Assembly (NCBI GenBank): GCA_040388625.1
Contig: JAZKBK010000002.1
Location: forward strand, 1 to 64,000
Source of the DNA: Gemmatimonadota bacterium
GTDB taxonomy: Bacteria; Gemmatimonadota; Gemmatimonadetes; Gemmatimonadales; Gemmatimonadaceae
Reading direction: 5' to 3'
Length of the DNA stretch: 64,000 nt
Notes under the pieces: generated by a model
The model's database searches: none
Told to the model about the DNA's origin: nothing
The model's input: the letters and a program-made list of their open reading frames with translations, nothing else
In this document: positions 1 to 64,000 of the stretch, one piece after another
Layout of the letters: every line of letters starts with the position of its first letter
Numbering within the stretch: the stretch's first letter is position 1
Program-made: the position numbers and the translations under genes

Positions 1-58
1 CTGAAAGAGATCAAGGCAGCCTAAACTTGGTGTCCATTAAAGCGGGTCAAGTCCACTC
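1..58 (+). other. Probable 5' remainder of the TrlF-like gene in another frame
   Basis: From base 3 an open frame reads into the window and ends in a beta-strand-like VSIKAGQVH at about 33-56. This would join directly to LLLFDASF of the downstream frame if one base were inserted near 56-59. The downstream frame itself has a stop (TAA) at 38-40, so it cannot begin upstream of that point. I infer that the N-terminal PHP part lies off-window and that a single-base frameshift separates it from the 59-2515 reading frame. Confidence 0.4.
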
Positions 59-2515
59 TTGCTTTTTGATGCGTCGTTCCCCGATGATTTGTTCACACTT
101 GCGATGACCGCGCTTGCGATCGTACCTTCGCCGGACTCGGCGGCTCGCACTGCCGAAACAGTTCGCCTAACTCATCTGACTTCGCTACAGCAGGTCCACG
201 ACGATCTAGACAAACACTCCTTCTTGCGTGGAAGGTTCATCCTGCTTCCTAACGTTAGCGAAGGTGGCACTGCTACCCTCATGCGGTCAGGGCATGCTGC
301 GCATTACGCAGACATGCCGTGTGTTGGGGGCTATCTAGACGGAAATATTAGCCAACTCGGCGAAGGCAATCTTCGCATCCTTAGCGGTCAGGACGTTGCT
401 TATGGCAGCCGTAAGCTCGGCCTTTATCAAACGTCCGACAACCGACGACGAGACTTTGCCGACCTAGGGAAGAGCACAACGTGGGTCAAGTGGGCAGCGC
501 CGACCGCTGAGGCGCTCCGCCAAGCGTGCTTGGCTCGTGAATCACGATTGAGTCAATCTGCACCTCAGTTGCCGCAAGTGACGATCACGGCACTAGATGT
601 CTCTAATAGCTCGTTTCTTGGACCAATTCACGTTGACTTCAATCCCCAGTTTAATGCTTTGATTGGCGGTCGTGGTACAGGCAAGTCAACAATTCTAGAG
701 TATATAAGGTGGGGACTATGCGATTCAAGCATACCTAACGACGGTGACGCGGTGGATATCGCGCGTCGCGAAAGACTCGTCGAACAGACGCTTAAGCCAT
801 TTAATGCGACTGTGACTGTACACCTCTCATTGAACGGCGTGCCACACGTCATACGGCGACACGCCGGCGACGGGGCGATAGCTCTCAAGATTGGCATGGA
901 TGCTTTTGAATCATGCAATCAGGGGGATGTTCAATCGTTATTGCCCATACAAGCTTACAGTCAAAAACAACTGAGCAATGTCGGAGTGCGCCTCGAAGAA
1001 CTCAGACGATTTGTGCGAGAACCAATCCGCTCGGCGTTATCAGACCTTCAGCGAGATCTGGATGACGTCGCTAGTCGTATTCGCACGAGCTATAGCAGCC
1101 TGGCTTCCTATCGACGCCTTAAAGCAGAAGAGCAGGACGATGAGCGGACCCTTCAGTCGCTCACTGAGCGCGCATCTTCCATACGAGCAGCTATCTCTGG
1201 AGTTTCTGATCAAGATCGAGCGATTCTGAATGACAAGCCAATTCAGGACCTGGAGGACGACGCAGCGCGTGGCATACGCATTACCGGCGAGCGCATCAGA
1301 TCGATACTAACGAACACGCGCGACACGATTCGGAATCTTGGAACGGTCGGTCCGCTCGATGGAGATCTTCTCAGTGCAAACGCAGCCTTCGAAGAATATC
1401 GAATGGGCTTGGACCATCAACTCGCAGAGCAGCTCGATACGTTGGACCGAATCCAGCTTCTTAGTGCGCCGGTCGGGCAGGGCCTCGAACGTTGGCGTAT
1501 TCGATATGCGGCCTTTCTAGAGAGCTACGACCAAGCTAAAGCTAGGGCAACTACTCAGCAAGTGGAGTTGGACCAACTTACGGAGATCGATCAACGAGTG
1601 CAGGAGATTCGTACGCGATCCGCTCTAAGGCAAGAGCAATTGGACGTATTGGGTAAACCGCACGATGTCTTAAAGGCAATTCGTGAAAAATGGTACGAAT
1701 TACACGAAGCACGAGTCAGGCTACTGGCTGCTCAGTGCGAAGCATTGACCCGGCTATCGGACGGTCAGCTGCTCGCGACACTTGCACCGGGTTTCATTGC
1801 TGAGGCATTCGAATTGCGCCTGCGCCAATCCCTGACTGGCACAAATATCAGGCGGGAGAAGTTCAATGCTGTTGCTGATTATTTGACACGATCATCCAGT
1901 CCAATTCGGGAAGCCGGTCGTGTATTGGACGAAATTGAATTACTCATTCAAAGTAATGGTAAAAGCGACACGGCTTTGGCGCACGATACGCCCGTTCTTT
2001 CTGACCTCGGCTTCACTCAAGTCGAACTGCAGCGCATTGCTGGAAAGATGACGGTTGATGCGTGGATCGGGCTGGCTACTACATCATTGGAAGATCAACC
2101 GTCATTCGAGTACCGTCTTCGAGAGAATGAATACATTCCGTTTGTAAACGCTTCGGCTGGGCAGCAGGCGACTTCCCTGCTTTGGGCTCTTCTGAACCAA
2201 GATGGCCCGCCGCTGATGATCGATCAACCCGAAGACGACTTAGACAATCAAATTTTACTGAAAGTTGTGGAACAAATTTGGCGTGCGAAAGACCGACGCC
2301 AACTAGTTTTTAGCAGTCACAATGCGAACGTTGTTGTGAATGGCGACGCGGACTTGGTAATATGTTGCGATTACCGCATTACGGGAGAACAATCCGGTGG
2401 CTGGATTAGATCTGAAGGGGCGATCGATTTGGAGCCAGTACGTCAAGACATTGCATCGATAATGGAAGGAGGGAAGGCTGCATTCCGCTTGCGGCAAGAG
2501 AAATACGGTTTTTAG
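59..2515 (+). CDS. TrlF-like AAA/SMC-type ATPase (3' part; PHP N-terminus missing)
   Basis: An 818-residue ATPase built like an SMC/RecN or DndD protein. Walker A (GGRGTGKS) is at residues 203-210, a long charged helical middle at about 300-640 looks coiled-coil, an ABC signature-like ASAGQQATSL sits near 695, and Walker B (LMIDQPEDD) is at 719-727. The first 180 residues (ILLPNVSEGG, MPCVGGYLDG, LYQTSDNRR, KWAAPTAEALRQA) resemble the region after the PHP phosphoesterase domain in TrlF-type PHP-ATPases, which commonly sit in defence islands. The catalytic PHP motifs are not in this frame. The only start is a TTG with no clear ribosome site, so the gene is probably 5'-truncated by a frameshift. 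Base composition is lower in GC than the rest of the window. ATPase identity is sure; the family name is moderately sure. Confidence 0.75.
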   Translation: MLFDASFPDDLFTLAMTALAIVPSPDSAARTAETVRLTHLTSLQQVHDDLDKHSFLRGRFILLPNVSEGGTATLMRSGHAAHYADMPCVGGYLDGNISQLGEGNLRILSGQDVAYGSRKLGLYQTSDNRRRDFADLGKSTTWVKWAAPTAEALRQACLARESRLSQSAPQLPQVTITALDVSNSSFLGPIHVDFNPQFNALIGGRGTGKSTILEYIRWGLCDSSIPNDGDAVDIARRERLVEQTLKPFNATVTVHLSLNGVPHVIRRHAGDGAIALKIGMDAFESCNQGDVQSLLPIQAYSQKQLSNVGVRLEELRRFVREPIRSALSDLQRDLDDVASRIRTSYSSLASYRRLKAEEQDDERTLQSLTERASSIRAAISGVSDQDRAILNDKPIQDLEDDAARGIRITGERIRSILTNTRDTIRNLGTVGPLDGDLLSANAAFEEYRMGLDHQLAEQLDTLDRIQLLSAPVGQGLERWRIRYAAFLESYDQAKARATTQQVELDQLTEIDQRVQEIRTRSALRQEQLDVLGKPHDVLKAIREKWYELHEARVRLLAAQCEALTRLSDGQLLATLAPGFIAEAFELRLRQSLTGTNIRREKFNAVADYLTRSSSPIREAGRVLDEIELLIQSNGKSDTALAHDTPVLSDLGFTQVELQRIAGKMTVDAWIGLATTSLEDQPSFEYRLRENEYIPFVNASAGQQATSLLWALLNQDGPPLMIDQPEDDLDNQILLKVVEQIWRAKDRRQLVFSSHNANVVVNGDADLVICCDYRITGEQSGGWIRSEGAIDLEPVRQDIASIMEGGKAAFRLRQEKYGF

Positions 2516-2830
2516 ACCGGTGGCGGATCAAGTCCAGGCAATGTAACGCGCGAGTTGCTGCCGTCGTCGACGAGAGAGGAATCGTACTAGTCGCTTATGT
2601 CTACTTCGAAGTCGTCTCAAGTTGGTGCGCGCGTGCGAGACATTGCATGACTTTAGGGGTTGGCACGATTCCTTGAGATCCAGGCGACGAGACGCAACCG
2701 CAAAAGGCGCGGCACTAGTCGCAGCATTGACAACTGGCCTGCAGTTGCATCAATGGCCGTTTCGCATCCAGCTTGAATCGTTGGTAGTTGGAGAATGTTA
2801 CTGACCGCTATGGAGGGATTTCACATTAGC
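2516..2830. other. Intergenic region, nothing recognised
   Basis: This stretch between the ATPase and the endonuclease gene has no convincing gene. A 60-codon frame (2622-2804) lacks a ribosome site and any recognisable motif. I see no terminator hairpin with a T-tract. Confidence 0.5.
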
Positions 2831-3550
2831 ATGAAGACAGCTAACCAGAAGGCTTCATTCAAAGAGATCGAAGTAGTCGCGCCGAGTCTGGGTGAGATAC
2901 TTCAACAGATGGGGGAGATTTACTCGAAGGACCCTGTAAAGGCGGTTAGAGGGCAGGCATTCATCAAGATCCTCCATAAGTATCTTGGGGGCCAACTCGC
3001 TTTACGTTTATCCGACGCTGCCAAGCAACGGCACGTCCGCGTAGAATACGAAACGACAATTTTTGGGTCAACCAAGCCAAAGGATGTGGATATCGTTGTT
3101 CTAGATCCGGCGAATGGCCCACTTGTTATCGTGGGCATTCGTAGCCAAATGAGCTCTGTTGGCAATAATGTCTTGACATACTATGAGGGAATTGTCGGTG
3201 AGTGTATCAGCTTACAAGATCGATTTCCAATGGCTGTACACGGATACGTATATCTACATCCGCTACAGCCGATAAAGGAAGGAAAAGAAGACCAGAAGAT
3301 TGATCACAAGCGATATGCCCGAATGTACCAGGCAATAACGGGCCGCCATCCGGCTTTCTTTAGGATGCAACGTGGTATCTTCGATGTGTTCGCGTACATG
3401 ATTGTTGAATTTGGGAAGACGCCACCGGTATTACGAGACGATATCCTTAATGCGGCCGCGCTCGAGAAGGATCTCAAGCTCGATTTATTCGTTGACGAAA
3501 TCGTCTCATGCTTCAAGAAGCGCGAACTGTTCATCGACCTGTTTCTCTGA
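2831..3550 (+). CDS. Putative PD-(D/E)XK-type restriction endonuclease
   Basis: A soluble 239-residue protein. A conserved-looking core has DVDIVVLD (residues 85-92) followed after about 10 residues by the strand VIVGIRSQ (99-106) and SSVGNN (108-113), which is the spacing of the D...(D/E)xK active-site strands of many type II endonucleases, although the usual E-x-K is replaced by G-I-R/S-Q. I do not recognise the exact family. The main argument is context: the gene converges on and overlaps by 45 bp an adenine methyltransferase. I chose the ATG at 2831 because GGAGGGA lies 12 nt upstream; an ATG at 2795 would add 12 residues but has GGAG touching it. It could instead be a non-nuclease effector of the island. 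Confidence 0.55.
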   Translation: MKTANQKASFKEIEVVAPSLGEILQQMGEIYSKDPVKAVRGQAFIKILHKYLGGQLALRLSDAAKQRHVRVEYETTIFGSTKPKDVDIVVLDPANGPLVIVGIRSQMSSVGNNVLTYYEGIVGECISLQDRFPMAVHGYVYLHPLQPIKEGKEDQKIDHKRYARMYQAITGRHPAFFRMQRGIFDVFAYMIVEFGKTPPVLRDDILNAAALEKDLKLDLFVDEIVSCFKKRELFIDLFL

Positions 3551-5143
3551 AATCGACTCAGGTCGACCTGATGGGTTACGCCACATACGAAGAGTGGCGA
3601 CCCCTTCTTGGATGAGGGCCACATCAGTGGACGATAATCCTTCCCGTGCTTGCAGTATCGATTGGTCGCCACTTTCATAGGCAGCGATCAAATCTCCTCG
3701 CTGGAGCGCTGAATCGATTCGAGCTATGAGTCGTTTCGGGGACGCGATGGATTTAAGAAGCTTGACCGCGGCAGCCTCACGCGGGACGAGCACAAAAACG
3801 CCACCGCCAAGCGAGTGAACATTGAGTTCACATTGAAGGAGTGTCAGACTGTTGTACCAGCGACATGCAAACGCTTCTGCAGTGTCCAAAAGCAACGTCC
3901 CACATAGGAAGCTATTGGACACAGCCTTGCCGGAGTCATTGATCGCAACAAGTGGCCGATCACTGAACACTGACATAACAATGTCCGGTGGAGTTACATA
4001 CGGTACGCGATACCAAGGGTAGCGAACGCGACACTTATATCCGGCGGCAACTCCGGACTTCTCGCCGGATGCGACGTAATTAGCTTCGCCTCGGCAGAGC
4101 GCGGCGGCGCTCGGTAAGAACAAACGCTCTTGTTTTGTTGATGGAATTCCGGACGTGAAGAGCCCGCAGCGTCGCAGGCTCCGCGCAGATGCTATAGTCG
4201 GAACCAAGCTGCTGCGCTTGAGTTCATACTGCCGCACCAAATCGTGTGTAGGATGAAAGAAGTGCTTATCACCCGCTACGTATCCTATTCGAAATCGGGC
4301 GAATTGTGCGGCCGGTACGAGACGCCCTGCAATCGGTCCCTGCAGCAATGCTTGCAGCCTCGGATGTAATAGCGCTGAAAGAAATGCTCGTTCACCGCGC
4401 ACTACCTCCGTCGTGTCTACATCCCGCCGATGTTCTGCTCTCCCGGATACGAGCGATGAAAGATCGGCGAATGCTTCGAAACGAACAGTGGACGTCCTCC
4501 CTCCAGCCCCATCTGCGAAGAGAAGGACAACGTCTTGTGACAGTTCCGGGAATAGCCGTTCGCGAACTCTGACGACACGCAAGGCGGAAAATGATTCGGC
4601 GAGAAACCGCCAGAATGGCCTAGCGTACCGCACGTAGGTAGCGTCAAGTGGAAGTACCATCGCAAGGGCGCCTCCGGCACGAAGCCGGTGACAGGCATGG
4701 AGCACAAATGGCATCCATATACTGCCAGAGGGATCCATTTCATGGCCCAGAGTTGCTGAAGCAGCAGCGAGCGCCCGTTGTCGTTCCGGTGCTGCAAGGT
4801 GCCGTAATCTGACAAATGGAGGATTCCCAATCACCGCTGAGTATTGCTTGGAGGTATGCAAGAGGAAATCGGAGTGTACGAATGTAATTCTGGAGGAAGG
4901 GATCTCTGCCGACGAACGCTCTATTGCCTGATGGCTAATTTCGACCGCTGTTACCTTCGGCACTGGGAGTCGAAGGCGGCTGGCTACTGTTATTATAGCC
5001 CGAAGGAAAGCCCCATCTCCGGAGCTAGGCTCCAAGATCGACGATACAGGGCGTGCAAGGAGACACTCAGCCATATACTCTGCCAACAAATTCGGAGTGT
5101 AGTATGCTCCACGCTTCCGTTGATCTGACCGTGTGTTGTTCAT
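3506..5143 (-). CDS. N6-adenine-specific DNA methyltransferase, class I gamma type
   Basis: A 545-residue SAM-dependent methyltransferase that methylates adenine N6. The motifs run in gamma-class order: motif X GAYYTP (residues 12-17), motif I LEPSSGDGAFL (37-47) for AdoMet, motif II VEIS (67-70), an acidic motif III (SDFL, 91-94) and catalytic motif IV NPPFVR (107-112). About 350 residues of C-terminal target-recognition region follow. The size and layout fit TaqI/Eco57I-like type II enzymes that protect against a partner nuclease. The start at 5143 places motif X close to the N-terminus; an in-frame extension to 5434 is possible but runs antisense through the regulator gene. It overlaps the 3' end of the convergent putative endonuclease and is divergent from the RHH gene. 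Confidence 0.85.
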   Translation of the reverse strand: MNNTRSDQRKRGAYYTPNLLAEYMAECLLARPVSSILEPSSGDGAFLRAIITVASRLRLPVPKVTAVEISHQAIERSSAEIPSSRITFVHSDFLLHTSKQYSAVIGNPPFVRLRHLAAPERQRALAAASATLGHEMDPSGSIWMPFVLHACHRLRAGGALAMVLPLDATYVRYARPFWRFLAESFSALRVVRVRERLFPELSQDVVLLFADGAGGRTSTVRFEAFADLSSLVSGRAEHRRDVDTTEVVRGERAFLSALLHPRLQALLQGPIAGRLVPAAQFARFRIGYVAGDKHFFHPTHDLVRQYELKRSSLVPTIASARSLRRCGLFTSGIPSTKQERLFLPSAAALCRGEANYVASGEKSGVAAGYKCRVRYPWYRVPYVTPPDIVMSVFSDRPLVAINDSGKAVSNSFLCGTLLLDTAEAFACRWYNSLTLLQCELNVHSLGGGVFVLVPREAAAVKLLKSIASPKRLIARIDSALQRGDLIAAYESGDQSILQAREGLSSTDVALIQEGVATLRMWRNPSGRPESISEKQVDEQFALLEA

Positions 5144-5191
5144 GGGGTCGGCTGGCTTATCGTATATTGGCGTTATCACAACTTGTACCTT

Positions 5192-5212
5192 GTTTGCCGA
5201 AAATGTGCAAAC
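5192..5212. promoter_or_regulatory. Inverted repeat GTTTGC-N9-GCAAAC, candidate operator
   Basis: A perfect 6-bp inverted repeat with a 9-base AT-rich spacer lies in the 108-bp gap between the divergent methyltransferase and RHH genes. It could bind the RHH protein and control both promoters. This is inferred from position only. Confidence 0.4.
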
Positions 5213-5251
5213 GAATGTGTGTGCGTCGTGGCGATTTATTTCGGAGGAAGA

Positions 5252-5473
5252 ATGAGGAAGTTTATAACTGTTCCGAACAGTAGTCAAGGCATCAATCCGC
5301 GCATGCGTGACGCCAAAGTGACGCTCCCTTGCACGAGCGAACAAAAGCGCGAGTTGACACGCAGGGCGACGGAGGCCGGCCTGAGCGTAGCAAACTTCTT
5401 GCGTTCGCTGCTGCAGTGGCCGCTGGAAGAACATGGAGCACGCAAGGATCTTGATCGATCAATTGATCCGTGA
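5252..5473 (+). CDS. Ribbon-helix-helix DNA-binding protein (regulator or MobC-like)
   Basis: A 73-residue protein with a basic beta-strand (KVTLPCT, residues 22-28), helix 1 (SEQKRELTRRATEAG, 29-43), a GLS turn and helix 2 (SVANFLRSLLQW, 45-56): the Arc/MetJ ribbon-helix-helix pattern, also seen in MobC-type relaxosome proteins and antitoxins. The start at ATG 5252 is fixed by GGAGGA at 5243-5248. No toxin or relaxase gene is adjacent, so I favour a transcriptional controller of the restriction-modification locus, in the role that C proteins play in other systems. It is divergent from the methyltransferase gene. The fold is fairly sure; the role is inferred. Confidence 0.65.
   Translation: MRKFITVPNSSQGINPRMRDAKVTLPCTSEQKRELTRRATEAGLSVANFLRSLLQWPLEEHGARKDLDRSIDP
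5267..5281. promoter_or_regulatory. Perfect palindrome ACTGTTC-C-GAACAGT inside the RHH gene start
   Basis: A 7+1+7 perfect palindrome covers codons 6-10 of the RHH gene, 12 nt after its ATG. A site here could serve autoregulation by blocking elongation or by forming a hairpin near the ribosome-binding region. It may also be coincidence within coding sequence. Confidence 0.35.
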
Positions 5474-5513
5474 ACGCCGTTCTACTGTTACATAGTGCCC
5501 GCAGTGTATTGAA

Positions 5514-6035
5514 TTGGACTTTGCGGCGCAGGAGACGGAACGTCTCCAACAGAGACCGCGCGTACCCTCAATCCGATCCGGGATAACGCAGCATCACACT
5601 CTCGTATTGCGGCTCGGACTCCTATTGCTCTCGTTAAATACCATAGAGAGTTGCAGCCTCGCAAGCAGCAGTGCTCTTTGGGGTGGCGATCCACGATTTA
5701 GCGAGGCCCCGCCGAGCTTGTGTCGACCGTCCAGCACCTGGGACTTGAATGGGCAACCGTTCGCCGCTCCCGAAGTCGTTCGTTGTGTGGTCGCTCGCTA
5801 TCCGTACGATCTCCTGAGAATAGGGGAGCAGGGAGAAGTGCGCGTTCGCTTTCTGGTAGACTCAGCCGGAGTTCCCGATACGGCGTCGATTCGTGTGGTG
5901 AAACTCGTTGGCGACCGGGAGTTCGCGGAAGCAGTTCTTGCCGTCACGCCCCTCATACGTTTCGCTCCGAAGACACCCAGTGCTCCGAGACCGGTCGTTG
6001 TCGAGATACCGACGACGTTTACAATCACCCACTGA
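5514..6035 (+). CDS. Secreted/lipoprotein-like protein with a TonB C-terminal domain
   Basis: The C-terminal ~95 residues (RYPYDLLRIGEQGEVRVRF, then SAGVPDTASIRVV and a proline-rich tail ending in PTTFTIT) match the TonB C-terminal fold (TonB_C), which elsewhere contacts TonB boxes of outer-membrane receptors. Here it stands alone without the long Pro-rich linker or an ExbBD pair, so it is probably a periplasmic stand-alone TonB_C protein. A hydrophobic stretch (LRLGLLLLSL, about residues 33-42) ending near IESC looks like a signal peptide, so the true start may be TTG 5607 rather than TTG 5514; neither has a good ribosome site. GC content rises here compared with the island to the left. Confidence 0.6.
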   Translation: MDFAAQETERLQQRPRVPSIRSGITQHHTLVLRLGLLLLSLNTIESCSLASSSALWGGDPRFSEAPPSLCRPSSTWDLNGQPFAAPEVVRCVVARYPYDLLRIGEQGEVRVRFLVDSAGVPDTASIRVVKLVGDREFAEAVLAVTPLIRFAPKTPSAPRPVVVEIPTTFTITH

Positions 6036-6090
6036 CACCAATTGATCAAGCTCGGCGATCCGGAGCTATGGTCAGGACGTCTTGCGCGAT

Positions 6091-6106
6091 TCGAACGACA
6101 GTTCGA
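6091..6106. promoter_or_regulatory. SOS-box-like palindrome TCGAAC-N4-GTTCGA
   Basis: TCGAACGACAGTTCGA is a perfect 6+4+6 palindrome. It equals the LexA box described for mycobacteria and fits the GAAC-N4-GTTC boxes of Gram-positive bacteria. Two close relatives occur at 11381-11396 and 15923-15938. LexA binding in this organism is inferred. Confidence 0.5.
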
Positions 6107-6120
6107 TAACACTATCGTAA

Positions 6121-6136
6121 GTTACCGCGCGGTAAC
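6121..6136. promoter_or_regulatory. Perfect 16-bp palindrome GTTACCGCGCGGTAAC
   Basis: An uninterrupted perfect palindrome upstream of the DoxX-YciI pair. TetR- or ArsR-family repressors often bind such sites. No matching regulator gene lies next to it. Confidence 0.45.
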
Positions 6137-6336
6137 CTGATGCAGGACAACTCCGATCCAACGATGTGCGGCTGTCAGCCCTGATACAGCCATCCAGCCA
6201 TCGTTGAGCCCGGTTGCGGTACTATTTTCGTTGGCGTGTCGATTTCGTATCCGTTCGTTCGACGTGGTAGTGAAGGCAGCGAGACGCTCGAATCCCTCGG
6301 GCGCCACGGCCGCCGAAGCCAGCGGAGAACCCAACC

Positions 6337-6771
6337 ATGTCGAGCTCGAACGCCAGAACCATCAACCGTTTGCTCTGGGCGGCCCAGATTGTCGTCGCCC
6401 TGCTCTTCCTCTTCGCGGGGTCGATGAAGTTCATCATGCCCGCAGCGAAAATGCAGCAGGGGCCGGTGGTGCTGCCCATCGCGTTCATTCACTTCATCGG
6501 TGTCTGTGAGTGTCTCGGGGCGCTCGGGCTCGTTCTCCCGGGTGTGCTGCGGTTCCAGACGTGGCTCACGCCACTTGCCGCAGCCGGATTGACGATCATC
6601 ATGATCGGCGCGACGGTGGTCACCGTGCTGGCGATGGGCGCTGCGGCGGCGATTCTTCCGGCGGTTGTCGGCACGATCACCGCGGTGATCGCGCTCGGGC
6701 GCCGCGTCACGCATTTCGCGGCGAGTGATTTCGTTCTGTTGGTACCTCACACTCACATCACAGGATCCTGA
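6337..6771 (+). CDS. DoxX-family membrane protein
   Basis: A 144-residue integral membrane protein with four hydrophobic helices (about residues 12-28, 48-66, 73-95, 100-120). It contains the DoxX-like signatures LLFLFAGSMKF in the first helix and a CECLGALGLVLPG turn between helices 2 and 3. DoxX proteins are small inner-membrane proteins, some linked to quinone or oxidative-stress physiology; the exact reaction is unknown for this branch. It lies 2 bp before a YciI-like gene and probably shares its mRNA. An SOS-like box and a 16-bp palindrome lie 200-250 bp upstream. Confidence 0.85.
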   Translation: MSSSNARTINRLLWAAQIVVALLFLFAGSMKFIMPAAKMQQGPVVLPIAFIHFIGVCECLGALGLVLPGVLRFQTWLTPLAAAGLTIIMIGATVVTVLAMGAAAAILPAVVGTITAVIALGRRVTHFAASDFVLLVPHTHITGS

Positions 6772-6773
6772 CC

Positions 6774-7148
6774 ATGCGCTACATGATGTTCATCAAGCAC
6801 ACCGAGGACTATCGCGGAAAGCCCATTCCACCGGCGCTCATCGAGGCGATGGGTGAGTTCATCGGGGAGTACAGCGCGAAGGGGAAGTTCGTCGACGGCG
6901 CAGGGCTCAAGTCGAGTCACAAGGGGAAGAAGGTGCAGCTACGCGACGGCCAGCTCAGTGTGGTCGACGGACCGTTCACGGAAGCGAAGGAACTGGTCGG
7001 CGGCTACGCGATCCTCGATCTGGATTCGGACGAGGAGGCACTCGACGTGGCCATGCGGTTCATGGAGCTGCACCGCGTACACTGGCCGGAGTTCGAGGGC
7101 GAGAGCGAGCTGCGCCCCATCGAAACGGGCGCGCCGGGATCGGAGTAG
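6774..7148 (+). CDS. YciI/DGPF-domain protein
   Basis: A 124-residue soluble protein of the YCII-related (DGPF) family. It begins MRYMMFIK and carries the family signature VVDGPFTEAKELVGGYAI at about residues 61-78. The fold is a ferredoxin-like alpha/beta dimer whose biochemical role is unresolved; members are often next to ECF sigma factors. Here it follows the DoxX gene with only 2 bp between them, so the pair is probably cotranscribed. No sigma factor lies beside it. Confidence 0.85.
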   Translation: MRYMMFIKHTEDYRGKPIPPALIEAMGEFIGEYSAKGKFVDGAGLKSSHKGKKVQLRDGQLSVVDGPFTEAKELVGGYAILDLDSDEEALDVAMRFMELHRVHWPEFEGESELRPIETGAPGSE

Positions 7149-7295
7149 GAACGAAGGTCGGGGTGCATTTTTTTTCAGTCGGTCGCAACTGCTGACTCCG
7201 GAAACTGCAAAATGCGGCCTTTGGCCATACCTTATGAGAGCCATCGCGGTTGAGCAACGCATTGAATCGCGCTACGAATCACTTCGAGGCCCGTT

Positions 7296-7613
7296 GTGAG
7301 ACTTTCAGACAATGAAATAGTCGCACCGACCAGGCAGGTGGTGTTGTTCTCGGTCATGAGCGCCGCGCTCGCGGTCGCAGCCACCGCCGTTGCGTCGTAC
7401 CATCGTCCCGTGCCGTGGACCGCACTTCTGTCCGGTCTGATCGTCGCATTGGCTGGATTTCAGATTGCGAACGCTCGTCGGATCTTTGGCTTCCGTGCGC
7501 CAGGCGAGGTCCGTCCCTGGATGATTCCTGCGAGTCGTGTCTGCTACGCGATAGGCGTCGTGCTGGCACTTCTGGGTGTCCGCGCGCTCATGCTTCACGC
7601 AATAGCTGCATAA
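7296..7613 (+). CDS. Small hypothetical membrane protein
   Basis: A 105-residue protein from a GTG start with three predicted membrane helices (about 16-34, 41-57 and 80-101) and a basic loop NARRIFGFRAPGEVRPW between the second and third. I do not recognise a family. Ribosome-site support is weak. It stands alone, with a REP-like inverted repeat starting 7 bp after its stop codon. Confidence 0.55.
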   Translation: MRLSDNEIVAPTRQVVLFSVMSAALAVAATAVASYHRPVPWTALLSGLIVALAGFQIANARRIFGFRAPGEVRPWMIPASRVCYAIGVVLALLGVRALMLHAIAA

Positions 7614-7619
7614 CGAGCG

Positions 7620-7707
7620 AAACCGGCGTCAGAGTCCAATTCTTCTGCGACATCCCAACTGTTTGCGCCAGGAAAGTCCGCAAGAAACCCCACTCTGACC
7701 CCGGTTT
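7620..7707. repeat. REP/RAYT-like short inverted-repeat element
   Basis: AAACCGGCGTCAGAGT (7620-7635) and ACTCTGACCCCGGTTT (7692-7707) are 16-bp inverted repeats with one mismatch around a 56-bp core. The GGGGTCAGAGT-type end is, from memory, typical of repeats associated with REP-associated tyrosine transposases (TnpA_REP). A half copy of the right end occurs at 9481-9496. No transposase gene is present, so this would be a non-autonomous element. Confidence 0.55.
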
Positions 7708-7819
7708 TGGCGGGCAAATTGCGGTATGGCCATGCCCGCCACGCGAACCTTGTGCGACATGTGGAAGCGATAGTGGATCTCCCCTGATGCTATCCAACCT
7801 CCTTCGTTGAACGGCCCAG

Positions 7820-7834
7820 CACGAACAGTTCGTG
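7820..7834. promoter_or_regulatory. Perfect palindrome CACGAAC-A-GTTCGTG
   Basis: A 7+1+7 palindrome about 140 bp upstream of the FAD oxidoreductase start. It is a possible operator; no cognate regulator can be named. Confidence 0.35.
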
Positions 7835-7973
7835 GACAACTGTACTGCGGTAACGATCCGATATGCATCGCTGTGTCACAGCCTGCCGGATTCGGAAACT
7901 GATGGATGCATCACACCTACGTGATCCCATTGCATCCCCACGCACGTATCCGGCACAAACAGGGGAGTCAGAT

Positions 7974-9359
7974 ATGGCGCAGTTACAACACGCGACGGTC
8001 GACGAATTCAGGACGCACCTGCGTGGCGACGTCCTCCTACCTGACGCCGAAGGCTACGACGACAGCCGCCAGGTCTGGAACGCGATGATCGATCGAAGAC
8101 CGGCACTGATCGCTCGTTGCGTGTCGGCTGAAGATGTCGTCGAGTCCGTCAAATTCGCACGCACGCACAACCTGCTCGTCGCGATCCGGGGCGGCGGACA
8201 CAATATCGCAGGCAACGCTGTCTGCGATGACGGGATCATGATCGATCTCTCGCGAATGAAGAACGTCCAGGTCGACGTGAAGGGTCACCGCGCAACTGTC
8301 GATCCCGGTTGTACACTCGGCGACTTCGACGCGGCCGCGCAGGCGCACGGCCTCGCCACGCCACTGGGCATCAACTCGACCACCGGTGTCGCCGGCCTCA
8401 CGCTCGGCGGGGGCTTCGGCTGGTTGAGCCGGAAGTATGGAATGACTGTCGACAACCTGCTTTCCGCGGACGTCGTTACCGCGGACGGCAGGCAGGTGCA
8501 TGCCAGCCAGACGGAAAACAGCGACCTCTTCTGGGGGCTGCGTGGGGGCGGTGGGAACTTCGGTGTCGTTACACGCTTCGAATTTCAGCTCCATCCTGTC
8601 GGGCCGGATGTGCTGAGCGGGCTCATCGTCTTCCCTTTCGATCAGGCCAAGTCCGTGCTCACGAAGTTTGCGCATTTCACCCTCGCGATGCCGGACGAGC
8701 TCAACGTATGGATGGTGACGCGCAAAGCGCCTCCGCTGCCATTTCTGGCCGAGGAGTTTCATGGGAAGGAGATGGTTGCGCTCGCGTTGTGCTATGCCGG
8801 CAGTCCATCGTCCGGTGAGGCGCTGATCGAACCGCTGCGCAAATTCGGCACACCGATCGGCGAACACGTCGGCGTGCAGCCGTACACTGCGTGGCAGCAG
8901 GCATTCGATCCGCTACTGACGAAGGGCGCCCGCAATTACTGGAAGTCGCACAACTTCGCGCAGCTCAGCGACGGCGCGATCGATGTGATCATCGAGTACG
9001 CCGCCAAGCTGCCGTCGCCCCAGTGCGAGATCTTCATTGGCACAATCGGCGGGCAGACCGGCCGAGTGGCGCCCGAGGCAATGGCCTACGCGAACAGAGA
9101 CGCCAATTACGTTATGAACGTGCACGGACGCTGGGAGTCGGCCTCGGAGGACGCGCGCGGTATCGAGTGGGCGCGTGGTTTCTTCGCAAAGGCGCAGCCG
9201 TTCGCGAGTGAAGGCGCGTACATCAACTTTCTGACTCAGGACGAGACCGATCGCATCGCGTTCGCCTACGGCCCTACATTCAAGCGACTGGTGGAGATCA
9301 AGAAGAAGTACGATCCGACAAACCTTTTCCGGATGAACCAGAACATCAAGCCGAGCTGA
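7974..9359 (+). CDS. FAD-linked oxidoreductase, berberine-bridge-enzyme type
   Basis: A 461-residue flavoprotein with an N-terminal PCMH FAD-binding domain and a C-terminal BBE segment (ending NLFRMNQNIKPS). IRGGGHNIAGN at residues 71-81 carries the histidine (H76) that is covalently linked to the FAD 8-alpha position in this family. GINSTTGVAGLTLGGGFGW (132-150) is the second FAD loop; it has Ser/Thr where bicovalent enzymes have Cys, so single covalent attachment is expected. Such enzymes oxidise sugars, alcohols or phenolics with O2 or another acceptor; the substrate cannot be read here. The start at ATG 7974 is supported by AGGGGAG at 7961-7967. The neighbours give no pathway clue. Confidence 0.85.
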   Translation: MAQLQHATVDEFRTHLRGDVLLPDAEGYDDSRQVWNAMIDRRPALIARCVSAEDVVESVKFARTHNLLVAIRGGGHNIAGNAVCDDGIMIDLSRMKNVQVDVKGHRATVDPGCTLGDFDAAAQAHGLATPLGINSTTGVAGLTLGGGFGWLSRKYGMTVDNLLSADVVTADGRQVHASQTENSDLFWGLRGGGGNFGVVTRFEFQLHPVGPDVLSGLIVFPFDQAKSVLTKFAHFTLAMPDELNVWMVTRKAPPLPFLAEEFHGKEMVALALCYAGSPSSGEALIEPLRKFGTPIGEHVGVQPYTAWQQAFDPLLTKGARNYWKSHNFAQLSDGAIDVIIEYAAKLPSPQCEIFIGTIGGQTGRVAPEAMAYANRDANYVMNVHGRWESASEDARGIEWARGFFAKAQPFASEGAYINFLTQDETDRIAFAYGPTFKRLVEIKKKYDPTNLFRMNQNIKPS

Positions 9360-9480
9360 AGGGGAAGGGCGTTGAGGATTGCTACCATCACGAGTACTTT
9401 CGACCGGGCGGAACTGTGCGAACCAGGGCCAGGACGCGCTTTGCGGAATCAAGGATTTCGGATGGCTGTGAAAAAACTGC

Positions 9481-9496
9481 ACTCTGACCCCGGTTT
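9481..9496. repeat. Half copy of the REP-like repeat end
   Basis: ACTCTGACCCCGGTTT is identical over 16 bp to the right arm of the element at 7620-7707. It sits 4 bp before the start of the next gene and so falls in its leader, where it could affect translation. Confidence 0.5.
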
Positions 9497-9500
9497 CTCC

Positions 9501-10013
9501 ATGCTCAAAGCATCGATGTTCGCTCTCGCACTCCTGTGCTCGCCCGCAGCGGTGTTCGCGCAGGAGCTAGCTCCCGACTCGCTCTTTCCGCGCATGGTGG
9601 GGCATTGGGTACTGCGCGGCACCATCGCGCGCCAGCAGACTGTCCATGATGTGGACTTCGAGTGGCTGCTTGGCCGCGAGTACGTTCAGATGCACGAGGT
9701 ATCTCGCGAGCGAGCGCCCAATGGCAGTCCCGCCTACGAAGCCGTGGTACTCTTCGGACGCGATCCCAAGACTGGCGCGTACGCGTGCGTGTGGATGGAC
9801 AACACCGCCGCGGCGGCCTTCCCACCCGAGGGTACTGGCCGCGGGACGGTCACCGGAGATTCGATCTCCTTCCTCTTCCAGTACACCCCCACGACGAGCT
9901 TTCATACGACGTTCCTCTACGACCCGTCGAAAGAGTCCTGGCAATGGCACATGGATAACGACAGTTCCGGAGTACGCCGTCCATTCGCACGGGTCACGTT
10001 GACGCGACGATAA
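9501..10013 (+). CDS. Secreted DUF1579-like protein
   Basis: A 170-residue protein with a clear signal peptide (MLKASMFALALLCSPAAVFA, cleaved before QE). The mature part has the pattern MVGHWVLRGT, LGREYVQMHE, AVVLFGRDPKTGAYACVWMD and WQWHMD, which resembles small beta-barrel proteins of the DUF1579/lipocalin-like kind. The function is unknown, and it probably acts in the periplasm. I chose the ATG at 9501 because the signal peptide begins there; a longer frame back to 9372 would translate the repeat end at 9481-9496 as N-terminal sequence. Confidence 0.65.
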   Translation: MLKASMFALALLCSPAAVFAQELAPDSLFPRMVGHWVLRGTIARQQTVHDVDFEWLLGREYVQMHEVSRERAPNGSPAYEAVVLFGRDPKTGAYACVWMDNTAAAAFPPEGTGRGTVTGDSISFLFQYTPTTSFHTTFLYDPSKESWQWHMDNDSSGVRRPFARVTLTRR

Positions 10014-10123
10014 TGAAGGCGTAGTGACGGAAGGATCGAGCAACGTGCGAGCTGAGCAACGCAAACGACGACCCGGCGCGGCAGTAGCACAAACCCTTTC
10101 GGTATGCACGGCATCTTACCAGC

Positions 10124-11380
10124 ATGCTGATACTTGCCGCCGCACTGGCATCCCTCGCCCTGCATCCACAGCTAGCGTCCTCCAACTCGAGTGATCACCT
10201 GGCTGCAAGCGCCACGACGCTCCCCGCGCCAACCGGCCCTCATCGGATCGGTACCACCATCTATCAATTCGCCGACTCGTCTCGCACCGACCGAATCGCT
10301 CCGCAACCGCGGCGCTACCGCACGATTGTCGTGCAATTGTGGTATCCCACCAATGCGAACCGCGGCGCACGCGCGCCGTACATACCGAACCGCGCACTGC
10401 TCGCCGCCATGCGCTCCGCTGGATATTACGACGCCGATTCCGCTACGATCATGTCGTGGGCGCATATCGACACTCACGCGCTTCTAAATGTTGCCCCCGC
10501 ACGCAGCGAAGCGCTTCCACTGATCATCTTCTCGGAAGGGCAGGGCGTCGCGAGGTCGAATTATACGACGTTAATCGAGGACCTGGCGAGTCACGGATAC
10601 ATCGTCGCAGCCATCGAACATCCATACGGCGGCTTCACCATCCTCAACGATGGACGCGTGCTCACTGCGGCATCAGATACCATTGGCGGAGATTCCGACG
10701 AGGCCGAGGCGCGACGCGTTGACGACTGGGCACGCGACGATTCGCTCGTACTGTCTCGCCTCACGAGCGGCGCCGGAGAGCCGGCGCTCGTCGCGCGCTC
10801 GCTTCAGCCAGACATCGACGCAGCTCGCGTTGGTGCAATGGGCCATTCACTTGGCGGCGCAGCCGCGTTCGAGATGTGCAGGCGCGACTCGCGGATTCGT
10901 GCATGCGTCAACATGGACGGCGCAATGTTCGGTACCGTCGCCGACTCCGGAATCGGCCGTCCCGTACTGATGTTGCGCAGCCATCCAAATTATTCCGATG
11001 CCGATCTGGCGAAGCGCGGCCGTACGCGTAAGGAGTGGGACGTAATGGGCGCATCGATCAAGACGAGCATCGATTCGATTCTCGCCAAACGCCTCGACAC
11101 GCCTTCGTATGTGGTATCCATCCGTGGCACCGGCCATATGAGCTACAGTGACGCGCCGTTCGTCATGCCGACCACCATCACGCGATTCGGCGGAACGGTC
11201 ATCGATGCGTCGCGCGGCTTCGAGATCATTTCGGCGTATACGCGCGCATTTCTCGATCGATATGTCCGCGGGACGGACGGAGCGCTATTGGCGAAGCAGC
11301 CGTCGCCCTTTCCTGAAGTCGTGATTGACCGCGTCGGCAGCGATTCGATGCGGGGGCACGACAGTGCAGTGTTGCCGTAA
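10124..11380 (+). CDS. Secreted alpha/beta hydrolase, PAF-acetylhydrolase/dienelactone-hydrolase like
   Basis: A 418-residue protein with an N-terminal hydrophobic signal (MLILAAALASLALHPQLASS). It has an alpha/beta-hydrolase core: LPLIIFSEGQG strand and oxyanion region, ASHGYIVAAIEHPYGG, and the nucleophile elbow GHSLGG with Ser242. A late GTGHMSYSD supplies the probable catalytic His. The architecture and the QLWYPTNAN strand at the N-terminus fit the platelet-activating-factor acetylhydrolase type II group, which hydrolyses short acyl esters; the substrate here is unknown. It is monocistronic, with an SOS-like palindrome directly after the stop codon. Confidence 0.8.
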   Translation: MLILAAALASLALHPQLASSNSSDHLAASATTLPAPTGPHRIGTTIYQFADSSRTDRIAPQPRRYRTIVVQLWYPTNANRGARAPYIPNRALLAAMRSAGYYDADSATIMSWAHIDTHALLNVAPARSEALPLIIFSEGQGVARSNYTTLIEDLASHGYIVAAIEHPYGGFTILNDGRVLTAASDTIGGDSDEAEARRVDDWARDDSLVLSRLTSGAGEPALVARSLQPDIDAARVGAMGHSLGGAAAFEMCRRDSRIRACVNMDGAMFGTVADSGIGRPVLMLRSHPNYSDADLAKRGRTRKEWDVMGASIKTSIDSILAKRLDTPSYVVSIRGTGHMSYSDAPFVMPTTITRFGGTVIDASRGFEIISAYTRAFLDRYVRGTDGALLAKQPSPFPEVVIDRVGSDSMRGHDSAVLP

Positions 11381-11396
11381 TCGAACGATCGTTCGG
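11381..11396. promoter_or_regulatory. SOS-box-like palindrome TCGAACGATCGTTCGG
   Basis: The inner 14 bp are a perfect palindrome, and pairing resumes outside it to 11378-11399. It differs from the 15923 site at one base only. It lies right after the hydrolase stop codon and about 120 bp before proC. No T-tract follows, so it is not a typical terminator. Confidence 0.5.
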
Positions 11397-11518
11397 TTAC
11401 GCGATTTCGTGCCCCGGGATGGAGCATCCGAATCCGTTGGGTTTGATTCGGTAGTGGCAGTTGAATTTCGCCACTTGAGGCCGACTGCAAGCAGCACTAC
11501 CAACAATCTCTGACAATC

Positions 11519-12301
11519 ATGCGCATTGGGTTCATTGGAACCGGGACAATCACGTCAGCCATCGTGTCCGGACTGAATTCGCTGGAGTCCACGACTTTCA
11601 CTTTCCTGTTGTCGCCACGCAACGCCGGCGTGGCGGCCGCACTTGCTTCTGCGTGCGACAACGTCACCGTGGCCGCGTCCAACCAAGCGGTGCTCGATGA
11701 CTGCGACACCATCATACTGGCTGTTCGCCCGCAAGTAGCTGTCGACGTGCTCGAGTCACTCCACTTTCGAGCCGATCATCACGTGATCAGCCTGATGGCG
11801 CTCATCTCCGTCGAACGCGTGCAGGCCCTTGTGGCACCGGCGACTCGCGTCGTTCGCGCAATTCCGCTGCCGATGGTTGCCATGCGTGCTGGCGTGACGG
11901 TCGTCTATCCGGATGACTCTACGGCCCGAGCCATCTTCAACAAGCTCGGATCGACCATCGCGTTGGACTCGCCCGAGCAATTCAACGCGTTCAGTACGGC
12001 AACCGCCACCATGGCGCCGTACTTCGCCTTCGCCGGTGAGGTTACCGACTGGCTGACCCGACAAGGAGTAGCACCAGCCACTGCTCGCAGCTACATCGGA
12101 GGCGTGTTCCACGGTCTCGCTACTGTTGCCGCGAATCAGTCAGCAGAGCCTTTCCCGGCGCTTGCCAGGAAGTTTGCGACTGCCGGTGGAATCAACGAGC
12201 AGGTCCTGGCGCATCTCACCCAGGTGGGCGCGCTGAAGGCCGTTTCCGATGCCCTGGACGGCGTCCTCGACCGTATGACGGAAGCTAGCTCGGCGGGCTG
12301 A
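11519..12301 (+). CDS. proC: Pyrroline-5-carboxylate reductase-like protein
   Basis: A 260-residue NAD(P)-dependent reductase of the ProC family, which reduces 1-pyrroline-5-carboxylate to L-proline. A Rossmann motif opens the protein (MRIGFIGTGTITSAIVSGL). ILAVRPQVAVDVLESL, VVRAIPLPMVAMRAGVTVVYP and FNAFSTATATMAPYFAF follow, matching NADP-binding and dimerisation segments. The usual GC.S/T-rich C-terminal motif (SPGGTT) is modified to ATAGGINEQVLAHL, so the protein may be a ProC paralogue with another imine substrate. It is monocistronic, preceded by an SOS-like palindrome. Confidence 0.75.
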   Translation: MRIGFIGTGTITSAIVSGLNSLESTTFTFLLSPRNAGVAAALASACDNVTVAASNQAVLDDCDTIILAVRPQVAVDVLESLHFRADHHVISLMALISVERVQALVAPATRVVRAIPLPMVAMRAGVTVVYPDDSTARAIFNKLGSTIALDSPEQFNAFSTATATMAPYFAFAGEVTDWLTRQGVAPATARSYIGGVFHGLATVAANQSAEPFPALARKFATAGGINEQVLAHLTQVGALKAVSDALDGVLDRMTEASSAG

Positions 12302-12607
12302 TGCGGACGAAATAGTTCGCTCGTACAGAGCCGCGGGCCAAATGTGCGCCACCGACGTAACGCCGGAGCCCATGGTCATCCTGCAGAACTCCAGCTAATT
12401 CGTGATGTTCTCTTTCAGACGCCAGGTTCCGATACTCGTTGAATGCCTTTCGACACCTTTCGGGCGGTTACTCAAACTCGCGGCCCCATGCGTAAGCAAC
12501 GTCGCATGGTGATATTGCGAGTTGTGGTCCCCTGAGGAGCGCGCCGGTTGACCGGGGCACTCCGCGCAGCCTGGCTGGACGAGGCAACCAACAAGGGAAG
12601 CGTTTCC
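12302..12607. other. Intergenic region, nothing recognised
   Basis: About 300 bp between proC and the PAS/zinc protein. An in-frame GTG-type extension of the following gene to 12548 is possible but less well supported. No repeat or terminator was recognised. Confidence 0.5.
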
Positions 12608-13213
12608 ATGGATGTCTGTCCGCATGTCCGCTACCGCATCGATCGCGATGATCGGATCGCCGAGGTGAATGACGCATGGCCGAAGTTCGCCACGGAGAAC
12701 GAGGGCGATGGTCTGGAGCCGTCCCGCATTCTCTCGCGATCCATCTGGGATTTTCTGGCCGATGACACGACCATCCAGCTGTACAAGTCGATGATCCGGC
12801 AATCGCGCGAGGGCGGCCTTCCCGTGCGGTTTCGCTTCCGATGCGACTCACCCGATCGGCGACGGCTACTCGCGATGGAGATAACGTCCAACCTGGAAGG
12901 TGACGTAATGTTCACCGTCAGGTCCGCCGTGGAGCAGTCCCGGCCGTACGTGTCGCTACTCGGTCACGCGGACCTGCACAGCGGGGGTTTTCTCGTCATG
13001 TGCGCGTGGTGCAAACATATTCCGCTATCGACGGACAGATGGGTCGAGGCAGAGGAAGCCGTGGATGCACTCGGGCTGTTTTCGGGCTCACCACTTCCGG
13101 CATTGACCCACGGCATCTGTCCCTCGTGTTTCAATGCATTAGAGCAGCTACTCCAAGATCGTGAGCTGGCAGCCGCGGGGACAGTAACCTGTGGCGCGCT
13201 CAAGGTTACTTGA
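12608..13213 (+). CDS. PAS-like sensor protein with C-terminal Cys4 zinc-binding module
   Basis: A 201-residue soluble protein. Residues 5-105 have a PAS-like pattern (YRIDRDDRIAEVNDAWPKFA, then IWDFLADDTT and FRFRCDSPDRRRLLAMEI), usually a ligand- or redox-sensing fold. The C-terminus has CAWC (132-135) and HGICPSC (168-174), a CxxC...CxxC arrangement likely to hold one zinc or another metal. There is no kinase, GGDEF or HTH output domain, so it may be a stand-alone sensor or adaptor. The start at 12608 is chosen for AAGGGAAG at 12593-12600. It converges on the M1 peptidase gene. Confidence 0.65.
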   Translation: MDVCPHVRYRIDRDDRIAEVNDAWPKFATENEGDGLEPSRILSRSIWDFLADDTTIQLYKSMIRQSREGGLPVRFRFRCDSPDRRRLLAMEITSNLEGDVMFTVRSAVEQSRPYVSLLGHADLHSGGFLVMCAWCKHIPLSTDRWVEAEEAVDALGLFSGSPLPALTHGICPSCFNALEQLLQDRELAAAGTVTCGALKVT

Positions 13214-13247
13214 TCGGTGCGGCTGTGTTGAAGGCGAACCCGTCAGC

Positions 13248-15104
13248 TTAGCGGGCGACGAAGGTGGCTTCCACCATGGTGACCCAGATTTCCGGATCGA
13301 GCGTCACACCAACCGGCGCACTGGCCAACGGGATCGAGACAGTATTGTGAGCGGCGCGCACCCATAACACCGGCGTGGGCGTCGGCGACGGAGGGGCGGT
13401 GCGGGCGCCACTGCCAGCGGGCGCGGCCTCAGGCGGCATTTCAATGCCGATCTGGAAGGGCATGGTGTAGAGCTGGCCCTGGTTGGGCGTCTGGTCGAGC
13501 GTTACCGCGAGCTGCTTGCTCGCGGCATCGTAGTGCCAGCTTCCATTCACCTTCATCACCCCGCCGCGGTGCAACCACTGCGGGAAGAACCAGGAGAGGT
13601 CCTTGCCGTAGGCGGGACAATCGGCTGCGGCTGCGCAGGCATCCTCCATCGCATGCTGGAAGTCCAGGCTGGATGCGTTGGAGTTTTGGTAACGGGAGTA
13701 GTAAAGGCGGATGCCGGCCCAGAAGTTGTCGGTTCCGAGTACGCCGCGCAGCATGTGGAGGACCTGGGCGCCGCCCTGATAGATCTGCGCATTGTTGGCG
13801 ATCACCTTGCTGATATCCGACAGATTGTTGTGGACCAGCGGTGAAGTCGGATTCGCCTCGGCGTAGCGACGGGCCGAAGCGGCGCTCGATTTCACGCCCT
13901 TGATGAATGCGTCGCGGCCGTCCTGGTGTTCCTGATAGAGCAGTGCGAAGTACGTGGCGAAGCCTTCGCTGAGCCACACATCATCCCAATCCGCTTCGGT
14001 AGCGGAGTTGCCGAACCACTGATGCGCCATCTCGTGGGCGAGCAGTTGGCGATCCGGCCCGGTGGCTGGGTATCCGTAGAAAATGTCGGAGGCGAGCTCC
14101 ATGCCGCCGCCTATGCCATTGGCTTCCACCTGGGCCAGCTTCTCGTAGGAATACGGACCGATGTGGTCGATGTAGAACTCGAGAATGGGCTGGGTGAATT
14201 CGCCGAATGCCTTCGAGCTGACTGCCTGTTCCTGGGGATACGTCCATCCCGACATGGGGATGCCGTGGTACGTCCCGTAGTAATCCACCGCGTACGGGGC
14301 GGCGGCCAGCGAGTACTGCCACGTGGCGATCGGCACCGACTCCTTCCACACGGTGCGACGCAGACCGTTGGCCAGGTCGGTCGATTCCATTTGGGTGCCG
14401 TTGGAGATGACCTGGTATTTGGCGGGCGCGGTGACCGCGATTGTCTTGGGCGCCTTCATGTAGGGGTGATCCACAACGGCGAGCCAGTTGCGGGCCTTGT
14501 CGGGCCACGGGTTTGAGACAAACGAGCGATCACCGTACTTGTTGTCGGCGATCAGGATGCCGGTTGCTGGCACGCCGTGATAAGAGACCGCGAAGGTGAT
14601 GCGACCACCCGCCCTGGATGCGGCGGGGAAAACGACGTGCAATCGATCGTTGGCCTGAGTGTAGTGCAATGCCTGCCCGGCGGAGGTGACGGAAGTGACG
14701 ACCATCCCCCGCCCCACGCTCGAGACCGGCGGGGCGGCTGGCTCTCCCCGACGCGTGCGAACGGCAGGTACCAGGCATGGATTCGAGGGATTGGCGGCTT
14801 CAGACGCGGTGCGCAACTGGCAGAGGTCGAGATCCATACCTGTGACGCCGTCGGCCGTGAAGGCGAGATTCACTGTATCGGTGACGACCAATTCGTTGGA
14901 TGCGTCGCTGAGCAGGACAGTGAAGCTGTAGTTGACAACCCGGAAGCCCGTCTGGCGGGGATAGGTGTCGACCGTGGTGGGCGAACCCGTGGTGGGCGAA
15001 CCCGTGGTGGGCGAACCCGTGGTGGGCGAACCCGTGGTGGGCGAGCCCGTGATGGGAGATGCTGCCAGCAGCAGCAGAGCGGCTGCGAGAGTGGAGCTGA
15101 TCAT
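13248..15104 (-). CDS. Secreted M1-family zinc aminopeptidase
   Basis: A 618-residue M1 metallopeptidase. A signal peptide (MISSTLAAALLLLAAS) is followed by an unusual SPTTG tandem linker (residues 16-44). The active site is canonical: HEMAHQW with H357, E358 and H361, the third zinc ligand E380 exactly 18 residues later, and the exopeptidase loop GIGGGMELASD in place of GxMEN. It removes N-terminal residues from peptides in the periplasm or outside the cell. Start 15104 is used because the signal peptide begins there. The protein lacks the long C-terminal ERAP-like domain of larger M1 enzymes. It is convergent with the PAS/zinc gene. Confidence 0.9.
   Translation of the reverse strand: MISSTLAAALLLLAASPITGSPTTGSPTTGSPTTGSPTTGSPTTVDTYPRQTGFRVVNYSFTVLLSDASNELVVTDTVNLAFTADGVTGMDLDLCQLRTASEAANPSNPCLVPAVRTRRGEPAAPPVSSVGRGMVVTSVTSAGQALHYTQANDRLHVVFPAASRAGGRITFAVSYHGVPATGILIADNKYGDRSFVSNPWPDKARNWLAVVDHPYMKAPKTIAVTAPAKYQVISNGTQMESTDLANGLRRTVWKESVPIATWQYSLAAAPYAVDYYGTYHGIPMSGWTYPQEQAVSSKAFGEFTQPILEFYIDHIGPYSYEKLAQVEANGIGGGMELASDIFYGYPATGPDRQLLAHEMAHQWFGNSATEADWDDVWLSEGFATYFALLYQEHQDGRDAFIKGVKSSAASARRYAEANPTSPLVHNNLSDISKVIANNAQIYQGGAQVLHMLRGVLGTDNFWAGIRLYYSRYQNSNASSLDFQHAMEDACAAAADCPAYGKDLSWFFPQWLHRGGVMKVNGSWHYDAASKQLAVTLDQTPNQGQLYTMPFQIGIEMPPEAAPAGSGARTAPPSPTPTPVLWVRAAHNTVSIPLASAPVGVTLDPEIWVTMVEATFVAR
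14973..15059. repeat. 15-bp tandem repeat coding for an SPTTG linker
   Basis: About six copies of a 15-bp unit (top strand GTGGGCGAACCCGTG) lie inside the M1 peptidase gene just after the signal peptide. Four inner units are nearly identical, which suggests recent expansion. The unit is a multiple of three, so copy-number change alters linker length without a frameshift. Confidence 0.9.
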
Positions 15105-15361
15105 TGGTTTTTCATGTGGTTGCGCCTGACAGGCGATCGACGAGGACGAAGATGTCTTTCGCGCGGGGACACCGCAAGAAATCACGCAGGAAGAGTCACT
15201 CGACAAATCGACTGGTGGCGGAACGGTTCAATCCGCTGTCATTTGCGATGTTGTCCATGCGTGTCCAATTCGACTCGGCGGTGAGAGTGCGACGCGGCGA
15301 ATCGATGAGCCGGGAGGTGAAACGATTCGATGGAACGCGCTGAGGCGTCGTAGGTTGGAAA

Positions 15362-15604
15362 ATGCCGGCATACTCGTTCACCGACTATTTCGAACGTGAG
15401 GTACTTCGGAAACGACCGTATCTACGCCGTGAATGGTGTATTGCAGTTATCGAGTCCCCGGATCGGGTCGAGCGGCAAGAGGACAACCGATACCGGTTCT
15501 GGGGGATGGTAGCCGATCTCGGAGGCCGGTATCTTCGTGTAGTGACACTGGATGACAGGCGTACGATCCACAACGCCTTCCCCGATCGCGGATTCCGGCC
15601 ATGA
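15362..15604 (+). CDS. Small DUF4258-like protein, possible toxin of a pair
   Basis: An 80-residue basic protein (FEREVLRKRPYLRREWCIAV, RFWGMVADLGGRYLRVVTLDDRRTIHNAFPDRGF). Its strand-rich second half ending in RYLRVVTLDD resembles DUF4258-type small RNase-toxin-like proteins. Its stop codon overlaps the ATG of a DUF2283 gene (ATGA), a pairing typical of toxin-antitoxin-like modules. Toxicity is inferred only. No clear ribosome site is seen. Confidence 0.6.
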   Translation: MPAYSFTDYFEREVLRKRPYLRREWCIAVIESPDRVERQEDNRYRFWGMVADLGGRYLRVVTLDDRRTIHNAFPDRGFRP

Positions 15605-15819
15605 AGCTCGCATACTACGCGAACACTGATTCTCTCTACATCGATCTGTCCGAACAGACGAGCGTGTCGAGTCGCGAGATCTCGGAAGGGGTCGTGCTGG
15701 ATTATGATGCCGCGGGACAACTCGTCGGCATCGACATCGACAACGCCAGCCGCAAGGTCCAACTCCAGCGACTGGTCCTAACGGGCATGGACGGGCTGAT
15801 CGAACAACGCGCGAGCTGA
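15601..15819 (+). CDS. DUF2283 domain protein, possible antitoxin partner
   Basis: A 72-residue protein that fits DUF2283: MKLAYYANTDSLYIDL, then SREISEGVVLDYDAAGQLVGIDIDNAS. Members are compact beta-strand proteins often encoded directly after small DUF4258-like or BrnT-like genes. Overlap by four bases with the preceding gene implies translational coupling. I infer an antitoxin role from this arrangement; there is no DNA-binding helix. Confidence 0.75.
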   Translation: MKLAYYANTDSLYIDLSEQTSVSSREISEGVVLDYDAAGQLVGIDIDNASRKVQLQRLVLTGMDGLIEQRAS

Positions 15820-15922
15820 TCAACCCTGCGGCGCGCGAATCAGCCTCCCGCTCCCGCGATGACGCCGCACGATATGACCAGGGCAATAGATTTGCATACA
15901 TGGACGACCGTGCATAGCCCCC

Positions 15923-15938
15923 TCGAACGGTCGTTCGG
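15923..15938. promoter_or_regulatory. SOS-box-like palindrome TCGAACGGTCGTTCGG
   Basis: It differs from the 11381-11396 site at one base and has intact arms CGAACG/CGTTCG. It lies 37 bp before the start of the antitoxin gene, in the position of a promoter operator. Confidence 0.5.
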
Positions 15939-15975
15939 ATAAACCGGAACTAACGCGTACACAGGACCTTCCATA

Positions 15976-16206
15976 GTGGATCGGAACGCCGACGCGCTCG
16001 CTGATCAACTCCTCGCCCTCCCATCCGTTGATCGCGCACGTCTTGCAGAACTGCTCCTGGCAAGCATCGAAGAGCACGACGCAGGCGCTGCTTCAGTCTG
16101 GGACAATGAGATCGACAGACGCGCTAATGAATTAGAAAATAGATTGGTGGATGGGATCTCCGCAGCCGAGGTATTTGCTGAAGTAGAGCAACAGCTGCAC
16201 CGATGA
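15976..16206 (+). CDS. Addiction-module antitoxin (Unstab_antitox-like)
   Basis: A 76-residue acidic, helical protein with GTG start. The segments LADQLLALPSVDRARLAELLLASI and SVWDNEIDRRANELENRL followed by ISAAEVFAEVEQQL match the putative addiction-module component family (TIGR02574-like), partners of RelE/ParE toxins. The stop codon overlaps the ATG of a toxin reading frame that is broken by a nonsense codon. It is therefore an orphan antitoxin. A palindrome 37 bp upstream could be its operator. Confidence 0.8.
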   Translation: MDRNADALADQLLALPSVDRARLAELLLASIEEHDAGAASVWDNEIDRRANELENRLVDGISAAEVFAEVEQQLHR

Positions 16207-16307
16207 TACTCGAGTTCCACCCAGCAGCGCGCGATGAGTTTCTCGCAGCCGCGGAATAACACGACAAAGCGGCCCCTGATCTCGGGGCCGCTTTCTTGTC
16301 GCAGTGA
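16203..16307 (+). pseudogene. Decayed ParE/RelE toxin remnant
   Basis: The ATG at 16203 overlaps the antitoxin stop and reads MILEFHPAARDEFLAAAE, then TAA (16257). In the same frame it continues HDKAAPDLGAAFLSQ before a second stop at 16305. Family members read EYY-x-x-x-x-PGLGxxF at this very spacing, so a Tyr codon has become a stop. The rest of the toxin is missing: after 16307 the homology ends. Confidence 0.75.
16266..16294 (+). terminator. Strong hairpin, probable intrinsic terminator
   Basis: AAAGCGGCCCC and GGGGCCGCTTT form an 11-bp perfect stem with a 7-base loop (TGATCTC), followed by CTTGTC. The U-tract is short, but the A/T-flanked GC stem is typical of terminators. It lies within the toxin remnant and would end the antitoxin mRNA. 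Confidence 0.65.
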
Positions 16308-16382
16308 CGCGCACCACCTCAGGCCGGGGTACTGGCGTAATCCACTGAATGGCTGGATCATTGGCTCCTGCGTACCTGTTCG

Positions 16383-16826
16383 ATGTCCACCAACCTGCGA
16401 GAACCCATGGCGTCCGCGAATCCACGTCCGCAGCCCCTGCAGCTGATCCGCCTTTTTCTGATGGCAGGAGTATTGATGTTCGGCGCCGTCATTCTGGTCG
16501 TTCACCGGCAGCCGAACTGGACACCGGGAACGCTCCCGGACGCAGCTGACTACGCGCTGGTGGCAGACGCGATTCTGGCGGTGTCGATTGCCGCGGTACT
16601 GAAAGGACGCGTGCGACGCGAACCCGATCAGCAGCGCCGCGCCTCGATGCTCCTCGTCGGGTGGGCTGTCGGTGAGAGCGCGGCGTTGTTCGGCGCCGTG
16701 ATCTTTTACGTTACCGGCCAGATCCAGTGGTATGGACTCGGGCTGCTGGCGATGGTGAGCGCGTTTGTAATGCTGTCGCCTTCCGCGGCGGCGCCGACGG
16801 CAGGCAGCGCGGATGCGTCCGGATGA
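16383..16826 (+). CDS. Hypothetical four-helix membrane protein
   Basis: A 147-residue protein with hydrophobic helices near 20-42, 58-76, 88-110 and 115-131, and an N-terminal cytoplasmic tail. The pattern (RLFLMAGVLMFGAVILVVHRQPNW, WAVGESAALFGAVIFYVTG) recalls small bacterial membrane proteins of unknown function; no family is named with confidence. An alternative start is ATG 16407. It is followed closely by a secreted protein gene. Confidence 0.55.
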   Translation: MSTNLREPMASANPRPQPLQLIRLFLMAGVLMFGAVILVVHRQPNWTPGTLPDAADYALVADAILAVSIAAVLKGRVRREPDQQRRASMLLVGWAVGESAALFGAVIFYVTGQIQWYGLGLLAMVSAFVMLSPSAAAPTAGSADASG

Positions 16827-16936
16827 GATGAACATTCCGTGCGGCGACGAACGTGAGGTGGTGCTGGTCATGTTCCGAACGCGTTGCGGATGACGGGTCC
16901 ACTCGCTTCTCCTCTGCATGCTCACTCGCTGGAGCG

Positions 16937-17422
16937 ATGACCGCAGCATTGCTTGCCGGCACCGCAGCACCAGCCCTCGCGCTCTCGACATTGACCACTG
17001 TTGCGACTACGGTCGCTGTACATCAGGGTGTCGAACCGCTCACGGTGGACAAGATGACGCGCATGTACCAGGCGATGGTCAACTTCGCAGTGGCAACGAA
17101 GGGCCACCCCGAGTCCGAGGACGCACTATCGGTCGATGCCGATGACAGCGAAGCGCAGGCAACTGCGAAGATCGCGGCAATTCCCGCCGCCGTCGAAGCG
17201 CTCAGGAAAGCTGGATTGACGCCCGCGCAGTACGTCCGACTCGATCTGACGTTCGCCGCGACCGCACTCGGCGTGGCTCTGTTGAAGACGAACCCGTCGG
17301 CCAAGCTTCCGGACGGCGTCAGCCTCGCGAACGTCCACTTCCTGCAGCAGCACGCGGCAGATATCGAAGCGGTGCAGAAGCGGATGGCGGCACAGATGGC
17401 CGCGGCCGGCGTCGATCAGTAG
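16937..17422 (+). CDS. Hypothetical secreted protein
   Basis: A 161-residue protein with a signal peptide-like start (MTAALLAGTAAPALALS). The mature part is helical (MYQAMVNFAVATKGHPESEDAL, ALRKAGLTPAQYVRLDLTFAATALGVALLK, VHFLQQHAADIEAVQKRMAAQM). The family is not recognised; the helix-rich pattern suggests a small periplasmic helical bundle. An upstream in-frame ATG at 16853 would add 28 residues that look non-native. It converges on the kinase gene with 14 bp between stop codons. Confidence 0.5.
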   Translation: MTAALLAGTAAPALALSTLTTVATTVAVHQGVEPLTVDKMTRMYQAMVNFAVATKGHPESEDALSVDADDSEAQATAKIAAIPAAVEALRKAGLTPAQYVRLDLTFAATALGVALLKTNPSAKLPDGVSLANVHFLQQHAADIEAVQKRMAAQMAAAGVDQ

Positions 17423-17436
17423 AATCGGACGCTCGC

Positions 17437-19995
17437 CTACTTACTCCACTTCACGAGCGAATTCTCCCCGGTCCTGGCACGCCGGCGCATCGCATCCGTA
17501 TCGTTCCGCATCGATGTGATGATCTGCTGGAAGCGCGCATTATTTGTCAGGCGTGCGAAGAACGGATCGCGCACGATCACGCGATAGTTCTTCCATCCGG
17601 CGTTGTACCCGCGCTGCAACCAGTCGAGCGCTGCGGCTGAATCTCCGCGCACGGCGTGAATGGCGGCTATCTCCATCGGGCGTTGCGGATCGTCGTTACC
17701 GCTCGCGATGGCGCGCTCATCGGACGAGAGTACCTCGTTCCATGTACGCGTTGCCATCGCGTGGTCGCCGCGCCGATCGGCGAACAACGCATGCCAGGCG
17801 GGGAAGCGCGCGGGCGCCAGATCCACGCCTGACTCCGGATTTGCGAGGAGTCGCGTGCTCAACAACGCATCCGCATCCGGCGCTCCGGTGAGTGCTGCGA
17901 GTTGTGCCAGGAACGACGCAACTTCATCGTCGTGCGGGTTGCTGGCCGCTGTACGCCGGGCACGAGCCATCGCTTCGCTGTCGCGGCCCCGCAGGAAATC
18001 AAGCGCGGCGAGTGCAATTTGGAGGCGTGGACCGCCTGGACTGTCTGCAAAGCGCCGTGCTGCCACGTCGAGCAGGTCTTCGGTCGCCTGATCATCGCCG
18101 AGCCGGAGAAGCGGAACTGCAGTGTGGTAATAGACGTGAAACTCATTCGGATCGAGTGGCTGCGCGCGCAACGCCCAGTAAAGCGCCTGCTCGTAGTGGC
18201 CCAGCATGGTCTCGGCTTCCGATAGATCCTCCATTGCTGGCACGAGGCTCTGGTCCAACTCCAGCGCCCTCAGATAGGACAGTCGTGCGTCGGCAAGATG
18301 TCCCTGAGAAGCCTGAAGGTCGCCGAGGACGAACGACGCGTATGCCAGATCCGGTTGGAGGCGTAACGCCGTGCGCGCCGCCACGCTCGCGGAATCGAGA
18401 TAGGCCGGCCCCGTGTAAGCCGCCATGAACATGAATTCGCGCGCGAGCTCAGCGTATGCAAGAGCGAAGGTAGTGTCGAGCGCAATGGCATCGTGCATGC
18501 CCGTGATTGCTGCCTGTGCGGCCGCACTGCTCACTACCGGAATGGAGTGCGCCTGCAGGTAGATCCTATACGCGTCGACATTTGCTGTCGGAGCGCGATC
18601 CACGCGTCCTGCCTCCGACGGTGTGAGCTTCGCCTGCAGCGCCGCGGCGATGCGATGCGCGACGTCGCTCTGCACGGCGAAGATGTCGGTGAGATCGCGA
18701 TCATACTGGTCCGACCAGAGCGTCTGACCGTTCGTCGCGTCCATCAATTCGACGTCGATACGAATTCGCTTCCCTGCCACCCGTACAGTTCCATCCACGA
18801 CGCTACCGACACCCAGGTCATGCCGCATCCGGCCCAGGCGGTCGGATACGTTCTCGTATGGCGCTGACGCAGCCTGACTCACCACACGCAGCGCCGCGAG
18901 CTTCGAGAGCTGCCCGCTTATCTCGGCGGTCATTCCGTCGCCAAAGTATCGCTGAGCGCTGTCCGACGCGATGCTGTGAAAAGGAAGCACCGCTACGATC
19001 CGTGCAGCGGCGGAGCCGTTCGCTTCAGTCCCTGCCTCCGAGCTTCGTCGCGCGAGCGCAATACCGGCGCCGATTGCGATCACTACAGTTACGACAATTC
19101 CAGCGACGGCGAAGGACTTTCGTTGCCTGTACCATGGCGGCGTCGGAATGCCAGTGGCACCGGCAGAAAGCGCGTGACTGAATGCATGCGCACTCGAAAA
19201 TCGATCGGCGGGAAGTTTTTCGAGAGCGCGAAGCACGGCAGCGTCGACGGCCCGGGGAACGGTGTGGCGCTGTACGCGCAGGCTGCGCGGCGTCTCCGTC
19301 ATCACTCTTGCAACCGTCGCCTGCGCCGTTGGCGCGGCGAATGGCGGCTCGCCCGCGAGCATCTCGTACGTGACGGCGCCCAATGCATAGATGTCCGTGC
19401 GCGCGTCGAGAGCCTGCTCACCCATTGCCTGTTCGGGTGACATGTACTGCGGTGTTCCGAGCGAGAGACCGGTCCCTGTCATCCGCTGTGCGCCGCCGGC
19501 TTGCTGCACGGCGAGTGCGATTCCGAAATCGGCGACGACCGGACGGCCATCCTGGAGCAATATATTTTCAGGCTTGATGTCGCGATGGATCACGCCGTGC
19601 CTGTGCGCGTACTCGAGCGCATCGGCAACGTCGGATGCGATGCGTATCGCGTCTTCGACCGGAAGCTGGCGCTCGCGATCCAGTCGCGCTCGCAACGTTT
19701 CGCCTTCCACGTACGGCATCACGTAATACAGCAACCCATCTGCATTGCCGGAGTCGAACAATGGCAGGATCACGGGATGCTGCAGACTCGCCGTCAGCTC
19801 AATTTCCCTGAGGAAGCGCTCGGGGCCGAGCGTCGCCGACAGATCGGTGTGCAGAACCTTGATTGCGACCTTGCGGTGATGCTTGAGATCTTCCGCGAGA
19901 TACACCGTCGCCATGCCGCCCGTACCAAGCTCGCGCTCGATGCGGTAGCGATCTGCCAGCGCGGGAGTCAGGCTGTGGGCGGCGTCGTTGGACAT
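17437..19995 (-). CDS. Membrane Ser/Thr protein kinase with TolB-like and TPR regions
   Basis: An 852-residue eukaryotic-like kinase. The kinase domain (about 16-290) has the Gly loop ELGTGGMATVYLA (22-34), catalytic Lys46, HRDIKPEN (137-144), DFG (156-158) and a GTPQYMSPEQ activation segment. A single membrane helix (about 310-330, FAVAGIVVTVVIAIGAGIAL) follows. Outside it is a region like the adenylate-cyclase/TolB N-terminal fold (IVAVLPFHSIASDSAQRYFGDG) and then TPR-like repeats with alternating helices to the C-terminus. This layout is common in Gemmatimonadota and Acidobacteriota. It probably phosphorylates cytoplasmic targets in response to a periplasmic signal. Start 19995 gives the normal short N-tail. 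Confidence 0.9.
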   Translation of the reverse strand: MSNDAAHSLTPALADRYRIERELGTGGMATVYLAEDLKHHRKVAIKVLHTDLSATLGPERFLREIELTASLQHPVILPLFDSGNADGLLYYVMPYVEGETLRARLDRERQLPVEDAIRIASDVADALEYAHRHGVIHRDIKPENILLQDGRPVVADFGIALAVQQAGGAQRMTGTGLSLGTPQYMSPEQAMGEQALDARTDIYALGAVTYEMLAGEPPFAAPTAQATVARVMTETPRSLRVQRHTVPRAVDAAVLRALEKLPADRFSSAHAFSHALSAGATGIPTPPWYRQRKSFAVAGIVVTVVIAIGAGIALARRSSEAGTEANGSAAARIVAVLPFHSIASDSAQRYFGDGMTAEISGQLSKLAALRVVSQAASAPYENVSDRLGRMRHDLGVGSVVDGTVRVAGKRIRIDVELMDATNGQTLWSDQYDRDLTDIFAVQSDVAHRIAAALQAKLTPSEAGRVDRAPTANVDAYRIYLQAHSIPVVSSAAAQAAITGMHDAIALDTTFALAYAELAREFMFMAAYTGPAYLDSASVAARTALRLQPDLAYASFVLGDLQASQGHLADARLSYLRALELDQSLVPAMEDLSEAETMLGHYEQALYWALRAQPLDPNEFHVYYHTAVPLLRLGDDQATEDLLDVAARRFADSPGGPRLQIALAALDFLRGRDSEAMARARRTAASNPHDDEVASFLAQLAALTGAPDADALLSTRLLANPESGVDLAPARFPAWHALFADRRGDHAMATRTWNEVLSSDERAIASGNDDPQRPMEIAAIHAVRGDSAAALDWLQRGYNAGWKNYRVIVRDPFFARLTNNARFQQIITSMRNDTDAMRRRARTGENSLVKWSK

Positions 19996-20125
19996 GAGTG
20001 CGCGAGTCGTTCCACGACCTGAGAGTCGCGAAGCGTACACAGGAACATGGCTTTTGAGAGGCCTTTATGCCAGAGGCGCCGGCGATCGGACGGAGCGGCG
20101 CGCGTAACGACGGTGGATTGCTCCG

Positions 20126-20683
20126 TCAGCCGTCCTCAATCGAACGAATGACCCGCGCCGGATTCCCCCCGACAAGAGTATTCGGTGGAACATCCCTCGT
20201 GACTACCGAACCAGCGGCGACGACCGAATTCTCACCTACCGTTACGCCGCCAATGATGGTCACGCCCGCAGCGATCCACACGCCTTTCTCGATCACGATG
20301 GGCGTTCCCGTAACGGCGCGTCGCTGTGCGGGCTCGATGGGATGGCCGGTCGTGATGAGGCTCACGTTCGGCCCGATCATCACGTCGTCCGCGATGTCGA
20401 GGCCGCCAAGGTCGTAGAACGTGCAGTTCTGATTGATGAAGACGTTATGGCCGACGCGGATTTCGTTCCCGCCAGCGGTATAGAACGGAGGGATCAGTGA
20501 AAAGCTCTCGTCCACCTTCCCGCCGATGAGTTCGCTGAACAATGTGCGAATCTCATCCGCATCGTCTAATGTCAAGCGGTTGAGCGCGGCGGTGATCGTC
20601 ATCGCCCGCTTGACGTTTGCCACCATGGCCGCCGATTCCGGCGTCCGTCTGTGGATTATCCTGGTGCGATCGTTGTTCGGCAT
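20126..20683 (-). CDS. Hexapeptide-repeat O-acetyltransferase (maltose/galactoside type)
   Basis: A 185-residue left-handed beta-helix acetyltransferase. The family landmarks are present: PPFYTAGGNEIRVGHNVFINQNC, FYDLGGLDIADDVMIGPNVSLITTGHPI (with the catalytic His of TGHP), GVWIAAGVTIIGGVTVGENSVVAAGSVVTRDVPPNTLVGGNPARVI. These trimeric enzymes use acetyl-CoA to acetylate sugar hydroxyls, and this one is close to LacA/Maa/NodL. The substrate is unknown. Start 20683 (MPNNDRTRI) removes a non-homologous N-terminal extension. It is divergent from the VOC gene. Confidence 0.88.
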   Translation of the reverse strand: MPNNDRTRIIHRRTPESAAMVANVKRAMTITAALNRLTLDDADEIRTLFSELIGGKVDESFSLIPPFYTAGGNEIRVGHNVFINQNCTFYDLGGLDIADDVMIGPNVSLITTGHPIEPAQRRAVTGTPIVIEKGVWIAAGVTIIGGVTVGENSVVAAGSVVTRDVPPNTLVGGNPARVIRSIEDG

Positions 20684-20786
20684 TGGTAATCTTCCTGTCG
20701 TCGTGCACTGCAAATGGTCTGTGATGTTCAACGCGCGGTCGCGTCTCCGCACCATAATACCTGATGATCCGCCATGCGCACCGGTC

Positions 20787-20816
20787 TGGACCGCCCCGCA
20801 CGACCTCCGCTATACT
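20787..20816 (+). promoter_or_regulatory. Promoter with -10 TATACT six bases before the VOC start
   Basis: TGGACC (20787-20792), an 18-bp spacer, then TATACT (20811-20816). Only 6 nt separate the -10 from ATG 20823, so transcription would start at or beside the A of the start codon, giving a leaderless mRNA. Confidence 0.5.
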
Positions 20817-20822
20817 ACGTGC

Positions 20823-21263
20823 ATGACGATCAAGAGATTGGACCACGTGAGCGTCGTAGTCGACGACCTTGCAGGTGCTATCGCTTTCTTCACCGCGCTC
20901 GGCATGACGGTCGCAGGCCAGGCGCCGATCGAGGGTCCGTGGGTGGACCGCGTCAACGGGATCGAAGGTATTCAGGTCGACATCGTCATGATGCGGACGC
21001 CGGATGGTCTGGGCCAGATCGAGCTGACGAAGTTTCGCAATCCGGAACTCGTCGAGATCGAACCAGCGGTCGCACCGCCGAACGCGCTGGGACTTCGCAG
21101 TATCATGTTTGCAGTCGAAAACGTCGACGACACTGTCGCTCGCCTGCGCGCCGAAGGCGGCGAGCTCATCGGCGAGGTGGTACAGTACGAGGACAAGTAC
21201 CGGCTCTGCTACATGCGCGGCCCTGCAGGGATAATCGTTGCACTGGCCGAGGAATTGTTCTGA
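20823..21263 (+). CDS. VOC-superfamily (glyoxalase-like) protein
   Basis: A 146-residue vicinal-oxygen-chelate protein: IKRLDHVSVVVDDLAGAIAFFTALGMTV at the N-terminus, a second beta-alpha-beta-beta-beta module LRSIMFAVENVDDTVARLRAEGGELIG, and MRGPAGIIVALAEEL at the end. His8 and the terminal Glu are placed as metal ligands in the family. It may be a glyoxalase, dioxygenase or resistance protein; the substrate is unknown. ATG 20823 follows a -10 hexamer so closely that a leaderless transcript is likely. It converges on the MFS gene. Confidence 0.85.
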   Translation: MTIKRLDHVSVVVDDLAGAIAFFTALGMTVAGQAPIEGPWVDRVNGIEGIQVDIVMMRTPDGLGQIELTKFRNPELVEIEPAVAPPNALGLRSIMFAVENVDDTVARLRAEGGELIGEVVQYEDKYRLCYMRGPAGIIVALAEELF

Positions 21264-21305
21264 AGCGCGGACATCGGCCGGCAACGAGACATTCCTCGGA
21301 AAGGA

Positions 21306-22577
21306 TCAGCCCGGATCCTGAACTACCACGTCGCCGTTTAAACTACTCTCTCCATCCAGCACCAGCGCCGCTCCACGCACGCGGCTCGCAACGGCAACGA
21401 ACACAGCCAGAGCAACCACTCCCACCAACGCTTCGGTAAACAGCATTCCGTTCACTCCCCACGCGTCGTGGCTCCAGCCATCCACTCGCAGCATGCCGAA
21501 GCTGAACAGCGTGTTGAGCGCAAAGAACAGATTGATCTTGGTCGCGGCAGCTGCGTTTCCGACTATCGCGAGCACCATTCCGGTAAACGATGCAGCTACC
21601 ATCCCAAGCGTGAACGTGTAGAAGAGCGTGGACGTCGCGTAACCGGCGGCAGTGCGCGGTGACAGTGCCATCACGACGCACGCCGCAAGCCCGAGGCCGC
21701 ACGACACGGCGTATGCCGCAGGCTTGTGCAGATGATCGGCCAGCCATCCGCCTGCAATGCAACCGGCGACGATGGCCAGTCCGCCGCCCAGTCCGAGTAC
21801 GGCGGAAACGGTATCCGCAGGTGCGTGCCACTCTGCGCCAAGCGAGCCGAACAGGAACTGCGCCGCACCGGTGCCGATGGGAAGTATCGCAAGCAGCAGC
21901 GCGATGCGGCCTGCGCGCGAGTGAATCATCAAGCTCAGATTGCGCAGCGCGTCGGTCGCACGCGTCGCGACGGATGCGTTCGTGAGCAGTCGTTCCGGCT
22001 CGTGCAACAGCGGCAACACGGCCGCGCATGCGCAGACGATCGCAGCGAGTATCAACCCTGCCATCCATGGCGATGGAACGTGGGTCATGAGCCACAATCC
22101 CACTCCGCCGCCTGCAGTCTGTCCGAACTGGTTACCCGACTGGAACCATCCTGCTGCGCGGCCGCGCAGCGCGTCGGGAGTGTTGTGCACCATCAATCCT
22201 TCGGTTGCGAAAGCGAGGAAAGTTCCGGCGACGCTCGTAAGCAGCACCAGCAGTGACAGGAGCGGCACTGTGTGAACGGAGATCGGAACGGTCGTCAGTG
22301 CAATCAGACCTGCGCACAGCATCGCGACGGCGAGCAGATACCAGCGCTTGCGCGACAGCGTGTAGTCGCCGAGTGGAGCCCAGAGAAACTTCCATCCCGC
22401 GGCAAGGAACGACATGCCCACCACGCCGGCGATGGCGGACAGCGGCACTCCCGCGCGCCTGCCGAGGAAGCCAAGCGCGATCGCGGGAAAACCAAAGGTG
22501 AGACCGTAGGGGAAATACAACACGGCCCAGACCCACGGGTGCCGAACGCCGGGAGCAGCAGCCGCGGAGGCGGTCAT
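21306..22577 (-). CDS. MFS transporter, AmpG/SLC33-like
   Basis: A 423-residue, 12-helix major facilitator. The first helix YFPYGLTFGFPAIALGFLGRRAGV and KFLWAPLGDYTLSRKRWYLL with the loop motif between helices 2 and 3 are like AmpG and acetyl-CoA transporter (SLC33) relatives. GLMVHNTPDALRGRAAGWFQSGNQFGQTAGGGVG marks helices 4-5. The substrate is uncertain, perhaps muropeptides, siderophores or CoA-linked solutes. I chose start 22577 because a promoter (TTGCAC-16-TATCTT) ends 7 nt before it. ATG 22628 is an alternative, but it lies upstream of that promoter's -35 element. Confidence 0.8.
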   Translation of the reverse strand: MTASAAAAPGVRHPWVWAVLYFPYGLTFGFPAIALGFLGRRAGVPLSAIAGVVGMSFLAAGWKFLWAPLGDYTLSRKRWYLLAVAMLCAGLIALTTVPISVHTVPLLSLLVLLTSVAGTFLAFATEGLMVHNTPDALRGRAAGWFQSGNQFGQTAGGGVGLWLMTHVPSPWMAGLILAAIVCACAAVLPLLHEPERLLTNASVATRATDALRNLSLMIHSRAGRIALLLAILPIGTGAAQFLFGSLGAEWHAPADTVSAVLGLGGGLAIVAGCIAGGWLADHLHKPAAYAVSCGLGLAACVVMALSPRTAAGYATSTLFYTFTLGMVAASFTGMVLAIVGNAAAATKINLFFALNTLFSFGMLRVDGWSHDAWGVNGMLFTEALVGVVALAVFVAVASRVRGAALVLDGESSLNGDVVVQDPG

Positions 22578-22584
22578 GCGCGGG

Positions 22585-22612
22585 AAGATAGCGTCCATGC
22601 CGGGTTGTGCAA
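22585..22612 (-). promoter_or_regulatory. Promoter of the MFS gene, leaderless type
   Basis: On the minus strand TTGCAC (22612-22607), 16-bp spacer, TATCTT (22590-22585), then 7 nt to ATG 22577. The same TATCTT-7-ATG layout occurs at the ECF sigma gene. Confidence 0.5.
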
Positions 22613-22697
22613 TCAGCATCGGAGTCACGTATCGTCTTTGGGGTCCGACTCATGCTCCGACTATCTGGCGCACGCGGCGGTTCGTCAGCCAGTGACG

Positions 22698-22703
22698 TAT
22701 ACT
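22698..22703 (+). promoter_or_regulatory. -10-like TATACT before the AlkZ-like gene
   Basis: TATACT stands out in GC-rich sequence 11 nt before ATG 22715. No good -35 is visible at the expected distance. Confidence 0.35.
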
Positions 22704-22714
22704 ATGATGCTCCC

Positions 22715-23800
22715 ATGCCCCGACCAGACATCACAAGACAGCGTCTCATCAACCAGGGCCTCGTCAAGCCCGCGTTGAAGACTGCAAGCACGGTGGTGGC
22801 AACACTCGGCGCAGTGCAGGCACAGGATTACGCTGCATCCAAGTGGGGAATCGCTCAGCGTACTGCCGGTCTCACCGACGCTCGGATCGAGCGGGAGATC
22901 GACGACGGAAGCATAGTTCGGACTCACATACTGCGCCCGACGTGGCACTTCGTCGCTGCTGCCGACATTCACTGGATGCTGGCTCTCACTGCACCGCGGG
23001 TCCACGCAGCCAATGCGTACTGGTATCGCTGGCTCGAGGTGGATGATGCTCTTGCGCGGCGAGGCCGAGCCGTGTTGACGAGGGCGTTGAGCGACGGGAA
23101 GCAACTCACGCGCGCCGAGCTGGCACGGGCGCTGACGAAAGCAAATATTCAGGTCACGAATTCGATGCGGCTGGCATGCATCGTAATGCGCGCTGAGCTC
23201 GACGGAGCGATCTGCAATGGCGCACGACGCGGGAAACAGTTCACGTACGCACTGCTTGAAGAGCGTGTGCCGAAACCGATGGTGCTCGAGCGCGACGCAG
23301 CGTTGTGCGAGCTGGCTCGGCGATACTTCACGACCAGGGGACCCGCAACGGTCGAAGATTTTGCATGGTGGTCAGGACTCACGAAGGCTGACGCAAAGAG
23401 AGCAGTCGAAGCGGCTGCGACGCATCTGCAACACGTGTCGGTCGAGGGGCGGTCCTACTGGGGTCCAGCCGCGGAACGCGTGGCGCGCATCGCTTCTCCC
23501 GCAGTGCACCTGCTGCCGAACTTCGACGAGTTCTTCGTCGGACTCAAGGATCGCAGCGCGTTCGGCACGAGGCTCGAGGCCGCCGGAGTGAAGGCGAGAA
23601 CGCGCGCGCTTTCGGGGCACGCGCTCGTCGTCAACGGACAGATCGTCGGTGGATGGAAGCGGATGCTGACCGCGCGAGCTGTAATTGTCGAACCAAAGCC
23701 GTTGATCCGGCTTGACGAAGCGGAACGACGAGCGGTTGACGTTGCCGCTCAGAAGCTCGGTCGGTTTGTCGGATCTCCGGTGGAGATGCTATGGTCCTGA
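22715..23800 (+). CDS. AlkZ-like DNA glycosylase (winged-helix HTH_42 family)
   Basis: A 361-residue protein of the HTH_42 (PF06224) family with tandem winged helices, which includes Streptomyces AlkZ and E. coli YcaQ, glycosylases that unhook interstrand crosslinks or excise bulky alkyl bases. Near the N-terminus TLGAVQAQDYAASKWGI holds the catalytic Q-x-Q motif (Q35, Q37), as in AlkZ; YcaQ-type enzymes have Q-x-D. LRPTWHFVAAADIHWML and the VHLLPNFDEFFVGLKDRS segment are also family-typical. It could repair self-made or environmental genotoxins; no biosynthetic cluster is adjacent. It converges with the S9 peptidase gene, overlapping it by 12 bp. Confidence 0.82.
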   Translation: MPRPDITRQRLINQGLVKPALKTASTVVATLGAVQAQDYAASKWGIAQRTAGLTDARIEREIDDGSIVRTHILRPTWHFVAAADIHWMLALTAPRVHAANAYWYRWLEVDDALARRGRAVLTRALSDGKQLTRAELARALTKANIQVTNSMRLACIVMRAELDGAICNGARRGKQFTYALLEERVPKPMVLERDAALCELARRYFTTRGPATVEDFAWWSGLTKADAKRAVEAAATHLQHVSVEGRSYWGPAAERVARIASPAVHLLPNFDEFFVGLKDRSAFGTRLEAAGVKARTRALSGHALVVNGQIVGGWKRMLTARAVIVEPKPLIRLDEAERRAVDVAAQKLGRFVGSPVEMLWS

Positions 23801-25855
23801 CTTGCCCTTCCCCCCCGTCCATTCGTTCAGCCAGTCGATGACTGTATCGTGCCACAGCACACTGTTATGCGGCTTCTGTATCCAGTGACTCTCGTCCGGG
23901 AAGTACAGGAGCTTGCTCGGAATGCCACGCCGCTGCAGCGCCGTGAACGCACCGATTCCCTGACTATCGGGAATCCGGAAATCGTGGCCACTGTGCACTA
24001 TCAACATCGGCACGCGCCACTGCGCTACGTGATTCAGCGGATTGAACTTCTCGTAGTTCTCCGGGTGCTCGTACTGCGTACCGCCGTTCTCGTGATCCTC
24101 GAACCACAGCTCGTCGGTCGCGTACGCCATCATGCGCGTGTCGAACACACCGTCATGGTCTACCAGGCACTTCCACGGCTGGTTCCACACGCCGGCCATC
24201 CAGTACACCATGTAGCCGCCGTAACTCGCGCCGAGTGCGCAGGCTTCGTTGCCGTCGAGGAATGAATATCGCTCGAGCGCCGCTGCCCAGCCTTTCTTGA
24301 GATCGCCGAGCGGTGCGCCGCCCCAGTCTCCGGACACTGCGTTGGTGAATGCCTGGCCGTAGCCGGTCGATCCGCGTGGATTGATCGCGACGACGGCGAA
24401 ACCTGCACCCGCGTATGCCTCCGGATTCCAGCGATAGTGGAAGTCCTCGTTCCACGCGCCCTGCGGACCGCCGTGGATCATGAACGCTACAGGATATTTT
24501 TTGCCAGCCTGGTAGTCCACGGGCTTCATCACGTATCCGTGAACCGTCTCGCCGTTCTCACCCTTGAAGCTGAAGAACTCGGCGTCGCCGAACCGAATGT
24601 CGCGCAGCCGGTCGGCGTTGAAGTGTGTTACCTGCGTCAGACCCGTACCGCGCGCGTCGAGCGTGTACAGGTCCGTGGGATGCTTGAAGTCCTGACGAGC
24701 GGCAACTATGCGGTCGCCAGCGACTGCGAAACCTGTCACGGTTCCATCGCTGAGCACCTTCCGCGGCGCGCCGCTCGCGATGTCGATGGCGTAGAGCGCG
24801 TGCATCCCTTCGTCGTCGACTGTGGTGTAGAGAGTTCTGCCGTCATCCGACAGCGTGAGTCCGCCAGGCGAGCGGTCCCATTTGGGGTCTATCTCGCGCG
24901 TCGCACCGCTCGCGAGATCCAGCGCCATGATTCCGAAACGGTCGGACTCGAAACCAGGTGTCTTCATCGCCAGGTAGTACAGGGTTCTGCCGTCCTTCGA
25001 TGGCACCGGCGTCGCGTCCCAGGCGAGATTTCGAGCGGTGAGATTCTTCGGCGCGGACGAGCGATCGGCGGGCACGGAGTAGATGTCGAAATTCGTCGAC
25101 CACGGTTCGGTGTTGCCGGCAATGCGCACGTCGAAGTACACCGTCTTTCCATCGGGCGAGAAGCTGTACTCGCTCTCGTCGCCAAACGGTTTGGACGGTA
25201 CGTCGCCGTCGATGCCGCGCGTGAGATGCAACGGCTCGCTGGTTGCGCCGAGGGGCGTGATGAAAAGCTGCGACCGGCGCCCGTCGGACCATGTATCCCA
25301 GTGGCGAATGAAGAGACGATCGTACACCCTGCCGGTCGCCTTGTCGTTCTTGACGGCTTCGAGGCGAGCCGCGGTGCACGCCAGCGATTCGCAATCGGTG
25401 AATACCTGTGCCGAGAACAGCACCTCTCGACCGTCCGGCGAGATCCGGTAGTTGTCGACGTCGACGGGAAGATGCGTGATCTGTTTCGCTTCGCCGCCGG
25501 TTGCGGGCATCTGCCATAACTGGCTGACACCGGATTCCGCGGCGAGAAAGTAGATCGTCTTTCCGTCGGGAGAGAACCGCGCGTTGTTCGCGTTCTGCGC
25601 GGGTTCGGTGAGGCGGCGCGGGGCCGATCCCGATTTGTTCAGCTCCAGCAGCCACACGCTGGTGACGCCCTTGTTGGCCTCGTAATCCGTGGTGCGCACT
25701 GTGAACGCCACGCTGCTGCCGTCCGCGGAAATTTGCGGATCGGAGACCCGGTCCATCATCACCAGGTCATGGACGTTGAACGGATGCGAGGAAGTCTGGG
25801 CCATTCCGGGAGCGGCGGTGAGGGCGAGCAACGATACAGTGACGAGGCTTTTCAT
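23789..25855 (-). CDS. Secreted S9-family prolyl oligopeptidase/acylaminoacyl-peptidase
   Basis: A 688-residue serine peptidase. A signal peptide (MKSLVTVSLLALTAAPGMAQ) precedes a WD40-like beta-propeller (repeated SPDGK/SDDGRT turns, about 35-420) and a C-terminal alpha/beta-hydrolase domain. The catalytic triad reads GASYGGYM (Ser544), GHDFRIPD (Asp625) and DESHW (His657). The enzyme cleaves short peptides, in DPP-IV or acylaminoacyl fashion, in the periplasm. It is the last gene of a three-gene operon: its ATG overlaps the stop of the small membrane protein gene (ATGA). Confidence 0.92.
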   Translation of the reverse strand: MKSLVTVSLLALTAAPGMAQTSSHPFNVHDLVMMDRVSDPQISADGSSVAFTVRTTDYEANKGVTSVWLLELNKSGSAPRRLTEPAQNANNARFSPDGKTIYFLAAESGVSQLWQMPATGGEAKQITHLPVDVDNYRISPDGREVLFSAQVFTDCESLACTAARLEAVKNDKATGRVYDRLFIRHWDTWSDGRRSQLFITPLGATSEPLHLTRGIDGDVPSKPFGDESEYSFSPDGKTVYFDVRIAGNTEPWSTNFDIYSVPADRSSAPKNLTARNLAWDATPVPSKDGRTLYYLAMKTPGFESDRFGIMALDLASGATREIDPKWDRSPGGLTLSDDGRTLYTTVDDEGMHALYAIDIASGAPRKVLSDGTVTGFAVAGDRIVAARQDFKHPTDLYTLDARGTGLTQVTHFNADRLRDIRFGDAEFFSFKGENGETVHGYVMKPVDYQAGKKYPVAFMIHGGPQGAWNEDFHYRWNPEAYAGAGFAVVAINPRGSTGYGQAFTNAVSGDWGGAPLGDLKKGWAAALERYSFLDGNEACALGASYGGYMVYWMAGVWNQPWKCLVDHDGVFDTRMMAYATDELWFEDHENGGTQYEHPENYEKFNPLNHVAQWRVPMLIVHSGHDFRIPDSQGIGAFTALQRRGIPSKLLYFPDESHWIQKPHNSVLWHDTVIDWLNEWTGGKGKSGP

Positions 25856-26199
25856 TCGGGCGTCCTGTTTCTGCGGTTGAAATAAACGCTACAGCAACGC
25901 GCGCCTCGACGCCAGAATACAGGGGATTTTCGAACCAGCCCTGCGCCGATCAGCTTGAGCCACGCCGATGCATGGAACGCGCTCATCAGCAAGTACATCG
26001 TCACCATGCCACTCACGGGCGATGCGTGTGTGGTCATGCCGAGCATTTCCGATGAGCCGCCGCCCATTACAGCTGTTAGCAGCGCCATCATGGCGAAGGT
26101 TGGCGACGCTGCGAGGGCCAGCGCGTCAGCCACCCTCACCGCGACGCCGTTCCGGCGGATCGCACCTCCTTCCGACCCGCCGGAACAGCCGTGGCTCAT
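25852..26199 (-). CDS. Small membrane protein of the DUF899 operon
   Basis: A 115-residue protein with a short polar N-terminus (MSHGCSGGSEGGAIRRNGVAVRVADAL) and two membrane helices (about 28-47 and 62-84). The motif LAASPTFAMMALLTAVMGGG and a SGMVTMYLLMSAFHASAWLKLI helix occur, from memory, in proteins encoded next to DUF899 genes. The function is unknown. It overlaps both neighbours by four bases (ATGA at 26196-26199 and 25852-25855), so the three genes should be translated together. Confidence 0.65.
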   Translation of the reverse strand: MSHGCSGGSEGGAIRRNGVAVRVADALALAASPTFAMMALLTAVMGGGSSEMLGMTTHASPVSGMVTMYLLMSAFHASAWLKLIGAGLVRKSPVFWRRGARCCSVYFNRRNRTPE

Positions 26200-26972
26200 C
26201 GCTTCTCGCTCGCGCTCTGCCTCCGGAACGCCTCCTCTCCCGCGGTCGATATCTGGACCCACTTCTCATCGGGCGCTGCATCCGCGACGTAGCTGTCGTG
26301 CCAATTCCACCACTTGTAGGTCGTCGTCTGGGGATACCCCTGGGGCGAATCCTCCCAGAGCTCCTGCCTGCCGAGGGGGGTGATGTCGAGGTAGTTCCAG
26401 GTGCCGCCCAGCTGCTCGTCGCCGCGATTGTTGAGGAAGTAGGTGCGGAATACACGGTCGCCGTCGCGGTAGAAGACGTTCGTGCCGTGCCACTCGTCCA
26501 CGCCAAAGTCGGCGTCGAAGCTGTCGGTGATGGTGACCCACGGGATGTTGTTCCAGCCCATCCGCTCCTTCAGTCGCGCGATATCGGGCTGCGGTGCACG
26601 CGATGCGAAGACGAGGGTGGTATCGCGGGCGTTGAGATGCGCGACGTGCGCGACCTGGTCGGCGCCGAGCGAGCAGCCGCGGCAGGCGTGGTCCGGCCAG
26701 CCAAAAACGCCGGGCTCGAAGAATGCGCGGTAGACGATCAACTGACGCCTGCCCTCGAACAGCTCGAGCAGGCTTACCTTGCCACGAGGCCCCTCGAACG
26801 AATACGCTTTGTCGACGGCCATCCAGGGCATCTTCCGGCGCTCGGCGGCCAGTGCATCCCGGGCGCGGGTATTGGCCTTTTCCTTGACGAGCAGCTCCTT
26901 GCGGGCGGTCTCCCATTCCTCGGACGACACGACCGGTGGTGTATGCATGACTGGCTGCGTTGATGTAGACAT
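26196..26972 (-). CDS. DUF899 thioredoxin-like protein
   Basis: A 258-residue cytosolic protein of the DUF899 family (thioredoxin-like fold). It shows KVSLLELFEGRRQLIVYRAFFEPG, then the cysteine motif CRGCS and the conserved C-terminal part YLDITPLGRQELWEDSPQG and WWNWHDSY. CxxC thioredoxin chemistry is suggested, but the reaction is not established for this family. Start 26972 is used because of AGGAG 11-15 nt upstream on the minus strand and because the family begins here. It is the first gene of an operon with a membrane protein and an S9 peptidase, divergent from an HTH gene. Confidence 0.85.
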   Translation of the reverse strand: MSTSTQPVMHTPPVVSSEEWETARKELLVKEKANTRARDALAAERRKMPWMAVDKAYSFEGPRGKVSLLELFEGRRQLIVYRAFFEPGVFGWPDHACRGCSLGADQVAHVAHLNARDTTLVFASRAPQPDIARLKERMGWNNIPWVTITDSFDADFGVDEWHGTNVFYRDGDRVFRTYFLNNRGDEQLGGTWNYLDITPLGRQELWEDSPQGYPQTTTYKWWNWHDSYVADAAPDEKWVQISTAGEEAFRRQSASEKR

Positions 26973-27126
26973 GGCTCTGAAATCTCCTGGTTTGATCGAG
27001 TTCGGGTTTCCGCATTGCGAGAGTGAAGCGCGATTCCATTCGCCGCTCACGGCTCGTTATCGGTCGTGAGACAAGTCTGGCACCAGACATCGCAGAGGTG
27101 GGAGTTACAAGTGTGACGGGATTACG

Positions 27127-28347
27127 ATGGACTCGCTGATCACCGCTGCGGCGCGCGCGCTTGCCGCCGGCGACCCACTCGGCGCACTGAACCGAGTCGC
27201 ACTGCGGGACGACGCACCCGCGCTCGCGCTTCGGGGCATCGCGATGGCGCAGCTCGGCGATCTTGCGCGCGCGAGGGAACTCCTGCGTAGCGCAGCGCGC
27301 GCCTTCGGCCAGAATGAATCCGTGGCGCGCGCACGGTGTATCGTTGCGGAGGCGGAAGTTGCGCTCGCGTCGCGAGATCTGAGCTGGCCCGCGAAAGCAC
27401 TGGACGCAGCGCGCACGACGCTCGAAGCACACGGCGACCGCATGAACGCCGCACACGCGCGCTACCTCGAGATCCGACGCCTGCTTCTGATACGCCGCGT
27501 GGACGAAGCGGAGCACATGCTCGCCGAGCTCGATCTCGCATCGTTTCCGCCCGCGCTGCAAACCGTGCACGAGTTGCTCGTTGCAGGAATCGCGGTGCGG
27601 CGCATTCGGGGAACGGTTGCGCGTGCGGCGCTGATGCGCGCAGAGCGTCTTGCGCAGCAGGCGCGCATTCCTGCGCTGACGGCGGAGGTCGAGACTGCAT
27701 GGCTTGCACTAGACACGCCCGCTGCCCGCCTGATCGCGAGCGGCGAAGAACGGTTCCTGCTGCTCGAGGACGTCGAGAGGCTGCTGGCGTCGGACGCGCT
27801 AGTCATCGACGCGTGTCGTGGCATAATTCGCGATGCGCAGACTGTAGTCTCGCTCGCATCACGCCCGGTGCTGTTCGCGCTCGCGTGCGCAATGGGTGAA
27901 GCGTGGCCTGGAGATGTGGCGAGAGATGTGCTTCTTGCGCGCGCCTTCGGAGCGAAGTTCATCGACGCATCGCATCGCGCGAGATTACGTGTCGAGGTCG
28001 CACGGCTTCGCAACGTTCTCCGCGCGGTTGCGGACGTCCGCGCGACGAAACAGGGATTCGTCATGACACCGCGCCACGCAAAGGAGATCCTCGTGCTGGC
28101 GCGGCCCGTCGAAGAGGAGCATGGTGCGGTGCTCGCTTTCCTCAGCGACGGCGAGGCCTGGTCGAGCTCGGCACTTGCGCTCGCACTTGGTGCGAGCCAG
28201 CGTACCGTACAGCGCGTGATCGACTCGCTCGCTGCGGCTGGCAAGGTGCAGGCGTTCGGCCGCGGGCGCGCGCGCCGCTGGATAACGACGCCAGTGGCGG
28301 GGTTCACGACAACATTGTTACTCCCCGCTCCGTTACCGATGGACTAG
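27127..28347 (+). CDS. Putative transcriptional regulator with TPR-like helices and winged helix
   Basis: A 406-residue Ala/Arg-rich protein. Residues 1-230 form repeated helical pairs (ALRGIAMAQLGDLARARELLRSAARAF and similar) like TPR units. The C-terminal part (about 335-395) has a winged-helix pattern EEEHGAVLAFLSDGEAWSSSALALALGASQRTVQRVIDSLAAAGKVQAFGRGRARRW. It is divergent from the DUF899 operon with 154 bp between them, so it probably controls that operon and possibly itself. No ligand domain is identified. Confidence 0.6.
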   Translation: MDSLITAAARALAAGDPLGALNRVALRDDAPALALRGIAMAQLGDLARARELLRSAARAFGQNESVARARCIVAEAEVALASRDLSWPAKALDAARTTLEAHGDRMNAAHARYLEIRRLLLIRRVDEAEHMLAELDLASFPPALQTVHELLVAGIAVRRIRGTVARAALMRAERLAQQARIPALTAEVETAWLALDTPAARLIASGEERFLLLEDVERLLASDALVIDACRGIIRDAQTVVSLASRPVLFALACAMGEAWPGDVARDVLLARAFGAKFIDASHRARLRVEVARLRNVLRAVADVRATKQGFVMTPRHAKEILVLARPVEEEHGAVLAFLSDGEAWSSSALALALGASQRTVQRVIDSLAAAGKVQAFGRGRARRWITTPVAGFTTTLLLPAPLPMD

Positions 28348-28350
28348 ACT
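28345..28350 (+). promoter_or_regulatory. -10-like TAGACT six bases before the next gene
   Basis: TAGACT overlaps the preceding stop codon and lies 6 nt before ATG 28357, the same geometry as the VOC gene. No clear -35 is visible, so the gene may also be read from the upstream promoter. Confidence 0.35.
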
Positions 28351-28356
28351 GGACAC

Positions 28357-29004
28357 ATGCGTAAATCGATTGTCGAGAAGGCCGACATAATTCGGGAGTA
28401 CGGACCGTTCGCGGGCACGCCCAACGTGGGTGGCGTGTCGTACGACGGGCGTCACGTGTGGTTTGCCGCAGGAGACAATCTGCGCGCATTCGATCCCGTG
28501 AGCGGAGAGGCGGTGCGCACGATCGATGTCGCGGCGCATGCCGGAACTGCATTCGATGGGCAGCATCTGTTCCAGCTCGCCGAGGATCGGATTCAGAAGA
28601 TCGATCCCCAGAGCGGTCGCGTGCTCGCCACGATCCCCGCGCCCAGCAGCAGCGCCTCGGGGCTCACATGGGCCGAAGGGACGCTCTGGGTGGGAGCATA
28701 CCGCGACCGGAGTATCCACCAGATCGATCCCGAGACCGGAGCGATCCTGCGTACGATCACGTCGAACCGATTCGTCACCGGAGTCACATGGGTGGATGGA
28801 GAGTTCTGGCACGCCACCTGGGAAGGCGATGATGCTGATGTTCGGCGTATCGATCCTCAGTCCGGAGAAGTACTGGAGCGGCTCGAGATGCCGGCTGGAA
28901 TCGGTGTGTCCGGGCTGGAGTCCGATGGTGCCGACCGGTTCTTCTGCGGCGGCGGGAAGAGCGGTACCGTGAGAGCGATCCGGAGGCCGCGGCGGGCGAC
29001 ATGA
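28357..29004 (+). CDS. Beta-propeller protein, glutamine-cyclotransferase/Vgb-like
   Basis: A 215-residue propeller with four or five clear repeats of the form (I/L)DPxSGxVLxTI...SGLTWAEGTLWVGAYRDRSIHQIDPETG. This is the pattern of plant-type glutaminyl cyclases (PF05096) and streptogramin-lyase-like proteins. No signal peptide is present, so it is cytoplasmic. The active-site acids of true glutaminyl cyclases cannot be assigned here, and I do not claim an activity. It follows the HTH gene by 9 bp. Confidence 0.65.
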   Translation: MRKSIVEKADIIREYGPFAGTPNVGGVSYDGRHVWFAAGDNLRAFDPVSGEAVRTIDVAAHAGTAFDGQHLFQLAEDRIQKIDPQSGRVLATIPAPSSSASGLTWAEGTLWVGAYRDRSIHQIDPETGAILRTITSNRFVTGVTWVDGEFWHATWEGDDADVRRIDPQSGEVLERLEMPAGIGVSGLESDGADRFFCGGGKSGTVRAIRRPRRAT

Positions 29005-29085
29005 CCAGGCTCCCGGCGTCTGTCCGCGAACTCCTGACTCCAAACCAGTGATTCCCCGATAGCCGCGGCGCTCGCAATGCCGTAC

Positions 29086-29101
29086 CCTCCTCATGAGGAG
29101 G
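29086..29101 (+). promoter_or_regulatory. Perfect palindrome containing a Shine-Dalgarno-like GAGGAGG
   Basis: CCTCCTCATGAGGAGG is a perfect 16-bp palindrome in the leader of the ABC operon. Its right arm is a strong anti-16S sequence, and its left arm would sequester it in RNA. No start codon lies at the ideal distance; the nearest in-frame starts are GTG 29120 and ATG 29132. Confidence 0.4.
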
Positions 29102-29131
29102 TTCCACGCACCACACGGCGTGGACTATTCC

Positions 29132-29910
29132 ATGCCGACCAGCGCCGTCGCGAGCAACACTGCCCAGCCAGCTGCCACAGCACGCTCCGACGACGGACCA
29201 CCTCCGTCGGCGCCGGTATTTCTCGCCCGCGGACTGACAAAGATCTATCGATCCGGCGACCTGGAGGTTCGGGCGCTCCGCGAGCTCGACATGGAGCTCT
29301 ATGCCGGCGAGCTGCTGGTCCTGCTCGGCGCCTCGGGCAGTGGCAAGTCCACGCTGCTCAACATCCTGGGCGGGCTCGATACTGCAACCAGCGGGACTGT
29401 GCGGTTCGAGGATCACGACCTCACCAGCATGAATCAGCGTGAGCTCACGCAATACCGGCGCGATCACATTGGATTCGTCTTCCAGTTCTACAATCTCATC
29501 CCGAGTCTCACGGCGCGTGAAAATGTCGCGCTCGTCACCGAAATAGCACGCGATCCGATGCGACCCGACGATGCGCTGCGCTGGTCGGACTCGGCGATCG
29601 CATGGATCACTTTCCTGCGCAACTGTCCGGCGGCGAGCAGCAACGCGTCGCGATCGCCCGCGCCGTCGCCAAGCGCCCGGACGTACTCCTCTGCGACGAA
29701 CCAACCGGAGCGCTCGACGTCGAGACGGGGCGCCTGGTACTTCGCACGATAGATCTGGTCAACAGAGAACTTGGCGCGGCGACGGTCGTCATCACGCACA
29801 ACGTCTCGATAGCCGGCATGGCCGATCGCGTCGTTCACATGACCAGCGGGCGCATCTCTGATTCGTACCGCAACGCGCACCGGATCTCGGCAGAGGATCT
29901 GTCCTGGTGA
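29132..29910 (+). pseudogene. MacB/LolD-type ABC transporter ATPase, frameshifted
   Basis: The first frame (to about 29580) has [15 protein letters not shown], Walker [10 protein letters not shown], the Q-loop [18 protein letters not shown] and then changes to nonsense. The +1 frame resumes at once with [27 protein letters not shown] (signature), Walker [13 protein letters not shown] and the H-loop VITHN, ending at 29910. One missing base near 29580-29583 restores a normal ~260-residue ATPase of the macrolide/lipoprotein exporter group. The stop overlaps the GTG of the permease gene. It is either a sequence error or a real inactivation of the operon's ATPase. Confidence 0.85.
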
Positions 29911-32273
29911 GCGCACTTACGAGCAAGCTGCGACGCGATCTCTGGCGCATTCGCGCGCAGGTATTCTCCATAGCTGCCGTCATGGCCGGCGGTGTCATGA
30001 CGGTGGTCGCACTCGGCGGCACATCGAGCTCTCTGGGTTCCGCAACACGCGAATACTACCTCAGCGGTCACTTTGCCGATGTATTTGCGACGCTCACACG
30101 CGCCCCCGACGCCGTCGCTGTCCGGCTCGCAGCGATCCCCGGTGTGAACAGCGTGGCGACGCGTGTCGTGAAGGACGTAAGGCTCGACGTCCCCGGTCTC
30201 GACATGCCGGCAATCGGACGCATGGTGTCGCTCCCGCTCCCTGGTAGCGGAGGCGTGCCGCTGAATGCGGTACACATCACGAGCGGGCGCGCTGTGTTGC
30301 CAGGTGCCGACAAGGAAATACTCGTAAGCGGCCGCTTTGCGGAGGCGAATGGATTGCGGCCGGGCTCGCTGCTCACCGCAATTATCAATGAGCGCTACGT
30401 CGAACTCAGAATCGTCGGTATCGGTGCGGCGCCCGATTATCTGTACGAGGAGCCGGGTAATGCATTTCCATCCGACGCGCGCGGTTTCGGAATCCTCTGG
30501 GTCCCGCACGAGCTCGCTGCCGCTGCAACGGGTATGCGTGGTGCGTTCAATGATGTTTCCATTGGGCTGGCAGGAGGGGCACATCCGTCCAAAGTGATAG
30601 CCGAGGTCGATACACTCCTCGCTCCGTACGGTGGGCGCGGGGCGATCGGTCGCAAGGATCAACTGTCGGACCGCGTTGTTTCAAACGAGCTGAATCAGAT
30701 GGGAGTGATGGCGTTCGCGTTTCCGGCGGTCTTCGTCGCCGTCGCTGCGTTCCTCGTCGGTTCCGTCGTATCGCGTCTCATAGCCACCGAGCGCGAACAG
30801 ATCGCGGTGCTCAAGGCGTTTGGATACACCAGCGGCGCCGTGGGTCTGCACTACCTCGCCTATGCAGCGGCAGCAGCAGCCGTGGGCATACCGCTTGGCG
30901 TCGGAGTCGGTGTCTGGGTGGGACGCCTCTACACTGGTATCTACAGTGACGTGCTCCGCATCCCCGGTCTCCAGTTTCACGCCGACTGGGTGACGATCGG
31001 TCGCGCGATCGTCGTGATCTTTCTCGCCGCGCTCAGCGGTGCGCTCAGCGCTGTCCGCAAAGTCGCAATTCTGCCTCCCGCAGAGGCGCTCCAGCCACCG
31101 GCGCCTGCGCGTTATCGTGCGCTGCCGTTCGACACGATCGGCAGCCGCCTGACTCTCAGTACGCCAGTACGCATGATAATCCGCGGCCTCGAACGACAGC
31201 CGCGCCGTGCACTGCTCGGCGCGATGGGCGTTGCGGCGGCGCTCGCAATGATGGCCGGCGCTCTTTCTCTCTACGACGCAACCGACAACATGATCGGTCT
31301 CCAGTTCCGGGTTGGACAACGTCAGGCGCTCTCGGTACAGCTTGTAACAGCTGTCCCAGCATCGACGCGCCCGGTGTTTGCGTCTCTCCCCGGAGTCACC
31401 AACGTCGAGCTCGTTCGTGTCGTTCCGGTCCGCCTCCGGCACATGGGACGGTCCAGAACAGTCGGCCTCACGGCGCTCGAGCGCGACGGCAAGATGGACA
31501 GGCTGGTTGACGTGGACGGGCAGATACATGCAATCCCGCCGGCCGGTATCGTGCTCAGCACGAAGGTCGCGGGCATCCTCGCGCTTCACACCGGTGATAC
31601 GCTGGACATGGATCTGCTCGAACGAGGCACGACGCGCAGAGTCGTGGTGACTGCGCTGCTGAACGAGCTCATGTCGCCAAACGCTTATATGGATCTCACC
31701 GCTGCCGGCTCACTGGTGGGGGACGGAGACCTGATCAACGGTGCCTACCTGCGACTCGATGGCCCGCCGCGACCCGAGCTGTTCGAGCAGCTCAGGGCGA
31801 TGCCGCTCGTCGGTGGCGTAACGTCGCGCACCGCGATGGTGGAACAGTTCGATCGCATGATGGCGAGGAGCTTTCGAATATCGGCGGTAGTCGTTGTGTT
31901 GTTCGCATCCATAATCGCGCTGGGCGTGGTATACAACGGCGCGCGCATTGCGCTGTCGGAACGCGGCCGAGAGCTCGCAAGCCTTCGCGTGCTCGGCTTC
32001 ACGAATCGCGAGGTCGGGGTGATGCTGCTGGGCGAGGAGGCAATCCTCACCATCGCTGCGATCCCGCTCGGCTGGGTCCTTGGGCGCGCGTTTGCTGCCT
32101 ATCTGACTTACGGATTCACCAGTGAGAATTATCAGGTTCCGATCGTGACGCGCGCAAGCACGTACGCATTCGCGACCGCCGTTGTGCTGACTGCTTCGGC
32201 GCTCGCAGGGGCGCTCATGTACCGGCGCTCGACGCGTCTCGATCTCGTTGCAGTCCTCAAGACACGGGAATGA
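29907..32273 (+). CDS. FtsX/MacB-type ABC transporter permease
   Basis: A 788-residue permease with two FtsX repeats. A helix near 18-38 ([20 protein letters not shown]) leads into a large periplasmic region, three helices about 270-380 carry the first FtsX domain, a connecting helix begins near 430, and a second periplasmic part is followed by three helices (about 650-780) with [26 protein letters not shown], a classical FtsX coupling region. GTG start overlaps the ATPase stop (GTGA). With the ATPase and the HlyD-like protein it forms a tripartite exporter or mechanotransmission complex for drugs, lipids or peptides. Confidence 0.88.
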
Positions 32274-33670
32274 CGATGTCCGACCGTACTCCTGTCCCCG
32301 ATCCGGGTCTTCAACCGGCGTCAGACGATCCAGTGCCAGTCGTCGCTCGAACGCCGCAAGCAGAAACGTCACCTCAAACGGTACCCGCAACGGGGCCAAC
32401 GACGGTTCCGGCAACAGTACCAGCGACGATACCGGCAACGATTCCACCGGCGCAGCCGCCAACGACTACCACGGCTCGGCGAACGAGTGAGCGTCCACGC
32501 CGCATACTTACACGCGGCCGCATCATAGCCGCTGTTGTCCTGCTTGCCATCATCGCGATCACTGTACGGCTGCTGCGCGGCACGCCCCTGCCGGTGGAAG
32601 TTGCGCAGGTAACACGCGGCCCGTTGCAGGTCACCGTGGATGCGGATGCGGTAACGCGTGTCCGTTCGCGTTTCACAATTACCGCACCCGTTGCCGGTCT
32701 CGTGAGCCGTATCACGTACTCCGAGGGTGATTCTGTCAACGCGAGAGATGTCGTCGCGGTGATTGCACCGCCGCCGACGGATCCCACTGCACGCGGTGTC
32801 GCACAGGCCGGCTTGCGTGCCGCCGAGGCTGCGCGCTCGAACGCCAGTGCAAATCTTGCGCGCGCAACGACGAGCCTTGCACAAGCAGAGCGCGATGCAG
32901 CCCGGACGCGCACTCTCGCCGCCGCCGGCGCGCTGGCCAACCGGGATGTCGAGCTGGCGCAATTGCAGGTTGACGGCCGTCGCAGCGATGTCGCGGCCGC
33001 ACGCGCGCAGGTGAACAGTGCCGATGCCGAATTTGCGCAGGCACGCGCCTCGCTACTGTCGACGACCGGCTCGTCGCAAGCGACGACGACGGTGCGTACG
33101 CCGGCGGCTGGACGCATTCTGCTCATCCCCGAGCGAAGCGAGCGAGTCGTGACGCCCGGCACCCCACTCGTGGAGGTCGGTGATCCCTCTTCGCTGGAGA
33201 TCGCCGCCGATGTGCTGTCGAGCGACGCCGCGTCCATTCGCCCTGGCCAATCCGTCACTCTACGAGGCTGGGGTGGCGCACCGCTCTATGGGTCTGTTCG
33301 TCGCGTCGAGCCTTCAGCGAGAAAACGCATCTCGGCGCTCGGCGTGGAGGAGCAACGTCTCTCGGTGATCATCGATCTCGCAACACACCCTGCCGCACTC
33401 GGCGACGGCTACCGTCTCGAGAGCAGTATCGTGGTCTGGCAGGCACCACGAGCGCTCACCGTACCCGCGAGCGCTCTATTCAGGAACGATGAGCGGTGGC
33501 AGTTATATGCGTTGCGAGACGGCCGTGCTCAGCTGCGCGATGTGAACATTGGACACACCGGCAGTGGATCCGCGGAAGTGCTATCGGGTGTGGGTGAAGG
33601 AGATACCGTCATCGTGTTTCCATCCGAAGCGCTGCGCGATGGTACGCGCGTTCGCGCCAAGAGTCGCTGA
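32270..33670 (+). CDS. HlyD/RND-type periplasmic adaptor protein
   Basis: A 466-residue membrane fusion protein. A Pro/Thr/Ala-rich cytoplasmic leader (residues 30-65, degenerate VPAT(V/I)PA repeats) precedes one membrane helix (about 84-103, RIIAAVVLLAIIAITVRLL). A lipoyl/barrel-sandwich half (VTVDADAVTRVRSRFTITAPVAGLVSRI), an alpha-hairpin with many Ala/Arg heptads (about 185-265) and a beta-barrel ending GEGDTVIVFPSEALRDG follow. It links the inner-membrane exporter to an outer-membrane channel. It overlaps the permease gene (ATGA); ATG 32276 is an alternative start. No TolC gene is nearby. Confidence 0.85.
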   Translation: MTMSDRTPVPDPGLQPASDDPVPVVARTPQAETSPQTVPATGPTTVPATVPATIPATIPPAQPPTTTTARRTSERPRRILTRGRIIAAVVLLAIIAITVRLLRGTPLPVEVAQVTRGPLQVTVDADAVTRVRSRFTITAPVAGLVSRITYSEGDSVNARDVVAVIAPPPTDPTARGVAQAGLRAAEAARSNASANLARATTSLAQAERDAARTRTLAAAGALANRDVELAQLQVDGRRSDVAAARAQVNSADAEFAQARASLLSTTGSSQATTTVRTPAAGRILLIPERSERVVTPGTPLVEVGDPSSLEIAADVLSSDAASIRPGQSVTLRGWGGAPLYGSVRRVEPSARKRISALGVEEQRLSVIIDLATHPAALGDGYRLESSIVVWQAPRALTVPASALFRNDERWQLYALRDGRAQLRDVNIGHTGSGSAEVLSGVGEGDTVIVFPSEALRDGTRVRAKSR

Positions 33671-33724
33671 TGTGTTGACGACCAGCGCGGAGATCGATGG
33701 CAAGCGGACAGTGGATCGGCTTCC

Positions 33725-34501
33725 TCACCCCGGCACGATCGCCAGCACCCTCAACGGACTCCCGCTCCCGTTCACGATCTTGAGCGGGGCCGCAATCACG
33801 ACCGCGCCCGTCGCCGGCAGCTGATCGAGGTTGCACAGACTCGCAAGTCCGAACTTCCCGTTCCCGTGCATGGTCGTGTGATTCGGGAATGGTGGATCGA
33901 ACGTGCCCGCCTGGCCCGCATCTGTGCCGACTGTCTCCACGCCGACACCGAGAACATCGCGATCTTTCGCCAGCAGCTCGGACGTACTCTTGTGAAAGCC
34001 CGGACTGTGTGCACCATCTTCCTTCACGTTGAGGAACCTGACCGGATCGGTGCGTGTGCTCCAACCGGTGCGAAGTAGAACCCACGCCCTGCGCGGAATC
34101 TTGCCGTGCCGTTTCTCCCACGCTTCCACGTGTTCCGGCATCAGTAGAAAATCTTCATCCTTCGCGACGTCGGCAGTCACATCTATCACGCACGCGGGGC
34201 CGACGAATCGACGCGGTGGAATCGTGTCGCACTGGTTGTCGGGGAAATCCTTGCCAGTGACCCAGTGCACGGGCGCGTCGAAGTGCGTGCCGGTGTGTTC
34301 ACCCATGTGGATGGTGTTCCAGTACCAGGCCGGCCCCTTCTCATCGTAGTGCGAGATCACTTCCATCGACACGCCGGGCGACGACGCGAAGATGGGTGGC
34401 AGCCCGATTACCGGCGTGTCAGGGCCAAGCGGCTGCGAGAGGTCCACCATCCTGAGAGCACCGGAATCGAGCGCGGCGACGAGATCGGCGAGTATGGCCA
34501 T
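33725..34501 (-). CDS. Cyclase-family metal hydrolase (kynurenine-formamidase like)
   Basis: A 258-residue cyclase-family (PF04199) protein. MVDLSQPLGPDTPVIGLPP at the N-terminus and the metal motif HTGTHFDAPVHW (H69, H73, D75) identify the KynB-type fold, which binds zinc or manganese and hydrolyses amides such as N-formylkynurenine, isatin or cyclic imides. FPNHTTMHGNGKFGLASLCNLDQLP is the C-terminal family block. It is the last gene of a five-gene co-directional set (59 bp after the transporter stop), so its substrate is probably related to the amino acid handled there. The true substrate is unknown. Confidence 0.85.
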   Translation of the reverse strand: MAILADLVAALDSGALRMVDLSQPLGPDTPVIGLPPIFASSPGVSMEVISHYDEKGPAWYWNTIHMGEHTGTHFDAPVHWVTGKDFPDNQCDTIPPRRFVGPACVIDVTADVAKDEDFLLMPEHVEAWEKRHGKIPRRAWVLLRTGWSTRTDPVRFLNVKEDGAHSPGFHKSTSELLAKDRDVLGVGVETVGTDAGQAGTFDPPFPNHTTMHGNGKFGLASLCNLDQLPATGAVVIAAPLKIVNGSGSPLRVLAIVPG

Positions 34502-34559
34502 TGATCAATCTCTACGAAAAAAGGGTTCTCTACTAACAGACTGCGACGTACGACGCGCG

Positions 34560-35897
34560 TTAGACACCGCTAAATGTGCCGAACACCTGCGTCAGCAGCC
34601 AGTACACGCCGACGCCCAGTATGATCACGGGGATTCCGAATCGAATCCAATAAAAGACCCACATCGGCACGGGTTTCTCGCCGGCACCGAACAGCTCCTT
34701 CAGAGCCGCTGCGCGGTTGAGGCACCACGCCACGGTAACGACCGCGAGCAGCGAACCGAGCGTCTGCATCCCCGAGCCAAACGTGAGATCCCACGGAACG
34801 AAGATCGCGTTGTTTACGCTCGGCGGAATTGCCAGAATGAAACAGGCAGCCGACATCACCCACACCGACCGCGTGCGCGTGAGTCGAGTGTTGTCGGTCA
34901 GTCCCGCGACGAGCACTTCCAGTGCACCGATGTCCGACAGATAGCCGGCGCCGAACAGGCTGGCGAAAAAGAGCGCGCCGAACACCCAACCCGCCGGCAT
35001 CGCCGCGAACACGCGCGGCAACGTATCGAAGATGAGCCCCGGCCCCGATGCAGGCTGCAGACTGAACGAGAACACCGCCGGAATCACGGCGAGTCCTGCG
35101 ATGAGCGACGAGCCCGTATCTCCAATCACCGTCCAGATCGCGGGACGCGCGAGCGGTTCGTCGGCGTGCAGATACGAGCCGTAGACCACCATGAAGGTGC
35201 CGCCGAGTGAAAGCGCGAAAATGGCATGACCGATCGCAGCTGCCATGACGTTCGCAGTGAGATCGGCAAAGCGAAATTCGAGCAGATACCAGCGCACGCC
35301 GATCATCGCTCCGGGCAGTGTCAGCGTGCGGATCATCACGAGAATTGTCACGATCGTCATCGCGGGCAACACGATGATGCTCACCACCTCGATTCCCTTG
35401 CGTACGCCCTTGAGCACGACGAGCGCGCAGGCGAGGAGCACGATGCCGGTGCAGGCCATCTGCAACAGAAAGGACTTCAACACGAAACCGTGATCCGGCG
35501 GCAGGATCGCGGCGGCCTCGAATGAAATGTGCGCAAGCGCGGCGACCTGGCCCACTGTGTAGTAGAGCACCCAGCCGATCACCGCCGAGTAGTAGCCGGT
35601 TGCAGCGGTGACCACGAAGAAGAGGAACCAGCCGACATATCGACCGTAGGGCAGCCCGCCGCGCTGGAATGCGCCGACCGGTCCGCGGCGCGTATGGCGG
35701 CCGAGCGCGAACTCGGCCATCAACGCCGGCACGCCAATGACGACGGATACGAGTGTGTAGAAGAGCACGAACGCCGCGCCGCCGAACTTTCCAACCATGT
35801 ATGGAAAGCGCCAGACGTGGCCAAGCCCGATCGATACCCCGACGATCGTCATGAGCCCGCCGAAGCGGGACGAGAAAGTTTCGCGGGCTTCGGTCAC
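34560..35897 (-). CDS. Sodium-dependent transporter, NSS/SNF family
   Basis: A 445-residue carrier with about 11-12 helices and the LeuT-type unwound first helix: SIGLGHVWRFPYMVGKFGG. The NSS family normally reads GLGN here; Asn27 of LeuT, a Na1 ligand, is replaced by His27. The family also has ALSLGGTFMVVYGSYL and VNNAIFVPWDLTFGSGMQ regions. It probably imports an amino acid or related solute with sodium. The GTG start at 35897 overlaps the aminotransferase stop (GTGA), so it is translationally coupled. Substrate is inferred to feed the aminotransferase and decarboxylase upstream. Confidence 0.88.
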   Translation of the reverse strand: MTEARETFSSRFGGLMTIVGVSIGLGHVWRFPYMVGKFGGAAFVLFYTLVSVVIGVPALMAEFALGRHTRRGPVGAFQRGGLPYGRYVGWFLFFVVTAATGYYSAVIGWVLYYTVGQVAALAHISFEAAAILPPDHGFVLKSFLLQMACTGIVLLACALVVLKGVRKGIEVVSIIVLPAMTIVTILVMIRTLTLPGAMIGVRWYLLEFRFADLTANVMAAAIGHAIFALSLGGTFMVVYGSYLHADEPLARPAIWTVIGDTGSSLIAGLAVIPAVFSFSLQPASGPGLIFDTLPRVFAAMPAGWVFGALFFASLFGAGYLSDIGALEVLVAGLTDNTRLTRTRSVWVMSAACFILAIPPSVNNAIFVPWDLTFGSGMQTLGSLLAVVTVAWCLNRAAALKELFGAGEKPVPMWVFYWIRFGIPVIILGVGVYWLLTQVFGTFSGV

Positions 35898-37045
35898 GCG
35901 GTACGCACTACTTGGGCGAGCACATCCAGCGCGCGATCGACGTCGTCGGTCGTGGAATAGAAGTGCGGCGCGAGCCGGATCACGTCGCCGCGCGCCGAAG
36001 CGATGACGCCGCGCTCGCGCATCGCGCGTTCCACAGCGTGCGAGTCGCCAACAACGAACGCAGTCGTCGCAGTCTTCTGCCGCATATCGTCCGTACCATG
36101 CAGCACCATTCCACGCGCGCGGCCGCCATCGATCAGGCGCTGACCCAGCTCGACGAGCCAGGCGCGTATGGTCGAGGGATCGAGCGCGTTGATGATTTCC
36201 ATGCCGGCGCGCGCGACGTACGCGTTGATAACCGGCGGCGTCCCCGTGTCGAACCGGCTCGCAGTCGGCGACCAGTCGAGCGACCTCGCGTCGAATGCGA
36301 ACGGATTGGCGCGACCGAACCATCCCGTCACGCTCGGCTGCAGCGTATCGACGATCTCCGGCCGCACATACAGAAATGCGATACCGGGAATGCCCATGAG
36401 GAACTTCAGGTTTCCCGACGCCAGGAAATCAACGCCAAGTGCGCGCACATCCAATGGAACGGTGCCAAGCGACTGGTAAGCGTCGACGAACGACAGAGCG
36501 CCGGCGTCGCGCGCGATGGACGCGATGCGCGCCGAATCCTGGATGAGACCATTCATGTAGTAAGCATGACACGCCGAAAGCAGCGCAGTCCGATCATCGA
36601 TGACCGCATCGTACGGGGACACATCGGTGTTCTCACATATGGGAGCCCACGACACCCGCGCGCCGCGTCGCTCCTGCGCCAGCCACACATGCGCCACCGT
36701 TGGAAACTCCGCGTCGCTCACAACTATGTTCGTGCGGCGACCCTGCAGCGGAAGCGCGCTCGCGACGGCGCTCGCCGCTTCGGAGACGGAGCTGAACACG
36801 GCGATATCGTCTGCCGTGGCCCCGATCAGCTTTGCAAATTCGGCCTTGGCCAGCGCCACCTCGGACATCCAGGCGTCCCAGTCCATGCCGCTGCCGTTCC
36901 ACGATTCGAGATAACGCTCGGCAGCGGCGCGCGTAGCGTCGGTCTGCGGAGCCTGCGAGCAGTTGTTCATCGGAATGCACGACGCGAGCAGCGGAATGCG
37001 CCGGCGCCATGCTTCGATATCGTAAGGCGGATGCGTGACGGTCAC
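35894..37045 (-). CDS. Class V PLP-dependent aminotransferase-like enzyme
   Basis: A 383-residue fold-type I PLP enzyme of the class V (cysteine desulfurase/isopenicillin N epimerase/kynureninase) group. Landmarks are DIAVFSSVSEAASAVASAL (phosphate-binding region), VDAYQSLG with Asp189 contacting the pyridine N, and SGNLKFLMGIPG with Lys214 as the Schiff-base lysine. The C-terminus has FDTGTPPVINAYVARAGMEI. Activity could be transamination, beta-elimination or epimerisation. GTG start overlaps the upstream decarboxylase subunit and its stop overlaps the transporter start, so it sits in the middle of a coupled operon. Confidence 0.8.
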   Translation of the reverse strand: MTVTHPPYDIEAWRRRIPLLASCIPMNNCSQAPQTDATRAAAERYLESWNGSGMDWDAWMSEVALAKAEFAKLIGATADDIAVFSSVSEAASAVASALPLQGRRTNIVVSDAEFPTVAHVWLAQERRGARVSWAPICENTDVSPYDAVIDDRTALLSACHAYYMNGLIQDSARIASIARDAGALSFVDAYQSLGTVPLDVRALGVDFLASGNLKFLMGIPGIAFLYVRPEIVDTLQPSVTGWFGRANPFAFDARSLDWSPTASRFDTGTPPVINAYVARAGMEIINALDPSTIRAWLVELGQRLIDGGRARGMVLHGTDDMRQKTATTAFVVGDSHAVERAMRERGVIASARGDVIRLAPHFYSTTDDVDRALDVLAQVVRTA

Positions 37046-37632
37046 GAGTTTTGTCCCGTCGCGCGCTTGCGATCCTGAATCCAGCGCCTGAAACGGAATG
37101 CGTTCTCGGGAAGTTGCAGATCCATTCCATAGTGCTCCGGCCCGACTGCAGCGACCTTTGCGACGATGACGCTCAGATCGTTGCGCTCGAGCGCCGCGAT
37201 GAACGCCTCACCGAAACCGACGGCCGTATCCACTGCGGCGACATGTTCGATGCCGGCGCCGCGCGCGATCGCGGCGATGTCGGTGATCCCGGAAGTTGTG
37301 TGCGAATCGAATCCGCCGGTTGAGAGCAGGCTGCCGTTGTCGAATACTATATGAATGAGATTCCTGGGCCTGTAGCGCGCGAGCGTTGCGAACGTGCCGA
37401 GGTTCATGAGCACCGAGCCGTCGCCATCGAGTACGACAACACGCTCGGCGGGCAGGTGCATCGCGAGTCCGAGGCCGATGGATGACGCGAGTCCCATGGC
37501 ATGTTGCAGATAGAAAAAGTTCTCGCGATGGCCGAGGTTGTAGAGCTCCTGGGCGGAAGCCCCCATGATCGTGACGACGAGCGCGTCTGTGAGCTCGGGA
37601 TAGATCATTTCGAGACAGCGTGCGCGTTCCAT
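37042..37632 (-). CDS. ThDP-dependent decarboxylase, beta (PP-domain) subunit, ComE-like
   Basis: A 196-residue C-terminal half of a thiamine-diphosphate enzyme, like the beta subunit of sulfopyruvate decarboxylase (ComE) or the PP half of phosphonopyruvate decarboxylase. The ThDP/Mg site is visible: VVVLDGDGSVLMNLG (GDG at 70-72) followed after 26 residues by FDNGSL (N99). LGHRENFFYLQHAMGLASSIGLGLA is the family block before it. The ATG at 37632 shares its A with the alpha-subunit stop, and a GGAGG inside the alpha 3' end serves as ribosome site. It presumably forms an alpha-beta complex acting on a 3-substituted pyruvate. Confidence 0.82.
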   Translation of the reverse strand: MERARCLEMIYPELTDALVVTIMGASAQELYNLGHRENFFYLQHAMGLASSIGLGLAMHLPAERVVVLDGDGSVLMNLGTFATLARYRPRNLIHIVFDNGSLLSTGGFDSHTTSGITDIAAIARGAGIEHVAAVDTAVGFGEAFIAALERNDLSVIVAKVAAVGPEHYGMDLQLPENAFRFRRWIQDRKRATGQNS

Positions 37633-38141
37633 CAATCCTCCATGAGATCGCGCGTGAGCAACAACGCGACCGGAGAGAGGGAGCTCTGCGAGAACGTCCA
37701 CGCCTCGCGAATCTGTTTCGCCACCTGCGCTGGCTCGCGCGCGTACTCGAAGGGAATGCCGAGCGCGCGCAGAACGGCTTCTGTGACGATGCCGCCGCGT
37801 GTGTGCCATGGATATGGCTCGCCCCAGTGTCCGCGCAGCGCGATGAGCATGCAGAGCGGAACGTGATAGAGTTGAGCGAGCGAGACGATCCCGTTGATCG
37901 CGCCCAGGAAGCCGTGGTTCTGCATGAGAAGCGCGTGCGGCGTGCCGGCGAAGTACGCGCCTGCCGCGATGCCGATCGCCTCTTCCTCTTTCGCGACCTG
38001 AACCAGCTGCATATCGGGATCGCTCTCCGCGCGCTGGAGGAGCAGCCCGAGCCACGTTTCGGGGAGCGCCGATACGGATTTGATACCGGCGGCCTTGATG
38101 CCGTCGAAGATGATCTTGCTGTTGTCGTACGAAACGGTCAT
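37632..38141 (-). CDS. ThDP-dependent decarboxylase, alpha (Pyr-domain) subunit, ComD-like
   Basis: A 169-residue N-terminal half of a ThDP enzyme. VSALPETWLGLLL, VAKEEEAIGIAAGAYFAG with the conserved Glu of the Pyr domain (near residue 54) that activates ThDP, and LLMQNHGFLGAING match ComD of sulfopyruvate decarboxylase. This is the first gene of the operon. ATG 38141 has no ribosome site; a GTG at 38177, 8 nt after a -10 box, is an attractive leaderless start that would add 12 residues (VTEAVSVFLRAA). No phosphoenolpyruvate mutase gene is near, so phosphonopyruvate is less likely than a sulfo- or other 2-oxo acid. Confidence 0.8.
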   Translation of the reverse strand: MTVSYDNSKIIFDGIKAAGIKSVSALPETWLGLLLQRAESDPDMQLVQVAKEEEAIGIAAGAYFAGTPHALLMQNHGFLGAINGIVSLAQLYHVPLCMLIALRGHWGEPYPWHTRGGIVTEAVLRALGIPFEYAREPAQVAKQIREAWTFSQSSLSPVALLLTRDLMED

Positions 38142-38185
38142 GGCTGCGCGGAGGAAGACGGAAACAGCTTCGGTCACCCGCGCGA

Positions 38186-38214
38186 AGTATCGTGTGCATC
38201 GCGTGGCGTGTCGA
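38186..38214 (-). promoter_or_regulatory. Promoter of the decarboxylase/aminotransferase/NSS operon
   Basis: On the minus strand TCGACA (38214-38209), exactly 17 bp, GATACT (38191-38186), then 8 nt to GTG 38177. The -35 differs from TTGACA at one base. Transcription would begin at about 38178, giving a leaderless mRNA if GTG 38177 is the start. Confidence 0.5.
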
Positions 38215-38237
38215 GGCCCGCTGCGACCCCGACCGGC

Positions 38238-38255
38238 TTGCACCAATTGGTGCAA
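38238..38255. promoter_or_regulatory. Perfect 18-bp palindrome TTGCACCAATTGGTGCAA, candidate activator site
   Basis: An uninterrupted perfect palindrome. Its centre is about 70 bp upstream of the predicted start of transcription and 24 bp above the -35, a class I activator position rather than a repressor one. LacI, GntR, Lrp or CRP-type proteins bind such sites; a GntR gene lies at 39907-40839. Confidence 0.65.
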
Positions 38256-38534
38256 ATGGCCAGCGGTCCATCCCACCATCCGTACGCGTGCTGCGGCCGT
38301 GCGCCGCCAAGGTTCAAATGAAGCACCGTGACCGGTCGGTGGCGTTCCACTACCATTTCATTACATCGCCGCGCAGCGGGATCTCGTACTTTCGTGAAGC
38401 TCCTCGCGGGTCGGAATGGCACAGCGCACGTTGTCTGGAATCACGGTCTCGACAGCGCGCTCGTCACAGATCGACCGATGGCGGCAGGATCTTGATGTGG
38501 GATTCTGAAGAATTGCTCATCTCAGGCGGAGATA

Positions 38535-39248
38535 ATGAAGCGGAAGAATCAGGTAAGGTTTGCATCCAGGTGCTGCGCTCTGACCGTTATCCTGGCCGCC
38601 GCGTGGACGGCACAAGCACAGGAGATCAAAACTCCGTACCCGAGCATGGCGCCGATCGGCCAGTACCTGATGGCACGATCCGCCGAGATAACGCTGGCGC
38701 GGAGCGCTGCGCCGGAAGCAATCTCGAGCGGCGCCGAGGTGATGGTCCTCGGATCGCATGGCTACGAAACCGCGGTGAAGGGCAGAAATGGTTTCGTGTG
38801 CCTGGTGGAACGGTCGTGGACGGCTGGGATCGACGATCCCAATTTCTGGAATCAGAAGATACGGGCGCCGATCTGCTTCAACCCAGCGGCGGCACGAACT
38901 TACGTTCCGCTAACAATCAGGAAGACCAATTCGGTATTGGCAGCGCGATCGAAGGCCCGGATGTTCGCGGATATCAGGACAGCCTTCGACAGAAAGGAGT
39001 TGCCAGCCATCGAGGCTGGCGCGATGTGCTACATGATGTCGAAGCAGGGATACCTGAACGATCGCGATGGCCACTGGCATCCCCACCTCATGTTCTTCAC
39101 GCCTCTCACGGAGACCGCAGCCTGGGGTGCAGACGTCCCGGGATCGCCGCTCATAGGCTCGAAGGACGTCGAGGACGGATTGACCGTGTTTCTGCTCCCG
39201 ATCGCGAAGTGGTCGGATGGTACAGCTGCGCCAACGGATGCGCACTGA
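38535..39248 (+). CDS. Hypothetical secreted protein
   Basis: A 237-residue protein with a signal peptide (KNQVRFASRCCALTVILAAAWTAQA). The mature part has MLARSAAPEAISSGAEVMVLGSHGYETAVKGRNGFVCLVERSW and a His/Trp-rich DRDGHWHPHLMFFTP. I recall similar secreted proteins of unknown function in soil bacteria, but cannot name a domain. GGCGGAGA just before the ATG serves as ribosome site. The stop codon lies in a 13-bp tandem duplication. Confidence 0.6.
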   Translation: MKRKNQVRFASRCCALTVILAAAWTAQAQEIKTPYPSMAPIGQYLMARSAEITLARSAAPEAISSGAEVMVLGSHGYETAVKGRNGFVCLVERSWTAGIDDPNFWNQKIRAPICFNPAAARTYVPLTIRKTNSVLAARSKARMFADIRTAFDRKELPAIEAGAMCYMMSKQGYLNDRDGHWHPHLMFFTPLTETAAWGADVPGSPLIGSKDVEDGLTVFLLPIAKWSDGTAAPTDAH

Positions 39249-39268
39249 CGTGGGACACTGACGTGGGA
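39243..39268. repeat. Tandem duplication of 13 bp at a gene end
   Basis: CACTGACGTGGGA occurs twice head to tail. The first copy contains the TGA stop of the secreted protein gene; the second carries the same TGA again. It is a recent slippage product or a small variable repeat. Confidence 0.8.
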
Positions 39269-39280
39269 TGAAGCGGGGCC

Positions 39281-39312
39281 GGGTCCTGCTCTCTCGGCAC
39301 GGAGCAAGACCC
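39281..39312. terminator. Imperfect hairpin between convergent genes
   Basis: GGGTCCTGCTC (39281-39291) and GAGCAAGACCC (39302-39312) pair as 5+4 bp around an internal 2x2 mismatch. It lies between two convergent genes and may terminate both. No T-tract is present. Confidence 0.35.
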
Positions 39313-39323
39313 GCCATGTGCGC

Positions 39324-39746
39324 TCAAGGCGTCTGGGTGGCCTGCCAGGAGTCCAGGGAACCACCGCCGATCGCGATACCGCATGTGTAAGTGCCCTGTC
39401 CGAAGTTCGACCCGGACTGCGCGGACGCATTCATGTTTCCAGTCCACGTGGCCGTGCTGCTGTTGATCGGACATGGCGTCTGGAACCGGATGGCGCCGAA
39501 GTGGTCCACGCTTCCTGAAGACAGCCCATCACTGCTGGTAACGACGCCGCCGTTGATGTAGAGATACCGCGTCAGTGTGCGCGACGCGGTGCCGGATGGG
39601 CTGGGATACTTGAAGAAGAAGTTGTACGACCCATTGAATTGCGCGACGCCGCTCGGCGTCGTGGGTCCGTTCACACCAGCCGAGCAACCTGCGAGCACAA
39701 GAAGCGACAGGACGACAACCACGGACCTCATCGGACGTTGGTTCAT
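39324..39746 (-). CDS. Hypothetical small lipoprotein
   Basis: A 140-residue lipoprotein: MRSVVVVLSLLVLAGCSAG shows a lipobox LAGC, so acylation at the Cys is expected. The mature part is Ser/Thr/Gly-rich with beta-strand pattern (GSYNFFFKYPSPSGTASRTLTRYLYING, FGAIRFQTPCPINSSTATWTGNM). No family is recognised. The gene is flanked by 9-bp inverted AAGCGGGGC/GCCCCGCTT motifs 598 bp apart. GGAG lies just before the start on the minus strand. Confidence 0.6.
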   Translation of the reverse strand: MNQRPMRSVVVVLSLLVLAGCSAGVNGPTTPSGVAQFNGSYNFFFKYPSPSGTASRTLTRYLYINGGVVTSSDGLSSGSVDHFGAIRFQTPCPINSSTATWTGNMNASAQSGSNFGQGTYTCGIAIGGGSLDSWQATQTP

Positions 39747-39855
39747 CTCGGATCACTCCACAGGAAAGACGGTGTAGGCGGGCCCGCCGCCGGAGCCATC
39801 AATTGGGCGAGCAAGTATAGGTGAACGGGGCCCGGTTCACCACAGTTTTCTTTTT

Positions 39856-39877
39856 GGGGTCAGCTCTTGCCCCGCTT
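39856..39877. repeat. GGGGTCAGCTCTTGCCCCGC motif, repeat-end like
   Basis: This sequence resembles GGGGTCAG-type repeat ends and ends in GCCCCGCTT (39869-39877), the inverse of AAGCGGGGC at 39271-39279. It may be one end of a short mobile or REP-like unit around the lipoprotein gene. Confidence 0.3.
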
Positions 39878-39906
39878 CCCGTCAGTCGCCGTTGGGCAGC
39901 AAGAGG

Positions 39907-40839
39907 CTAATCGGCCGGTCGCGGTGCGACGGAGGCAGTGAGGTTCGCGCGAACCAGATACGACAGAAGCTCCATTCGCGTTTCGCGGGAGAATATGCGC
40001 GCTGTATTCAGCGGGCGAATATGCGATGGTACGCCGCCAAGTTGTTCGCTCGCGCGCCGCATCACCCACACTGGCGCTCCGCTCGGGATGTCCTGCGGGT
40101 CGTCGCGGCCCAGCAGCACATTGCGGATGTTGAATGCATTCGGGAGGCCGTCGTAGAGCTCCGTCAACTTGCCGACGAAGCGTTCGTCGGTGCAAAGAAA
40201 GTAAAGCGGGCCTTTGCTCAGCAGCTCCGTCACTTCGGCGATGAGCTCCGGCTTCAACGTGACCTGTACTACGGGCTTCTGCAGTCTCTCTCCGAGAACA
40301 TGCGCCTCGAGCGCGTGTGCCGACGTGGTGACGAGTATTTCTGCTCGCTCGATCTCGGGATTGTCGGCCGGCTCGCCAGCCAGAGTCTGGGTATTGACGG
40401 CGTGACTCACAAAACCGTAATCGTCTTCCAGCTCCCCGCACAACCATCGCAGCTGATCGTCATTGCATTCGAGGCAGGCGACGTGGAAGTGCACCGACTC
40501 CAGACTGCTGCGAGCGTAGTCGATGAACTGTCTCACGGGGATGCCGTGTCCGATGCTGTCTGCAAGGACCGGCACCAGCCACTCCGCGGTCGGAATCGAC
40601 CGACCGCCTGGTTCCCTCCGAATCGACGCGAAGTAACCCCGCGCGCCAGGACGCTGTGTGACCATACCCTCGCGCTCGAGAACCCCATACGCGGCAGTGA
40701 CCACGCGCGGATCAGCGTCCAACTCGCCCGAGAGGCGCCTCGCGCTGGGTAGGCGGTCCCCGTTCGCGATGCGTCCGAAGTGGACTCCGTTCGTGATGCG
40801 CTCTCTGAGCCTGGCCAGAACGTCGTCTCTTCGTCGCAT
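39907..40839 (-). CDS. GntR-family transcriptional regulator
   Basis: A 310-residue regulator with an N-terminal GntR winged helix (about 5-70): ITNGVHFGRIANGDRLPSARRLSGELDADPRVVTAAYGVLEREGMV followed by the wing TQRPGARGYFA. The C-terminal 230 residues are not a FadR or UTRA type that I recognise; the alternating alpha/beta pattern (VHFHVACLECNDDQ, ILVTTSAHALEAHVLGERLQKPVVQVTL, GPLYFLCTDE) resembles a periplasmic-binding-like effector fold. Same strand as the decarboxylase operon and 1.8 kb upstream of it, so it is a candidate regulator for the 18-bp palindrome at 38238. The leader has TGTTTAAACA at 40860-40869. Confidence 0.75.
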   Translation of the reverse strand: MRRRDDVLARLRERITNGVHFGRIANGDRLPSARRLSGELDADPRVVTAAYGVLEREGMVTQRPGARGYFASIRREPGGRSIPTAEWLVPVLADSIGHGIPVRQFIDYARSSLESVHFHVACLECNDDQLRWLCGELEDDYGFVSHAVNTQTLAGEPADNPEIERAEILVTTSAHALEAHVLGERLQKPVVQVTLKPELIAEVTELLSKGPLYFLCTDERFVGKLTELYDGLPNAFNIRNVLLGRDDPQDIPSGAPVWVMRRASEQLGGVPSHIRPLNTARIFSRETRMELLSYLVRANLTASVAPRPAD

Positions 40840-41042
40840 AAAAAAGGGGGGATGATCAGGTGTTTAAACAGGACCCTGCCATTTATGCGGCATATCATGT
40901 GCCCGATAAATCGACTAATCGACGCTTGTGGCCATATCATCTGCATCATTACGGCATTCCCTATGCGTTGGCACGAGGAGGCGATGACATGATGCTATCG
41001 CTCGCATAACCGGATTTCGACCCGGAAGGGGGAGAAGCAACC

Positions 41043-41777
41043 TTGCGCCGTACGGAAACGCATCTCGCGTTGCGGCATTTGTCTGTCCTGCTGGTGGGGA
41101 GCGCGGCGTTGGTCGTCGCACGGCCGGCGGCGGCGCAGAGCAATTGCAGTTTCATCTGCAAGCCGACGATCTCCGTTGAGCCGGCCATGATCGAGAACCA
41201 TCTCTTCTCGCACCCGACCACGCGCACACTCGCGACCGGCGCGGTGCAGCGGCTGCCGTCCACGACCAATCTCGAGCTCATTTTCGCGGCGGGAGCATCG
41301 ACGCCGATCAAGCGGCTCTCGCTTTACGGCAGCGTGCAGTGGCTCCCCAACGCCAGCGAAAAGCGGAATCCGTTCACCCTGTACGGCGCGAGCGACATCG
41401 GCGACAAGGTGCGCGCGAACGCACCAACCGTCAGCGCTGGCATCTCGCTTGGCATCGTCGACGCGAGGGACACTAACGGGTGGCTCGGCGTGGACGCGCA
41501 CATCGGTGATCTGTACAGCAGCGCAGCGCGGCCGCATGACTCTGGGGCGTACACGCACAAGCTGGATCTCGGGCTCGCCGCGAACTGGTCCTTGTTCGCA
41601 GGCTTGCCGACGCAAACCTACATGCACGATGTCGTGCTTTCCACGCTGCTGGACTACGTAGCAACGGGCCTGCCGAAAGCGGGCGACGAGGTTCCCAAAG
41701 GCGAGCGCGTGTTCCTGACCGGCGTGCACTCGGCGTCGCTGATCGTCGGGCTCGTATTCCCACTCGCATCGAAATAG
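41043..41777 (+). CDS. Hypothetical secreted/outer-membrane-like protein
   Basis: A 244-residue protein with a signal peptide (LSVLLVGSAALVVARPAAAQ) and then alternating strands (TNLELIFAAGASTPIKRLSLYGSVQWLP, SAGISLGIVDARDT, HKLDLGLAANWSLF, ASLIVGLVFPLASK), ending in a Phe-containing beta signal. This fits a small outer-membrane beta-barrel. TTG start with GGGGGAG about 8 nt upstream. It lies directly before the SMP-30-like gene (3 bp) and may be the first gene of the alcohol-oxidation/respiration operon; its role there is unknown. Confidence 0.6.
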   Translation: MRRTETHLALRHLSVLLVGSAALVVARPAAAQSNCSFICKPTISVEPAMIENHLFSHPTTRTLATGAVQRLPSTTNLELIFAAGASTPIKRLSLYGSVQWLPNASEKRNPFTLYGASDIGDKVRANAPTVSAGISLGIVDARDTNGWLGVDAHIGDLYSSAARPHDSGAYTHKLDLGLAANWSLFAGLPTQTYMHDVVLSTLLDYVATGLPKAGDEVPKGERVFLTGVHSASLIVGLVFPLASK

Positions 41778-41780
41778 ACA

Positions 41781-42716
41781 ATGCCAATTCACTCATATCT
41801 TGTCGCTCCGCGCATCACCGCAGCGCCTGCAATCGCCACCGCAATCCTGCTTGCATTCGGACCCGTAACGGCTCGTACGCAACAGCCGGTGAGCGTCAAC
41901 AGCAGCAGCGTCGTCACCATCGCTGGTGTTGGATTCTCGTCGCCGGAGAACCTGGTGTACGATCCGCAGTCCAATGTGTACCTGGTTTCCAACATCAATG
42001 GAGGCGCGCGTGCGCGTGATGCGAACGGATTCATCAGCCGCGTCGCACCCGACGGAAAGATCCTCCAGCTCAAGTGGATCGACGGAAGTCACGCAGCCAC
42101 GCGGCTCGATGCTCCGAAAGGCCTCGCCATTCACGGAGACACGCTCGCTGTAGCCGACGTGGGAGCGGTGCGCTTCTTCGATCGTCGCACAGGCGCAGCG
42201 CTGGGCGTTCGCATGGTACCAGGTCAGTTGATGAACGACGTCGCGTTCGCCTCCGATGGAAGCGTATACGTCACCGATACGGGCCCCGACGCGGGAAAGC
42301 CCGACAGCGCGGACCACGACGCGATCTACCGGCTATACCACGACGGCCGTACCGCGACTATCGCGAAAGGTCCCAGTCTGATGGGTCCCGATGGACTGGT
42401 CGTCACCGACAGCGGAATCCTTTACGCAACGTTCAAGGGACGCAGCGTCGAAGCGATCTCCAGTTCGGGCACGCACCGCGTGGTTGCAACGCTTCCGGGC
42501 AAACAGGCCGATGGTCTTCGACAGCTGCCAAGCGGGTCGTACATAGTGAGCAGCTGGGGTGCAAAGACCGTTTACAGGATGGAGCCGGACGGGAAGGTTC
42601 AGGCCGTGTTGACTGGCATCACGTCCCCAGCAGGTGTTGCCTACGATACAACGCACGACAAACTGGCCATCACGTCGATGCAGGACAACAAGCTTTACCT
42701 TCTCTCTCTGAGGTGA
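41781..42716 (+). CDS. Secreted SMP-30/gluconolactonase-like beta-propeller
   Basis: A 311-residue protein with an N-terminal hydrophobic signal (about 10-30) and a six-bladed NHL/SMP-30-type propeller: FSSPENLVYDPQSNVYLVSNING, RLDAPKGLAIHGDTLAVADVG, LMNDVAFASDGSVYVTDTG, MGPDGLVVTDSGILYATF, DGLRQLPSGSYIVSSWG. Members bind Ca/Zn and hydrolyse lactones; some are only structural. It directly precedes the PQQ dehydrogenase gene with a TGATG overlap, so a role in handling lactone products of sugar or alcohol oxidation in the periplasm is plausible. Confidence 0.75.
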   Translation: MPIHSYLVAPRITAAPAIATAILLAFGPVTARTQQPVSVNSSSVVTIAGVGFSSPENLVYDPQSNVYLVSNINGGARARDANGFISRVAPDGKILQLKWIDGSHAATRLDAPKGLAIHGDTLAVADVGAVRFFDRRTGAALGVRMVPGQLMNDVAFASDGSVYVTDTGPDAGKPDSADHDAIYRLYHDGRTATIAKGPSLMGPDGLVVTDSGILYATFKGRSVEAISSSGTHRVVATLPGKQADGLRQLPSGSYIVSSWGAKTVYRMEPDGKVQAVLTGITSPAGVAYDTTHDKLAITSMQDNKLYLLSLR

Positions 42717-44677
42717 TGCAGCCAGTGGACAATCCCTCGATTCGCATTGCGTTCCGCTCGCTGATCTCTCTGGCGTTCGCGGGCGTTGCTGTCACCGCCT
42801 GCACTACTCATGAATATCCTGGTCGCCGCGCAAATGACGCGGGTGATTCATCGGGTGTATCGGCGGTCGCACCAAGCGCCACCAGCACTTCCGCGGGTGA
42901 GAACGTGACTGGCGCAACAGCTCCAACCGGCCCGGGATGGGGAATTCCGGCGGACGGCGACTGGACTACGCAGGGGCGGGACTACGCCAATACGCGATAC
43001 AGTCCACTTGCCGAGATAGATACCAACAACGTCTCGTCGTTGCGAATTGCATGGAGCTTCAATGATGGGGTGTTGCACGGTCATGAAGGGACGCCGCTCG
43101 TCGCGAACAACACGATGTATCTCGTCACGCCATTTCCGGACATCGCGTACGCACTCGACCTCACCAAGCCCGGCGCACCGATCAAGTGGACGTACAGACC
43201 CAACCCCTCGCCGATCGCGATAGGAAAGGCGTGCTGCGACGTGGTGAATCGCGGATGGCAGCTCGCTGACGGAAAGCTCATCTACAATCTGCTGGACGGT
43301 CACACCGTTGCCGTGGACGCCGCGACGGGGAAGGAAGTGTGGCGCACGCAGGTGTACGACGTGACGCAGGGTGTGACGATGACGATGGCGCCGGTGATCG
43401 TGAAGGACAAGGTGCTGGTTGGCAACAGCGGCGGAGAGATGGGTGTGCTTGGCTCGCTCACCGCGCTCGATCTCAAGACGGGAAAGATCGACTGGCAGGC
43501 GACGAGCACGGGTCCGGATTCGCTCGTCAAGATCGGCCCCGACTTCAAGCCGTTCTACTCGTGGATGCAGGGCAAAAATCTGGGAGAGACTACGTGGCCC
43601 GCGGGCGCGTGGAAGAACGGCGCCGGCGCGGTGTGGGGATGGATCACCTACGACCCGGACCTCAATCTCATCTACGCCGGCACGAGCAACACGGGACCAT
43701 GGAATGCGCAGCAGCGCCCCGGGCTCAATCTCTGGACCAGCGGCGTGTTCGCCCGCGATCCGGATAACGGTATGGCGAAATGGGCGTTCGTGTTCACCCC
43801 ACACAACGAGTGGGACTACGACGGCGTGAACGAGAACATTCTCGTAAACCTTCCGATCAACGGAAAACAGCGGAAGGTGATGGTGCAATTCAACCGTAAC
43901 GGTTTCGCGTACACGATCGACCGCGCGACTGGCGAAGTACTGGTGGCAAGTCCGTTCGGTCACGAAAACTGGGCTTCTGGAATCGATTCGGTCACCAAGA
44001 TGCCAATAGTCGTTCCGGAGAAGAAGACAGAGGTGCCGGGACATTGGGTGCGCGACATCTGTCCCGCTGATATCGGCGTCAAGGACGAACAACCGGCGGC
44101 GTTCTCGCCACGCACGGGTCTGTTCTACGTGCCAGTGCAGAACATCTGCATGGATTACAAGGGACGCGAAGTGAGCTACATCGCGGGCACTCCGTACTGG
44201 GGGGCAGACATGACACGCCACGTGGGGCCCGGCGGAAACTACGGCGAGTTCATCGCATGGAACGCATCCACCGGCAAGAAGGTCTGGGGCATTCCGGAGA
44301 AATTTCTGGTGTACAGTGGCGTTCTCGTAACCGGCGGCGACGTCGCGTTCTACGGTACGGTGGACGGCTGGTTTCGCGCCGTCAACGCGCGAACGGGAAA
44401 GATCCTCTGGTCTCAGAAACTCGGCTCCGGAATCATTGGCGCACCGATGACGTTCCGCGGACCGGACGGACATCAATACGTATCCGTACTGGCGGGTGTT
44501 GGCGGGGCTGCGATGGTTACAAAGGCGATGCCCGGATTTCCTGCGCGCGGTGGAACGCTCTACACGTTCGCGCTCGACTCGGCCGTACCAGCGATCGGGC
44601 AGACGTCGGCACCGGGCGTTCAGGGATCACAGAGTGGCGGATCCAGTAATGGCGCTCAAGCAAAGGGGAAGCGCTGA
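42716..44677 (+). CDS. Lanthanide-type PQQ-dependent alcohol dehydrogenase (XoxF/ExaF-like), lipoprotein
   Basis: A 653-residue quinoprotein with an eight-bladed propeller. Diagnostic sites: vicinal cysteines ACCDVVNRG (C173-C174), Glu241 in GGEMGVLG, Asn325 in GTSNTGPWN, and EWDYDGVNE with catalytic Asp367 plus Asp369. The extra Asp two residues after the catalytic one is the marker of lanthanide-dependent enzymes; calcium MxaF has Ala there. It oxidises primary alcohols and passes electrons to cytochrome c. A lipobox (VTAC, C29) is unusual, since most family members are soluble periplasmic proteins. It overlaps the SMP-30-like and cytochrome genes (TGATG) and leads into caa3 oxidase genes. 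Confidence 0.88.
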   Translation: MQPVDNPSIRIAFRSLISLAFAGVAVTACTTHEYPGRRANDAGDSSGVSAVAPSATSTSAGENVTGATAPTGPGWGIPADGDWTTQGRDYANTRYSPLAEIDTNNVSSLRIAWSFNDGVLHGHEGTPLVANNTMYLVTPFPDIAYALDLTKPGAPIKWTYRPNPSPIAIGKACCDVVNRGWQLADGKLIYNLLDGHTVAVDAATGKEVWRTQVYDVTQGVTMTMAPVIVKDKVLVGNSGGEMGVLGSLTALDLKTGKIDWQATSTGPDSLVKIGPDFKPFYSWMQGKNLGETTWPAGAWKNGAGAVWGWITYDPDLNLIYAGTSNTGPWNAQQRPGLNLWTSGVFARDPDNGMAKWAFVFTPHNEWDYDGVNENILVNLPINGKQRKVMVQFNRNGFAYTIDRATGEVLVASPFGHENWASGIDSVTKMPIVVPEKKTEVPGHWVRDICPADIGVKDEQPAAFSPRTGLFYVPVQNICMDYKGREVSYIAGTPYWGADMTRHVGPGGNYGEFIAWNASTGKKVWGIPEKFLVYSGVLVTGGDVAFYGTVDGWFRAVNARTGKILWSQKLGSGIIGAPMTFRGPDGHQYVSVLAGVGGAAMVTKAMPGFPARGGTLYTFALDSAVPAIGQTSAPGVQGSQSGGSSNGAQAKGKR

Positions 44678-45261
44678 TGACTATCCATGCGTTCGCTTTT
44701 CGCAGCGCGCCATGTTTTCGCGCCGCGGCGATTGCGTTGTTGATCGGCAGCGTTCAGGCGTGCAAGGGGCAGCCTGAACTGCTGCGGGAAGGATCCACTG
44801 GTGGCATTCCACTGCCAAAGGATTCCACTCTCGCACGTGTTGCGCTTGGCGATCTCGCGGGATCCACGCGCAACACGCTTCTCACCTCTATCAAGAATCC
44901 CTACGAGGGCAACACGGGTGCGATCGAGGCCGGAGGTGAGCTTTTCATTCGCATGAACTGTGTTGCGTGTCACGGTTACGACGCCAGAGGCGGCATGGGT
45001 CCGGATCTCACCGATACGTACTGGCGTTATGGCGGATCGCCTGCCGAGATATACAAGTCGATAAGTGAAGGACGACCGCAGGGAATGCCGGCGTGGGGAG
45101 CGATGCTTACGAGCGACGAATTATGGAAGCTCACCGCGTATGTTCAGAACCTGGGCGGCAGTTTTCCAGCGGCGCTTGCCGAGCAGGGGAAGCAGGGCAA
45201 CCTCGGCACCACACTGGACACCGCAACCGGCGTGTTGAAGGGCCGCCAGAGCGAACCGTAG
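44677..45261 (+). CDS. Class I cytochrome c lipoprotein
   Basis: A 194-residue c-type cytochrome: lipobox VQAC (C29), one heme motif CVACH (C95, C98, H99) and the axial Met in GRPQGMPAWG (M137). It probably accepts electrons from the preceding PQQ dehydrogenase and hands them to the caa3 oxidase encoded next. Its ATG shares the A of the dehydrogenase stop. It takes the place of XoxG, though with no obvious sequence signature of that group. The C-terminal 25 residues are disordered. Confidence 0.85.
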   Translation: MTIHAFAFRSAPCFRAAAIALLIGSVQACKGQPELLREGSTGGIPLPKDSTLARVALGDLAGSTRNTLLTSIKNPYEGNTGAIEAGGELFIRMNCVACHGYDARGGMGPDLTDTYWRYGGSPAEIYKSISEGRPQGMPAWGAMLTSDELWKLTAYVQNLGGSFPAALAEQGKQGNLGTTLDTATGVLKGRQSEP

Positions 45262-45266
45262 ACGTG

Positions 45267-46292
45267 ATGTCACTCCCATACATCATAGCGCAAACGCGGC
45301 TCGACTCGCATGCGCCGAGTTACATGCGCCCAGCCGGCGCTCCAGCCGGCGGCGAGGCGGTGCTCGGCTGGGCACTCACGATCATTGCAGTCGCTGTAAC
45401 GGTAGTCATAGCGATTCTGCTCGTGGTTGCGGTGCTGCGAAAGCGCGAGGATCCGGACAGCACTACTAAACGGAATGCGTCCGACGGTACACCTCGCGTC
45501 AAGATAGTACCTGGCCTGTCCTGGATCTACGTCGGTCTCGCGATCACCGTGGTGATCCTGCTGGGAGCGTTCGGTGCAACTGTCGTATCGCTCGCCAGCT
45601 CGGCGCACGCGCCATCACGGCCGAAGATCACCATGGACATAACAGCGCACCAATGGTGGTGGGAAGTGCGCATGGAAGACTCGGTGCCGAGCGATGCATT
45701 CGTTACGGCGAACGAGATTCATGTACCGGTGGGAGTCCCGGTGGAAATTCGAGTCCAGTCGCAGGATGTGATTCACTCGTTCTGGGTTCCGGAGCTGTTT
45801 GGCAAGATGGATGTCATCCCCGGGCAGATCAACGTGACGTGGATGCGAGCCGATCGCAGCGGAACGTATCGGGGTGCCTGCGCAGAGTATTGCGGCCTGC
45901 AGCACGCGCACATGGCCTTCGCGATCACCGCGGAACCGCAGAAGATGTACGACAGATGGGCTGCGGCGCAGCGCGCCACCAGTGCCAATTCGCTACCGCC
46001 GAATGCAGCTCTGCCGCCGAACGTGCTTCATGGCGAGGCCGTCTTCGTTGCGACGTGCAGCGGATGCCACACGGTTCGTGGGACGAACGCGCTGGGACGT
46101 GTCGGGCCGGATCTCACTCACATTGCGAGCCGGCAGACCATTGGCGCGGGATTGATCGACAACACACCGGCAAATCTGATGCGATGGGTATCTGATGCGC
46201 AGGCGATGAAGCCGGGCGTGCTCATGCCCAGGATGGACCTCCGCCACGACGACGTAGCCGCCGTCGTCTCTTATCTCACGACGCTTCACTGA
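45267..46292 (+). CDS. ctaC: caa3-type cytochrome c oxidase subunit II with fused cytochrome c
   Basis: A 341-residue subunit II. Two membrane helices (about 31-57 and 84-110) precede the cupredoxin CuA domain: ITAHQWWWEV, VIHSFWVPELFGKMD (H170), and C205-AEY-C209-GLQ-H213-AH-M216. A C-terminal cytochrome c (CSGCH, 264-268, with Met in GVLMPRM) makes it caa3-type. It accepts electrons from the cytochrome encoded just upstream, 5 bp away. GTG 45264 is an alternative start. It is followed 19 bp later by the fused subunit I/III. Confidence 0.92.
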   Translation: MSLPYIIAQTRLDSHAPSYMRPAGAPAGGEAVLGWALTIIAVAVTVVIAILLVVAVLRKREDPDSTTKRNASDGTPRVKIVPGLSWIYVGLAITVVILLGAFGATVVSLASSAHAPSRPKITMDITAHQWWWEVRMEDSVPSDAFVTANEIHVPVGVPVEIRVQSQDVIHSFWVPELFGKMDVIPGQINVTWMRADRSGTYRGACAEYCGLQHAHMAFAITAEPQKMYDRWAAAQRATSANSLPPNAALPPNVLHGEAVFVATCSGCHTVRGTNALGRVGPDLTHIASRQTIGAGLIDNTPANLMRWVSDAQAMKPGVLMPRMDLRHDDVAAVVSYLTTLH

Positions 46293-46311
46293 CGAGCGCA
46301 AGGAGCACAAC

Positions 46312-48816
46312 GTGGCAGCAACGCTCGACCCGGCCGTGACCACTTCTCTCCAGGCAACCTGGGAAACGCCGCCCGGAATCCGCGGGTTCCTGACGTCGGT
46401 CGATCACAAGACGATCGGCAAGCGCTACCTGGTGACCGCATTCGTCTTTCTCCTGCTCGGCGGACTCGAGGCAGCCGCGATGCGCGCGCAGCTGGCAGCC
46501 GCGAACCTGCATCTGCTGACACCGGAACAATACAACCAGCTCTTCACCGTGCACGGCGTGACGATGATCTTTCTGTACGCCGCGCCAATCCTGTCGGGGT
46601 TCAGCAACTACCTGTGGCCGCTGATGCTCGGCTCGCGCGACATGGCATTCCCGCGATTGAACGCGTTGAGCTACTGGCTGTTCGTTGGTGCGGGGTTGTT
46701 CATCTATTCGAGCGTGTTCAACGGCCAGATGCCAAATGCGGGCTGGTTCGACTACGTGCCGTACGCGGAGCGCGCTTTCGACCCTGGTCGCAATATCGAC
46801 TTCTACGCTCTGGGGCTGTTGCTTCTCGGCATATCCACCACCGTCGGATCGGCCAATTTCATCGTCACGCTGTTCAAGACGCGTGCACCGGGAATGTCTC
46901 TCAACAGGTTGCCGATCATCGTGTGGGGAACGCTCACCGCGTCGATCGTCAATCTGTTCGCGTTGCCGTCGCTGTCGGTAGCCCTGATCTTCCTGTATCT
47001 CGACCGACGCTACGGCACGCACTTCTTCGATCCCGCGTCGGGTGGCAAACCGTTGCTCTGGCAGCATCTGTTCTGGATTTTCGGACATCCCTGGGTGTAC
47101 GTGATCGTATTGCCGGCGATGGGAATCGTATCGGATGCACTCCCTACGTTCTGCCGGCGGCCACTGGTGGGTTACACTTTTGTCGCGCTCGCCACCATGG
47201 CTACGGGAGTGCTGGGATTCGGAGTGTGGCTGCACCACATGTTCGCGACCGGAATCCCGCCATTGGGGCTCGCGTTCTTCGGCGGTGCGAGCATGATCAT
47301 CGCGATACCGAGCGCGGTTGGAGTGTTCGCGTGGCTCGCGACCATATGGTACGGCCGGCCCGTCCGAACCACCGCGTTCCTGTTCATGGTTGGATTCATA
47401 CTGCTGTTCACGATCGGCGGTGTTTCCGGCGTGATGACAGCCGCTGTCCCGTTCGACTGGCAACTCACCGACACGTATTTCATAGTCGCCCATCTGCATT
47501 ACGTACTCGTCGGCATCAACGTATTTCCTGTATTCGCCGGATTCTACTACTGGTTTCCGAAGATGACTGGCAGGATGCTCGATGAGCGACTGGGGCGCTG
47601 GAATTTCTGGACGATGTTCGTTGGAGTGAATGTTCTGTTCTTTCCGATGCACTGGCTCGGCCTCATGGGAATGCCACGACGCATCTACACCTATGACTCC
47701 GGGCTTGGCTGGAGTACGACGAATCTCGTTGTAACGATCGGCGCGTATCTCTTTGCAATCGGCGTACTGCTCTTCATCATCAACGCAATTCGTTCACTGA
47801 AACATGGCGTGCTGGCCGGCAACAATCCGTGGGATGCGCCGACTCTGGAATGGTCGGTGAGCTCACCGCCACCGCCATACAACTTCGCGACGATTCCGGT
47901 GATCGCGAGTCGGCACCCCTTGTGGGAGGATCGGCTCCCCGAAGAGGGGGGCGGTCACAGCGTGCTGGGCAACGGGCCGTTGCTCGACACGGGACGCGAG
48001 ACGTTCGGGATAACTCCACTGGACGCCGAGCCGGATGTGGTGATGAAAATGCCGTCCGACAGTATCTGGCCATTCATGCTTGCGATAGCGCTGACGTTGA
48101 CGTGCTTTGGGCTCGTGTGGCCGTCCACTGTCTGGACGGCGACCGGTTTGCTGATCGCAACCATTTCCGTAATTGCCTGGTTCAGTCCCCGGTCCGGAGC
48201 AAGGCAGCACGAGACCGTGGAGACATTGTTCGGAATGCTTCCGGTAGACGGCGAGGGATATCACTCAGTAGCGTGGTGGGGAATGGCGTGCGTCATCGCC
48301 ACCGAAGCCGCGTTCTTCGCATATCTGCTCGCAAGCTACGCCTATCTCTCGGCATCTTCGATCAACCCGTGGCCGGGCGCGAGTCCCGATCTTCGTCTTG
48401 CGCTGCCGAACACGATCATTCTCATAGTGAGTAGCATCGTGCTTCAGTACGGCCGTCGACAGGGCGAGAACGGACGCCCGTCACGCCTGCGTGGAGCGAT
48501 GCTCCTCACAGTGTTGCTCGGTATTGTATTTCTCGTGATCCAGGCGGCGGAGTTTCACAGCAAGCTCGCGACAGTGAGACCGACGACGGACGCGTATGGC
48601 TCACTGTTCTATACGATCACGGGCTTTCACGGAGCGCACGTGCTTGCCGGATTGGTAATGCTCGTTACTGTCCTGGTGCGTGGATCGCGCCGCGCGGCGC
48701 ACGGAGGAAACAGCGGATGGCTCGCCATCGCGAATGTGACGATGTACTGGCACTTCGTCGACGTGGTCTGGATCTGCGTCTTCGCGTCGCTGTACGTCCT
48801 GCCGCACGTACGATGA
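46312..48816 (+). CDS. ctaD: Cytochrome c oxidase fused subunits I and III
   Basis: An 834-residue fusion. Residues 1 to about 560 form subunit I: heme a ligand H81 (HGVTMIF), CuB ligands H259 with cross-linked Y263 (FGHPWVYVIVLP) and H308-H309 (WLHHMFATG), and AHLHYVLVG for the other hemes. After two or three linker helices, residues about 630-834 are subunit III (WWGMACVIATEAAFFAYLLASYAYL, TGFHGAHVLAGLVML, MYWHFVDVVWICVFASLYVLP). It reduces O2 to water and pumps protons. Such I-III fusions occur in Thermus-type caa3 enzymes. GTG start; GAGCGCAAGGAG lies just upstream. Subunit IV may be the next gene. Confidence 0.93.
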   Translation: MAATLDPAVTTSLQATWETPPGIRGFLTSVDHKTIGKRYLVTAFVFLLLGGLEAAAMRAQLAAANLHLLTPEQYNQLFTVHGVTMIFLYAAPILSGFSNYLWPLMLGSRDMAFPRLNALSYWLFVGAGLFIYSSVFNGQMPNAGWFDYVPYAERAFDPGRNIDFYALGLLLLGISTTVGSANFIVTLFKTRAPGMSLNRLPIIVWGTLTASIVNLFALPSLSVALIFLYLDRRYGTHFFDPASGGKPLLWQHLFWIFGHPWVYVIVLPAMGIVSDALPTFCRRPLVGYTFVALATMATGVLGFGVWLHHMFATGIPPLGLAFFGGASMIIAIPSAVGVFAWLATIWYGRPVRTTAFLFMVGFILLFTIGGVSGVMTAAVPFDWQLTDTYFIVAHLHYVLVGINVFPVFAGFYYWFPKMTGRMLDERLGRWNFWTMFVGVNVLFFPMHWLGLMGMPRRIYTYDSGLGWSTTNLVVTIGAYLFAIGVLLFIINAIRSLKHGVLAGNNPWDAPTLEWSVSSPPPPYNFATIPVIASRHPLWEDRLPEEGGGHSVLGNGPLLDTGRETFGITPLDAEPDVVMKMPSDSIWPFMLAIALTLTCFGLVWPSTVWTATGLLIATISVIAWFSPRSGARQHETVETLFGMLPVDGEGYHSVAWWGMACVIATEAAFFAYLLASYAYLSASSINPWPGASPDLRLALPNTIILIVSSIVLQYGRRQGENGRPSRLRGAMLLTVLLGIVFLVIQAAEFHSKLATVRPTTDAYGSLFYTITGFHGAHVLAGLVMLVTVLVRGSRRAAHGGNSGWLAIANVTMYWHFVDVVWICVFASLYVLPHVR

Positions 48817-49274
48817 GTACGCGGAACAATGCGGCGCCGACGCTCGGCGGGAGCAGCGTGGACCATCCGTCGCCATCACGCGGTACCGTAGGCCTTGCGT
48901 CGTTGTGGTTCGGGTTGGGCGGTGGCCCGATTGCGTGGAGTGTGTTCACGATCGCGATCTACGCTATCGCCGCACAGGCGTGTTACCCCAGGATGGTACC
49001 GCTGTCGACTCCAACGATGGGCGCCAGAACGTTGTATGTGTCACTGATCATCATCTCGTGTGCTGCCGTGATCGTTGGCGTTGCAGCGGGCCTGGTGTCC
49101 ATGCGAAACTGGCGACGCACGAGCGGGGAAATCAGCGGCGATACGCACTGGGCACTCGATACCGGTGAGGGGCGCACACGGTTCATGGCGGTGTCGAGCG
49201 TGATGACGAGCGCGGTATTCCTGCTGGCGATTCTCGTGGATGTGGCCGCGATCGTGGTAATCAAGCCATGCTGA
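48813..49274 (+). CDS. Small membrane protein linked to the oxidase
   Basis: A 153-residue protein with three membrane helices (about 24-50, 66-89 and 126-150). It overlaps the oxidase gene by four bases (ATGA), so it is translationally coupled and probably an accessory subunit or assembly factor. It has Gly-rich GLASLWFGLGGGPIAWSVFTIAIY and a CYP motif but no family signature I recognise. CtaF/subunit IV proteins are usually smaller. Confidence 0.65.
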   Translation: MSTRNNAAPTLGGSSVDHPSPSRGTVGLASLWFGLGGGPIAWSVFTIAIYAIAAQACYPRMVPLSTPTMGARTLYVSLIIISCAAVIVGVAAGLVSMRNWRRTSGEISGDTHWALDTGEGRTRFMAVSSVMTSAVFLLAILVDVAAIVVIKPC

Positions 49275-49355
49275 TGACGGCGCGATACGTTGGCGTGCCG
49301 GGTGTGATAAATCGTATATTTTATCCATACCTGGATCCAAACGAGGAATCGATAG

Positions 49356-50741
49356 ATGACCGTGACCGCCTCCCGTATCATCGCCGTCGCACTGCTGATC
49401 GCACCCGTTGGTGCTACGGCCCAGTCGTCCCTCCCGCGCGCGCCCGGTGCCCGAATCGTCACCGTTACACCAACGGGCAAGACCGGAAGCGAGCCCTCGA
49501 TCGCCATCAATCACTACAGCCCCAACCAGATAGCCGTCACAGCCGGCAGCGGGCTGCTGGCCTATTCCACCGATTCGGCCCGCACCTTCACCACGGTGAA
49601 TCCGGCCGGCGAAGGCGGGACGACTGGCGGCGATCCGTCGATGACCTTCGACGACCGCGGCAACCTCTACTTCTCATATCTCGCATTCCGTAAGCTCGGG
49701 ACTGCGTCCTACTGGGCCCACGGCGCCACCGAAAATGGCGTCTGGGTAGTGCGCTCACCCGACGGCGGAAAGACGTGGAAGAAGCCAGTAGGCGTGAAGA
49801 CGTGGACGGGACACGAGAGCAACATCAAGTTCGAGGACATGCCGCGTATCTGGGCCGACCAGAACGAGAAGAGTCCGCATCGCGGCAATATCTATTACGC
49901 GTGGATCGAGTGGGGTCTCGAGAATTCCATAGTTCTGTACTCGCGCTCGACAGATCAGGGAGCCACCTGGTCCAAACCGGTGCGGATCAGCACGATCGCA
50001 GGTTATCCGCGCGACGACAACGGATCGGTGGTCGGAATCATCGGAACCGTCGCGCCCGACGGAACGGTGTACATCGTCTGGAATCAGGGACTCAACATCA
50101 CGCTCGCCGTGTCGAAGGACGGAGGTGCGACGTTCGCGCCGTCCAGGCCGATCATCGATGTTGGACCGCCCTACTTCGGCGGAACGGGCGGTGTTCCGGG
50201 CGTCGCGAGAACGATGGGCTTTCCGCAGATAAGTCTGGACCGCAAGTCGGGCGAACTGTACGTGACGTGGAGTGATTTCAGAAATGGCGACGTGGATGTG
50301 TTCATCTCACGCTCGTCCGATCACGGCAAGACCTGGACGCCAGCGATGCGCGTGAACGACGATCCGATTCACGACGGAAACGATCAGTTCTTCCAGTGGA
50401 TGGCGGTCGATCCCGTCAACGGTGACGTGTACGTGCAGTTCTACGACCGTCGCGATGATCCCAACAACAGGAACACCCGCCTTACACTCGCGCGCTCGAC
50501 CGACGGTGGAAAGACTTTCAGGAACTACGACTGGTCGGATCGCTCATTCGCCGGTGAGAACGCGAGCCTCGGCGATTACATGTGGATGGTCGCGTACGAC
50601 GGACGTGTGTACGGCGTCTGGGCCGAGGCTGCGCCGGAAGGATATCAGGTAGAGGGGAATCCGAATCGGCCTGCGCCGACGGTGAGACGCACACCGACGA
50701 TCTTCAGGGTGGGGACGGCAGATTTTCACGGAGTGAAATAA
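49356..50741 (+). CDS. Secreted sialidase-like (BNR repeat) protein
   Basis: A 461-residue protein with a signal peptide (RIIAVALLIAPVGATAQ) and a beta-propeller with repeated Asp-box/BNR turns: STDSARTFTTV, SPDGGKTWKKPV, STDQGATWSKPV, SKDGGATFAP, SSDHGKTWTPAM, STDGGKTFRN. Sialidases and related exo-glycosidases, but also non-enzymatic exo-alpha proteins, share this. The Arg triad of true sialidases is not obvious, so enzymatic activity is unproven. TATATT at 49315-49320 and GAGGA about 8 nt before the ATG look like the promoter and ribosome site. Confidence 0.75.
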   Translation: MTVTASRIIAVALLIAPVGATAQSSLPRAPGARIVTVTPTGKTGSEPSIAINHYSPNQIAVTAGSGLLAYSTDSARTFTTVNPAGEGGTTGGDPSMTFDDRGNLYFSYLAFRKLGTASYWAHGATENGVWVVRSPDGGKTWKKPVGVKTWTGHESNIKFEDMPRIWADQNEKSPHRGNIYYAWIEWGLENSIVLYSRSTDQGATWSKPVRISTIAGYPRDDNGSVVGIIGTVAPDGTVYIVWNQGLNITLAVSKDGGATFAPSRPIIDVGPPYFGGTGGVPGVARTMGFPQISLDRKSGELYVTWSDFRNGDVDVFISRSSDHGKTWTPAMRVNDDPIHDGNDQFFQWMAVDPVNGDVYVQFYDRRDDPNNRNTRLTLARSTDGGKTFRNYDWSDRSFAGENASLGDYMWMVAYDGRVYGVWAEAAPEGYQVEGNPNRPAPTVRRTPTIFRVGTADFHGVK

Positions 50742-50775
50742 GCGGAGGCGTCGGATCGTGCATCGCGCCTGACAC

Positions 50776-52209
50776 TCACTGCTCCGGTGTGGGCACGTTG
50801 GGCACCACGTAAGTCTTCCGAAGCGCATTCAGATACTCGCCATGGAGCGCGCGAATCGTATCGAACTCGCGCTTCACGGTCGCGCGGTATTCCGGATGAG
50901 TCGCGAAGTCGAACAGCAGGGCTGACATCGCCTGTGCGTCGACTACGAAACCCTTGTGGCCGACGTCGGTGAGTGCGTCGGCTTCCATCTCGTACGTGTG
51001 ATTTGGCGCGTTCGACGTCCGGGCCTGGAAGCCCACCCCGGGGATGGCGCTCGAAACGCTCCCGGTCTCTTCATAGCCTTGCGGCTTTCCAGGCTCGGGT
51101 ACGACACCAACGGCGCCGTACTTCTTCATGTACGCGAACGCAACCTCGTTGAGTGCGCCAACGCCGATGCCATCGCGATCTGCCCCATAGTGCTCGATCT
51201 TCACCTTCGTTCCCGTGGCGAGAGCCGCGGCGCGCGCGGCGTCGTCGACGATCTTCGACACCTGCGCGAGATAGACTTCGTCCGGATAGCGAACGTAGAA
51301 ATCGGCGACGGCTCTATCCGGTACGACGTTCGGTGCAGTGCCACCTTCGGTAATGACGCCCTGGATCCGCGTCTCCGGACGCATGTTGCTGCGCATGGCG
51401 TCGATGTTGTTGAACAGGTGGATCGCAGCAGTTAGTGCGTTGCGCCCATTCCATGCCGTGAGCTGGTGCGCTGGGGCGCCGCTGAATACGTACTTGACGC
51501 CGTCGATGTTCATGCAGCACGTGCCAAATCCGGCGGCAGGACGGGTCGTGGCGCTGGACGAGTGGCTTCGCACGAGGATGTCCATTCCGTCGAAGACTTT
51601 CGACTCATACATCACGGTCTTCGCGTTCGGTGGCATCATCTCCTCTCCCGGCGTGCCGAACACCGTGACCGTTCCGGGTGTTCCGGTTTTCGAAAGGAAT
51701 TCCGCGACGGCGATCGCTGCAGCGAGACCGATCGGTCCCTGGGTGCTGTGCTGGTCGCCATGGAATGCGCCCTTCGTTCCGCGCAGGGCGTCATACTCGA
51801 CGATGACGCCCAGACTTGGTCCACCATGGGTCTTCGTGTAGCGTGCTACGAACGCGGTCGGCAGTCCCGGCGTTCCCATCTGCACCGTAAAGTCGTGTCG
51901 CTTGAGGTAGTCGGTGAGCAACTGCACGGAGCGCTTCTCCTCGAAGCCGATCTCCGGATGTCGCGTGATGTCGTCGCCGAGCGCGAGCAGATCGGTATCC
52001 ATCAACTGCTTCGCTCGAGCCACGACCTGATCCCGGGCCGCGTTCGGACCGGTCAGCCGCGCAACCAGTGCAGGGAGTTTGAGCGAGCTCTCGAGCGAGT
52101 CCAGTTGCCGGACGACGTCGCGCGCCGATTCCCGCTCGGTCGGCGTTTCCTGAGCGCTGAGGGCAAATGGGACGAGCAGTGCGAGCGAGGCAAACGGGAG
52201 GATGCGCAT
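50776..52209 (-). CDS. Secreted M20-family amidohydrolase/peptidase
   Basis: A 477-residue M20D-like enzyme with signal peptide (MRILPFASLALLVPFALSA). RHPEIGFEEKRSVQLLTDYL and LGVIVEYDALRGTKGAFHGDQHSTQG (metal-binding region of M20 amidohydrolases), GTPGEEMMP with the catalytic/metal Glu pair, and a dimerisation domain (FSGAPAHQLTAWNGRNAL, ETRIQGVITEGGTAPNVVPD) are present. It resembles AbgB-type aminobenzoyl-glutamate or N-acyl-amino-acid hydrolases but is exported. The usual H-x-C-GH of the family is replaced by GDQH, so its metal site is somewhat different. It is divergent from the next gene. Confidence 0.83.
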   Translation of the reverse strand: MRILPFASLALLVPFALSAQETPTERESARDVVRQLDSLESSLKLPALVARLTGPNAARDQVVARAKQLMDTDLLALGDDITRHPEIGFEEKRSVQLLTDYLKRHDFTVQMGTPGLPTAFVARYTKTHGGPSLGVIVEYDALRGTKGAFHGDQHSTQGPIGLAAAIAVAEFLSKTGTPGTVTVFGTPGEEMMPPNAKTVMYESKVFDGMDILVRSHSSSATTRPAAGFGTCCMNIDGVKYVFSGAPAHQLTAWNGRNALTAAIHLFNNIDAMRSNMRPETRIQGVITEGGTAPNVVPDRAVADFYVRYPDEVYLAQVSKIVDDAARAAALATGTKVKIEHYGADRDGIGVGALNEVAFAYMKKYGAVGVVPEPGKPQGYEETGSVSSAIPGVGFQARTSNAPNHTYEMEADALTDVGHKGFVVDAQAMSALLFDFATHPEYRATVKREFDTIRALHGEYLNALRKTYVVPNVPTPEQ

Positions 52210-52400
52210 TGGCAGGCAGAGGAAATGGGGAAACGTGCCCGAATGTGGCAGAGACGTGCATCGACGTCAATAGCGGTAAAGGCCGTCATCGCTTCGCCGC
52301 GTGCGAGGCAAGTTCCGTCCCGAACAAAACCAATTCGTGGTCCGCAGCATCCAATATGTTGACGTCGCTCCGCTGACGCTCCTCCATTACTGACGATACA

Positions 52401-53558
52401 GTGAAATCACCGCTGTCCATATTTCTGCGCTGCACCAGGGCGCTAGACACCAGATCCATCTCCAAAGCTGTCGCACGGCCGGCGATACTCGTCTCGCTGG
52501 TCGCTTTTGTTGCCTGTGCGCGTACCAGCGTAAACGCCGCTCCAGCAACCGAGCGCACGCCTCATGGTGTGGATGTGACGCTCGTCACCGACGAGGTCGA
52601 CGCTGCGCTCGGCATCATCCGGAGCGCTGCGTCCGGTGAAATGCCGACTGCTCGACAATGGTCTGCGCTCTTTGAATCGCAGGGTTACGACCACCTCAAG
52701 GAGCGCGAAGCGTCGATGGGCAGGGCGTTCACGGATTCGTCGTTTGCACAGTTCCTTACCGCGGATTCCGTGGCCGCTCGGCTACCCGCAATAGCGCATG
52801 TGGTACCTGAGCTCGAGCGCATCGATGTGACTTCGGCTGCACGCATGGCGCTTGCGTATCTGCCAGTGGGGACGCCGATTCGCGCGCGGCTCTATCTCGA
52901 GATCAAACCTCACACCAACAGCTTCGTGTTCACCGGAAGGGACTCGGTGCCGTCGATCTTCATCTATGTGAAGACCGATGAAACCGCGGTCCAGCTCAAC
53001 AACACACTCGCTCACGAGCTGCACCACATCGGCACGAATGCAGCGTGTCGCAACGCACCGAGTGCCGATTCGACGCACATGACACCCGCGGAGCGGATGC
53101 TGCTCGAGTACCTGACGGCGTTCGGCGAAGGCCGCGCAATGCTCGCCGCTGCGGGTAGTCCTGACGTACATCCTCATGCAACCGACGCGGATTCAATTCG
53201 CGCGCGCTGGGATCGCGATGTCGCGCATGCACCAGCAGACATTGCCGACTTATCGGGATTCATCACGGATGTGATCGCCGGCCGGATTGCGACCGCGGAC
53301 TCCGTTCAACGTCGCGGCAACTCCTATTTCGGAGTGCAGGGCGCGTGGTACACCGTCGGCTGGCTCATGGCATCGACCGTCGAGCGTGAGGCAGGGCGTG
53401 CCGCACTGATCGGCACACTCTGCAATCCGGTCGGTTTTCTGTCACAGTACAACCACGCCGCGAAGCAGTCGAACTCGAGCAAGGGTGCAAGGCTTCCGCT
53501 CTGGCCCGCGCCGTTGATCGATACGCTCTCGCGGATGGCACGCGCGCCGCGGAAGTAG
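52401..53558 (+). CDS. Putative zinc protease lipoprotein (HELHH)
   Basis: A 385-residue protein with an N-terminal hydrophobic segment ending in VAFVAC (probable lipobox). The central VQLNNTLAHELHHIGTN carries H205-E206-L-H-H209, the HExxH zinc-binding motif, in the manner of DUF5700/DUF2268 putative predicted metalloproteases. A downstream EYLTAFGEGRAML gives a candidate third ligand (Glu). The remainder is helical. It probably acts in the periplasm on unknown proteins or peptides. It is monocistronic and divergent from the M20 gene. Confidence 0.7.
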   Translation: MKSPLSIFLRCTRALDTRSISKAVARPAILVSLVAFVACARTSVNAAPATERTPHGVDVTLVTDEVDAALGIIRSAASGEMPTARQWSALFESQGYDHLKEREASMGRAFTDSSFAQFLTADSVAARLPAIAHVVPELERIDVTSAARMALAYLPVGTPIRARLYLEIKPHTNSFVFTGRDSVPSIFIYVKTDETAVQLNNTLAHELHHIGTNAACRNAPSADSTHMTPAERMLLEYLTAFGEGRAMLAAAGSPDVHPHATDADSIRARWDRDVAHAPADIADLSGFITDVIAGRIATADSVQRRGNSYFGVQGAWYTVGWLMASTVEREAGRAALIGTLCNPVGFLSQYNHAAKQSNSSKGARLPLWPAPLIDTLSRMARAPRK

Positions 53559-53656
53559 GAGCGACATGCATAGACAATGCATTCATGTAGGTTTCTAGCC
53601 AATGGCGCGGAGTGATTCACGGCGTGGAACCTCCGCCACAACTACTGGAGGATCAC

Positions 53657-54148
53657 ATGACAATGAAGGACGCAGCCGACCCATGGCGCGCTATCGTTGC
53701 TTCGTCGGTCGACTGGCGCGAAGCGCACGCGACATTCGATGACGCGGTCGCGGGTCTGAGCGCCGAGCTCCGCGGCCGCCGGCCTCATCACTACCCGCAC
53801 TCCGCGTGGGAGCTGGTTGAACATATTCGACTGGCGCAGGCCGATCTGATCGCGTTCATGCGGGACGCATCGTACACCGCACCAAAGTGGCCCGACGATT
53901 ACTGGCCATCCGATCCCGCACCACCAACTGCCGCGGCGTGGGACGAAAGCATCGCGGCTGTGCAACACGATCGGGAGGAGCTCAAGACCCTCGCCGCGCG
54001 TCCCACACTCGATCTCGCCGCGAAGATTCCGTGGGGTGATGGACAGACATACCTGCGCACCATCCTCGTCGCGACCGACCACACTGCTTATCACGTCGGT
54101 CAACTGATCGCGGTGCGCCTGATGCTCGGCGCGTGGCCCGCTGCGTGA
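53657..54148 (+). CDS. DinB-like four-helix protein
   Basis: A 163-residue DinB/YfiT-type protein. The metal-binding histidines are visible in HSAWELVEHIRLAQADLI and ATDHTAYHVGQLIAVRLML. These four-helix bundles bind Ni/Zn, and some use bacillithiol or mycothiol as cosubstrate; the function here is unknown. The start is fixed by GGAGGAT at 53647-53653. Alone between a protease gene and a reductase gene. Confidence 0.85.
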   Translation: MTMKDAADPWRAIVASSVDWREAHATFDDAVAGLSAELRGRRPHHYPHSAWELVEHIRLAQADLIAFMRDASYTAPKWPDDYWPSDPAPPTAAAWDESIAAVQHDREELKTLAARPTLDLAAKIPWGDGQTYLRTILVATDHTAYHVGQLIAVRLMLGAWPAA

Positions 54149-54233
54149 TCGAGTCACCCTTGATCACAGCGTCGTGGTCGAGTCTTTTCGGACACGTGAA
54201 TAAGCAGTGCGTTTGGGATTTGGTGGGCAGGCG

Positions 54234-54833
54234 TCAGTTGAACTTGACCAGGTCCTTGAAGATCAGTTGACCCCAGCTGTTTCCGCGCGCCTGCACGAGC
54301 AGCCCACCTTCCGAAAGCCCACCAAGTTGGATCGGCGCGAAACCGAGATTTTCTGCAAGCGCGGCAATCTCCGCCGCTGCGCCGTCATCGTCGCTCGAGA
54401 GGAACACGACTCTCCTGCCACCATGGACTGCCGGATCCTGCTCGAGGATGCCAGCGGGCAGATGGTTGAAGCCCTTGACCAGTCTTGCCCCAGTGAAGGC
54501 CTGCGCGACGACCCTGCCGGAAGGCTGTCCTCCCAACTCCTCAGCGGGGACGCCGTAGGCATTGGTCACATCGACGATGATCTTTCCCTTCCAGCTCGGC
54601 AGCGCCTTCGCGACATCCCTGTGCGATCCGTAGCCGACAGCCAGAAAGATGATGTCTGCCTTGATGGCTTCTGCCAGTGTCCTGGGAACGATCGTGGGTC
54701 CGATCGCCGCCGCAGCGGATGCAAAGCTTTCCGGGTCGTGCGTGGTTGCAACGGATACTTCGATTCCCTTTCGGGCGAATGCTCTGGCCAGAGCCTGGCC
54801 GACTTCGCCGAAGCCAATAATTGCGTAGCTCAT
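54234..54833 (-). CDS. NADPH/F420-type nucleotide-binding reductase
   Basis: A 199-residue Rossmann protein: MSYAIIGFGEVGQALARAF, DIIFLAVGYGSHRDVAKALPSWKGKIIVDVTNAYG and AFTGARLVKGFNHLPAGIL. This matches the NADPH-dependent F420 reductase/NAD-binding family PF03807 (often called 'NADP oxidoreductase, coenzyme F420-dependent'). Without F420 biosynthesis genes in view it may use another acceptor. AAGGGAAAA before ATG 54833 is a good ribosome site. It is next to a defective short-chain dehydrogenase gene on the same strand, 71 bp apart. Confidence 0.8.
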   Translation of the reverse strand: MSYAIIGFGEVGQALARAFARKGIEVSVATTHDPESFASAAAAIGPTIVPRTLAEAIKADIIFLAVGYGSHRDVAKALPSWKGKIIVDVTNAYGVPAEELGGQPSGRVVAQAFTGARLVKGFNHLPAGILEQDPAVHGGRRVVFLSSDDDGAAAEIAALAENLGFAPIQLGGLSEGGLLVQARGNSWGQLIFKDLVKFN

Positions 54834-54904
54834 AAATTTTCCCTTTGGTTGACCACACCCTACGGCCTCCATCTCGAATGGAGCGACCGCCCGGGCGTGG
54901 CGTG

Positions 54905-55381
54905 TCAGATTTGCGCCAGGCCGCCGTCGACGGCGAGCTCGCTGGCGGTCATGAAGCTGCTGTCCGACGAGGCGAGAAAGGCAGCCGCCGCTCCGATCTC
55001 CACCGGATCGGCCATGCGCTGGAGCGGATTCATCGAGGCAAATACCTTCATGCCCTCCTCGCCCACCGCGGCCTTCGCGAGTTCGGTCGCCGTCGGCCCG
55101 GGCGACAGCACGTTTACCCGGATGCCGGTACCCTTCAGGCCCTCCGCCCAGCTCCGCGCGAGGTTGCGCACCGCCGCCTTGCTCGCGCTGTAGACGCTGA
55201 ATGCCGGGGCACCGGTGGTGCCCGCGCTCGACCCGGTCAGGATGATCGAACCACCATGGCCCATCAGCGGCAGTGCCTTCTGGACCGTGAAGATCGTACC
55301 CTTCACATTGGTGTCGAAGGTTTCGTCGATCCCGGTAGCGCCACCTGTGATCGCGGCGGTCTTTCCATTCAGTCTGGTCAT
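54905..55381 (-). CDS. Short-chain dehydrogenase with a large internal deletion
   Basis: A 158-residue remnant of an SDR. MTRLNGKTAAITGGATGI (dinucleotide-binding start) runs directly into DETFDTNVKGTIFTVQKALPLM, which in full-length members comes about 75 residues later. Lost are beta strands 2-4, the NNAG motif and the cofactor-specificity site. The catalytic Ser (TGSSAG), YSASK (Tyr, Lys) and C-terminal DGGLA are intact and the frame is preserved. The junction is near 55326-55330. The product is probably inactive. Start 55381 is preferred over 55390 because AAGGGA lies 11 nt upstream of it. It is divergent from an HxlR regulator. Confidence 0.8.
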   Translation of the reverse strand: MTRLNGKTAAITGGATGIDETFDTNVKGTIFTVQKALPLMGHGGSIILTGSSAGTTGAPAFSVYSASKAAVRNLARSWAEGLKGTGIRVNVLSPGPTATELAKAAVGEEGMKVFASMNPLQRMADPVEIGAAAAFLASSDSSFMTASELAVDGGLAQI

Positions 55382-55428
55382 GTCGTACATATTCCCTTGG
55401 AGATCTACGAAAGCGAGCAACTACTTAC

Positions 55429-55457
55429 TTGACGGCAGTATGGAGCGTTACTAACCT
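55429..55457 (+). promoter_or_regulatory. Promoter of the HxlR gene
   Basis: TTGACG (55429-55434), exactly 17 bp, TAACCT (55452-55457), 36 nt before ATG 55494. On the other strand TTGATC-17-CATACT could serve the SDR gene, so the two promoters overlap face to face. Confidence 0.5.
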
Positions 55458-55493
55458 TAGATCAAGTATGCACCTTTTGGTAAGTATCAAGGA

Positions 55494-55862
55494 ATGACGA
55501 CGCCTTCTCAGACCTGCGGTACGGGCTTTTCCTGCGGGCTCGACGCCACCCTCCACATCATCTCGGGCAAGTGGAAACCACTGGTCCTGTTTTTCCTGCG
55601 CGACGGCCCGAAGCGCTACGGCGAGCTCAAGCGCTTGACCCAAGGCGTCAGCGACAAGGTGCTGATCCAGCAATTGAAGGATCTGGAGGCCGATCACGTG
55701 CTGGTGCGGACCGACTACAGGGAGGTGCCGCCGCGCGTGGACTACGCGCTGACCCCGCTCGGTCGCAGCCTGGCCGACGCGCTCGTTCCGCTGTGCACGT
55801 GGGGAAACGAGAACATGGCGGTAACGGCAAGGATCGTGGCCGCGCGCGACACGTTGCCTTAG
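55494..55862 (+). CDS. HxlR-family transcriptional regulator
   Basis: A 122-residue MarR-like winged-helix regulator of the HxlR family: CGTGFSCGLDATLHIISGKWKPLVLFFLRDGPKRYGELKRLTQGVSDKVLIQQLKDLEADHVLVRTDY, with YALTPLGRSLADAL. The three N-terminal cysteines (residues 8, 14; plus C102 later) are typical redox or aldehyde sensors of this family. Divergent from the SDR gene and only 112 bp away, it should control that gene and itself. The defective SDR would make this an orphan control circuit. Confidence 0.88.
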   Translation: MTTPSQTCGTGFSCGLDATLHIISGKWKPLVLFFLRDGPKRYGELKRLTQGVSDKVLIQQLKDLEADHVLVRTDYREVPPRVDYALTPLGRSLADALVPLCTWGNENMAVTARIVAARDTLP

Positions 55863-55938
55863 CGGGATGCTGAAGAATCGCTGAGTCGCACGACCCGCCG
55901 CGTTCGTGGAAGGGCGGCGGATCGAATCCTACCGATTG

Positions 55939-58779
55939 CTACTGCATTTTCTTCTGCGCGGATGGAAGAGGCGGTACGATCACGACCGGCGCGATATTGA
56001 GCGCACGCAGACCTGGCTCGATGATCTTGCGATCGCCGACAACGACGATGGCCATGTGACTCGCATCGAGGTGCGCCTTCCCTGCTCTCGCCGCGTCTGC
56101 ACTTGTTACCCGCTCGAGATTCGGGACCAGGCTCTGGTAATACTGAAGATTCAGATCGTCGCTCAGAAGCGTATTCACCGCGCCTTCGCGCGCAAGCGTA
56201 GTCTCGAACTGCAGCGGCAGCCGTTTCACAGACGCTGACTTGGCGAACTCGAGCTCGGTCGGGGTTATCGGCCTCGCACCACCGACATCGCCGATGTCTC
56301 GCATGAACGCCAGAACAGCGCTATCGGTCTTTTGAGCTTCAACAGCGGCGCCGGCGCGGAACACACCGGATTCGGGCGGACGCCGAAATTCGAATTCCGA
56401 TGTGGCGCCATAGGTGAAGTGACGCCGCTCGCGCAGGTCCAGGTTCAGACGACTATTGAAAGCGCCACCCAGTGCGGTGTTCATGAGCTCCGTGGCGTAG
56501 TGATCCGGCGCATCTCTGCGCGGACCTGGGGCGCCAACGAGTATGACACTCTGCGCCGAACCGGGTCGGTCATAGATGTAGATCGCGGTAGCGCTGGCAC
56601 CGTGCGGAGGTGGTGGCGTGACACGAGCGCGAGTACCGGCTTTCCAATCGCCAAAATAGTGCTGCAGCTTGGCCACCGCCGCGTCGGGGGTAATGTCGCC
56701 CGCGACAACGAACTGAATATTGGGCGGGCGGTAGTATGTCTGGTAAAAGTGTTCCACATCGTCACGCGTCATCGAGCTGATCTCGGCCGCTGTCGTGCTG
56801 CGCGCGTACGCGTGGCCCGCGCCATACAGGACATTCAGGAGAACCCGATCGGAAAGATATTGCGCGTCGTCGTTCTGACGTGCAAGCTGAGCGATCTCGT
56901 TTGCTTCGATGCGCTTGAGAGCTGCTTCGGGAAACGCAGGGTTGCGCAGCTCGTCTCCCATCAACGCAAGCGCGCTGTCCGCGTTCTGGGTTGTCACAAG
57001 AAAACTGGTGGCCGATACGTAGTTGCCGAGTACCGATCTCGCGTCCGCGATCTGCGCGGCACTGCGCGACTTTGTCGCCTCGCCCAGTAGCTGCATCACC
57101 ACACCGGAAAGCCCCGTCTTTCCCGCGGGATCTGCCGTCCCCGGTATGTCGAGCACGGCATCGGCCTGAACGACTGGCGTCCGATGATCTTCGAGAACGG
57201 CCACACGAATTCCATTGGACAGCGTTCGCATCTGAATTGCCGGGAACGCCAGCGATGCGTCGCCGTTTGGCGCCGGCGCTACGGTGCGATCGAACGTCTC
57301 CGGCGTTTCACGTATGCTGTCGGCGGGTGTATTGCTCGCGGCCGTCGCAGTTGCTGCCGGCGATGCAGTGGCCGTCGCGCCGCCGGCTGGAGTGGCGATG
57401 ACGTACGCTTTCGTCGTGTCGGCCGCCAGCCCGAGCTGGCCTGCCGGCACCATGCTGAGTACCACGCGCCCGCGGGTGAGGTACTTACGCAATACGCGTG
57501 TAACGTCAGAGGGTTTCACGTCGAGCGATTGTTCTGTCTCCTTGACATACGCGAGCGGGTCGCCGTCAAAGACCTGGCCCTGCAGGAGCGTCTCGGCCTT
57601 CCGCATTGCACTTTCGAGCTGCAGCACGAGCGACAGTGTCTCCTGACTCTTGTAGCGTGCGATCTCCGGCGCGGTCGGCGGTGCATCGCTCGCGAGTGAC
57701 GTGAGTGTGGAATCGATGAGATGTTCGATCACCGTGAGAGACGCACCAGGACGGGGCTGCACGGTGATGGTGAATTCGCCCGCTCCGTCAAAGCCGCTCT
57801 GCCACGCCATTACCTGCGTCGCAAGCTGTCGGTCGTACACCAGCAACTTGGTGAGACGACTGGTACGATCGTGCCTCAACACCTCGGCCAGCGCTGACAG
57901 TGCTGCATTGTCCGGGCTGTGGTTGGAGACAGTCGGCCACGCGATCATAAGGCGCGGCAGCGTGGCTTTGGTGTCTTCCAGCACGATCCGCTTTTCGCTC
58001 GGCAGCGTTACCGGTGCGACGATGGGTTGAACGACCTTGTGCCCAGCCGGTATCGGTCCGAAGTATTTCGATACGAGCGACAGTGCCCTCGCGGGATCGA
58101 AATTCCCTACGATCGCAAGCGTTGCGTTGGCTGGCGAATAATTGGCGCGAAAAAACTGCTTGACGTCACCGAGCGTCGCTGCATCCAGGTCGCGCATGGA
58201 TCCGATCGTCGGCCATGAATACGGATTGGATGCTGGAAAGAGCGCCGCGCTCATCACTTCCGAGGCGGAGCCGTACACCTGATTATCCACCCGCTGCCGG
58301 CGTTCGTTCTTCACCACACCGCGTTGCGCGTCGAGCTTCGACTGATCCAGCGAATCCAGCAGGAAGCCCATCCTGTCCGACTCGAGCCACAGAGCAGTCT
58401 CCAGTCGATTGGACGGAAGTGTCTCGAAGTAGTTCGTGCGATCGCTGGCTGTGCTGCCGTTCATGTCGCCGCCGGCTTCCTCGACGATCCGGGCGTGCTG
58501 GCCGTTGGGGATATGCTTGGTCCCCTGGAACATCACATGCTCGAATAGATGTGCGAAGCCGGTGCGGCCTGGTGTTTCGTTGCGAGATCCGACGTGATAC
58601 CACACGTCGACTGTTACGACGCGTACAGCGGTATCACGCGATAGCAGAACCGTCAAGCCGTTCGGCAGCGTGTGCCGCTCGACTGGAAGGTGCGGAATGT
58701 TGAACGCCTGCTGCGCCTGCGCAGCGCCGGCGATCAGAGTGACGCACAGCGCCGTCAGAAATCTCGTTGGTCGCATCAC
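55939..58779 (-). CDS. Periplasmic two-unit M16 zinc protease
   Basis: A 946-residue M16 metalloprotease with a signal peptide (MRPTRFLTALCVTLIAGAAQA). The first unit carries the inverted zinc motif HLFEH (H77, E80, H81) in GRTGFAHLFEHVMFQGTKH, with the downstream zinc Glu near residue 157. The second unit (from about 520, MRTLSNGIRVAVLEDHRTPVV) has the fold without HxxEH, as in PqqL and FusC-like enzymes. A Thr/Ala/Pro linker joins the units. Its ATG overlaps the TonB-receptor stop (ATGA), so uptake and cleavage are translationally coupled. FusC and PqqL process imported ferredoxin or plant proteins; the substrate here is unknown. Confidence 0.9.
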   Translation of the reverse strand: MMRPTRFLTALCVTLIAGAAQAQQAFNIPHLPVERHTLPNGLTVLLSRDTAVRVVTVDVWYHVGSRNETPGRTGFAHLFEHVMFQGTKHIPNGQHARIVEEAGGDMNGSTASDRTNYFETLPSNRLETALWLESDRMGFLLDSLDQSKLDAQRGVVKNERRQRVDNQVYGSASEVMSAALFPASNPYSWPTIGSMRDLDAATLGDVKQFFRANYSPANATLAIVGNFDPARALSLVSKYFGPIPAGHKVVQPIVAPVTLPSEKRIVLEDTKATLPRLMIAWPTVSNHSPDNAALSALAEVLRHDRTSRLTKLLVYDRQLATQVMAWQSGFDGAGEFTITVQPRPGASLTVIEHLIDSTLTSLASDAPPTAPEIARYKSQETLSLVLQLESAMRKAETLLQGQVFDGDPLAYVKETEQSLDVKPSDVTRVLRKYLTRGRVVLSMVPAGQLGLAADTTKAYVIATPAGGATATASPAATATAASNTPADSIRETPETFDRTVAPAPNGDASLAFPAIQMRTLSNGIRVAVLEDHRTPVVQADAVLDIPGTADPAGKTGLSGVVMQLLGEATKSRSAAQIADARSVLGNYVSATSFLVTTQNADSALALMGDELRNPAFPEAALKRIEANEIAQLARQNDDAQYLSDRVLLNVLYGAGHAYARSTTAAEISSMTRDDVEHFYQTYYRPPNIQFVVAGDITPDAAVAKLQHYFGDWKAGTRARVTPPPPHGASATAIYIYDRPGSAQSVILVGAPGPRRDAPDHYATELMNTALGGAFNSRLNLDLRERRHFTYGATSEFEFRRPPESGVFRAGAAVEAQKTDSAVLAFMRDIGDVGGARPITPTELEFAKSASVKRLPLQFETTLAREGAVNTLLSDDLNLQYYQSLVPNLERVTSADAARAGKAHLDASHMAIVVVGDRKIIEPGLRALNIAPVVIVPPLPSAQKKMQ

Positions 58780-61454
58780 GGTGTGCGGTAGCGTAAGCCG
58801 ACGGACGTCGTGCGTCCGGCCTGCTGAATGACATTGATCCGCTCGTACGCGTAGTTGTTGGCGGCGTTATCCATCTGGACGAACCCCGACACCGACGACG
58901 TGATGGTCTTTGTAAGACCTACGTTGAATTTCGTCCACGCAGGGTAGTCGACGTAGTACGGTCGCTGGTCACCGCGGAACTGACCGGAGAATATTGCGTT
59001 CATGAATGCATACATATCGAGGTCCCGCCAGGTAGCCATGTGTGTTGCCGCGAAGTTGATCACGGTGCCGCTGAACGGCGTGTAGGTGCCCACCAGTCCG
59101 GCAGTCCACTTTGGGATGCCTGGCAGGACGTCACCCGTCTTCACGATTCCCACATACAGAGGTGAAATGTCTTCCGCCACGCTGCGGGCCGATCCAAACT
59201 GACCACGGAGCGACAGCGATTGTATCGCCGTCAACGTGCCTGTGAATTCCCATCCGGTATTTCGAATGCGTCCGAGGTTCACGGACTTCGTCATGGCCTG
59301 TCCCGCAGGCCCCGTATCCGGAAGCGTTATGCCGCCAACCTGATTGATGGCTGCCTGGTTGTAGTAGGTGATGCCGACAGATCCCTTGTTGCCGAAATAC
59401 AGCTCGCCGCCCATGTCGAGGCCCCGCTGCAGCGTCGGCAAAAGGCCCAGGTTGGGGACCCTCACTTCGGAGGCGGTTATGAAACCGAGCCGATTGCGAG
59501 GATCGGCCAACACAACCGTCGATCCGAATCCAGCGCGTGCCTTGACGGTCATCGCATTGAGGCTGTGCACGAATGACAGCCCGACACGGGGCGACCAGTA
59601 CGTACCGTTTTCACCCGGGCTCTGATCGCCATGCATACCACCGGTGAGGTAAAGCGTCTTGAGCCACCCGACCTGTGCCTGTCCGAATATGCCGTTGATG
59701 TGACTGGTACTACGCGACGAGCTCGACAACTGCGCTTGCGTGTAATCGACCCGGTCGCCACCGGCAACGACGGAATATTGCAACGCGTCGCTCATTGCCG
59801 CGTCGTAGCTCGAAGTGAAGTGCACCGAGCGCGCCGTGGAGTTCGACTGATCCACTGCTTCCGGATCGCCGACCGTCGCGCTCCGCGTGAATGTCGCAAA
59901 CGTGTTGTCATCGGACCCCATCGTCAGCGTGTTGCGCCATCCCACGATCGGCTCTGCGGTGATTGTTCCGGCGAGCGTGGAGATCTGATATTCGTATCTG
60001 TTCCCCGGGTCGCCCATACTGATGGGGCGATGCTGTGCAACGGCAATCGGATCGAGGATGCTGAGGCCCTGGTGATATGCCATGCGAGTGTCGCGAAGGC
60101 TCAGATTGCCACTGAGGATTCCCTGGTCGAAACGCATGCCTCCATGGAAGTTCCGCTGCTCGCCGTGACGATATTTCTCGAAGTCGCCTTCACCCTCCCA
60201 CGAACCGTCGACCGTGTATCCAGCGGTTGCGTTGCCGCCGCTTACGCCGAGTCCGACGTCCTTTCTCAGAGGGCTCGCGTCTGGATTGTACTTGTGGGCT
60301 ATCGTGCCGAGTTGCACCTTGCCGGTCACTTCCGGCTTGGCCGAGTCGTCGGTGCCGTGCTTGGTGAATATCTGCATCACACCGCTGGATGCACCGGATC
60401 CGTAGATCGTGCTCGCTTGCGGGCCGCTTATTATCTCGATGTGATCGACAGTGGCCGGGTCGATGTTTCTGATGCGCGACGGATCGTCCAGCTCCACGCC
60501 ATCGACCAGCACCTTGAACGTCGACGTTCCTCCGCCGAGGTCGGTCGTGCCGCGCACCGAGAAGTTGGCATAGCCGCCGATTCCGGGCGTGTCATCGCGC
60601 GCGACACCGCCGGGCACCATGTAGTTGAATACCTGATCGATCGATGTGATGTTCTGTTCCTGCAGCTGCTTGGCGGTAACGATTGTAATCGGAGACGGAA
60701 GTGCACGCACTTCTGTCGGGATCACGGTGCCAGTTACAACGACGCGATCGAGTCCATTCGCGGTTGCGACCATCGCGACGTCCGGCACGGATGTGTCGGT
60801 TCCGCTTGCGCCAACGGTGATATTCGCCGTCGTCGGTTGATAACCCAGCCGGCGGAAGTGCAGCGTCAGAGTCTTGCCCTCGTCCAGACCGGTGAGCCTG
60901 TACTCGCCAGCGTCGTTCGTTGTCGCCCTGCCTGCGCCTGCACCAACGCTGACAGACACTTTCGCCAGCGGCCTTTTCGTCGCTGCATCGATGACTCTGC
61001 CACTCAGCTCGCCGTCCGGCAACGCAACCACTACCGGCTGCGCTACGAGCGTCGCATTCCCATCTCGGCCGAACACAACGTCGATCCCCGATTCGACAAG
61101 AACGCTCGTAAGCGCCGCGACGAGGGTGATGTCTTTCGCTTTGAGGTTGATGCGAGTATCGGGCTTTGCACCATGCTTCAGTATGTCATCACTGTACCAC
61201 ACTGCAATTCCGGCCTCGCTCGCGATCGTTCCGATCGCATCCTTCAACGTCGCGTTATCCAGGTTCAATGCCAGTCGCTTGTGCAGGATTGCCGCTCTGC
61301 TTACATCCAGCGCAACTGGCGCACTATTCGCACTCGCCGCGTAGAAGAAATGAGGACCTGTTGTCGTCCCATCAGTTCCCTGTCCACCCAACGCTGAAGC
61401 CGCCGTGAGCGATATGGCGATAGCGAGCGGCATCCAGACATTCCTGCAATTCAT
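58776..61454 (-). CDS. TonB-dependent outer-membrane receptor/transducer with STN domain
   Basis: An 892-residue receptor. After the signal peptide comes an STN (secretin/TonB short N-terminal) domain at about 45-130 (LNLDNATLKDAIGTIASEAGIAVWYSDDILKHG), the piece that contacts FecR. Then a carboxypeptidase-regulatory-like domain (about 150-220, GRVIDAATKRPLAKVSVSVG), the plug (ITIVTAKQLQEQNITSIDQVFNYMVPGGVARDD, IGGYANFSVRGT) and a 22-strand barrel ending SVGLRYRTP. Such receptors import bulky substrates and signal to a FecI-type sigma. It is coupled to an M16 protease downstream; FecR lies 66 bp upstream. Confidence 0.92.
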   Translation of the reverse strand: MNCRNVWMPLAIAISLTAASALGGQGTDGTTTGPHFFYAASANSAPVALDVSRAAILHKRLALNLDNATLKDAIGTIASEAGIAVWYSDDILKHGAKPDTRINLKAKDITLVAALTSVLVESGIDVVFGRDGNATLVAQPVVVALPDGELSGRVIDAATKRPLAKVSVSVGAGAGRATTNDAGEYRLTGLDEGKTLTLHFRRLGYQPTTANITVGASGTDTSVPDVAMVATANGLDRVVVTGTVIPTEVRALPSPITIVTAKQLQEQNITSIDQVFNYMVPGGVARDDTPGIGGYANFSVRGTTDLGGGTSTFKVLVDGVELDDPSRIRNIDPATVDHIEIISGPQASTIYGSGASSGVMQIFTKHGTDDSAKPEVTGKVQLGTIAHKYNPDASPLRKDVGLGVSGGNATAGYTVDGSWEGEGDFEKYRHGEQRNFHGGMRFDQGILSGNLSLRDTRMAYHQGLSILDPIAVAQHRPISMGDPGNRYEYQISTLAGTITAEPIVGWRNTLTMGSDDNTFATFTRSATVGDPEAVDQSNSTARSVHFTSSYDAAMSDALQYSVVAGGDRVDYTQAQLSSSSRSTSHINGIFGQAQVGWLKTLYLTGGMHGDQSPGENGTYWSPRVGLSFVHSLNAMTVKARAGFGSTVVLADPRNRLGFITASEVRVPNLGLLPTLQRGLDMGGELYFGNKGSVGITYYNQAAINQVGGITLPDTGPAGQAMTKSVNLGRIRNTGWEFTGTLTAIQSLSLRGQFGSARSVAEDISPLYVGIVKTGDVLPGIPKWTAGLVGTYTPFSGTVINFAATHMATWRDLDMYAFMNAIFSGQFRGDQRPYYVDYPAWTKFNVGLTKTITSSVSGFVQMDNAANNYAYERINVIQQAGRTTSVGLRYRTP

Positions 61455-61520
61455 GCTCTACTCCGGTGAATGAGATACATCCAGGAAGAAACAGAGGCCA
61501 AAGACCGATCCATCGCCCGG

Positions 61521-62675
61521 TCAGCGCGCATTACTGGGCCCATTGCTGCGCGAAGTGCCATCACGCGGATAGAACGTGACGACGCGTCCGTCCTGACGAA
61601 CGTGGGCGCCGAGCGTGAGTGCCAGATGCTGCATCGCCGCCTCGGCGGTCTCGCCGCGAATCGTCGCGGTGATTCGTCGGGCGCGCAATGCCGGATCCGC
61701 GACACGGACGTCGATGTCGTACCAGCGCTCGAGTTCATGGATAGCAATCCGCACCGGCACGTGATCGAACACGAGTTCGCCGTGCATCCATGAGGTATAA
61801 GTTGCGAGCGACACGTTGCGGGCTCGTATCGCAGTGCCGTTGGTATCCAGCGTCGCCAGATCGCCGCGCGTCAGAACCATGAGGGGACGGCGGCGCCTGC
61901 TGGAGTCGGGCGCGCTCACTCCGGGGCGGTCCCAGAGACCGACAGAACCGCTGACGACCACTACTTCGGTCGTGTGCGCCTCGGGATATGCGCTAATCAC
62001 GAACGAAGTGCCGACGTCCTTCGTGACGGCCGTGGTCGTATGGACGACGAACGGCCGTGTGGTGTCGTGCACCACGTCAAAAAAAGCGCGGCCCGTCAGC
62101 TCTACGTCGCGCCGGCGTACTCCATCGCTGCCAGCCCTGTCGAAGCTCGATGGAATGCGGAGCTTGCTATCAGCCGCAAGCGTTACCCGGGTTCCATCTG
62201 CGAGATCGAGCGTGGCCTGCTGTCCACGTGTCGTCGCAATCTCGCGCATCGGTGCGCTCGCCGGCATTACACTCTGCGCAGGCTCATGCATCCTGACGTA
62301 GACGCCACCGCCTGCCATAACCAATACTGCTGCGGCAATCGCGAGGTACGACGATGACCAGCGTGAACGCGCCGGATAACCCGTCAGTGGTTTCCGCCGA
62401 AGCACCACTGCTGGATCGGTGGTTTTCTGTGCCGTGATCTCCGCGCCGGGAATGTGACGCGCAAGACGGTCCCACACTTCACCCTTGTCCCATTGTGGCG
62501 GTGTGGCGTTCTGATTCCACGCGGCTCGCAATTCTTCTATCGACGCGGCGCGATCCGGGTCTCCGGCGGCCCAGATACGAATCGACTCGGCTTCGGCGAG
62601 CGGACTTGTCCCGGATACATACCGGAGCAGCGCATCAGGTCGCGGATCGGAAATCAGGCGTCGAATTGGCGTCAT
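61521..62675 (-). CDS. FecR-family anti-sigma/sensor protein
   Basis: A 384-residue inner-membrane protein: an N-terminal cytoplasmic anti-sigma part with GDPDRAASIEELRAAWNQ and WDRLARHI, a single helix (about 110-130, SSYLAIAAAVLVMAGGGVYV), a FecR beta domain (ATTRGQQATLDLADGTRVTLAADSKLRIP, LTGRAFFDVVHDTTRPFVVHT) and a C-terminal STN-like/DUF4974 part (LVFDHVPVRIAIHELERWYDIDVRVADPAL). It passes the receptor-bound signal to the sigma factor encoded 61 bp upstream. Same strand as the receptor and protease genes, so a single regulated transcription unit is plausible. Confidence 0.9.
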   Translation of the reverse strand: MTPIRRLISDPRPDALLRYVSGTSPLAEAESIRIWAAGDPDRAASIEELRAAWNQNATPPQWDKGEVWDRLARHIPGAEITAQKTTDPAVVLRRKPLTGYPARSRWSSSYLAIAAAVLVMAGGGVYVRMHEPAQSVMPASAPMREIATTRGQQATLDLADGTRVTLAADSKLRIPSSFDRAGSDGVRRRDVELTGRAFFDVVHDTTRPFVVHTTTAVTKDVGTSFVISAYPEAHTTEVVVVSGSVGLWDRPGVSAPDSSRRRRPLMVLTRGDLATLDTNGTAIRARNVSLATYTSWMHGELVFDHVPVRIAIHELERWYDIDVRVADPALRARRITATIRGETAEAAMQHLALTLGAHVRQDGRVVTFYPRDGTSRSNGPSNAR

Positions 62676-62736
62676 CAGACAGCCAGACGCGTCAGCCCCG
62701 CAAAACCTCTAAGGCAGCTTTGTAATTATTTTCCCG

Positions 62737-63345
62737 CTACTTTCGCCACGAGGCCAGTTGCTCACGCAGCGCCTTGAGCGCACGGATCAGATGGATCTCC
62801 ACCGTGTGTGTCGAGATTCCCATTACCTCGGCCGCTTCCACGTACGGCAATTCCTGCTCGCGAACCAGGCGGTACGCCTGTTGCGCTCGCGGTGGCAGGG
62901 TAAGGACGGCACGCGAGAGGGCCTCGCCCAGCTCGTGCTGCATCAGCGGGTCGTCAGTATTCCCCCGATAGGCCCATTCGATTGGGGAACCGGCATCCCG
63001 AACGATCGACTCGTGCGACACGAGCTCGACGCGAAGATGCCGCCGCAGCGTCGCGACACGATTGTAAACCGCGCGCAGCAGGTAAGTCCTCAGCCCCCCG
63101 CTGACGCTGAAGGTTGCAGAGTTCTTCAGGATGTTAAGGAAGATGTCGTGCACGACATCCTGCGCTTCATCACGGGATTTGAGGCATGCATACGCGAAGG
63201 CGAACATCGCATCGCCATGTCTGTCGTACATTGCCTTGAACGCCGCCGCATCGCCCCCGCGGATGCGCGCGACCCACTCCCGCTCGTCCGAAGACGCATC
63301 CAGGCGAGTGGCGATCCGTGGCAGGGTTGACAACGATTCGGGCAT
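62737..63345 (-). CDS. ECF RNA polymerase sigma factor, FecI-like
   Basis: A 202-residue sigma-70 factor with region 2 (AAFKAMYDRHGDAMFAFAYACLKSRDEAQDVVHDIFLNI) and region 4 (LPPRAQQAYRLVREQELPYVEAAEVMGISTHTVEIHLIRALKALREQL), without region 3: the ECF architecture. With the FecR gene next to it, it is the activator of the TonB/M16 locus and perhaps others. The promoter TTGACG-18-TATCTT lies so close (7 nt before the ATG) that a leaderless mRNA is likely. Regulation by signal from the STN receptor is inferred from gene order. Confidence 0.92.
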   Translation of the reverse strand: MPESLSTLPRIATRLDASSDEREWVARIRGGDAAAFKAMYDRHGDAMFAFAYACLKSRDEAQDVVHDIFLNILKNSATFSVSGGLRTYLLRAVYNRVATLRRHLRVELVSHESIVRDAGSPIEWAYRGNTDDPLMQHELGEALSRAVLTLPPRAQQAYRLVREQELPYVEAAEVMGISTHTVEIHLIRALKALREQLASWRK

Positions 63346-63352
63346 CGGCGCG

Positions 63353-63382
63353 AAGATAAATGACTGTACAACCGTTCGTCAA
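63353..63382 (-). promoter_or_regulatory. Promoter of the ECF sigma gene, leaderless type
   Basis: On the minus strand TTGACG (63382-63377), an 18-bp spacer and TATCTT (63358-63353), then 7 nt to ATG 63345. This looks like a house-keeping sigma-70 promoter. Confidence 0.55.
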
Positions 63383-63522
63383 CGTCGACTCGCAAAGTTA
63401 CGAACGGAACCAGGCCTCTCGGCACTCGGTGTCTGTTGGCGGCAGCCTGCGCGTCGTCGACGTAACTTTCCCGTTGCCACGGCATAATCTCACATTGTTC
63501 ATACTGTTAATGATTGAGTGCG

Positions 63523-64000
63523 ATGCGCATACTGAAATCCAATGAATACCGTCGCATGCCGTGGCGGAACGGTCGAGGCGAAACCGCAGAAGTAGCCATC
63601 AGTCCGACAGGCGCCACGCTTGAAGACTTCGACTGGCGCGTCAGCATGGCGCGCATCGAGGGCGATGGGCCATTCTCCATCTTTCCGCAAACCGATCGCA
63701 CGCTCGCCGTGTTGCGCGGTGACGGCCTGCGTCTCTCCATTGCCGGCAGTTCACCAATAGATCAGACGTTCAACTCGGAGCCACTTTCATTTCCCGGCGA
63801 TGTCGCGGTCAGTGCGACTCTGCTGGGCGCCGCTGTCACCGACCTCAACGTGATGACCCGTCGCGAACGCTCGAGACATTCCATGCGACGACTGCGCATC
63901 GCAGGGAGCGTCGAGGTCCCACTGGAGGCACCGTTGGCGCTGCTGATTTGCGCAGAGGGTTCGCTGCAGATCGAGATGAACGCAGAAACAACCACGCTCA
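63523..64000 (+). CDS. HutD-family protein, 5' part (runs off window)
   Basis: The open frame from ATG 63523 reads MRILKSNEYRRMPWRNGRGETAEVAI, DWRVSMARIEGDGPFSIFPQTDRTLAVLRGDGLRLSI and continues to the window end (159 codons so far). YRRMPWRNG-GE-T, W-R-VSMA, DGPFS-FP and DR-L are the HutD/Ves signatures of the cupin-like HutD family, often linked to histidine utilisation but of unresolved function. It is divergent from the ECF sigma gene. The C-terminal end and stop are not seen. Confidence 0.8.
   Translation, partial: MRILKSNEYRRMPWRNGRGETAEVAISPTGATLEDFDWRVSMARIEGDGPFSIFPQTDRTLAVLRGDGLRLSIAGSSPIDQTFNSEPLSFPGDVAVSATLLGAAVTDLNVMTRRERSRHSMRRLRIAGSVEVPLEAPLALLICAEGSLQIEMNAETTTL

Follow-up and report, generated by a model that had tools for sequence, protein, structure and literature searches.

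A type II toxin-antitoxin (TA) module has very probably decayed in the stretch of DNA analyzed here, with the toxin dead by several lesions, the antitoxin gene open and constrained, and a hairpin inherited from the toxin gene that most likely ends or stabilizes the antitoxin transcript. This stretch, called the window throughout, is 64,000 nucleotides long (G000:C2:1-64000) and belongs to a draft genome of 3.84 Mb in 22 contigs. Loss of the toxin with survival of the antitoxin, which had been proposed from the sequence of the window alone, is well supported by comparative sequence data, namely several lesions in the toxin gene, different lesions in sister species, an intact relative, and the selection seen in the antitoxin (dN/dS). 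Toxin decay that leaves an orphan antitoxin is most likely an event of a known kind, in which the hairpin is the sole unusual detail.

The antitoxin gene

15976..16206, + strand: orphan antitoxin of 76 aa, PF09720 Unstab_antitox and near TIGR02574 (open reading frame and profile match)

The 76-aa product scores 35 bits against PF09720, above the curated cut-off of 23.3, and 27.7 bits against TIGR02574, under the cut-off of 31.9, and no other PF09720 match occurs in the whole genome (E 0.01). Its start codon is a GTG at 15976; the codon just before it (15973-15975) is ATA in the window versus ATG in the relatives G002, G003 and G065, which are described below.

Pairwise dN/dS values (NG86) for the antitoxin are.104/.444 between the window and G002,.145/.943 between the window and G003, and.122/.791 between G002 and G003. 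When changes are assigned to branches, the window branch carries 10 synonymous and 9 non-synonymous ones (Fisher p.015) and the G003 branch 13 and 9 (Fisher p.001), while the G002 branch, with 5 and 6 (p.17), has no significant constraint when taken alone. At the level of sequence comparison, these values show an open gene under purifying selection, which cannot be dated to the time after the death of the toxin. No shift of selection in the N-terminal half of the antitoxin was found: residues 1-33 hold 0 of 9 window-branch changes, and since the pattern is alike on the G002 (0 of 6) and G003 (1 of 9) branches, it is uninformative on the loss of the toxin.

Lesions in the toxin gene

16203..16356, + strand: toxin pseudogene (PF05016 ParE_toxin in the intact relative), 154 of about 297 bp left (alignment with relatives)
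16257..16259, + strand: lesion 1, nonsense codon at codon 19 (frame translation)
16308..16312, + strand: lesion 3, junction at CGCGC of a 139-bp deletion relative to G002 (5-bp repeat)
16309..16356, + strand: out-of-frame remnant of the toxin C-terminus, AHHLRPGYWRNPLNG, followed by the lost end codon, lesion 4 (alignment and translation)

The toxin ATG at 16203 overlaps the antitoxin stop, and the frame that it opens reads MILEFHPAARDEFLAAAE up to the TAA at codon 19, so that the antitoxin frame, the toxin start and the early stop described in the sequence-only reading were all recovered by frame listing and translation. Behind the TAA, the frame continues as HDKAAPDLGAAFLSQ up to a TGA at 16305-16307. 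The same reading held that the toxin had been killed by one nonsense codon, and this proved wrong, as the toxin carries at least four lesions. The second one, a 1-base deletion revealed by alignment with the two same-genus copies, affects the right arm of the hairpin; because of it, the residues 'AAF' lie outside the ancestral frame, which is followed only through 'PDLG'. The PxLGxxF pattern reported in frame past the stop is thus partly real: PxLG stands in the old frame and 'AAF' is accidental. The third lesion has CGCGC at its junction, a sequence that flanks the lost 139-bp stretch at both ends in G002. Toxin sequence does continue beyond 16307, where the sequence-only reading had named an intact continuation as refuting it, although what continues is only the out-of-frame C-terminal remnant and not an intact toxin; from this, a large internal deletion must be added to the nonsense codon.

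The pseudogene is colinear with the intact toxin, its start aligning with those of G002, G003 and G065 and its C-terminal end aligning with G003 by alignment and with G002 and G065 by eye. Translated into 34 aa, with X in place of the stop codon, the window remnant matches no family in the profile search, PF05016 included. A functional type II TA module requires two open, overlapping genes, and here the toxin frame is closed.

Relatives of the module

A search with the antitoxin gave matches in six of 60 genomes, a set that includes the window's own (E 0.001). Within the genus, the antitoxin is held by G002 (80%) and G003 (72%), both metagenome assemblies, and G001, of the same genus, has no match in this 60-genome search. 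Both holders have a broken toxin, each in its own way. The G002 toxin reads VILEFHPAARDEFLAAAEYYETAVPGLGGRFLVAVTRATDIVL, then TAA, then the remainder of a full-length toxin, which scores 32.9 bits against PF05016 (cut-off 23) when read with X at the TAA. An internal deletion that keeps the frame has shortened the G003 toxin to 62 aa, which score 14.1 bits, below the same cut-off. An intact module was found one step further away, in another genus of the same family: in G065 the toxin is intact at 98 aa and scores 38.2 bits against PF05016, and the antitoxin is open and scores 45.2 bits against PF09720. An intact module, which the sequence-only reading suggested looking for in sister strains, is present in this other genus and not in the two same-genus species that hold the module, and the alignment with ParE homologues, suggested likewise, exposed the decay of the toxin through the nonsense codon and three further lesions.

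Over toxin codons 2-37, dN/dS (NG86) between G002 and G003 is.038/.648. The low dN points to a part that was constrained until late and favors late, separate losses, so that the comparison suggests, without proving, that the toxin was lost late and separately. The G002 stop sits in the stretch that is deleted in both the window and G003, and therefore the ancestor may already have carried it.

At E 1e-8 or better, antitoxin matches were found in 11 of 179 genomes of the family (the window's included), at 14 places, and the toxin side was read in every one of these genomes (in G177 at one place out of four). The toxin is open in five (G065, G010, G115, G166 and G177) and interrupted in six (G000, G002, G003, G106, G113 and G122, the last near the C-terminus only), while the antitoxin is interrupted only in G113, where the toxin is mostly gone as well. 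Stops flagged in the antitoxins of G166 and G177 were rejected as interruptions, being the genes' own end codons. The search ran by the antitoxin, and loci that had lost the antitoxin outright would therefore escape these counts. Further decayed modules occur in another genus, at L091 (G106:C2:203536-203766), where the toxin alone is broken, and at L095 (G113:C107:13906-14136), where both genes are. In addition, the single-contig genome G177 carries the same TA module four times on C1 (L092, L097, L098 and L099), with identical search scores. Homologues of the toxin are present in 44 of the 179 genomes at E 0.001, including the window's, G002 and G003.

Genomic surroundings

15362..15604, + strand: 80-aa open reading frame overlapping the DUF2283 frame, TA-like in layout by eye, next to the module and not part of it (open reading frame list)
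15601..15819, + strand: DUF2283 protein of 72 aa, PF10049, 60.4 bits (profile search)

Window positions 15474-16317 match contig C34 of G002, near a 1004-aa HsdR-like frame (named by eye), while the peptidase neighbor of the window sits on a different G002 contig, C6. There (L019), the equivalent of 15191 directly joins a 38-base match to 20239-20276 and 15192-20238 is absent, the far anchor being short. The absence of this stretch behind the G002 peptidase, with the module on another contig, indicates an accessory module that was moved or lost between species. Ten plasmid records hold toxin homologues, all less than 60% identical, and a plasmid source of the module was rejected for that reason. 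A phage source was also rejected, as none of 11 pattern matches in viral contigs is a relative, in a scan able to find only close relatives.

Some other observations concern the same neighborhood. The 5' part of the 15362-15604 frame (about the first 37 codons) is unaligned in G002, whereas DUF2283 stays open; positions 15640-15708 and 17313-17428 have their counterparts at other places on the G002 contig that carries the peptidase; and the N-terminus of the peptidase frame (14965-15060) is a tandem short repeat, GSPTTGSPTT...

The hairpin in the toxin reading frame

16266..16294, + strand: 11-bp hairpin, arms 16266-16276 and 16284-16294, loop 16277-16283, over toxin codons 22-31 (A-V-P-G-L-G-x-R-F) (hairpin scan)

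The 11-bp hairpin noticed from the sequence alone was confirmed by both the hairpin scan and folding. No other perfect hairpin of 11 bp or longer (loops 3-8) occurs in the 64 kb, and among 10 shuffled windows one had such a hairpin; the folding of the stretch has z = -4.8, with 0 of 200 shuffles folding equally well. The partly U-rich stretch TTTCTTGT at 16292-16299 forms a T-rich tail only when the outermost three pairs are open: with all 11 bp paired, what follows the stem is CTTGTCGCAG, with 3 T in 10 and a poor U-run, and with those three pairs open the tail becomes TTTCTTGTCG, with 6 T in 10, the match in the consensus scan having a stem of five pairs. Between 13000 and 20000, the consensus terminator scan gave 6 sites versus 3.9 (sd 1.8) expected, which is no excess. 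As for known RNA families, the only match, RcsR1, stayed below its threshold (24 bits against 60), lies on the minus strand, and was taken as chance.

The hairpin is present over the same codons in G002, in G003 and in G065, whose toxin gene is intact, so it was not made by the loss of the toxin, and the idea of a new terminator created by the death of the gene was rejected. Comparison of these sequences shows that the hairpin was inherited, in this lineage, from the toxin's own reading frame.

Whether the codons fold better than their amino acids demand was measured against several nulls. With synonymous draws following the codon use of the window, the folding of the 30-nt stretch was reached by 0 of 1000 draws for G002 and by 11 of 1000 for G065, and the other 28 of 30 homologues scattered as by chance (lowest.028). 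Under a cruder null, in which the GC preference was fixed, the values were.0065 for G002,.0575 for G003 and.0045 for G065. When codons were permuted within genes, segments starting at codons 19 and 22 reached z values down to -5.1 in G002 and -3.4 in G065, and the mean over 30 genes, these two included, was -0.1 to -0.2 at the hairpin site. The combination of the hairpin and the T-rich codons that follow was rare in 20000 synonymous draws each (5e-5 for G002,.0007 for G003 and.0014 for G065), T-richness alone not being unusual (.10 to.15). A general feature of ParE-type genes was considered and rejected, because the 30 homologues lack an average signal, the lowest mean z being -0.6 at codon 67. 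Beyond chance, the hairpin is unseen in the 28 more distant homologues and is thus confined to four related, non-independent sequences.

Retention of the stem was evaluated by permuting the observed differences over the stretch. P was.0024 to the window from G002,.0002 from G003 and 0/5000 from G065;.012 from G065 to G002 and.016 in the opposite direction; and.073 from G065 to G003 and.006 in the opposite direction. Between G002 and G003 there was no excess conservation (.43 from G002 to G003,.08 from G003 to G002). Owing to shared ancestry and to the choice of the site for its hairpin, these comparisons are not independent tests.

Possible role of the hairpin and other explanations

In the preferred reading, the mRNA most likely folds into the hairpin about 60 nt past the antitoxin stop, and the hairpin would there end, shield or stabilize the antitoxin transcript, the U-rich tail being weak for a terminator. 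Translation of the toxin in an intact gene would partly keep the hairpin from acting; in the window, ribosomes would leave at codon 19 and set it free. The antitoxin would persist because a loss that begins with the toxin does no harm; it may in addition neutralize related incoming toxins. A stronger version, which is rather unlikely, takes the hairpin and U-rich tail in codons 22-31 for a selected attenuator, by which the transcript is cut or shielded just behind the antitoxin and an excess of antitoxin is maintained. Ribosomes that translate the toxin would override it, and after the death of the toxin it would remain as the 3' end of the orphan antitoxin's message.

Plain decay has slightly less than an even chance and coincides with the preferred reading except for the role of the hairpin. 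Both genes would be on their way out, the antitoxin merely lagging behind because its loss brings no benefit, and the hairpin would be a functionless coincidence inherited with the GC-rich codons of A-V-P-G-L-G-x-R-F. Those codons fold fairly well by themselves (mean synonymous folding energies of -10.3 kcal/mol for G002 and -8.4 kcal/mol for G065), and transitions often keep pairs through G-U. The stop in the G113 antitoxin, beside a toxin that is mostly gone, and the missing ATG just before the window's GTG agree with this course of events, which is opposed by antitoxin dN/dS values well under 1 and by a hairpin whose strength and conservation beat the synonymous or permuted nulls in several, not all, comparisons.

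It is possible, if doubtful, that the antitoxin is also kept as an active anti-addiction factor or as a regulator in trans, which would be an addition to the preferred reading. The open antitoxin frame in three species with broken toxins, its dN/dS below 1, and the frequency of toxin homologues in the family and in the 10 plasmid records are consistent with such a role, for which a model is already published (PMC7354431), although slow decay of the antitoxin would fit the present data equally. The genome itself speaks against it: its only PF05016 match has a partner-like frame of its own upstream (by eye), so there is no obvious client toxin for the orphan antitoxin, and a client within the genome was rejected on that ground.

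It is improbable that the hairpin caused the damage. An imperfect palindrome serving as replication template would, in one or a few events, have produced the stop, the substitutions and the 1-base deletion, killing the toxin and perfecting the stem. Differences between the window and G002 do cluster, with 5 non-synonymous and 1 synonymous in toxin codons 20-28 versus 0 and 7 in codons 2-18 (Fisher p.005), and those between the window and G003 number 5 and 2 versus 1 and 7. The eight window-G002 differences fall in the left arm, just before it, or in the loop, save the right-arm 1-base deletion; the stem is kept, and the left arm of the window now pairs with the right arm over 11 bases. By eye, however, copying of the other arm explains only about 3 of the 8. 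Finally, the idea that the module is intact and was misread in sequencing or assembly, for which only the draft state of the genome speaks (22 contigs), is hardly credible and was rejected, since the four lesions, which include a changed end codon and the loss of 139 bp, are more than one read error could cause.

Comparison with known systems

The locus shares gene order, stop/start overlap and families with type II modules that pair a PF09720/TIGR02574 antitoxin with a PF05016 toxin, of which G065 holds an intact copy, and differs from them in its toxin, a pseudogene that carries four lesions. Decay of other modules is known to have left orphan antitoxins, for example beside a parE pseudogene in Caulobacter crescentus and beside the frameshifted YacB in Shigella, where the toxin is likewise broken and the antitoxin open (PMC7354431). 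Unlike in those cases, two sister species here break the same toxin in other ways, and a hairpin of the toxin gene is retained.

Hairpins able to set the relative amounts of toxin and antitoxin transcripts are also on record for other TA operons, as in axe-txe, with a terminator-like hairpin region downstream of txe (PMC3760812), and in hicAB, for which a title cited in PMC13048266 names a noncanonical intrinsic terminator (NAR 2025 gkaf125). The window hairpin, whose role is putative, lies inside the toxin frame at codons 22-31, in contrast to the axe-txe region, which is described as downstream of the toxin. The passages of PMC3920265 consulted name no hairpin inside a toxin gene, and among the matches listed, titles and the beginnings of abstracts describe none inside a type II toxin reading frame, which is weak evidence of absence.

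Significance

The locus offers a clean case of the death of a TA module, in which the toxin is broken differently in sister species and the antitoxin stays. If the hairpin is functional, a toxin reading frame can carry a control element for the message of its antitoxin, and such an element can outlive its toxin.

Follow-up and report, generated by a model that had tools for sequence, protein, structure and literature searches.

An operon on the forward strand of the window (the whole 64,000-nucleotide stretch of DNA analysed here, from a soil bacterium of the Gemmatimonadota), at 41043-49274, is likely to encode a short respiratory chain in the periplasm, of a kind already known, in which a XoxF-type dehydrogenase would pass electrons through a cytochrome c to a non-canonical family A oxidase, with PQQ probably imported and less energy conserved. 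Clusters of the xoxF3-cox type have been reported before from Acidobacteria and Gemmatimonadetes (PMC10875860, Voutsinos et al. 2024), whose authors credit Keltjens et al. 2014 with earlier cases. The unexpected part is the loss of proton-channel residues from the oxidase.

All the genes named in the first-pass annotation are present, densely packed on a single strand. Position 41043, however, is the start of a gene that it did not list, coding for a secreted 244-aa protein (41043..41777, TTG start) predicted to form a small outer-membrane beta-barrel of the OmpA/OmpX/OmpW shape. A fold search with this protein retrieved nothing beyond generic small barrels, with low TM-scores, and it occurs only in the nearest relatives of the window operon. 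After a 3 bp gap (41777/41781) follows a secreted SMP-30/gluconolactonase-like beta-propeller (41781..42716; PF08450, 40.6 bits against a cut-off of 26.3), a putative lactonase. TGATG junctions with 1-bp overlaps, at 42716 and 44677, join this gene to xoxF (42716..44677), a member of the PQQ methanol/ethanol dehydrogenase family, and xoxF to the gene directly downstream, which encodes a class I c-type cytochrome (44677..45261; CxxCH) in an XoxG-like position. Subunit II of a caa3-type cytochrome c oxidase (45267..46292) comes 5 bp later (45261/45267), followed after 19 bp (46292/46312) by the fused subunit I-III (46312..48816), whose reading frame overlaps by 4 bp (ATGA, 48813/48816) with that of a three-helix membrane protein (48813..49274). 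The latter is conserved at this place, 3' of subunit III, in these operons, carries two near-invariant cysteines and gave no match in a fold search. A scan of the operon for promoter-like or terminator-like signals found none above shuffled-sequence level.

The I-III fusion, the CuA ligands and the CxxCH of the C-terminal cytochrome c domain of subunit II were all confirmed in the window. The catalytic centre of subunit I is likewise intact: the residues of heme and CuB ligation and of the cross-link (H284, Y288, H333, H334, H419 and H421) are kept in 79/79 oxidases from xoxF neighbourhoods, and H102 in all 78 that cover it. The K-channel lysine (K354 / K362) is absent from every one of the 79, the window having Gly at the Lys362 position (R. 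sphaeroides numbering). The D-channel glutamate, E278 in P. denitrificans and E286 in R. sphaeroides (PMC3084760), is lost in all 28 oxidases of type I, to which that of the window belongs (Trp in 27, the window included, and Phe in one); type II oxidases retain it. At the entry of the D-channel, the window keeps N121, D132, N139 and N207. Both oxidases of the same genome that are not linked to xoxF are canonical, aa3-type enzymes with all channel residues present. The caa3 oxidase of Thermus thermophilus is an A2-type enzyme that pumps protons in the canonical way. It shares with the window enzyme the fusion of subunits I and III and the cytochrome c domain of subunit II, and the fused protein finds its best match over the full length in it (2yev), but in the window Trp replaces the helix VI glutamate, and both the Tyr substitute and the K-channel lysine are missing. 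The tyrosine that stands in for the glutamate in A2-type oxidases is not there: the sequence reads FGHPWVY, with no Tyr-Ser before HP. Ruled out was a nitric oxide reductase, whose helix VI motif is H-X-Arom-X-E (PMC3084760): the window reads H-P-W-V-Y, with the aromatic residue of that motif but Tyr for Glu, so that the motif is absent, and the cross-link tyrosine is kept.

Judged from these residues, oxygen reduction by the oxidases of xoxF neighbourhoods is probably accompanied by altered proton pumping or by none. A normal proton-pumping caa3, in which other proton routes replace the missing residues and the energetics are in no way special, seems to us somewhat unlikely. It would fit the preserved D-channel entry of the window and the fact that no covered sequence has lost a metal ligand or the cross-link tyrosine; moreover, archaeal family A oxidases have also lost the K-channel (PMC8239418), so that this loss need not mean a loss of pumping. 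Against it, 28/28 type I oxidases lack both the helix VI glutamate and the K-channel lysine, with no A2-type Tyr in place, whereas the genome's two unlinked oxidases retain all residues. Our search of open-access papers found no report of XoxF-linked oxidases without proton channels, and in the available part of PMC10875860 we met no treatment of proton-channel residues.

The first-pass annotation also held that PQQ dehydrogenases are usually not linked to an oxidase, which is wrong for this group, both from published work (PMC10875860) and from our own sample, in which COX1 lies nearby on the same strand in 79 of the 109 XoxF rows of the tree that had enough flank or a visible oxidase. The same operon order is present in four phyla (Gemmatimonadota, Acidobacteria, Pseudomonadota and Verrucomicrobia), and since it recurs across genera and phyla it is not due to chance; a second, paralogous xoxF-cox operon is found in the same genome. 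Distances between XoxF sequences correlate with those between COX1 sequences (Mantel r 0.615, 73 operons; 0/999 permutations as high), and in both trees the window is grouped with one Acidobacteriaceae and one Phenylobacterium operon. XoxF and its oxidase form a conserved pair that seems to be transferred between phyla together. In Mesorhizobium INR15, pqqABCDE-xoxF-cytc-coxB-ctaD-cox3 are contiguous and the oxidase is closely related to that of the window. This strain and Methylocella tundrae T4, on its plasmid p1, are culturable carriers of type I oxidases. As in the published xoxF3-cox clusters (PMC10875860), we find xoxF, an XoxG-type cytochrome, CoxI, CoxII, CoxIII and a hypothetical protein of ~110-130 aa, located there between CoxIII and CtaG, of which the three-helix protein is the counterpart; some of those genomes also lack PQQ synthesis. 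In contrast to these clusters, subunits I and III are fused in the window, the operon has neither CtaG nor XoxJ, and the barrel and SMP-30 genes lead it.

In a tree with XoxF1, 2, 5 and MxaF references, and no XoxF4 reference, the cox-bearing XoxF lineages and their cox-free sisters lie on one side of a branch with support of 100, opposite these references. A single clade of cox-linked XoxF was rejected (p-AU 1.6e-11). The window XoxF groups with cox-free sequences, outside the Microvirga-anchored clade, in a sister clade to the main cox-linked one, while the XoxF of the second operon falls inside the Microvirga-anchored clade. A D-W-D signature (Trp300) has been noted for Methylobacteriaceae XoxF3 (PMC8561711). 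Residue 300 is Trp in the two Microvirga loci and Tyr in the window XoxF, which thus does not carry this mark; most cox-linked sequences of the clade also have Tyr300, and the Trp300 mark is therefore local.

The lanthanide-type site read into the dehydrogenase at first pass, with its D-Y-D, stands up to comparison: the protein contains EWDYDGVNE and the adjacent cysteines of ACCDVVNRG, and scores 596 bits against TIGR03075 (cut-off 480). Its best solved relatives are XoxF enzymes, the closest being XoxF2 of Methylacidiphilum fumariolicum SolV (4mae, 608 bits), which has the same D-Y-D and metal ligands; in the alignment Glu172, Asn256, Asp299 and the extra Asp301 (SolV numbering) are all kept. 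The two proteins belong to different clades, and SolV XoxF2 is a soluble periplasmic protein, whereas that of the window bears a lipobox. The lipobox Cys29 had been correctly called both in XoxF (VTAC, a good match) and in the cytochrome, a probable lipoprotein with an atypical lipobox (SVQAC, Gln at -2). In E. coli, Asp after the Cys retains lipoproteins in the inner membrane, a rule that may not apply here; the residue in question is Thr in XoxF and Lys in the cytochrome, neither being Asp, and a lipid anchor alone does not tell which membrane holds either protein. Lipobox-like N-termini are near-universal in the XoxF of cox-linked Gemmatimonadota and rare elsewhere, as called with a relaxed, alignment-anchored heuristic after a strict pattern had overlooked many obvious cases; a few calls are doubtful (e.g., L137, L142, L195, L203). 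No report of a lipoprotein XoxF was found among open-access papers, and the word "lipoprotein" is absent from the main text of PMC10875860.

A single operon that could plausibly carry electrons from alcohol to oxygen is upheld. As for the "dedicated lanthanide-dependent complex" that had been proposed, a lanthanide-type site and an oxidase do share the operon, but "dedicated" is too strong, because close relatives of the oxidase are encoded next to GMC or FdhF/YdeP oxidoreductases in operons that lack xoxF. One such operon, in Caballeronia, combines the oxidase with a GMC oxidoreductase and a GH15 glycosidase, and an SMP-30 gene lies further downstream. In this context we tentatively put forward, as a possibility, that these oxidases form a distinct family A subfamily without canonical pumping and serve as sinks for electrons from lanthanide methanol dehydrogenases or from other periplasmic oxidoreductases, which would be interchangeable as partners, and that in Gemmatimonadota the dehydrogenase is lipid-anchored beside its partners.

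XoxJ (model TIGR03871) has no match anywhere in the genome and Fae was not found in it; the usual methylotroph partners are therefore missing and methanol as substrate is not certain. These absences, the SMP-30-like gene within the operon and the gene content in Caballeronia would all suit the oxidation of a sugar-like or other alcohol, with the SMP-30-like protein hydrolysing the resulting lactone and the oxidase serving as a general partner of periplasmic dehydrogenases. We regard this as unlikely. SMP-30 and barrel genes are found in few operons, most relatives having xoxF without either, and the closest matches of the window dehydrogenase are XoxF enzymes that oxidise methanol. Furthermore, the missing Fae is not telling, since formaldehyde pathways are present in only three of the XoxF genomes of PMC10875860.

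A lack of both PQQ genes and lanthanide transport had been named at first pass as evidence that would overturn the proposal. Its first half is borne out, and a PqqU-like receptor offers a possible way round. None of PqqB, C, D and E scored over cut-off in the genome, which is 99% complete, whereas PqqC did so in 30/80 relatives with XoxF, our positive control; PqqC was also not found in the genus-mate G021 or in the operon-sharing G079 and G244. Matches to TIGR02109 and TIGR02108 were far below cut-off and rejected as PQQ genes. The receptor, encoded at C1:172484-174370, outside the operon, has the PqqU model as its best match, with 333 bits against an NCBIfam cut-off of 1200, and is 32% identical over nearly its whole length to E. 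coli PqqU, a TonB-dependent PQQ importer (PMC12124388). It has Phe at the Y99 position, an acceptable residue there (PMC12124388), and Arg at R365 and R536; the R304 position is ambiguous in the alignment. The receptor suggests PQQ scavenging, which is common in Gemmatimonadetes (PMC12124388). That the operon lies idle in a cell unable to make PQQ, as the missing synthesis genes here and the lack of PqqC in G021, G079 and G244 might imply, is very improbable: all ORFs are intact, with a conserved active site, the operon proteins share 93-99% identity with those of the genus-mate, and the receptor and the scavenging habit of the phylum speak for an imported cofactor.

From the gene content we propose that the lipid-tethered dehydrogenase would oxidise an alcohol, most likely methanol, with a lanthanide and PQQ, which the cell would not make and would probably import. 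The tethered cytochrome c would receive the electrons and deliver them to subunit II, with its cytochrome domain and CuA; from there they would run through heme a to heme a3-CuB, the site of oxygen reduction, the oxidase acting as an electron sink for periplasmic dehydrogenases. Because its proton-uptake channels are altered, the energy that it conserves per electron would probably be below that of the genome's other two aa3-type oxidases.

In some soils, PQQ methanol dehydrogenases rank among the most abundant proteins (PMC12124388). The combination of a lipid-anchored XoxF with PQQ scavenging suggests that these bacteria depend on their neighbours for the cofactor. If the partner oxidase lacks normal proton pumping, methanol oxidation in soil would yield less energy than has been assumed. 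A natural enzyme family with neither the D-channel glutamate nor the K-channel lysine would provide a ready test of proton supply in heme-copper oxidases.

The stretch from 41043 to 49274 on the plus strand holds seven tightly packed genes, spaced by 3-19 bp or overlapping by 1-4 bp, and confirms an alcohol-to-oxygen gene set in one operon. The first encodes a secreted protein of 244 aa and the second an SMP-30-like propeller; then follow the PQQ dehydrogenase, a cytochrome c, subunit II of the oxidase with its cytochrome c domain, subunits I and III as one fused protein and, last, a small protein of the membrane. The first-pass annotation listed the genes correctly but did not name the 244-aa gene, to which its start coordinate belongs. 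This protein is restricted to the operon's nearest relatives and is predicted to form a small barrel (mean pLDDT 70), with matches of low TM-score to OmpA, OmpX and NspA. In the small membrane protein, three helices are predicted and two Cys are near-invariant; a fold search returned no match to it, and it is the small protein that occurs widely 3' of subunit III in these operons. Directly downstream of the operon lies the gene of a BNR/Asp-box propeller protein (49356-50741), with AT-rich sequence ahead of it that may contain a separate promoter. The minus strand at 35894-38279 carries alpha and beta genes of a split enzyme resembling sulfopyruvate/phosphonopyruvate decarboxylase, for which every decarboxylase score falls below the curated cut-offs; a gene for a class V aminotransferase and one for a sodium-dependent transporter lie beside them.

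The dehydrogenase scores 596 bits against the methanol/ethanol PQQ dehydrogenase model, above cut-off, and among solved structures the XoxF from Methylacidiphilum SolV is its top relative (608 bits). Alignment to the latter shows the Cys pair, Glu, Asn and D-Y-D all retained; therefore, a lanthanide-type site is established at the sequence level, from which we infer that the enzyme would use a lanthanide metal. The window's genome (3.84 Mb, 99% complete) has no matches to XoxJ or Fae, the usual methylotroph partners, so methanol is a probable rather than a certain substrate of the operon.

This kind of xoxF-cox operon is already known. PMC10875860 describes xoxF3 with CoxI, CoxII, CoxIII, CtaG and cytochromes in Acidobacteria and Gemmatimonadetes, places a hypothetical protein of 110-130 aa 3' of CoxIII, and credits an earlier review with seeing cox genes within xoxF3 operons; the xox cluster figure of a 2024 review also includes cox and CtaG. 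Within the phylum of the window's genome, taken as Gemmatimonadota, 81 of 298 genomes have a XoxF relative. Among the neighbourhoods compared (loci from these 81 genomes plus 80 named loci), the order xoxF-cytc-coxB-coxA-coxC-small recurs, including in cultured Mesorhizobium, Microvirga, Azospirillum, Inquilinus, Sphingomonas and Lysobacter. A plasmid of the cultured strain Mesorhizobium sp. INR15 (L236, 1205-12688) carries pqqABCDE, xoxF, a cytochrome, coxB, ctaD, cox3, an assembly protein and another cytochrome in a row, apparently a self-sufficient form of this operon kind. The window's genome itself has a second operon of this order, on the minus strand of contig C1 (L026, G000:C1:611001-631000, at 4871-11289), where subunits I and III are separate genes and the oxidase is of type II; genes that look succinate dehydrogenase-like and malate dehydrogenase-like by sequence lie just upstream of it.

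D-W-D is a mark noted for XoxF3 of Methylobacteriaceae (PMC8561711). In our XoxF tree, Microvirga sequences bearing D-W-D anchor a large clade, to which the XoxF of the second operon belongs; 75 of its sequences have either sufficient flank or an oxidase in view, and 72 of these are cox-linked. The window's XoxF falls in the sister clade, where 44 sequences show no cox genes (21 of these with enough flank) and a small group, including Acidobacteriaceae and Phenylobacterium operons, is cox-linked. A tree topology test rejected a single clade of all cox-linked XoxF. In the oxidase tree, COX1 of the Acidobacteriaceae and Phenylobacterium operons groups with that of the window, and XoxF and COX1 distances correlate across 73 operons, to which shared descent contributes; thus, dehydrogenase and oxidase tend to travel together. 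The subunit I-III fusion, also found in Thermus caa3, is limited to the window, its three nearest relatives and at least two separate lineages.

The oxidase is not exclusively linked to XoxF. A plasmid collection yielded 18 records with type I-like oxidases at 65-70% identity, the next matches falling to 54%. We inspected the neighbours of eight type I and II operons, and xoxF was present in four, one of these with pqqABCDE directly ahead. The four without it comprise a Caballeronia operon carrying a GMC oxidoreductase, those of Caballeronia grimmiae (in opposite orientation) and Rhizobium leguminosarum adjoining an FdhF/YdeP oxidoreductase, and one of Burkholderia multivorans with no clear dehydrogenase. 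On a plasmid of the last species (L237, 7917-10547), a same-family oxidase with no xoxF nearby, annotated as subunit I with 876 residues, is apparently a separate I-III fusion. All eight oxidases nest among xoxF-linked ones in the tree, those of the xoxF-less operons included, which makes the oxidase look more like a module that partners periplasmic oxidoreductases, in most cases XoxF. The dedicated lanthanide-dependent respiratory complex first proposed is partly supported: what stands of it is a conserved alcohol-to-oxygen operon of published kind.

The operon is probably fed with imported PQQ. PqqC and PqqD have no match in the window's genome, and PqqB and PqqE have only matches far below cut-off. 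As a positive control, PqqC was well above cut-off in 30 of 80 XoxF-bearing relatives; it was not over cut-off in the genus-mate, nor in G079 and G244, the other genomes carrying the window's operon. A contig C1 receptor shares 32% identity with PqqU, the TonB-dependent PQQ importer of E. coli, scores higher with the PqqU model than with any other receptor model, and has an accepted aromatic residue and Arg365, the Arg304 position being ambiguous. PqqU has been reported in 183 Gemmatimonadetes (PMC12124388). Scavenging of PQQ from outside is likely, so the missing synthesis genes, one half of what the first-pass annotation named as refuting its proposal (the other half being a lack of lanthanide transport), do not sink the chain. 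A further PQQ-dehydrogenase-like protein of this genome (L027, G000:C6:533000-545000, at 4924-6405) reaches 309 bits with the PQQ model and 273 bits with the 'acido-empty-quinoprotein' model, nearly a tie, and both scores are below cut-off.

The first-pass prediction of lipoproteins holds, as a trait typical of the phylum more than peculiar to this operon: by a relaxed, alignment-anchored pattern, a heuristic applied to non-independent sequences, a lipobox-like N-terminus is predicted in 39 of 42 assessable cox-linked XoxF of Gemmatimonadota, versus 3/27 in Pseudomonadota and 0/7 in Acidobacteriota. Two of the three Gemmatimonadota exceptions have a hydrophobic stretch still ending in Ala-Cys. 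In E. coli, an Asp after the lipobox Cys retains lipoproteins in the inner membrane, a rule that may not apply here; both XoxF and the cytochrome lack it. The lipoboxes are thus no sign of attachment next to the oxidase, and a physical complex of the operon products is a proposal.

Subunit I of these neighbourhoods forms two types, both apart from the genome's two unlinked oxidases, which retain all channel and ligand residues. H284, Y288, H333, H334, H419 and H421 (R. sphaeroides numbering) are retained in 79/79 and H102 wherever covered, and the K-channel lysine (K362) in none of the 79. In type I, the window's type, Trp (27) or Phe (1) stands in place of the D-channel glutamate of helix VI (E286), D132 is Asp in 26 and Glu in 2, and N139 and N207 stay. 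Type II, which includes the second operon, retains the glutamate (50 Glu, 1 Asp), has Gln at the lysine position in 50 of 51, and has N121, D132 and N207 mostly replaced. The lysine is missing in all eight inspected operons, and Trp replaces the glutamate in each of the five that are type I. Among archaeal family A oxidases, loss of the K-channel by itself has been described (PMC8239418). None of the published definitions of A1, A2 or NO reductase (PMC3084760) fits the window oxidase. Alignment with Mycobacterium smegmatis aa3 recovers both of its losses. This channel loss is the feature of the operon's oxidase that deserves attention. Since model oxidases mutated at either the glutamate or the lysine are strongly impaired, we infer that type I and II enzymes must take up protons differently, and they may pump fewer protons or none.
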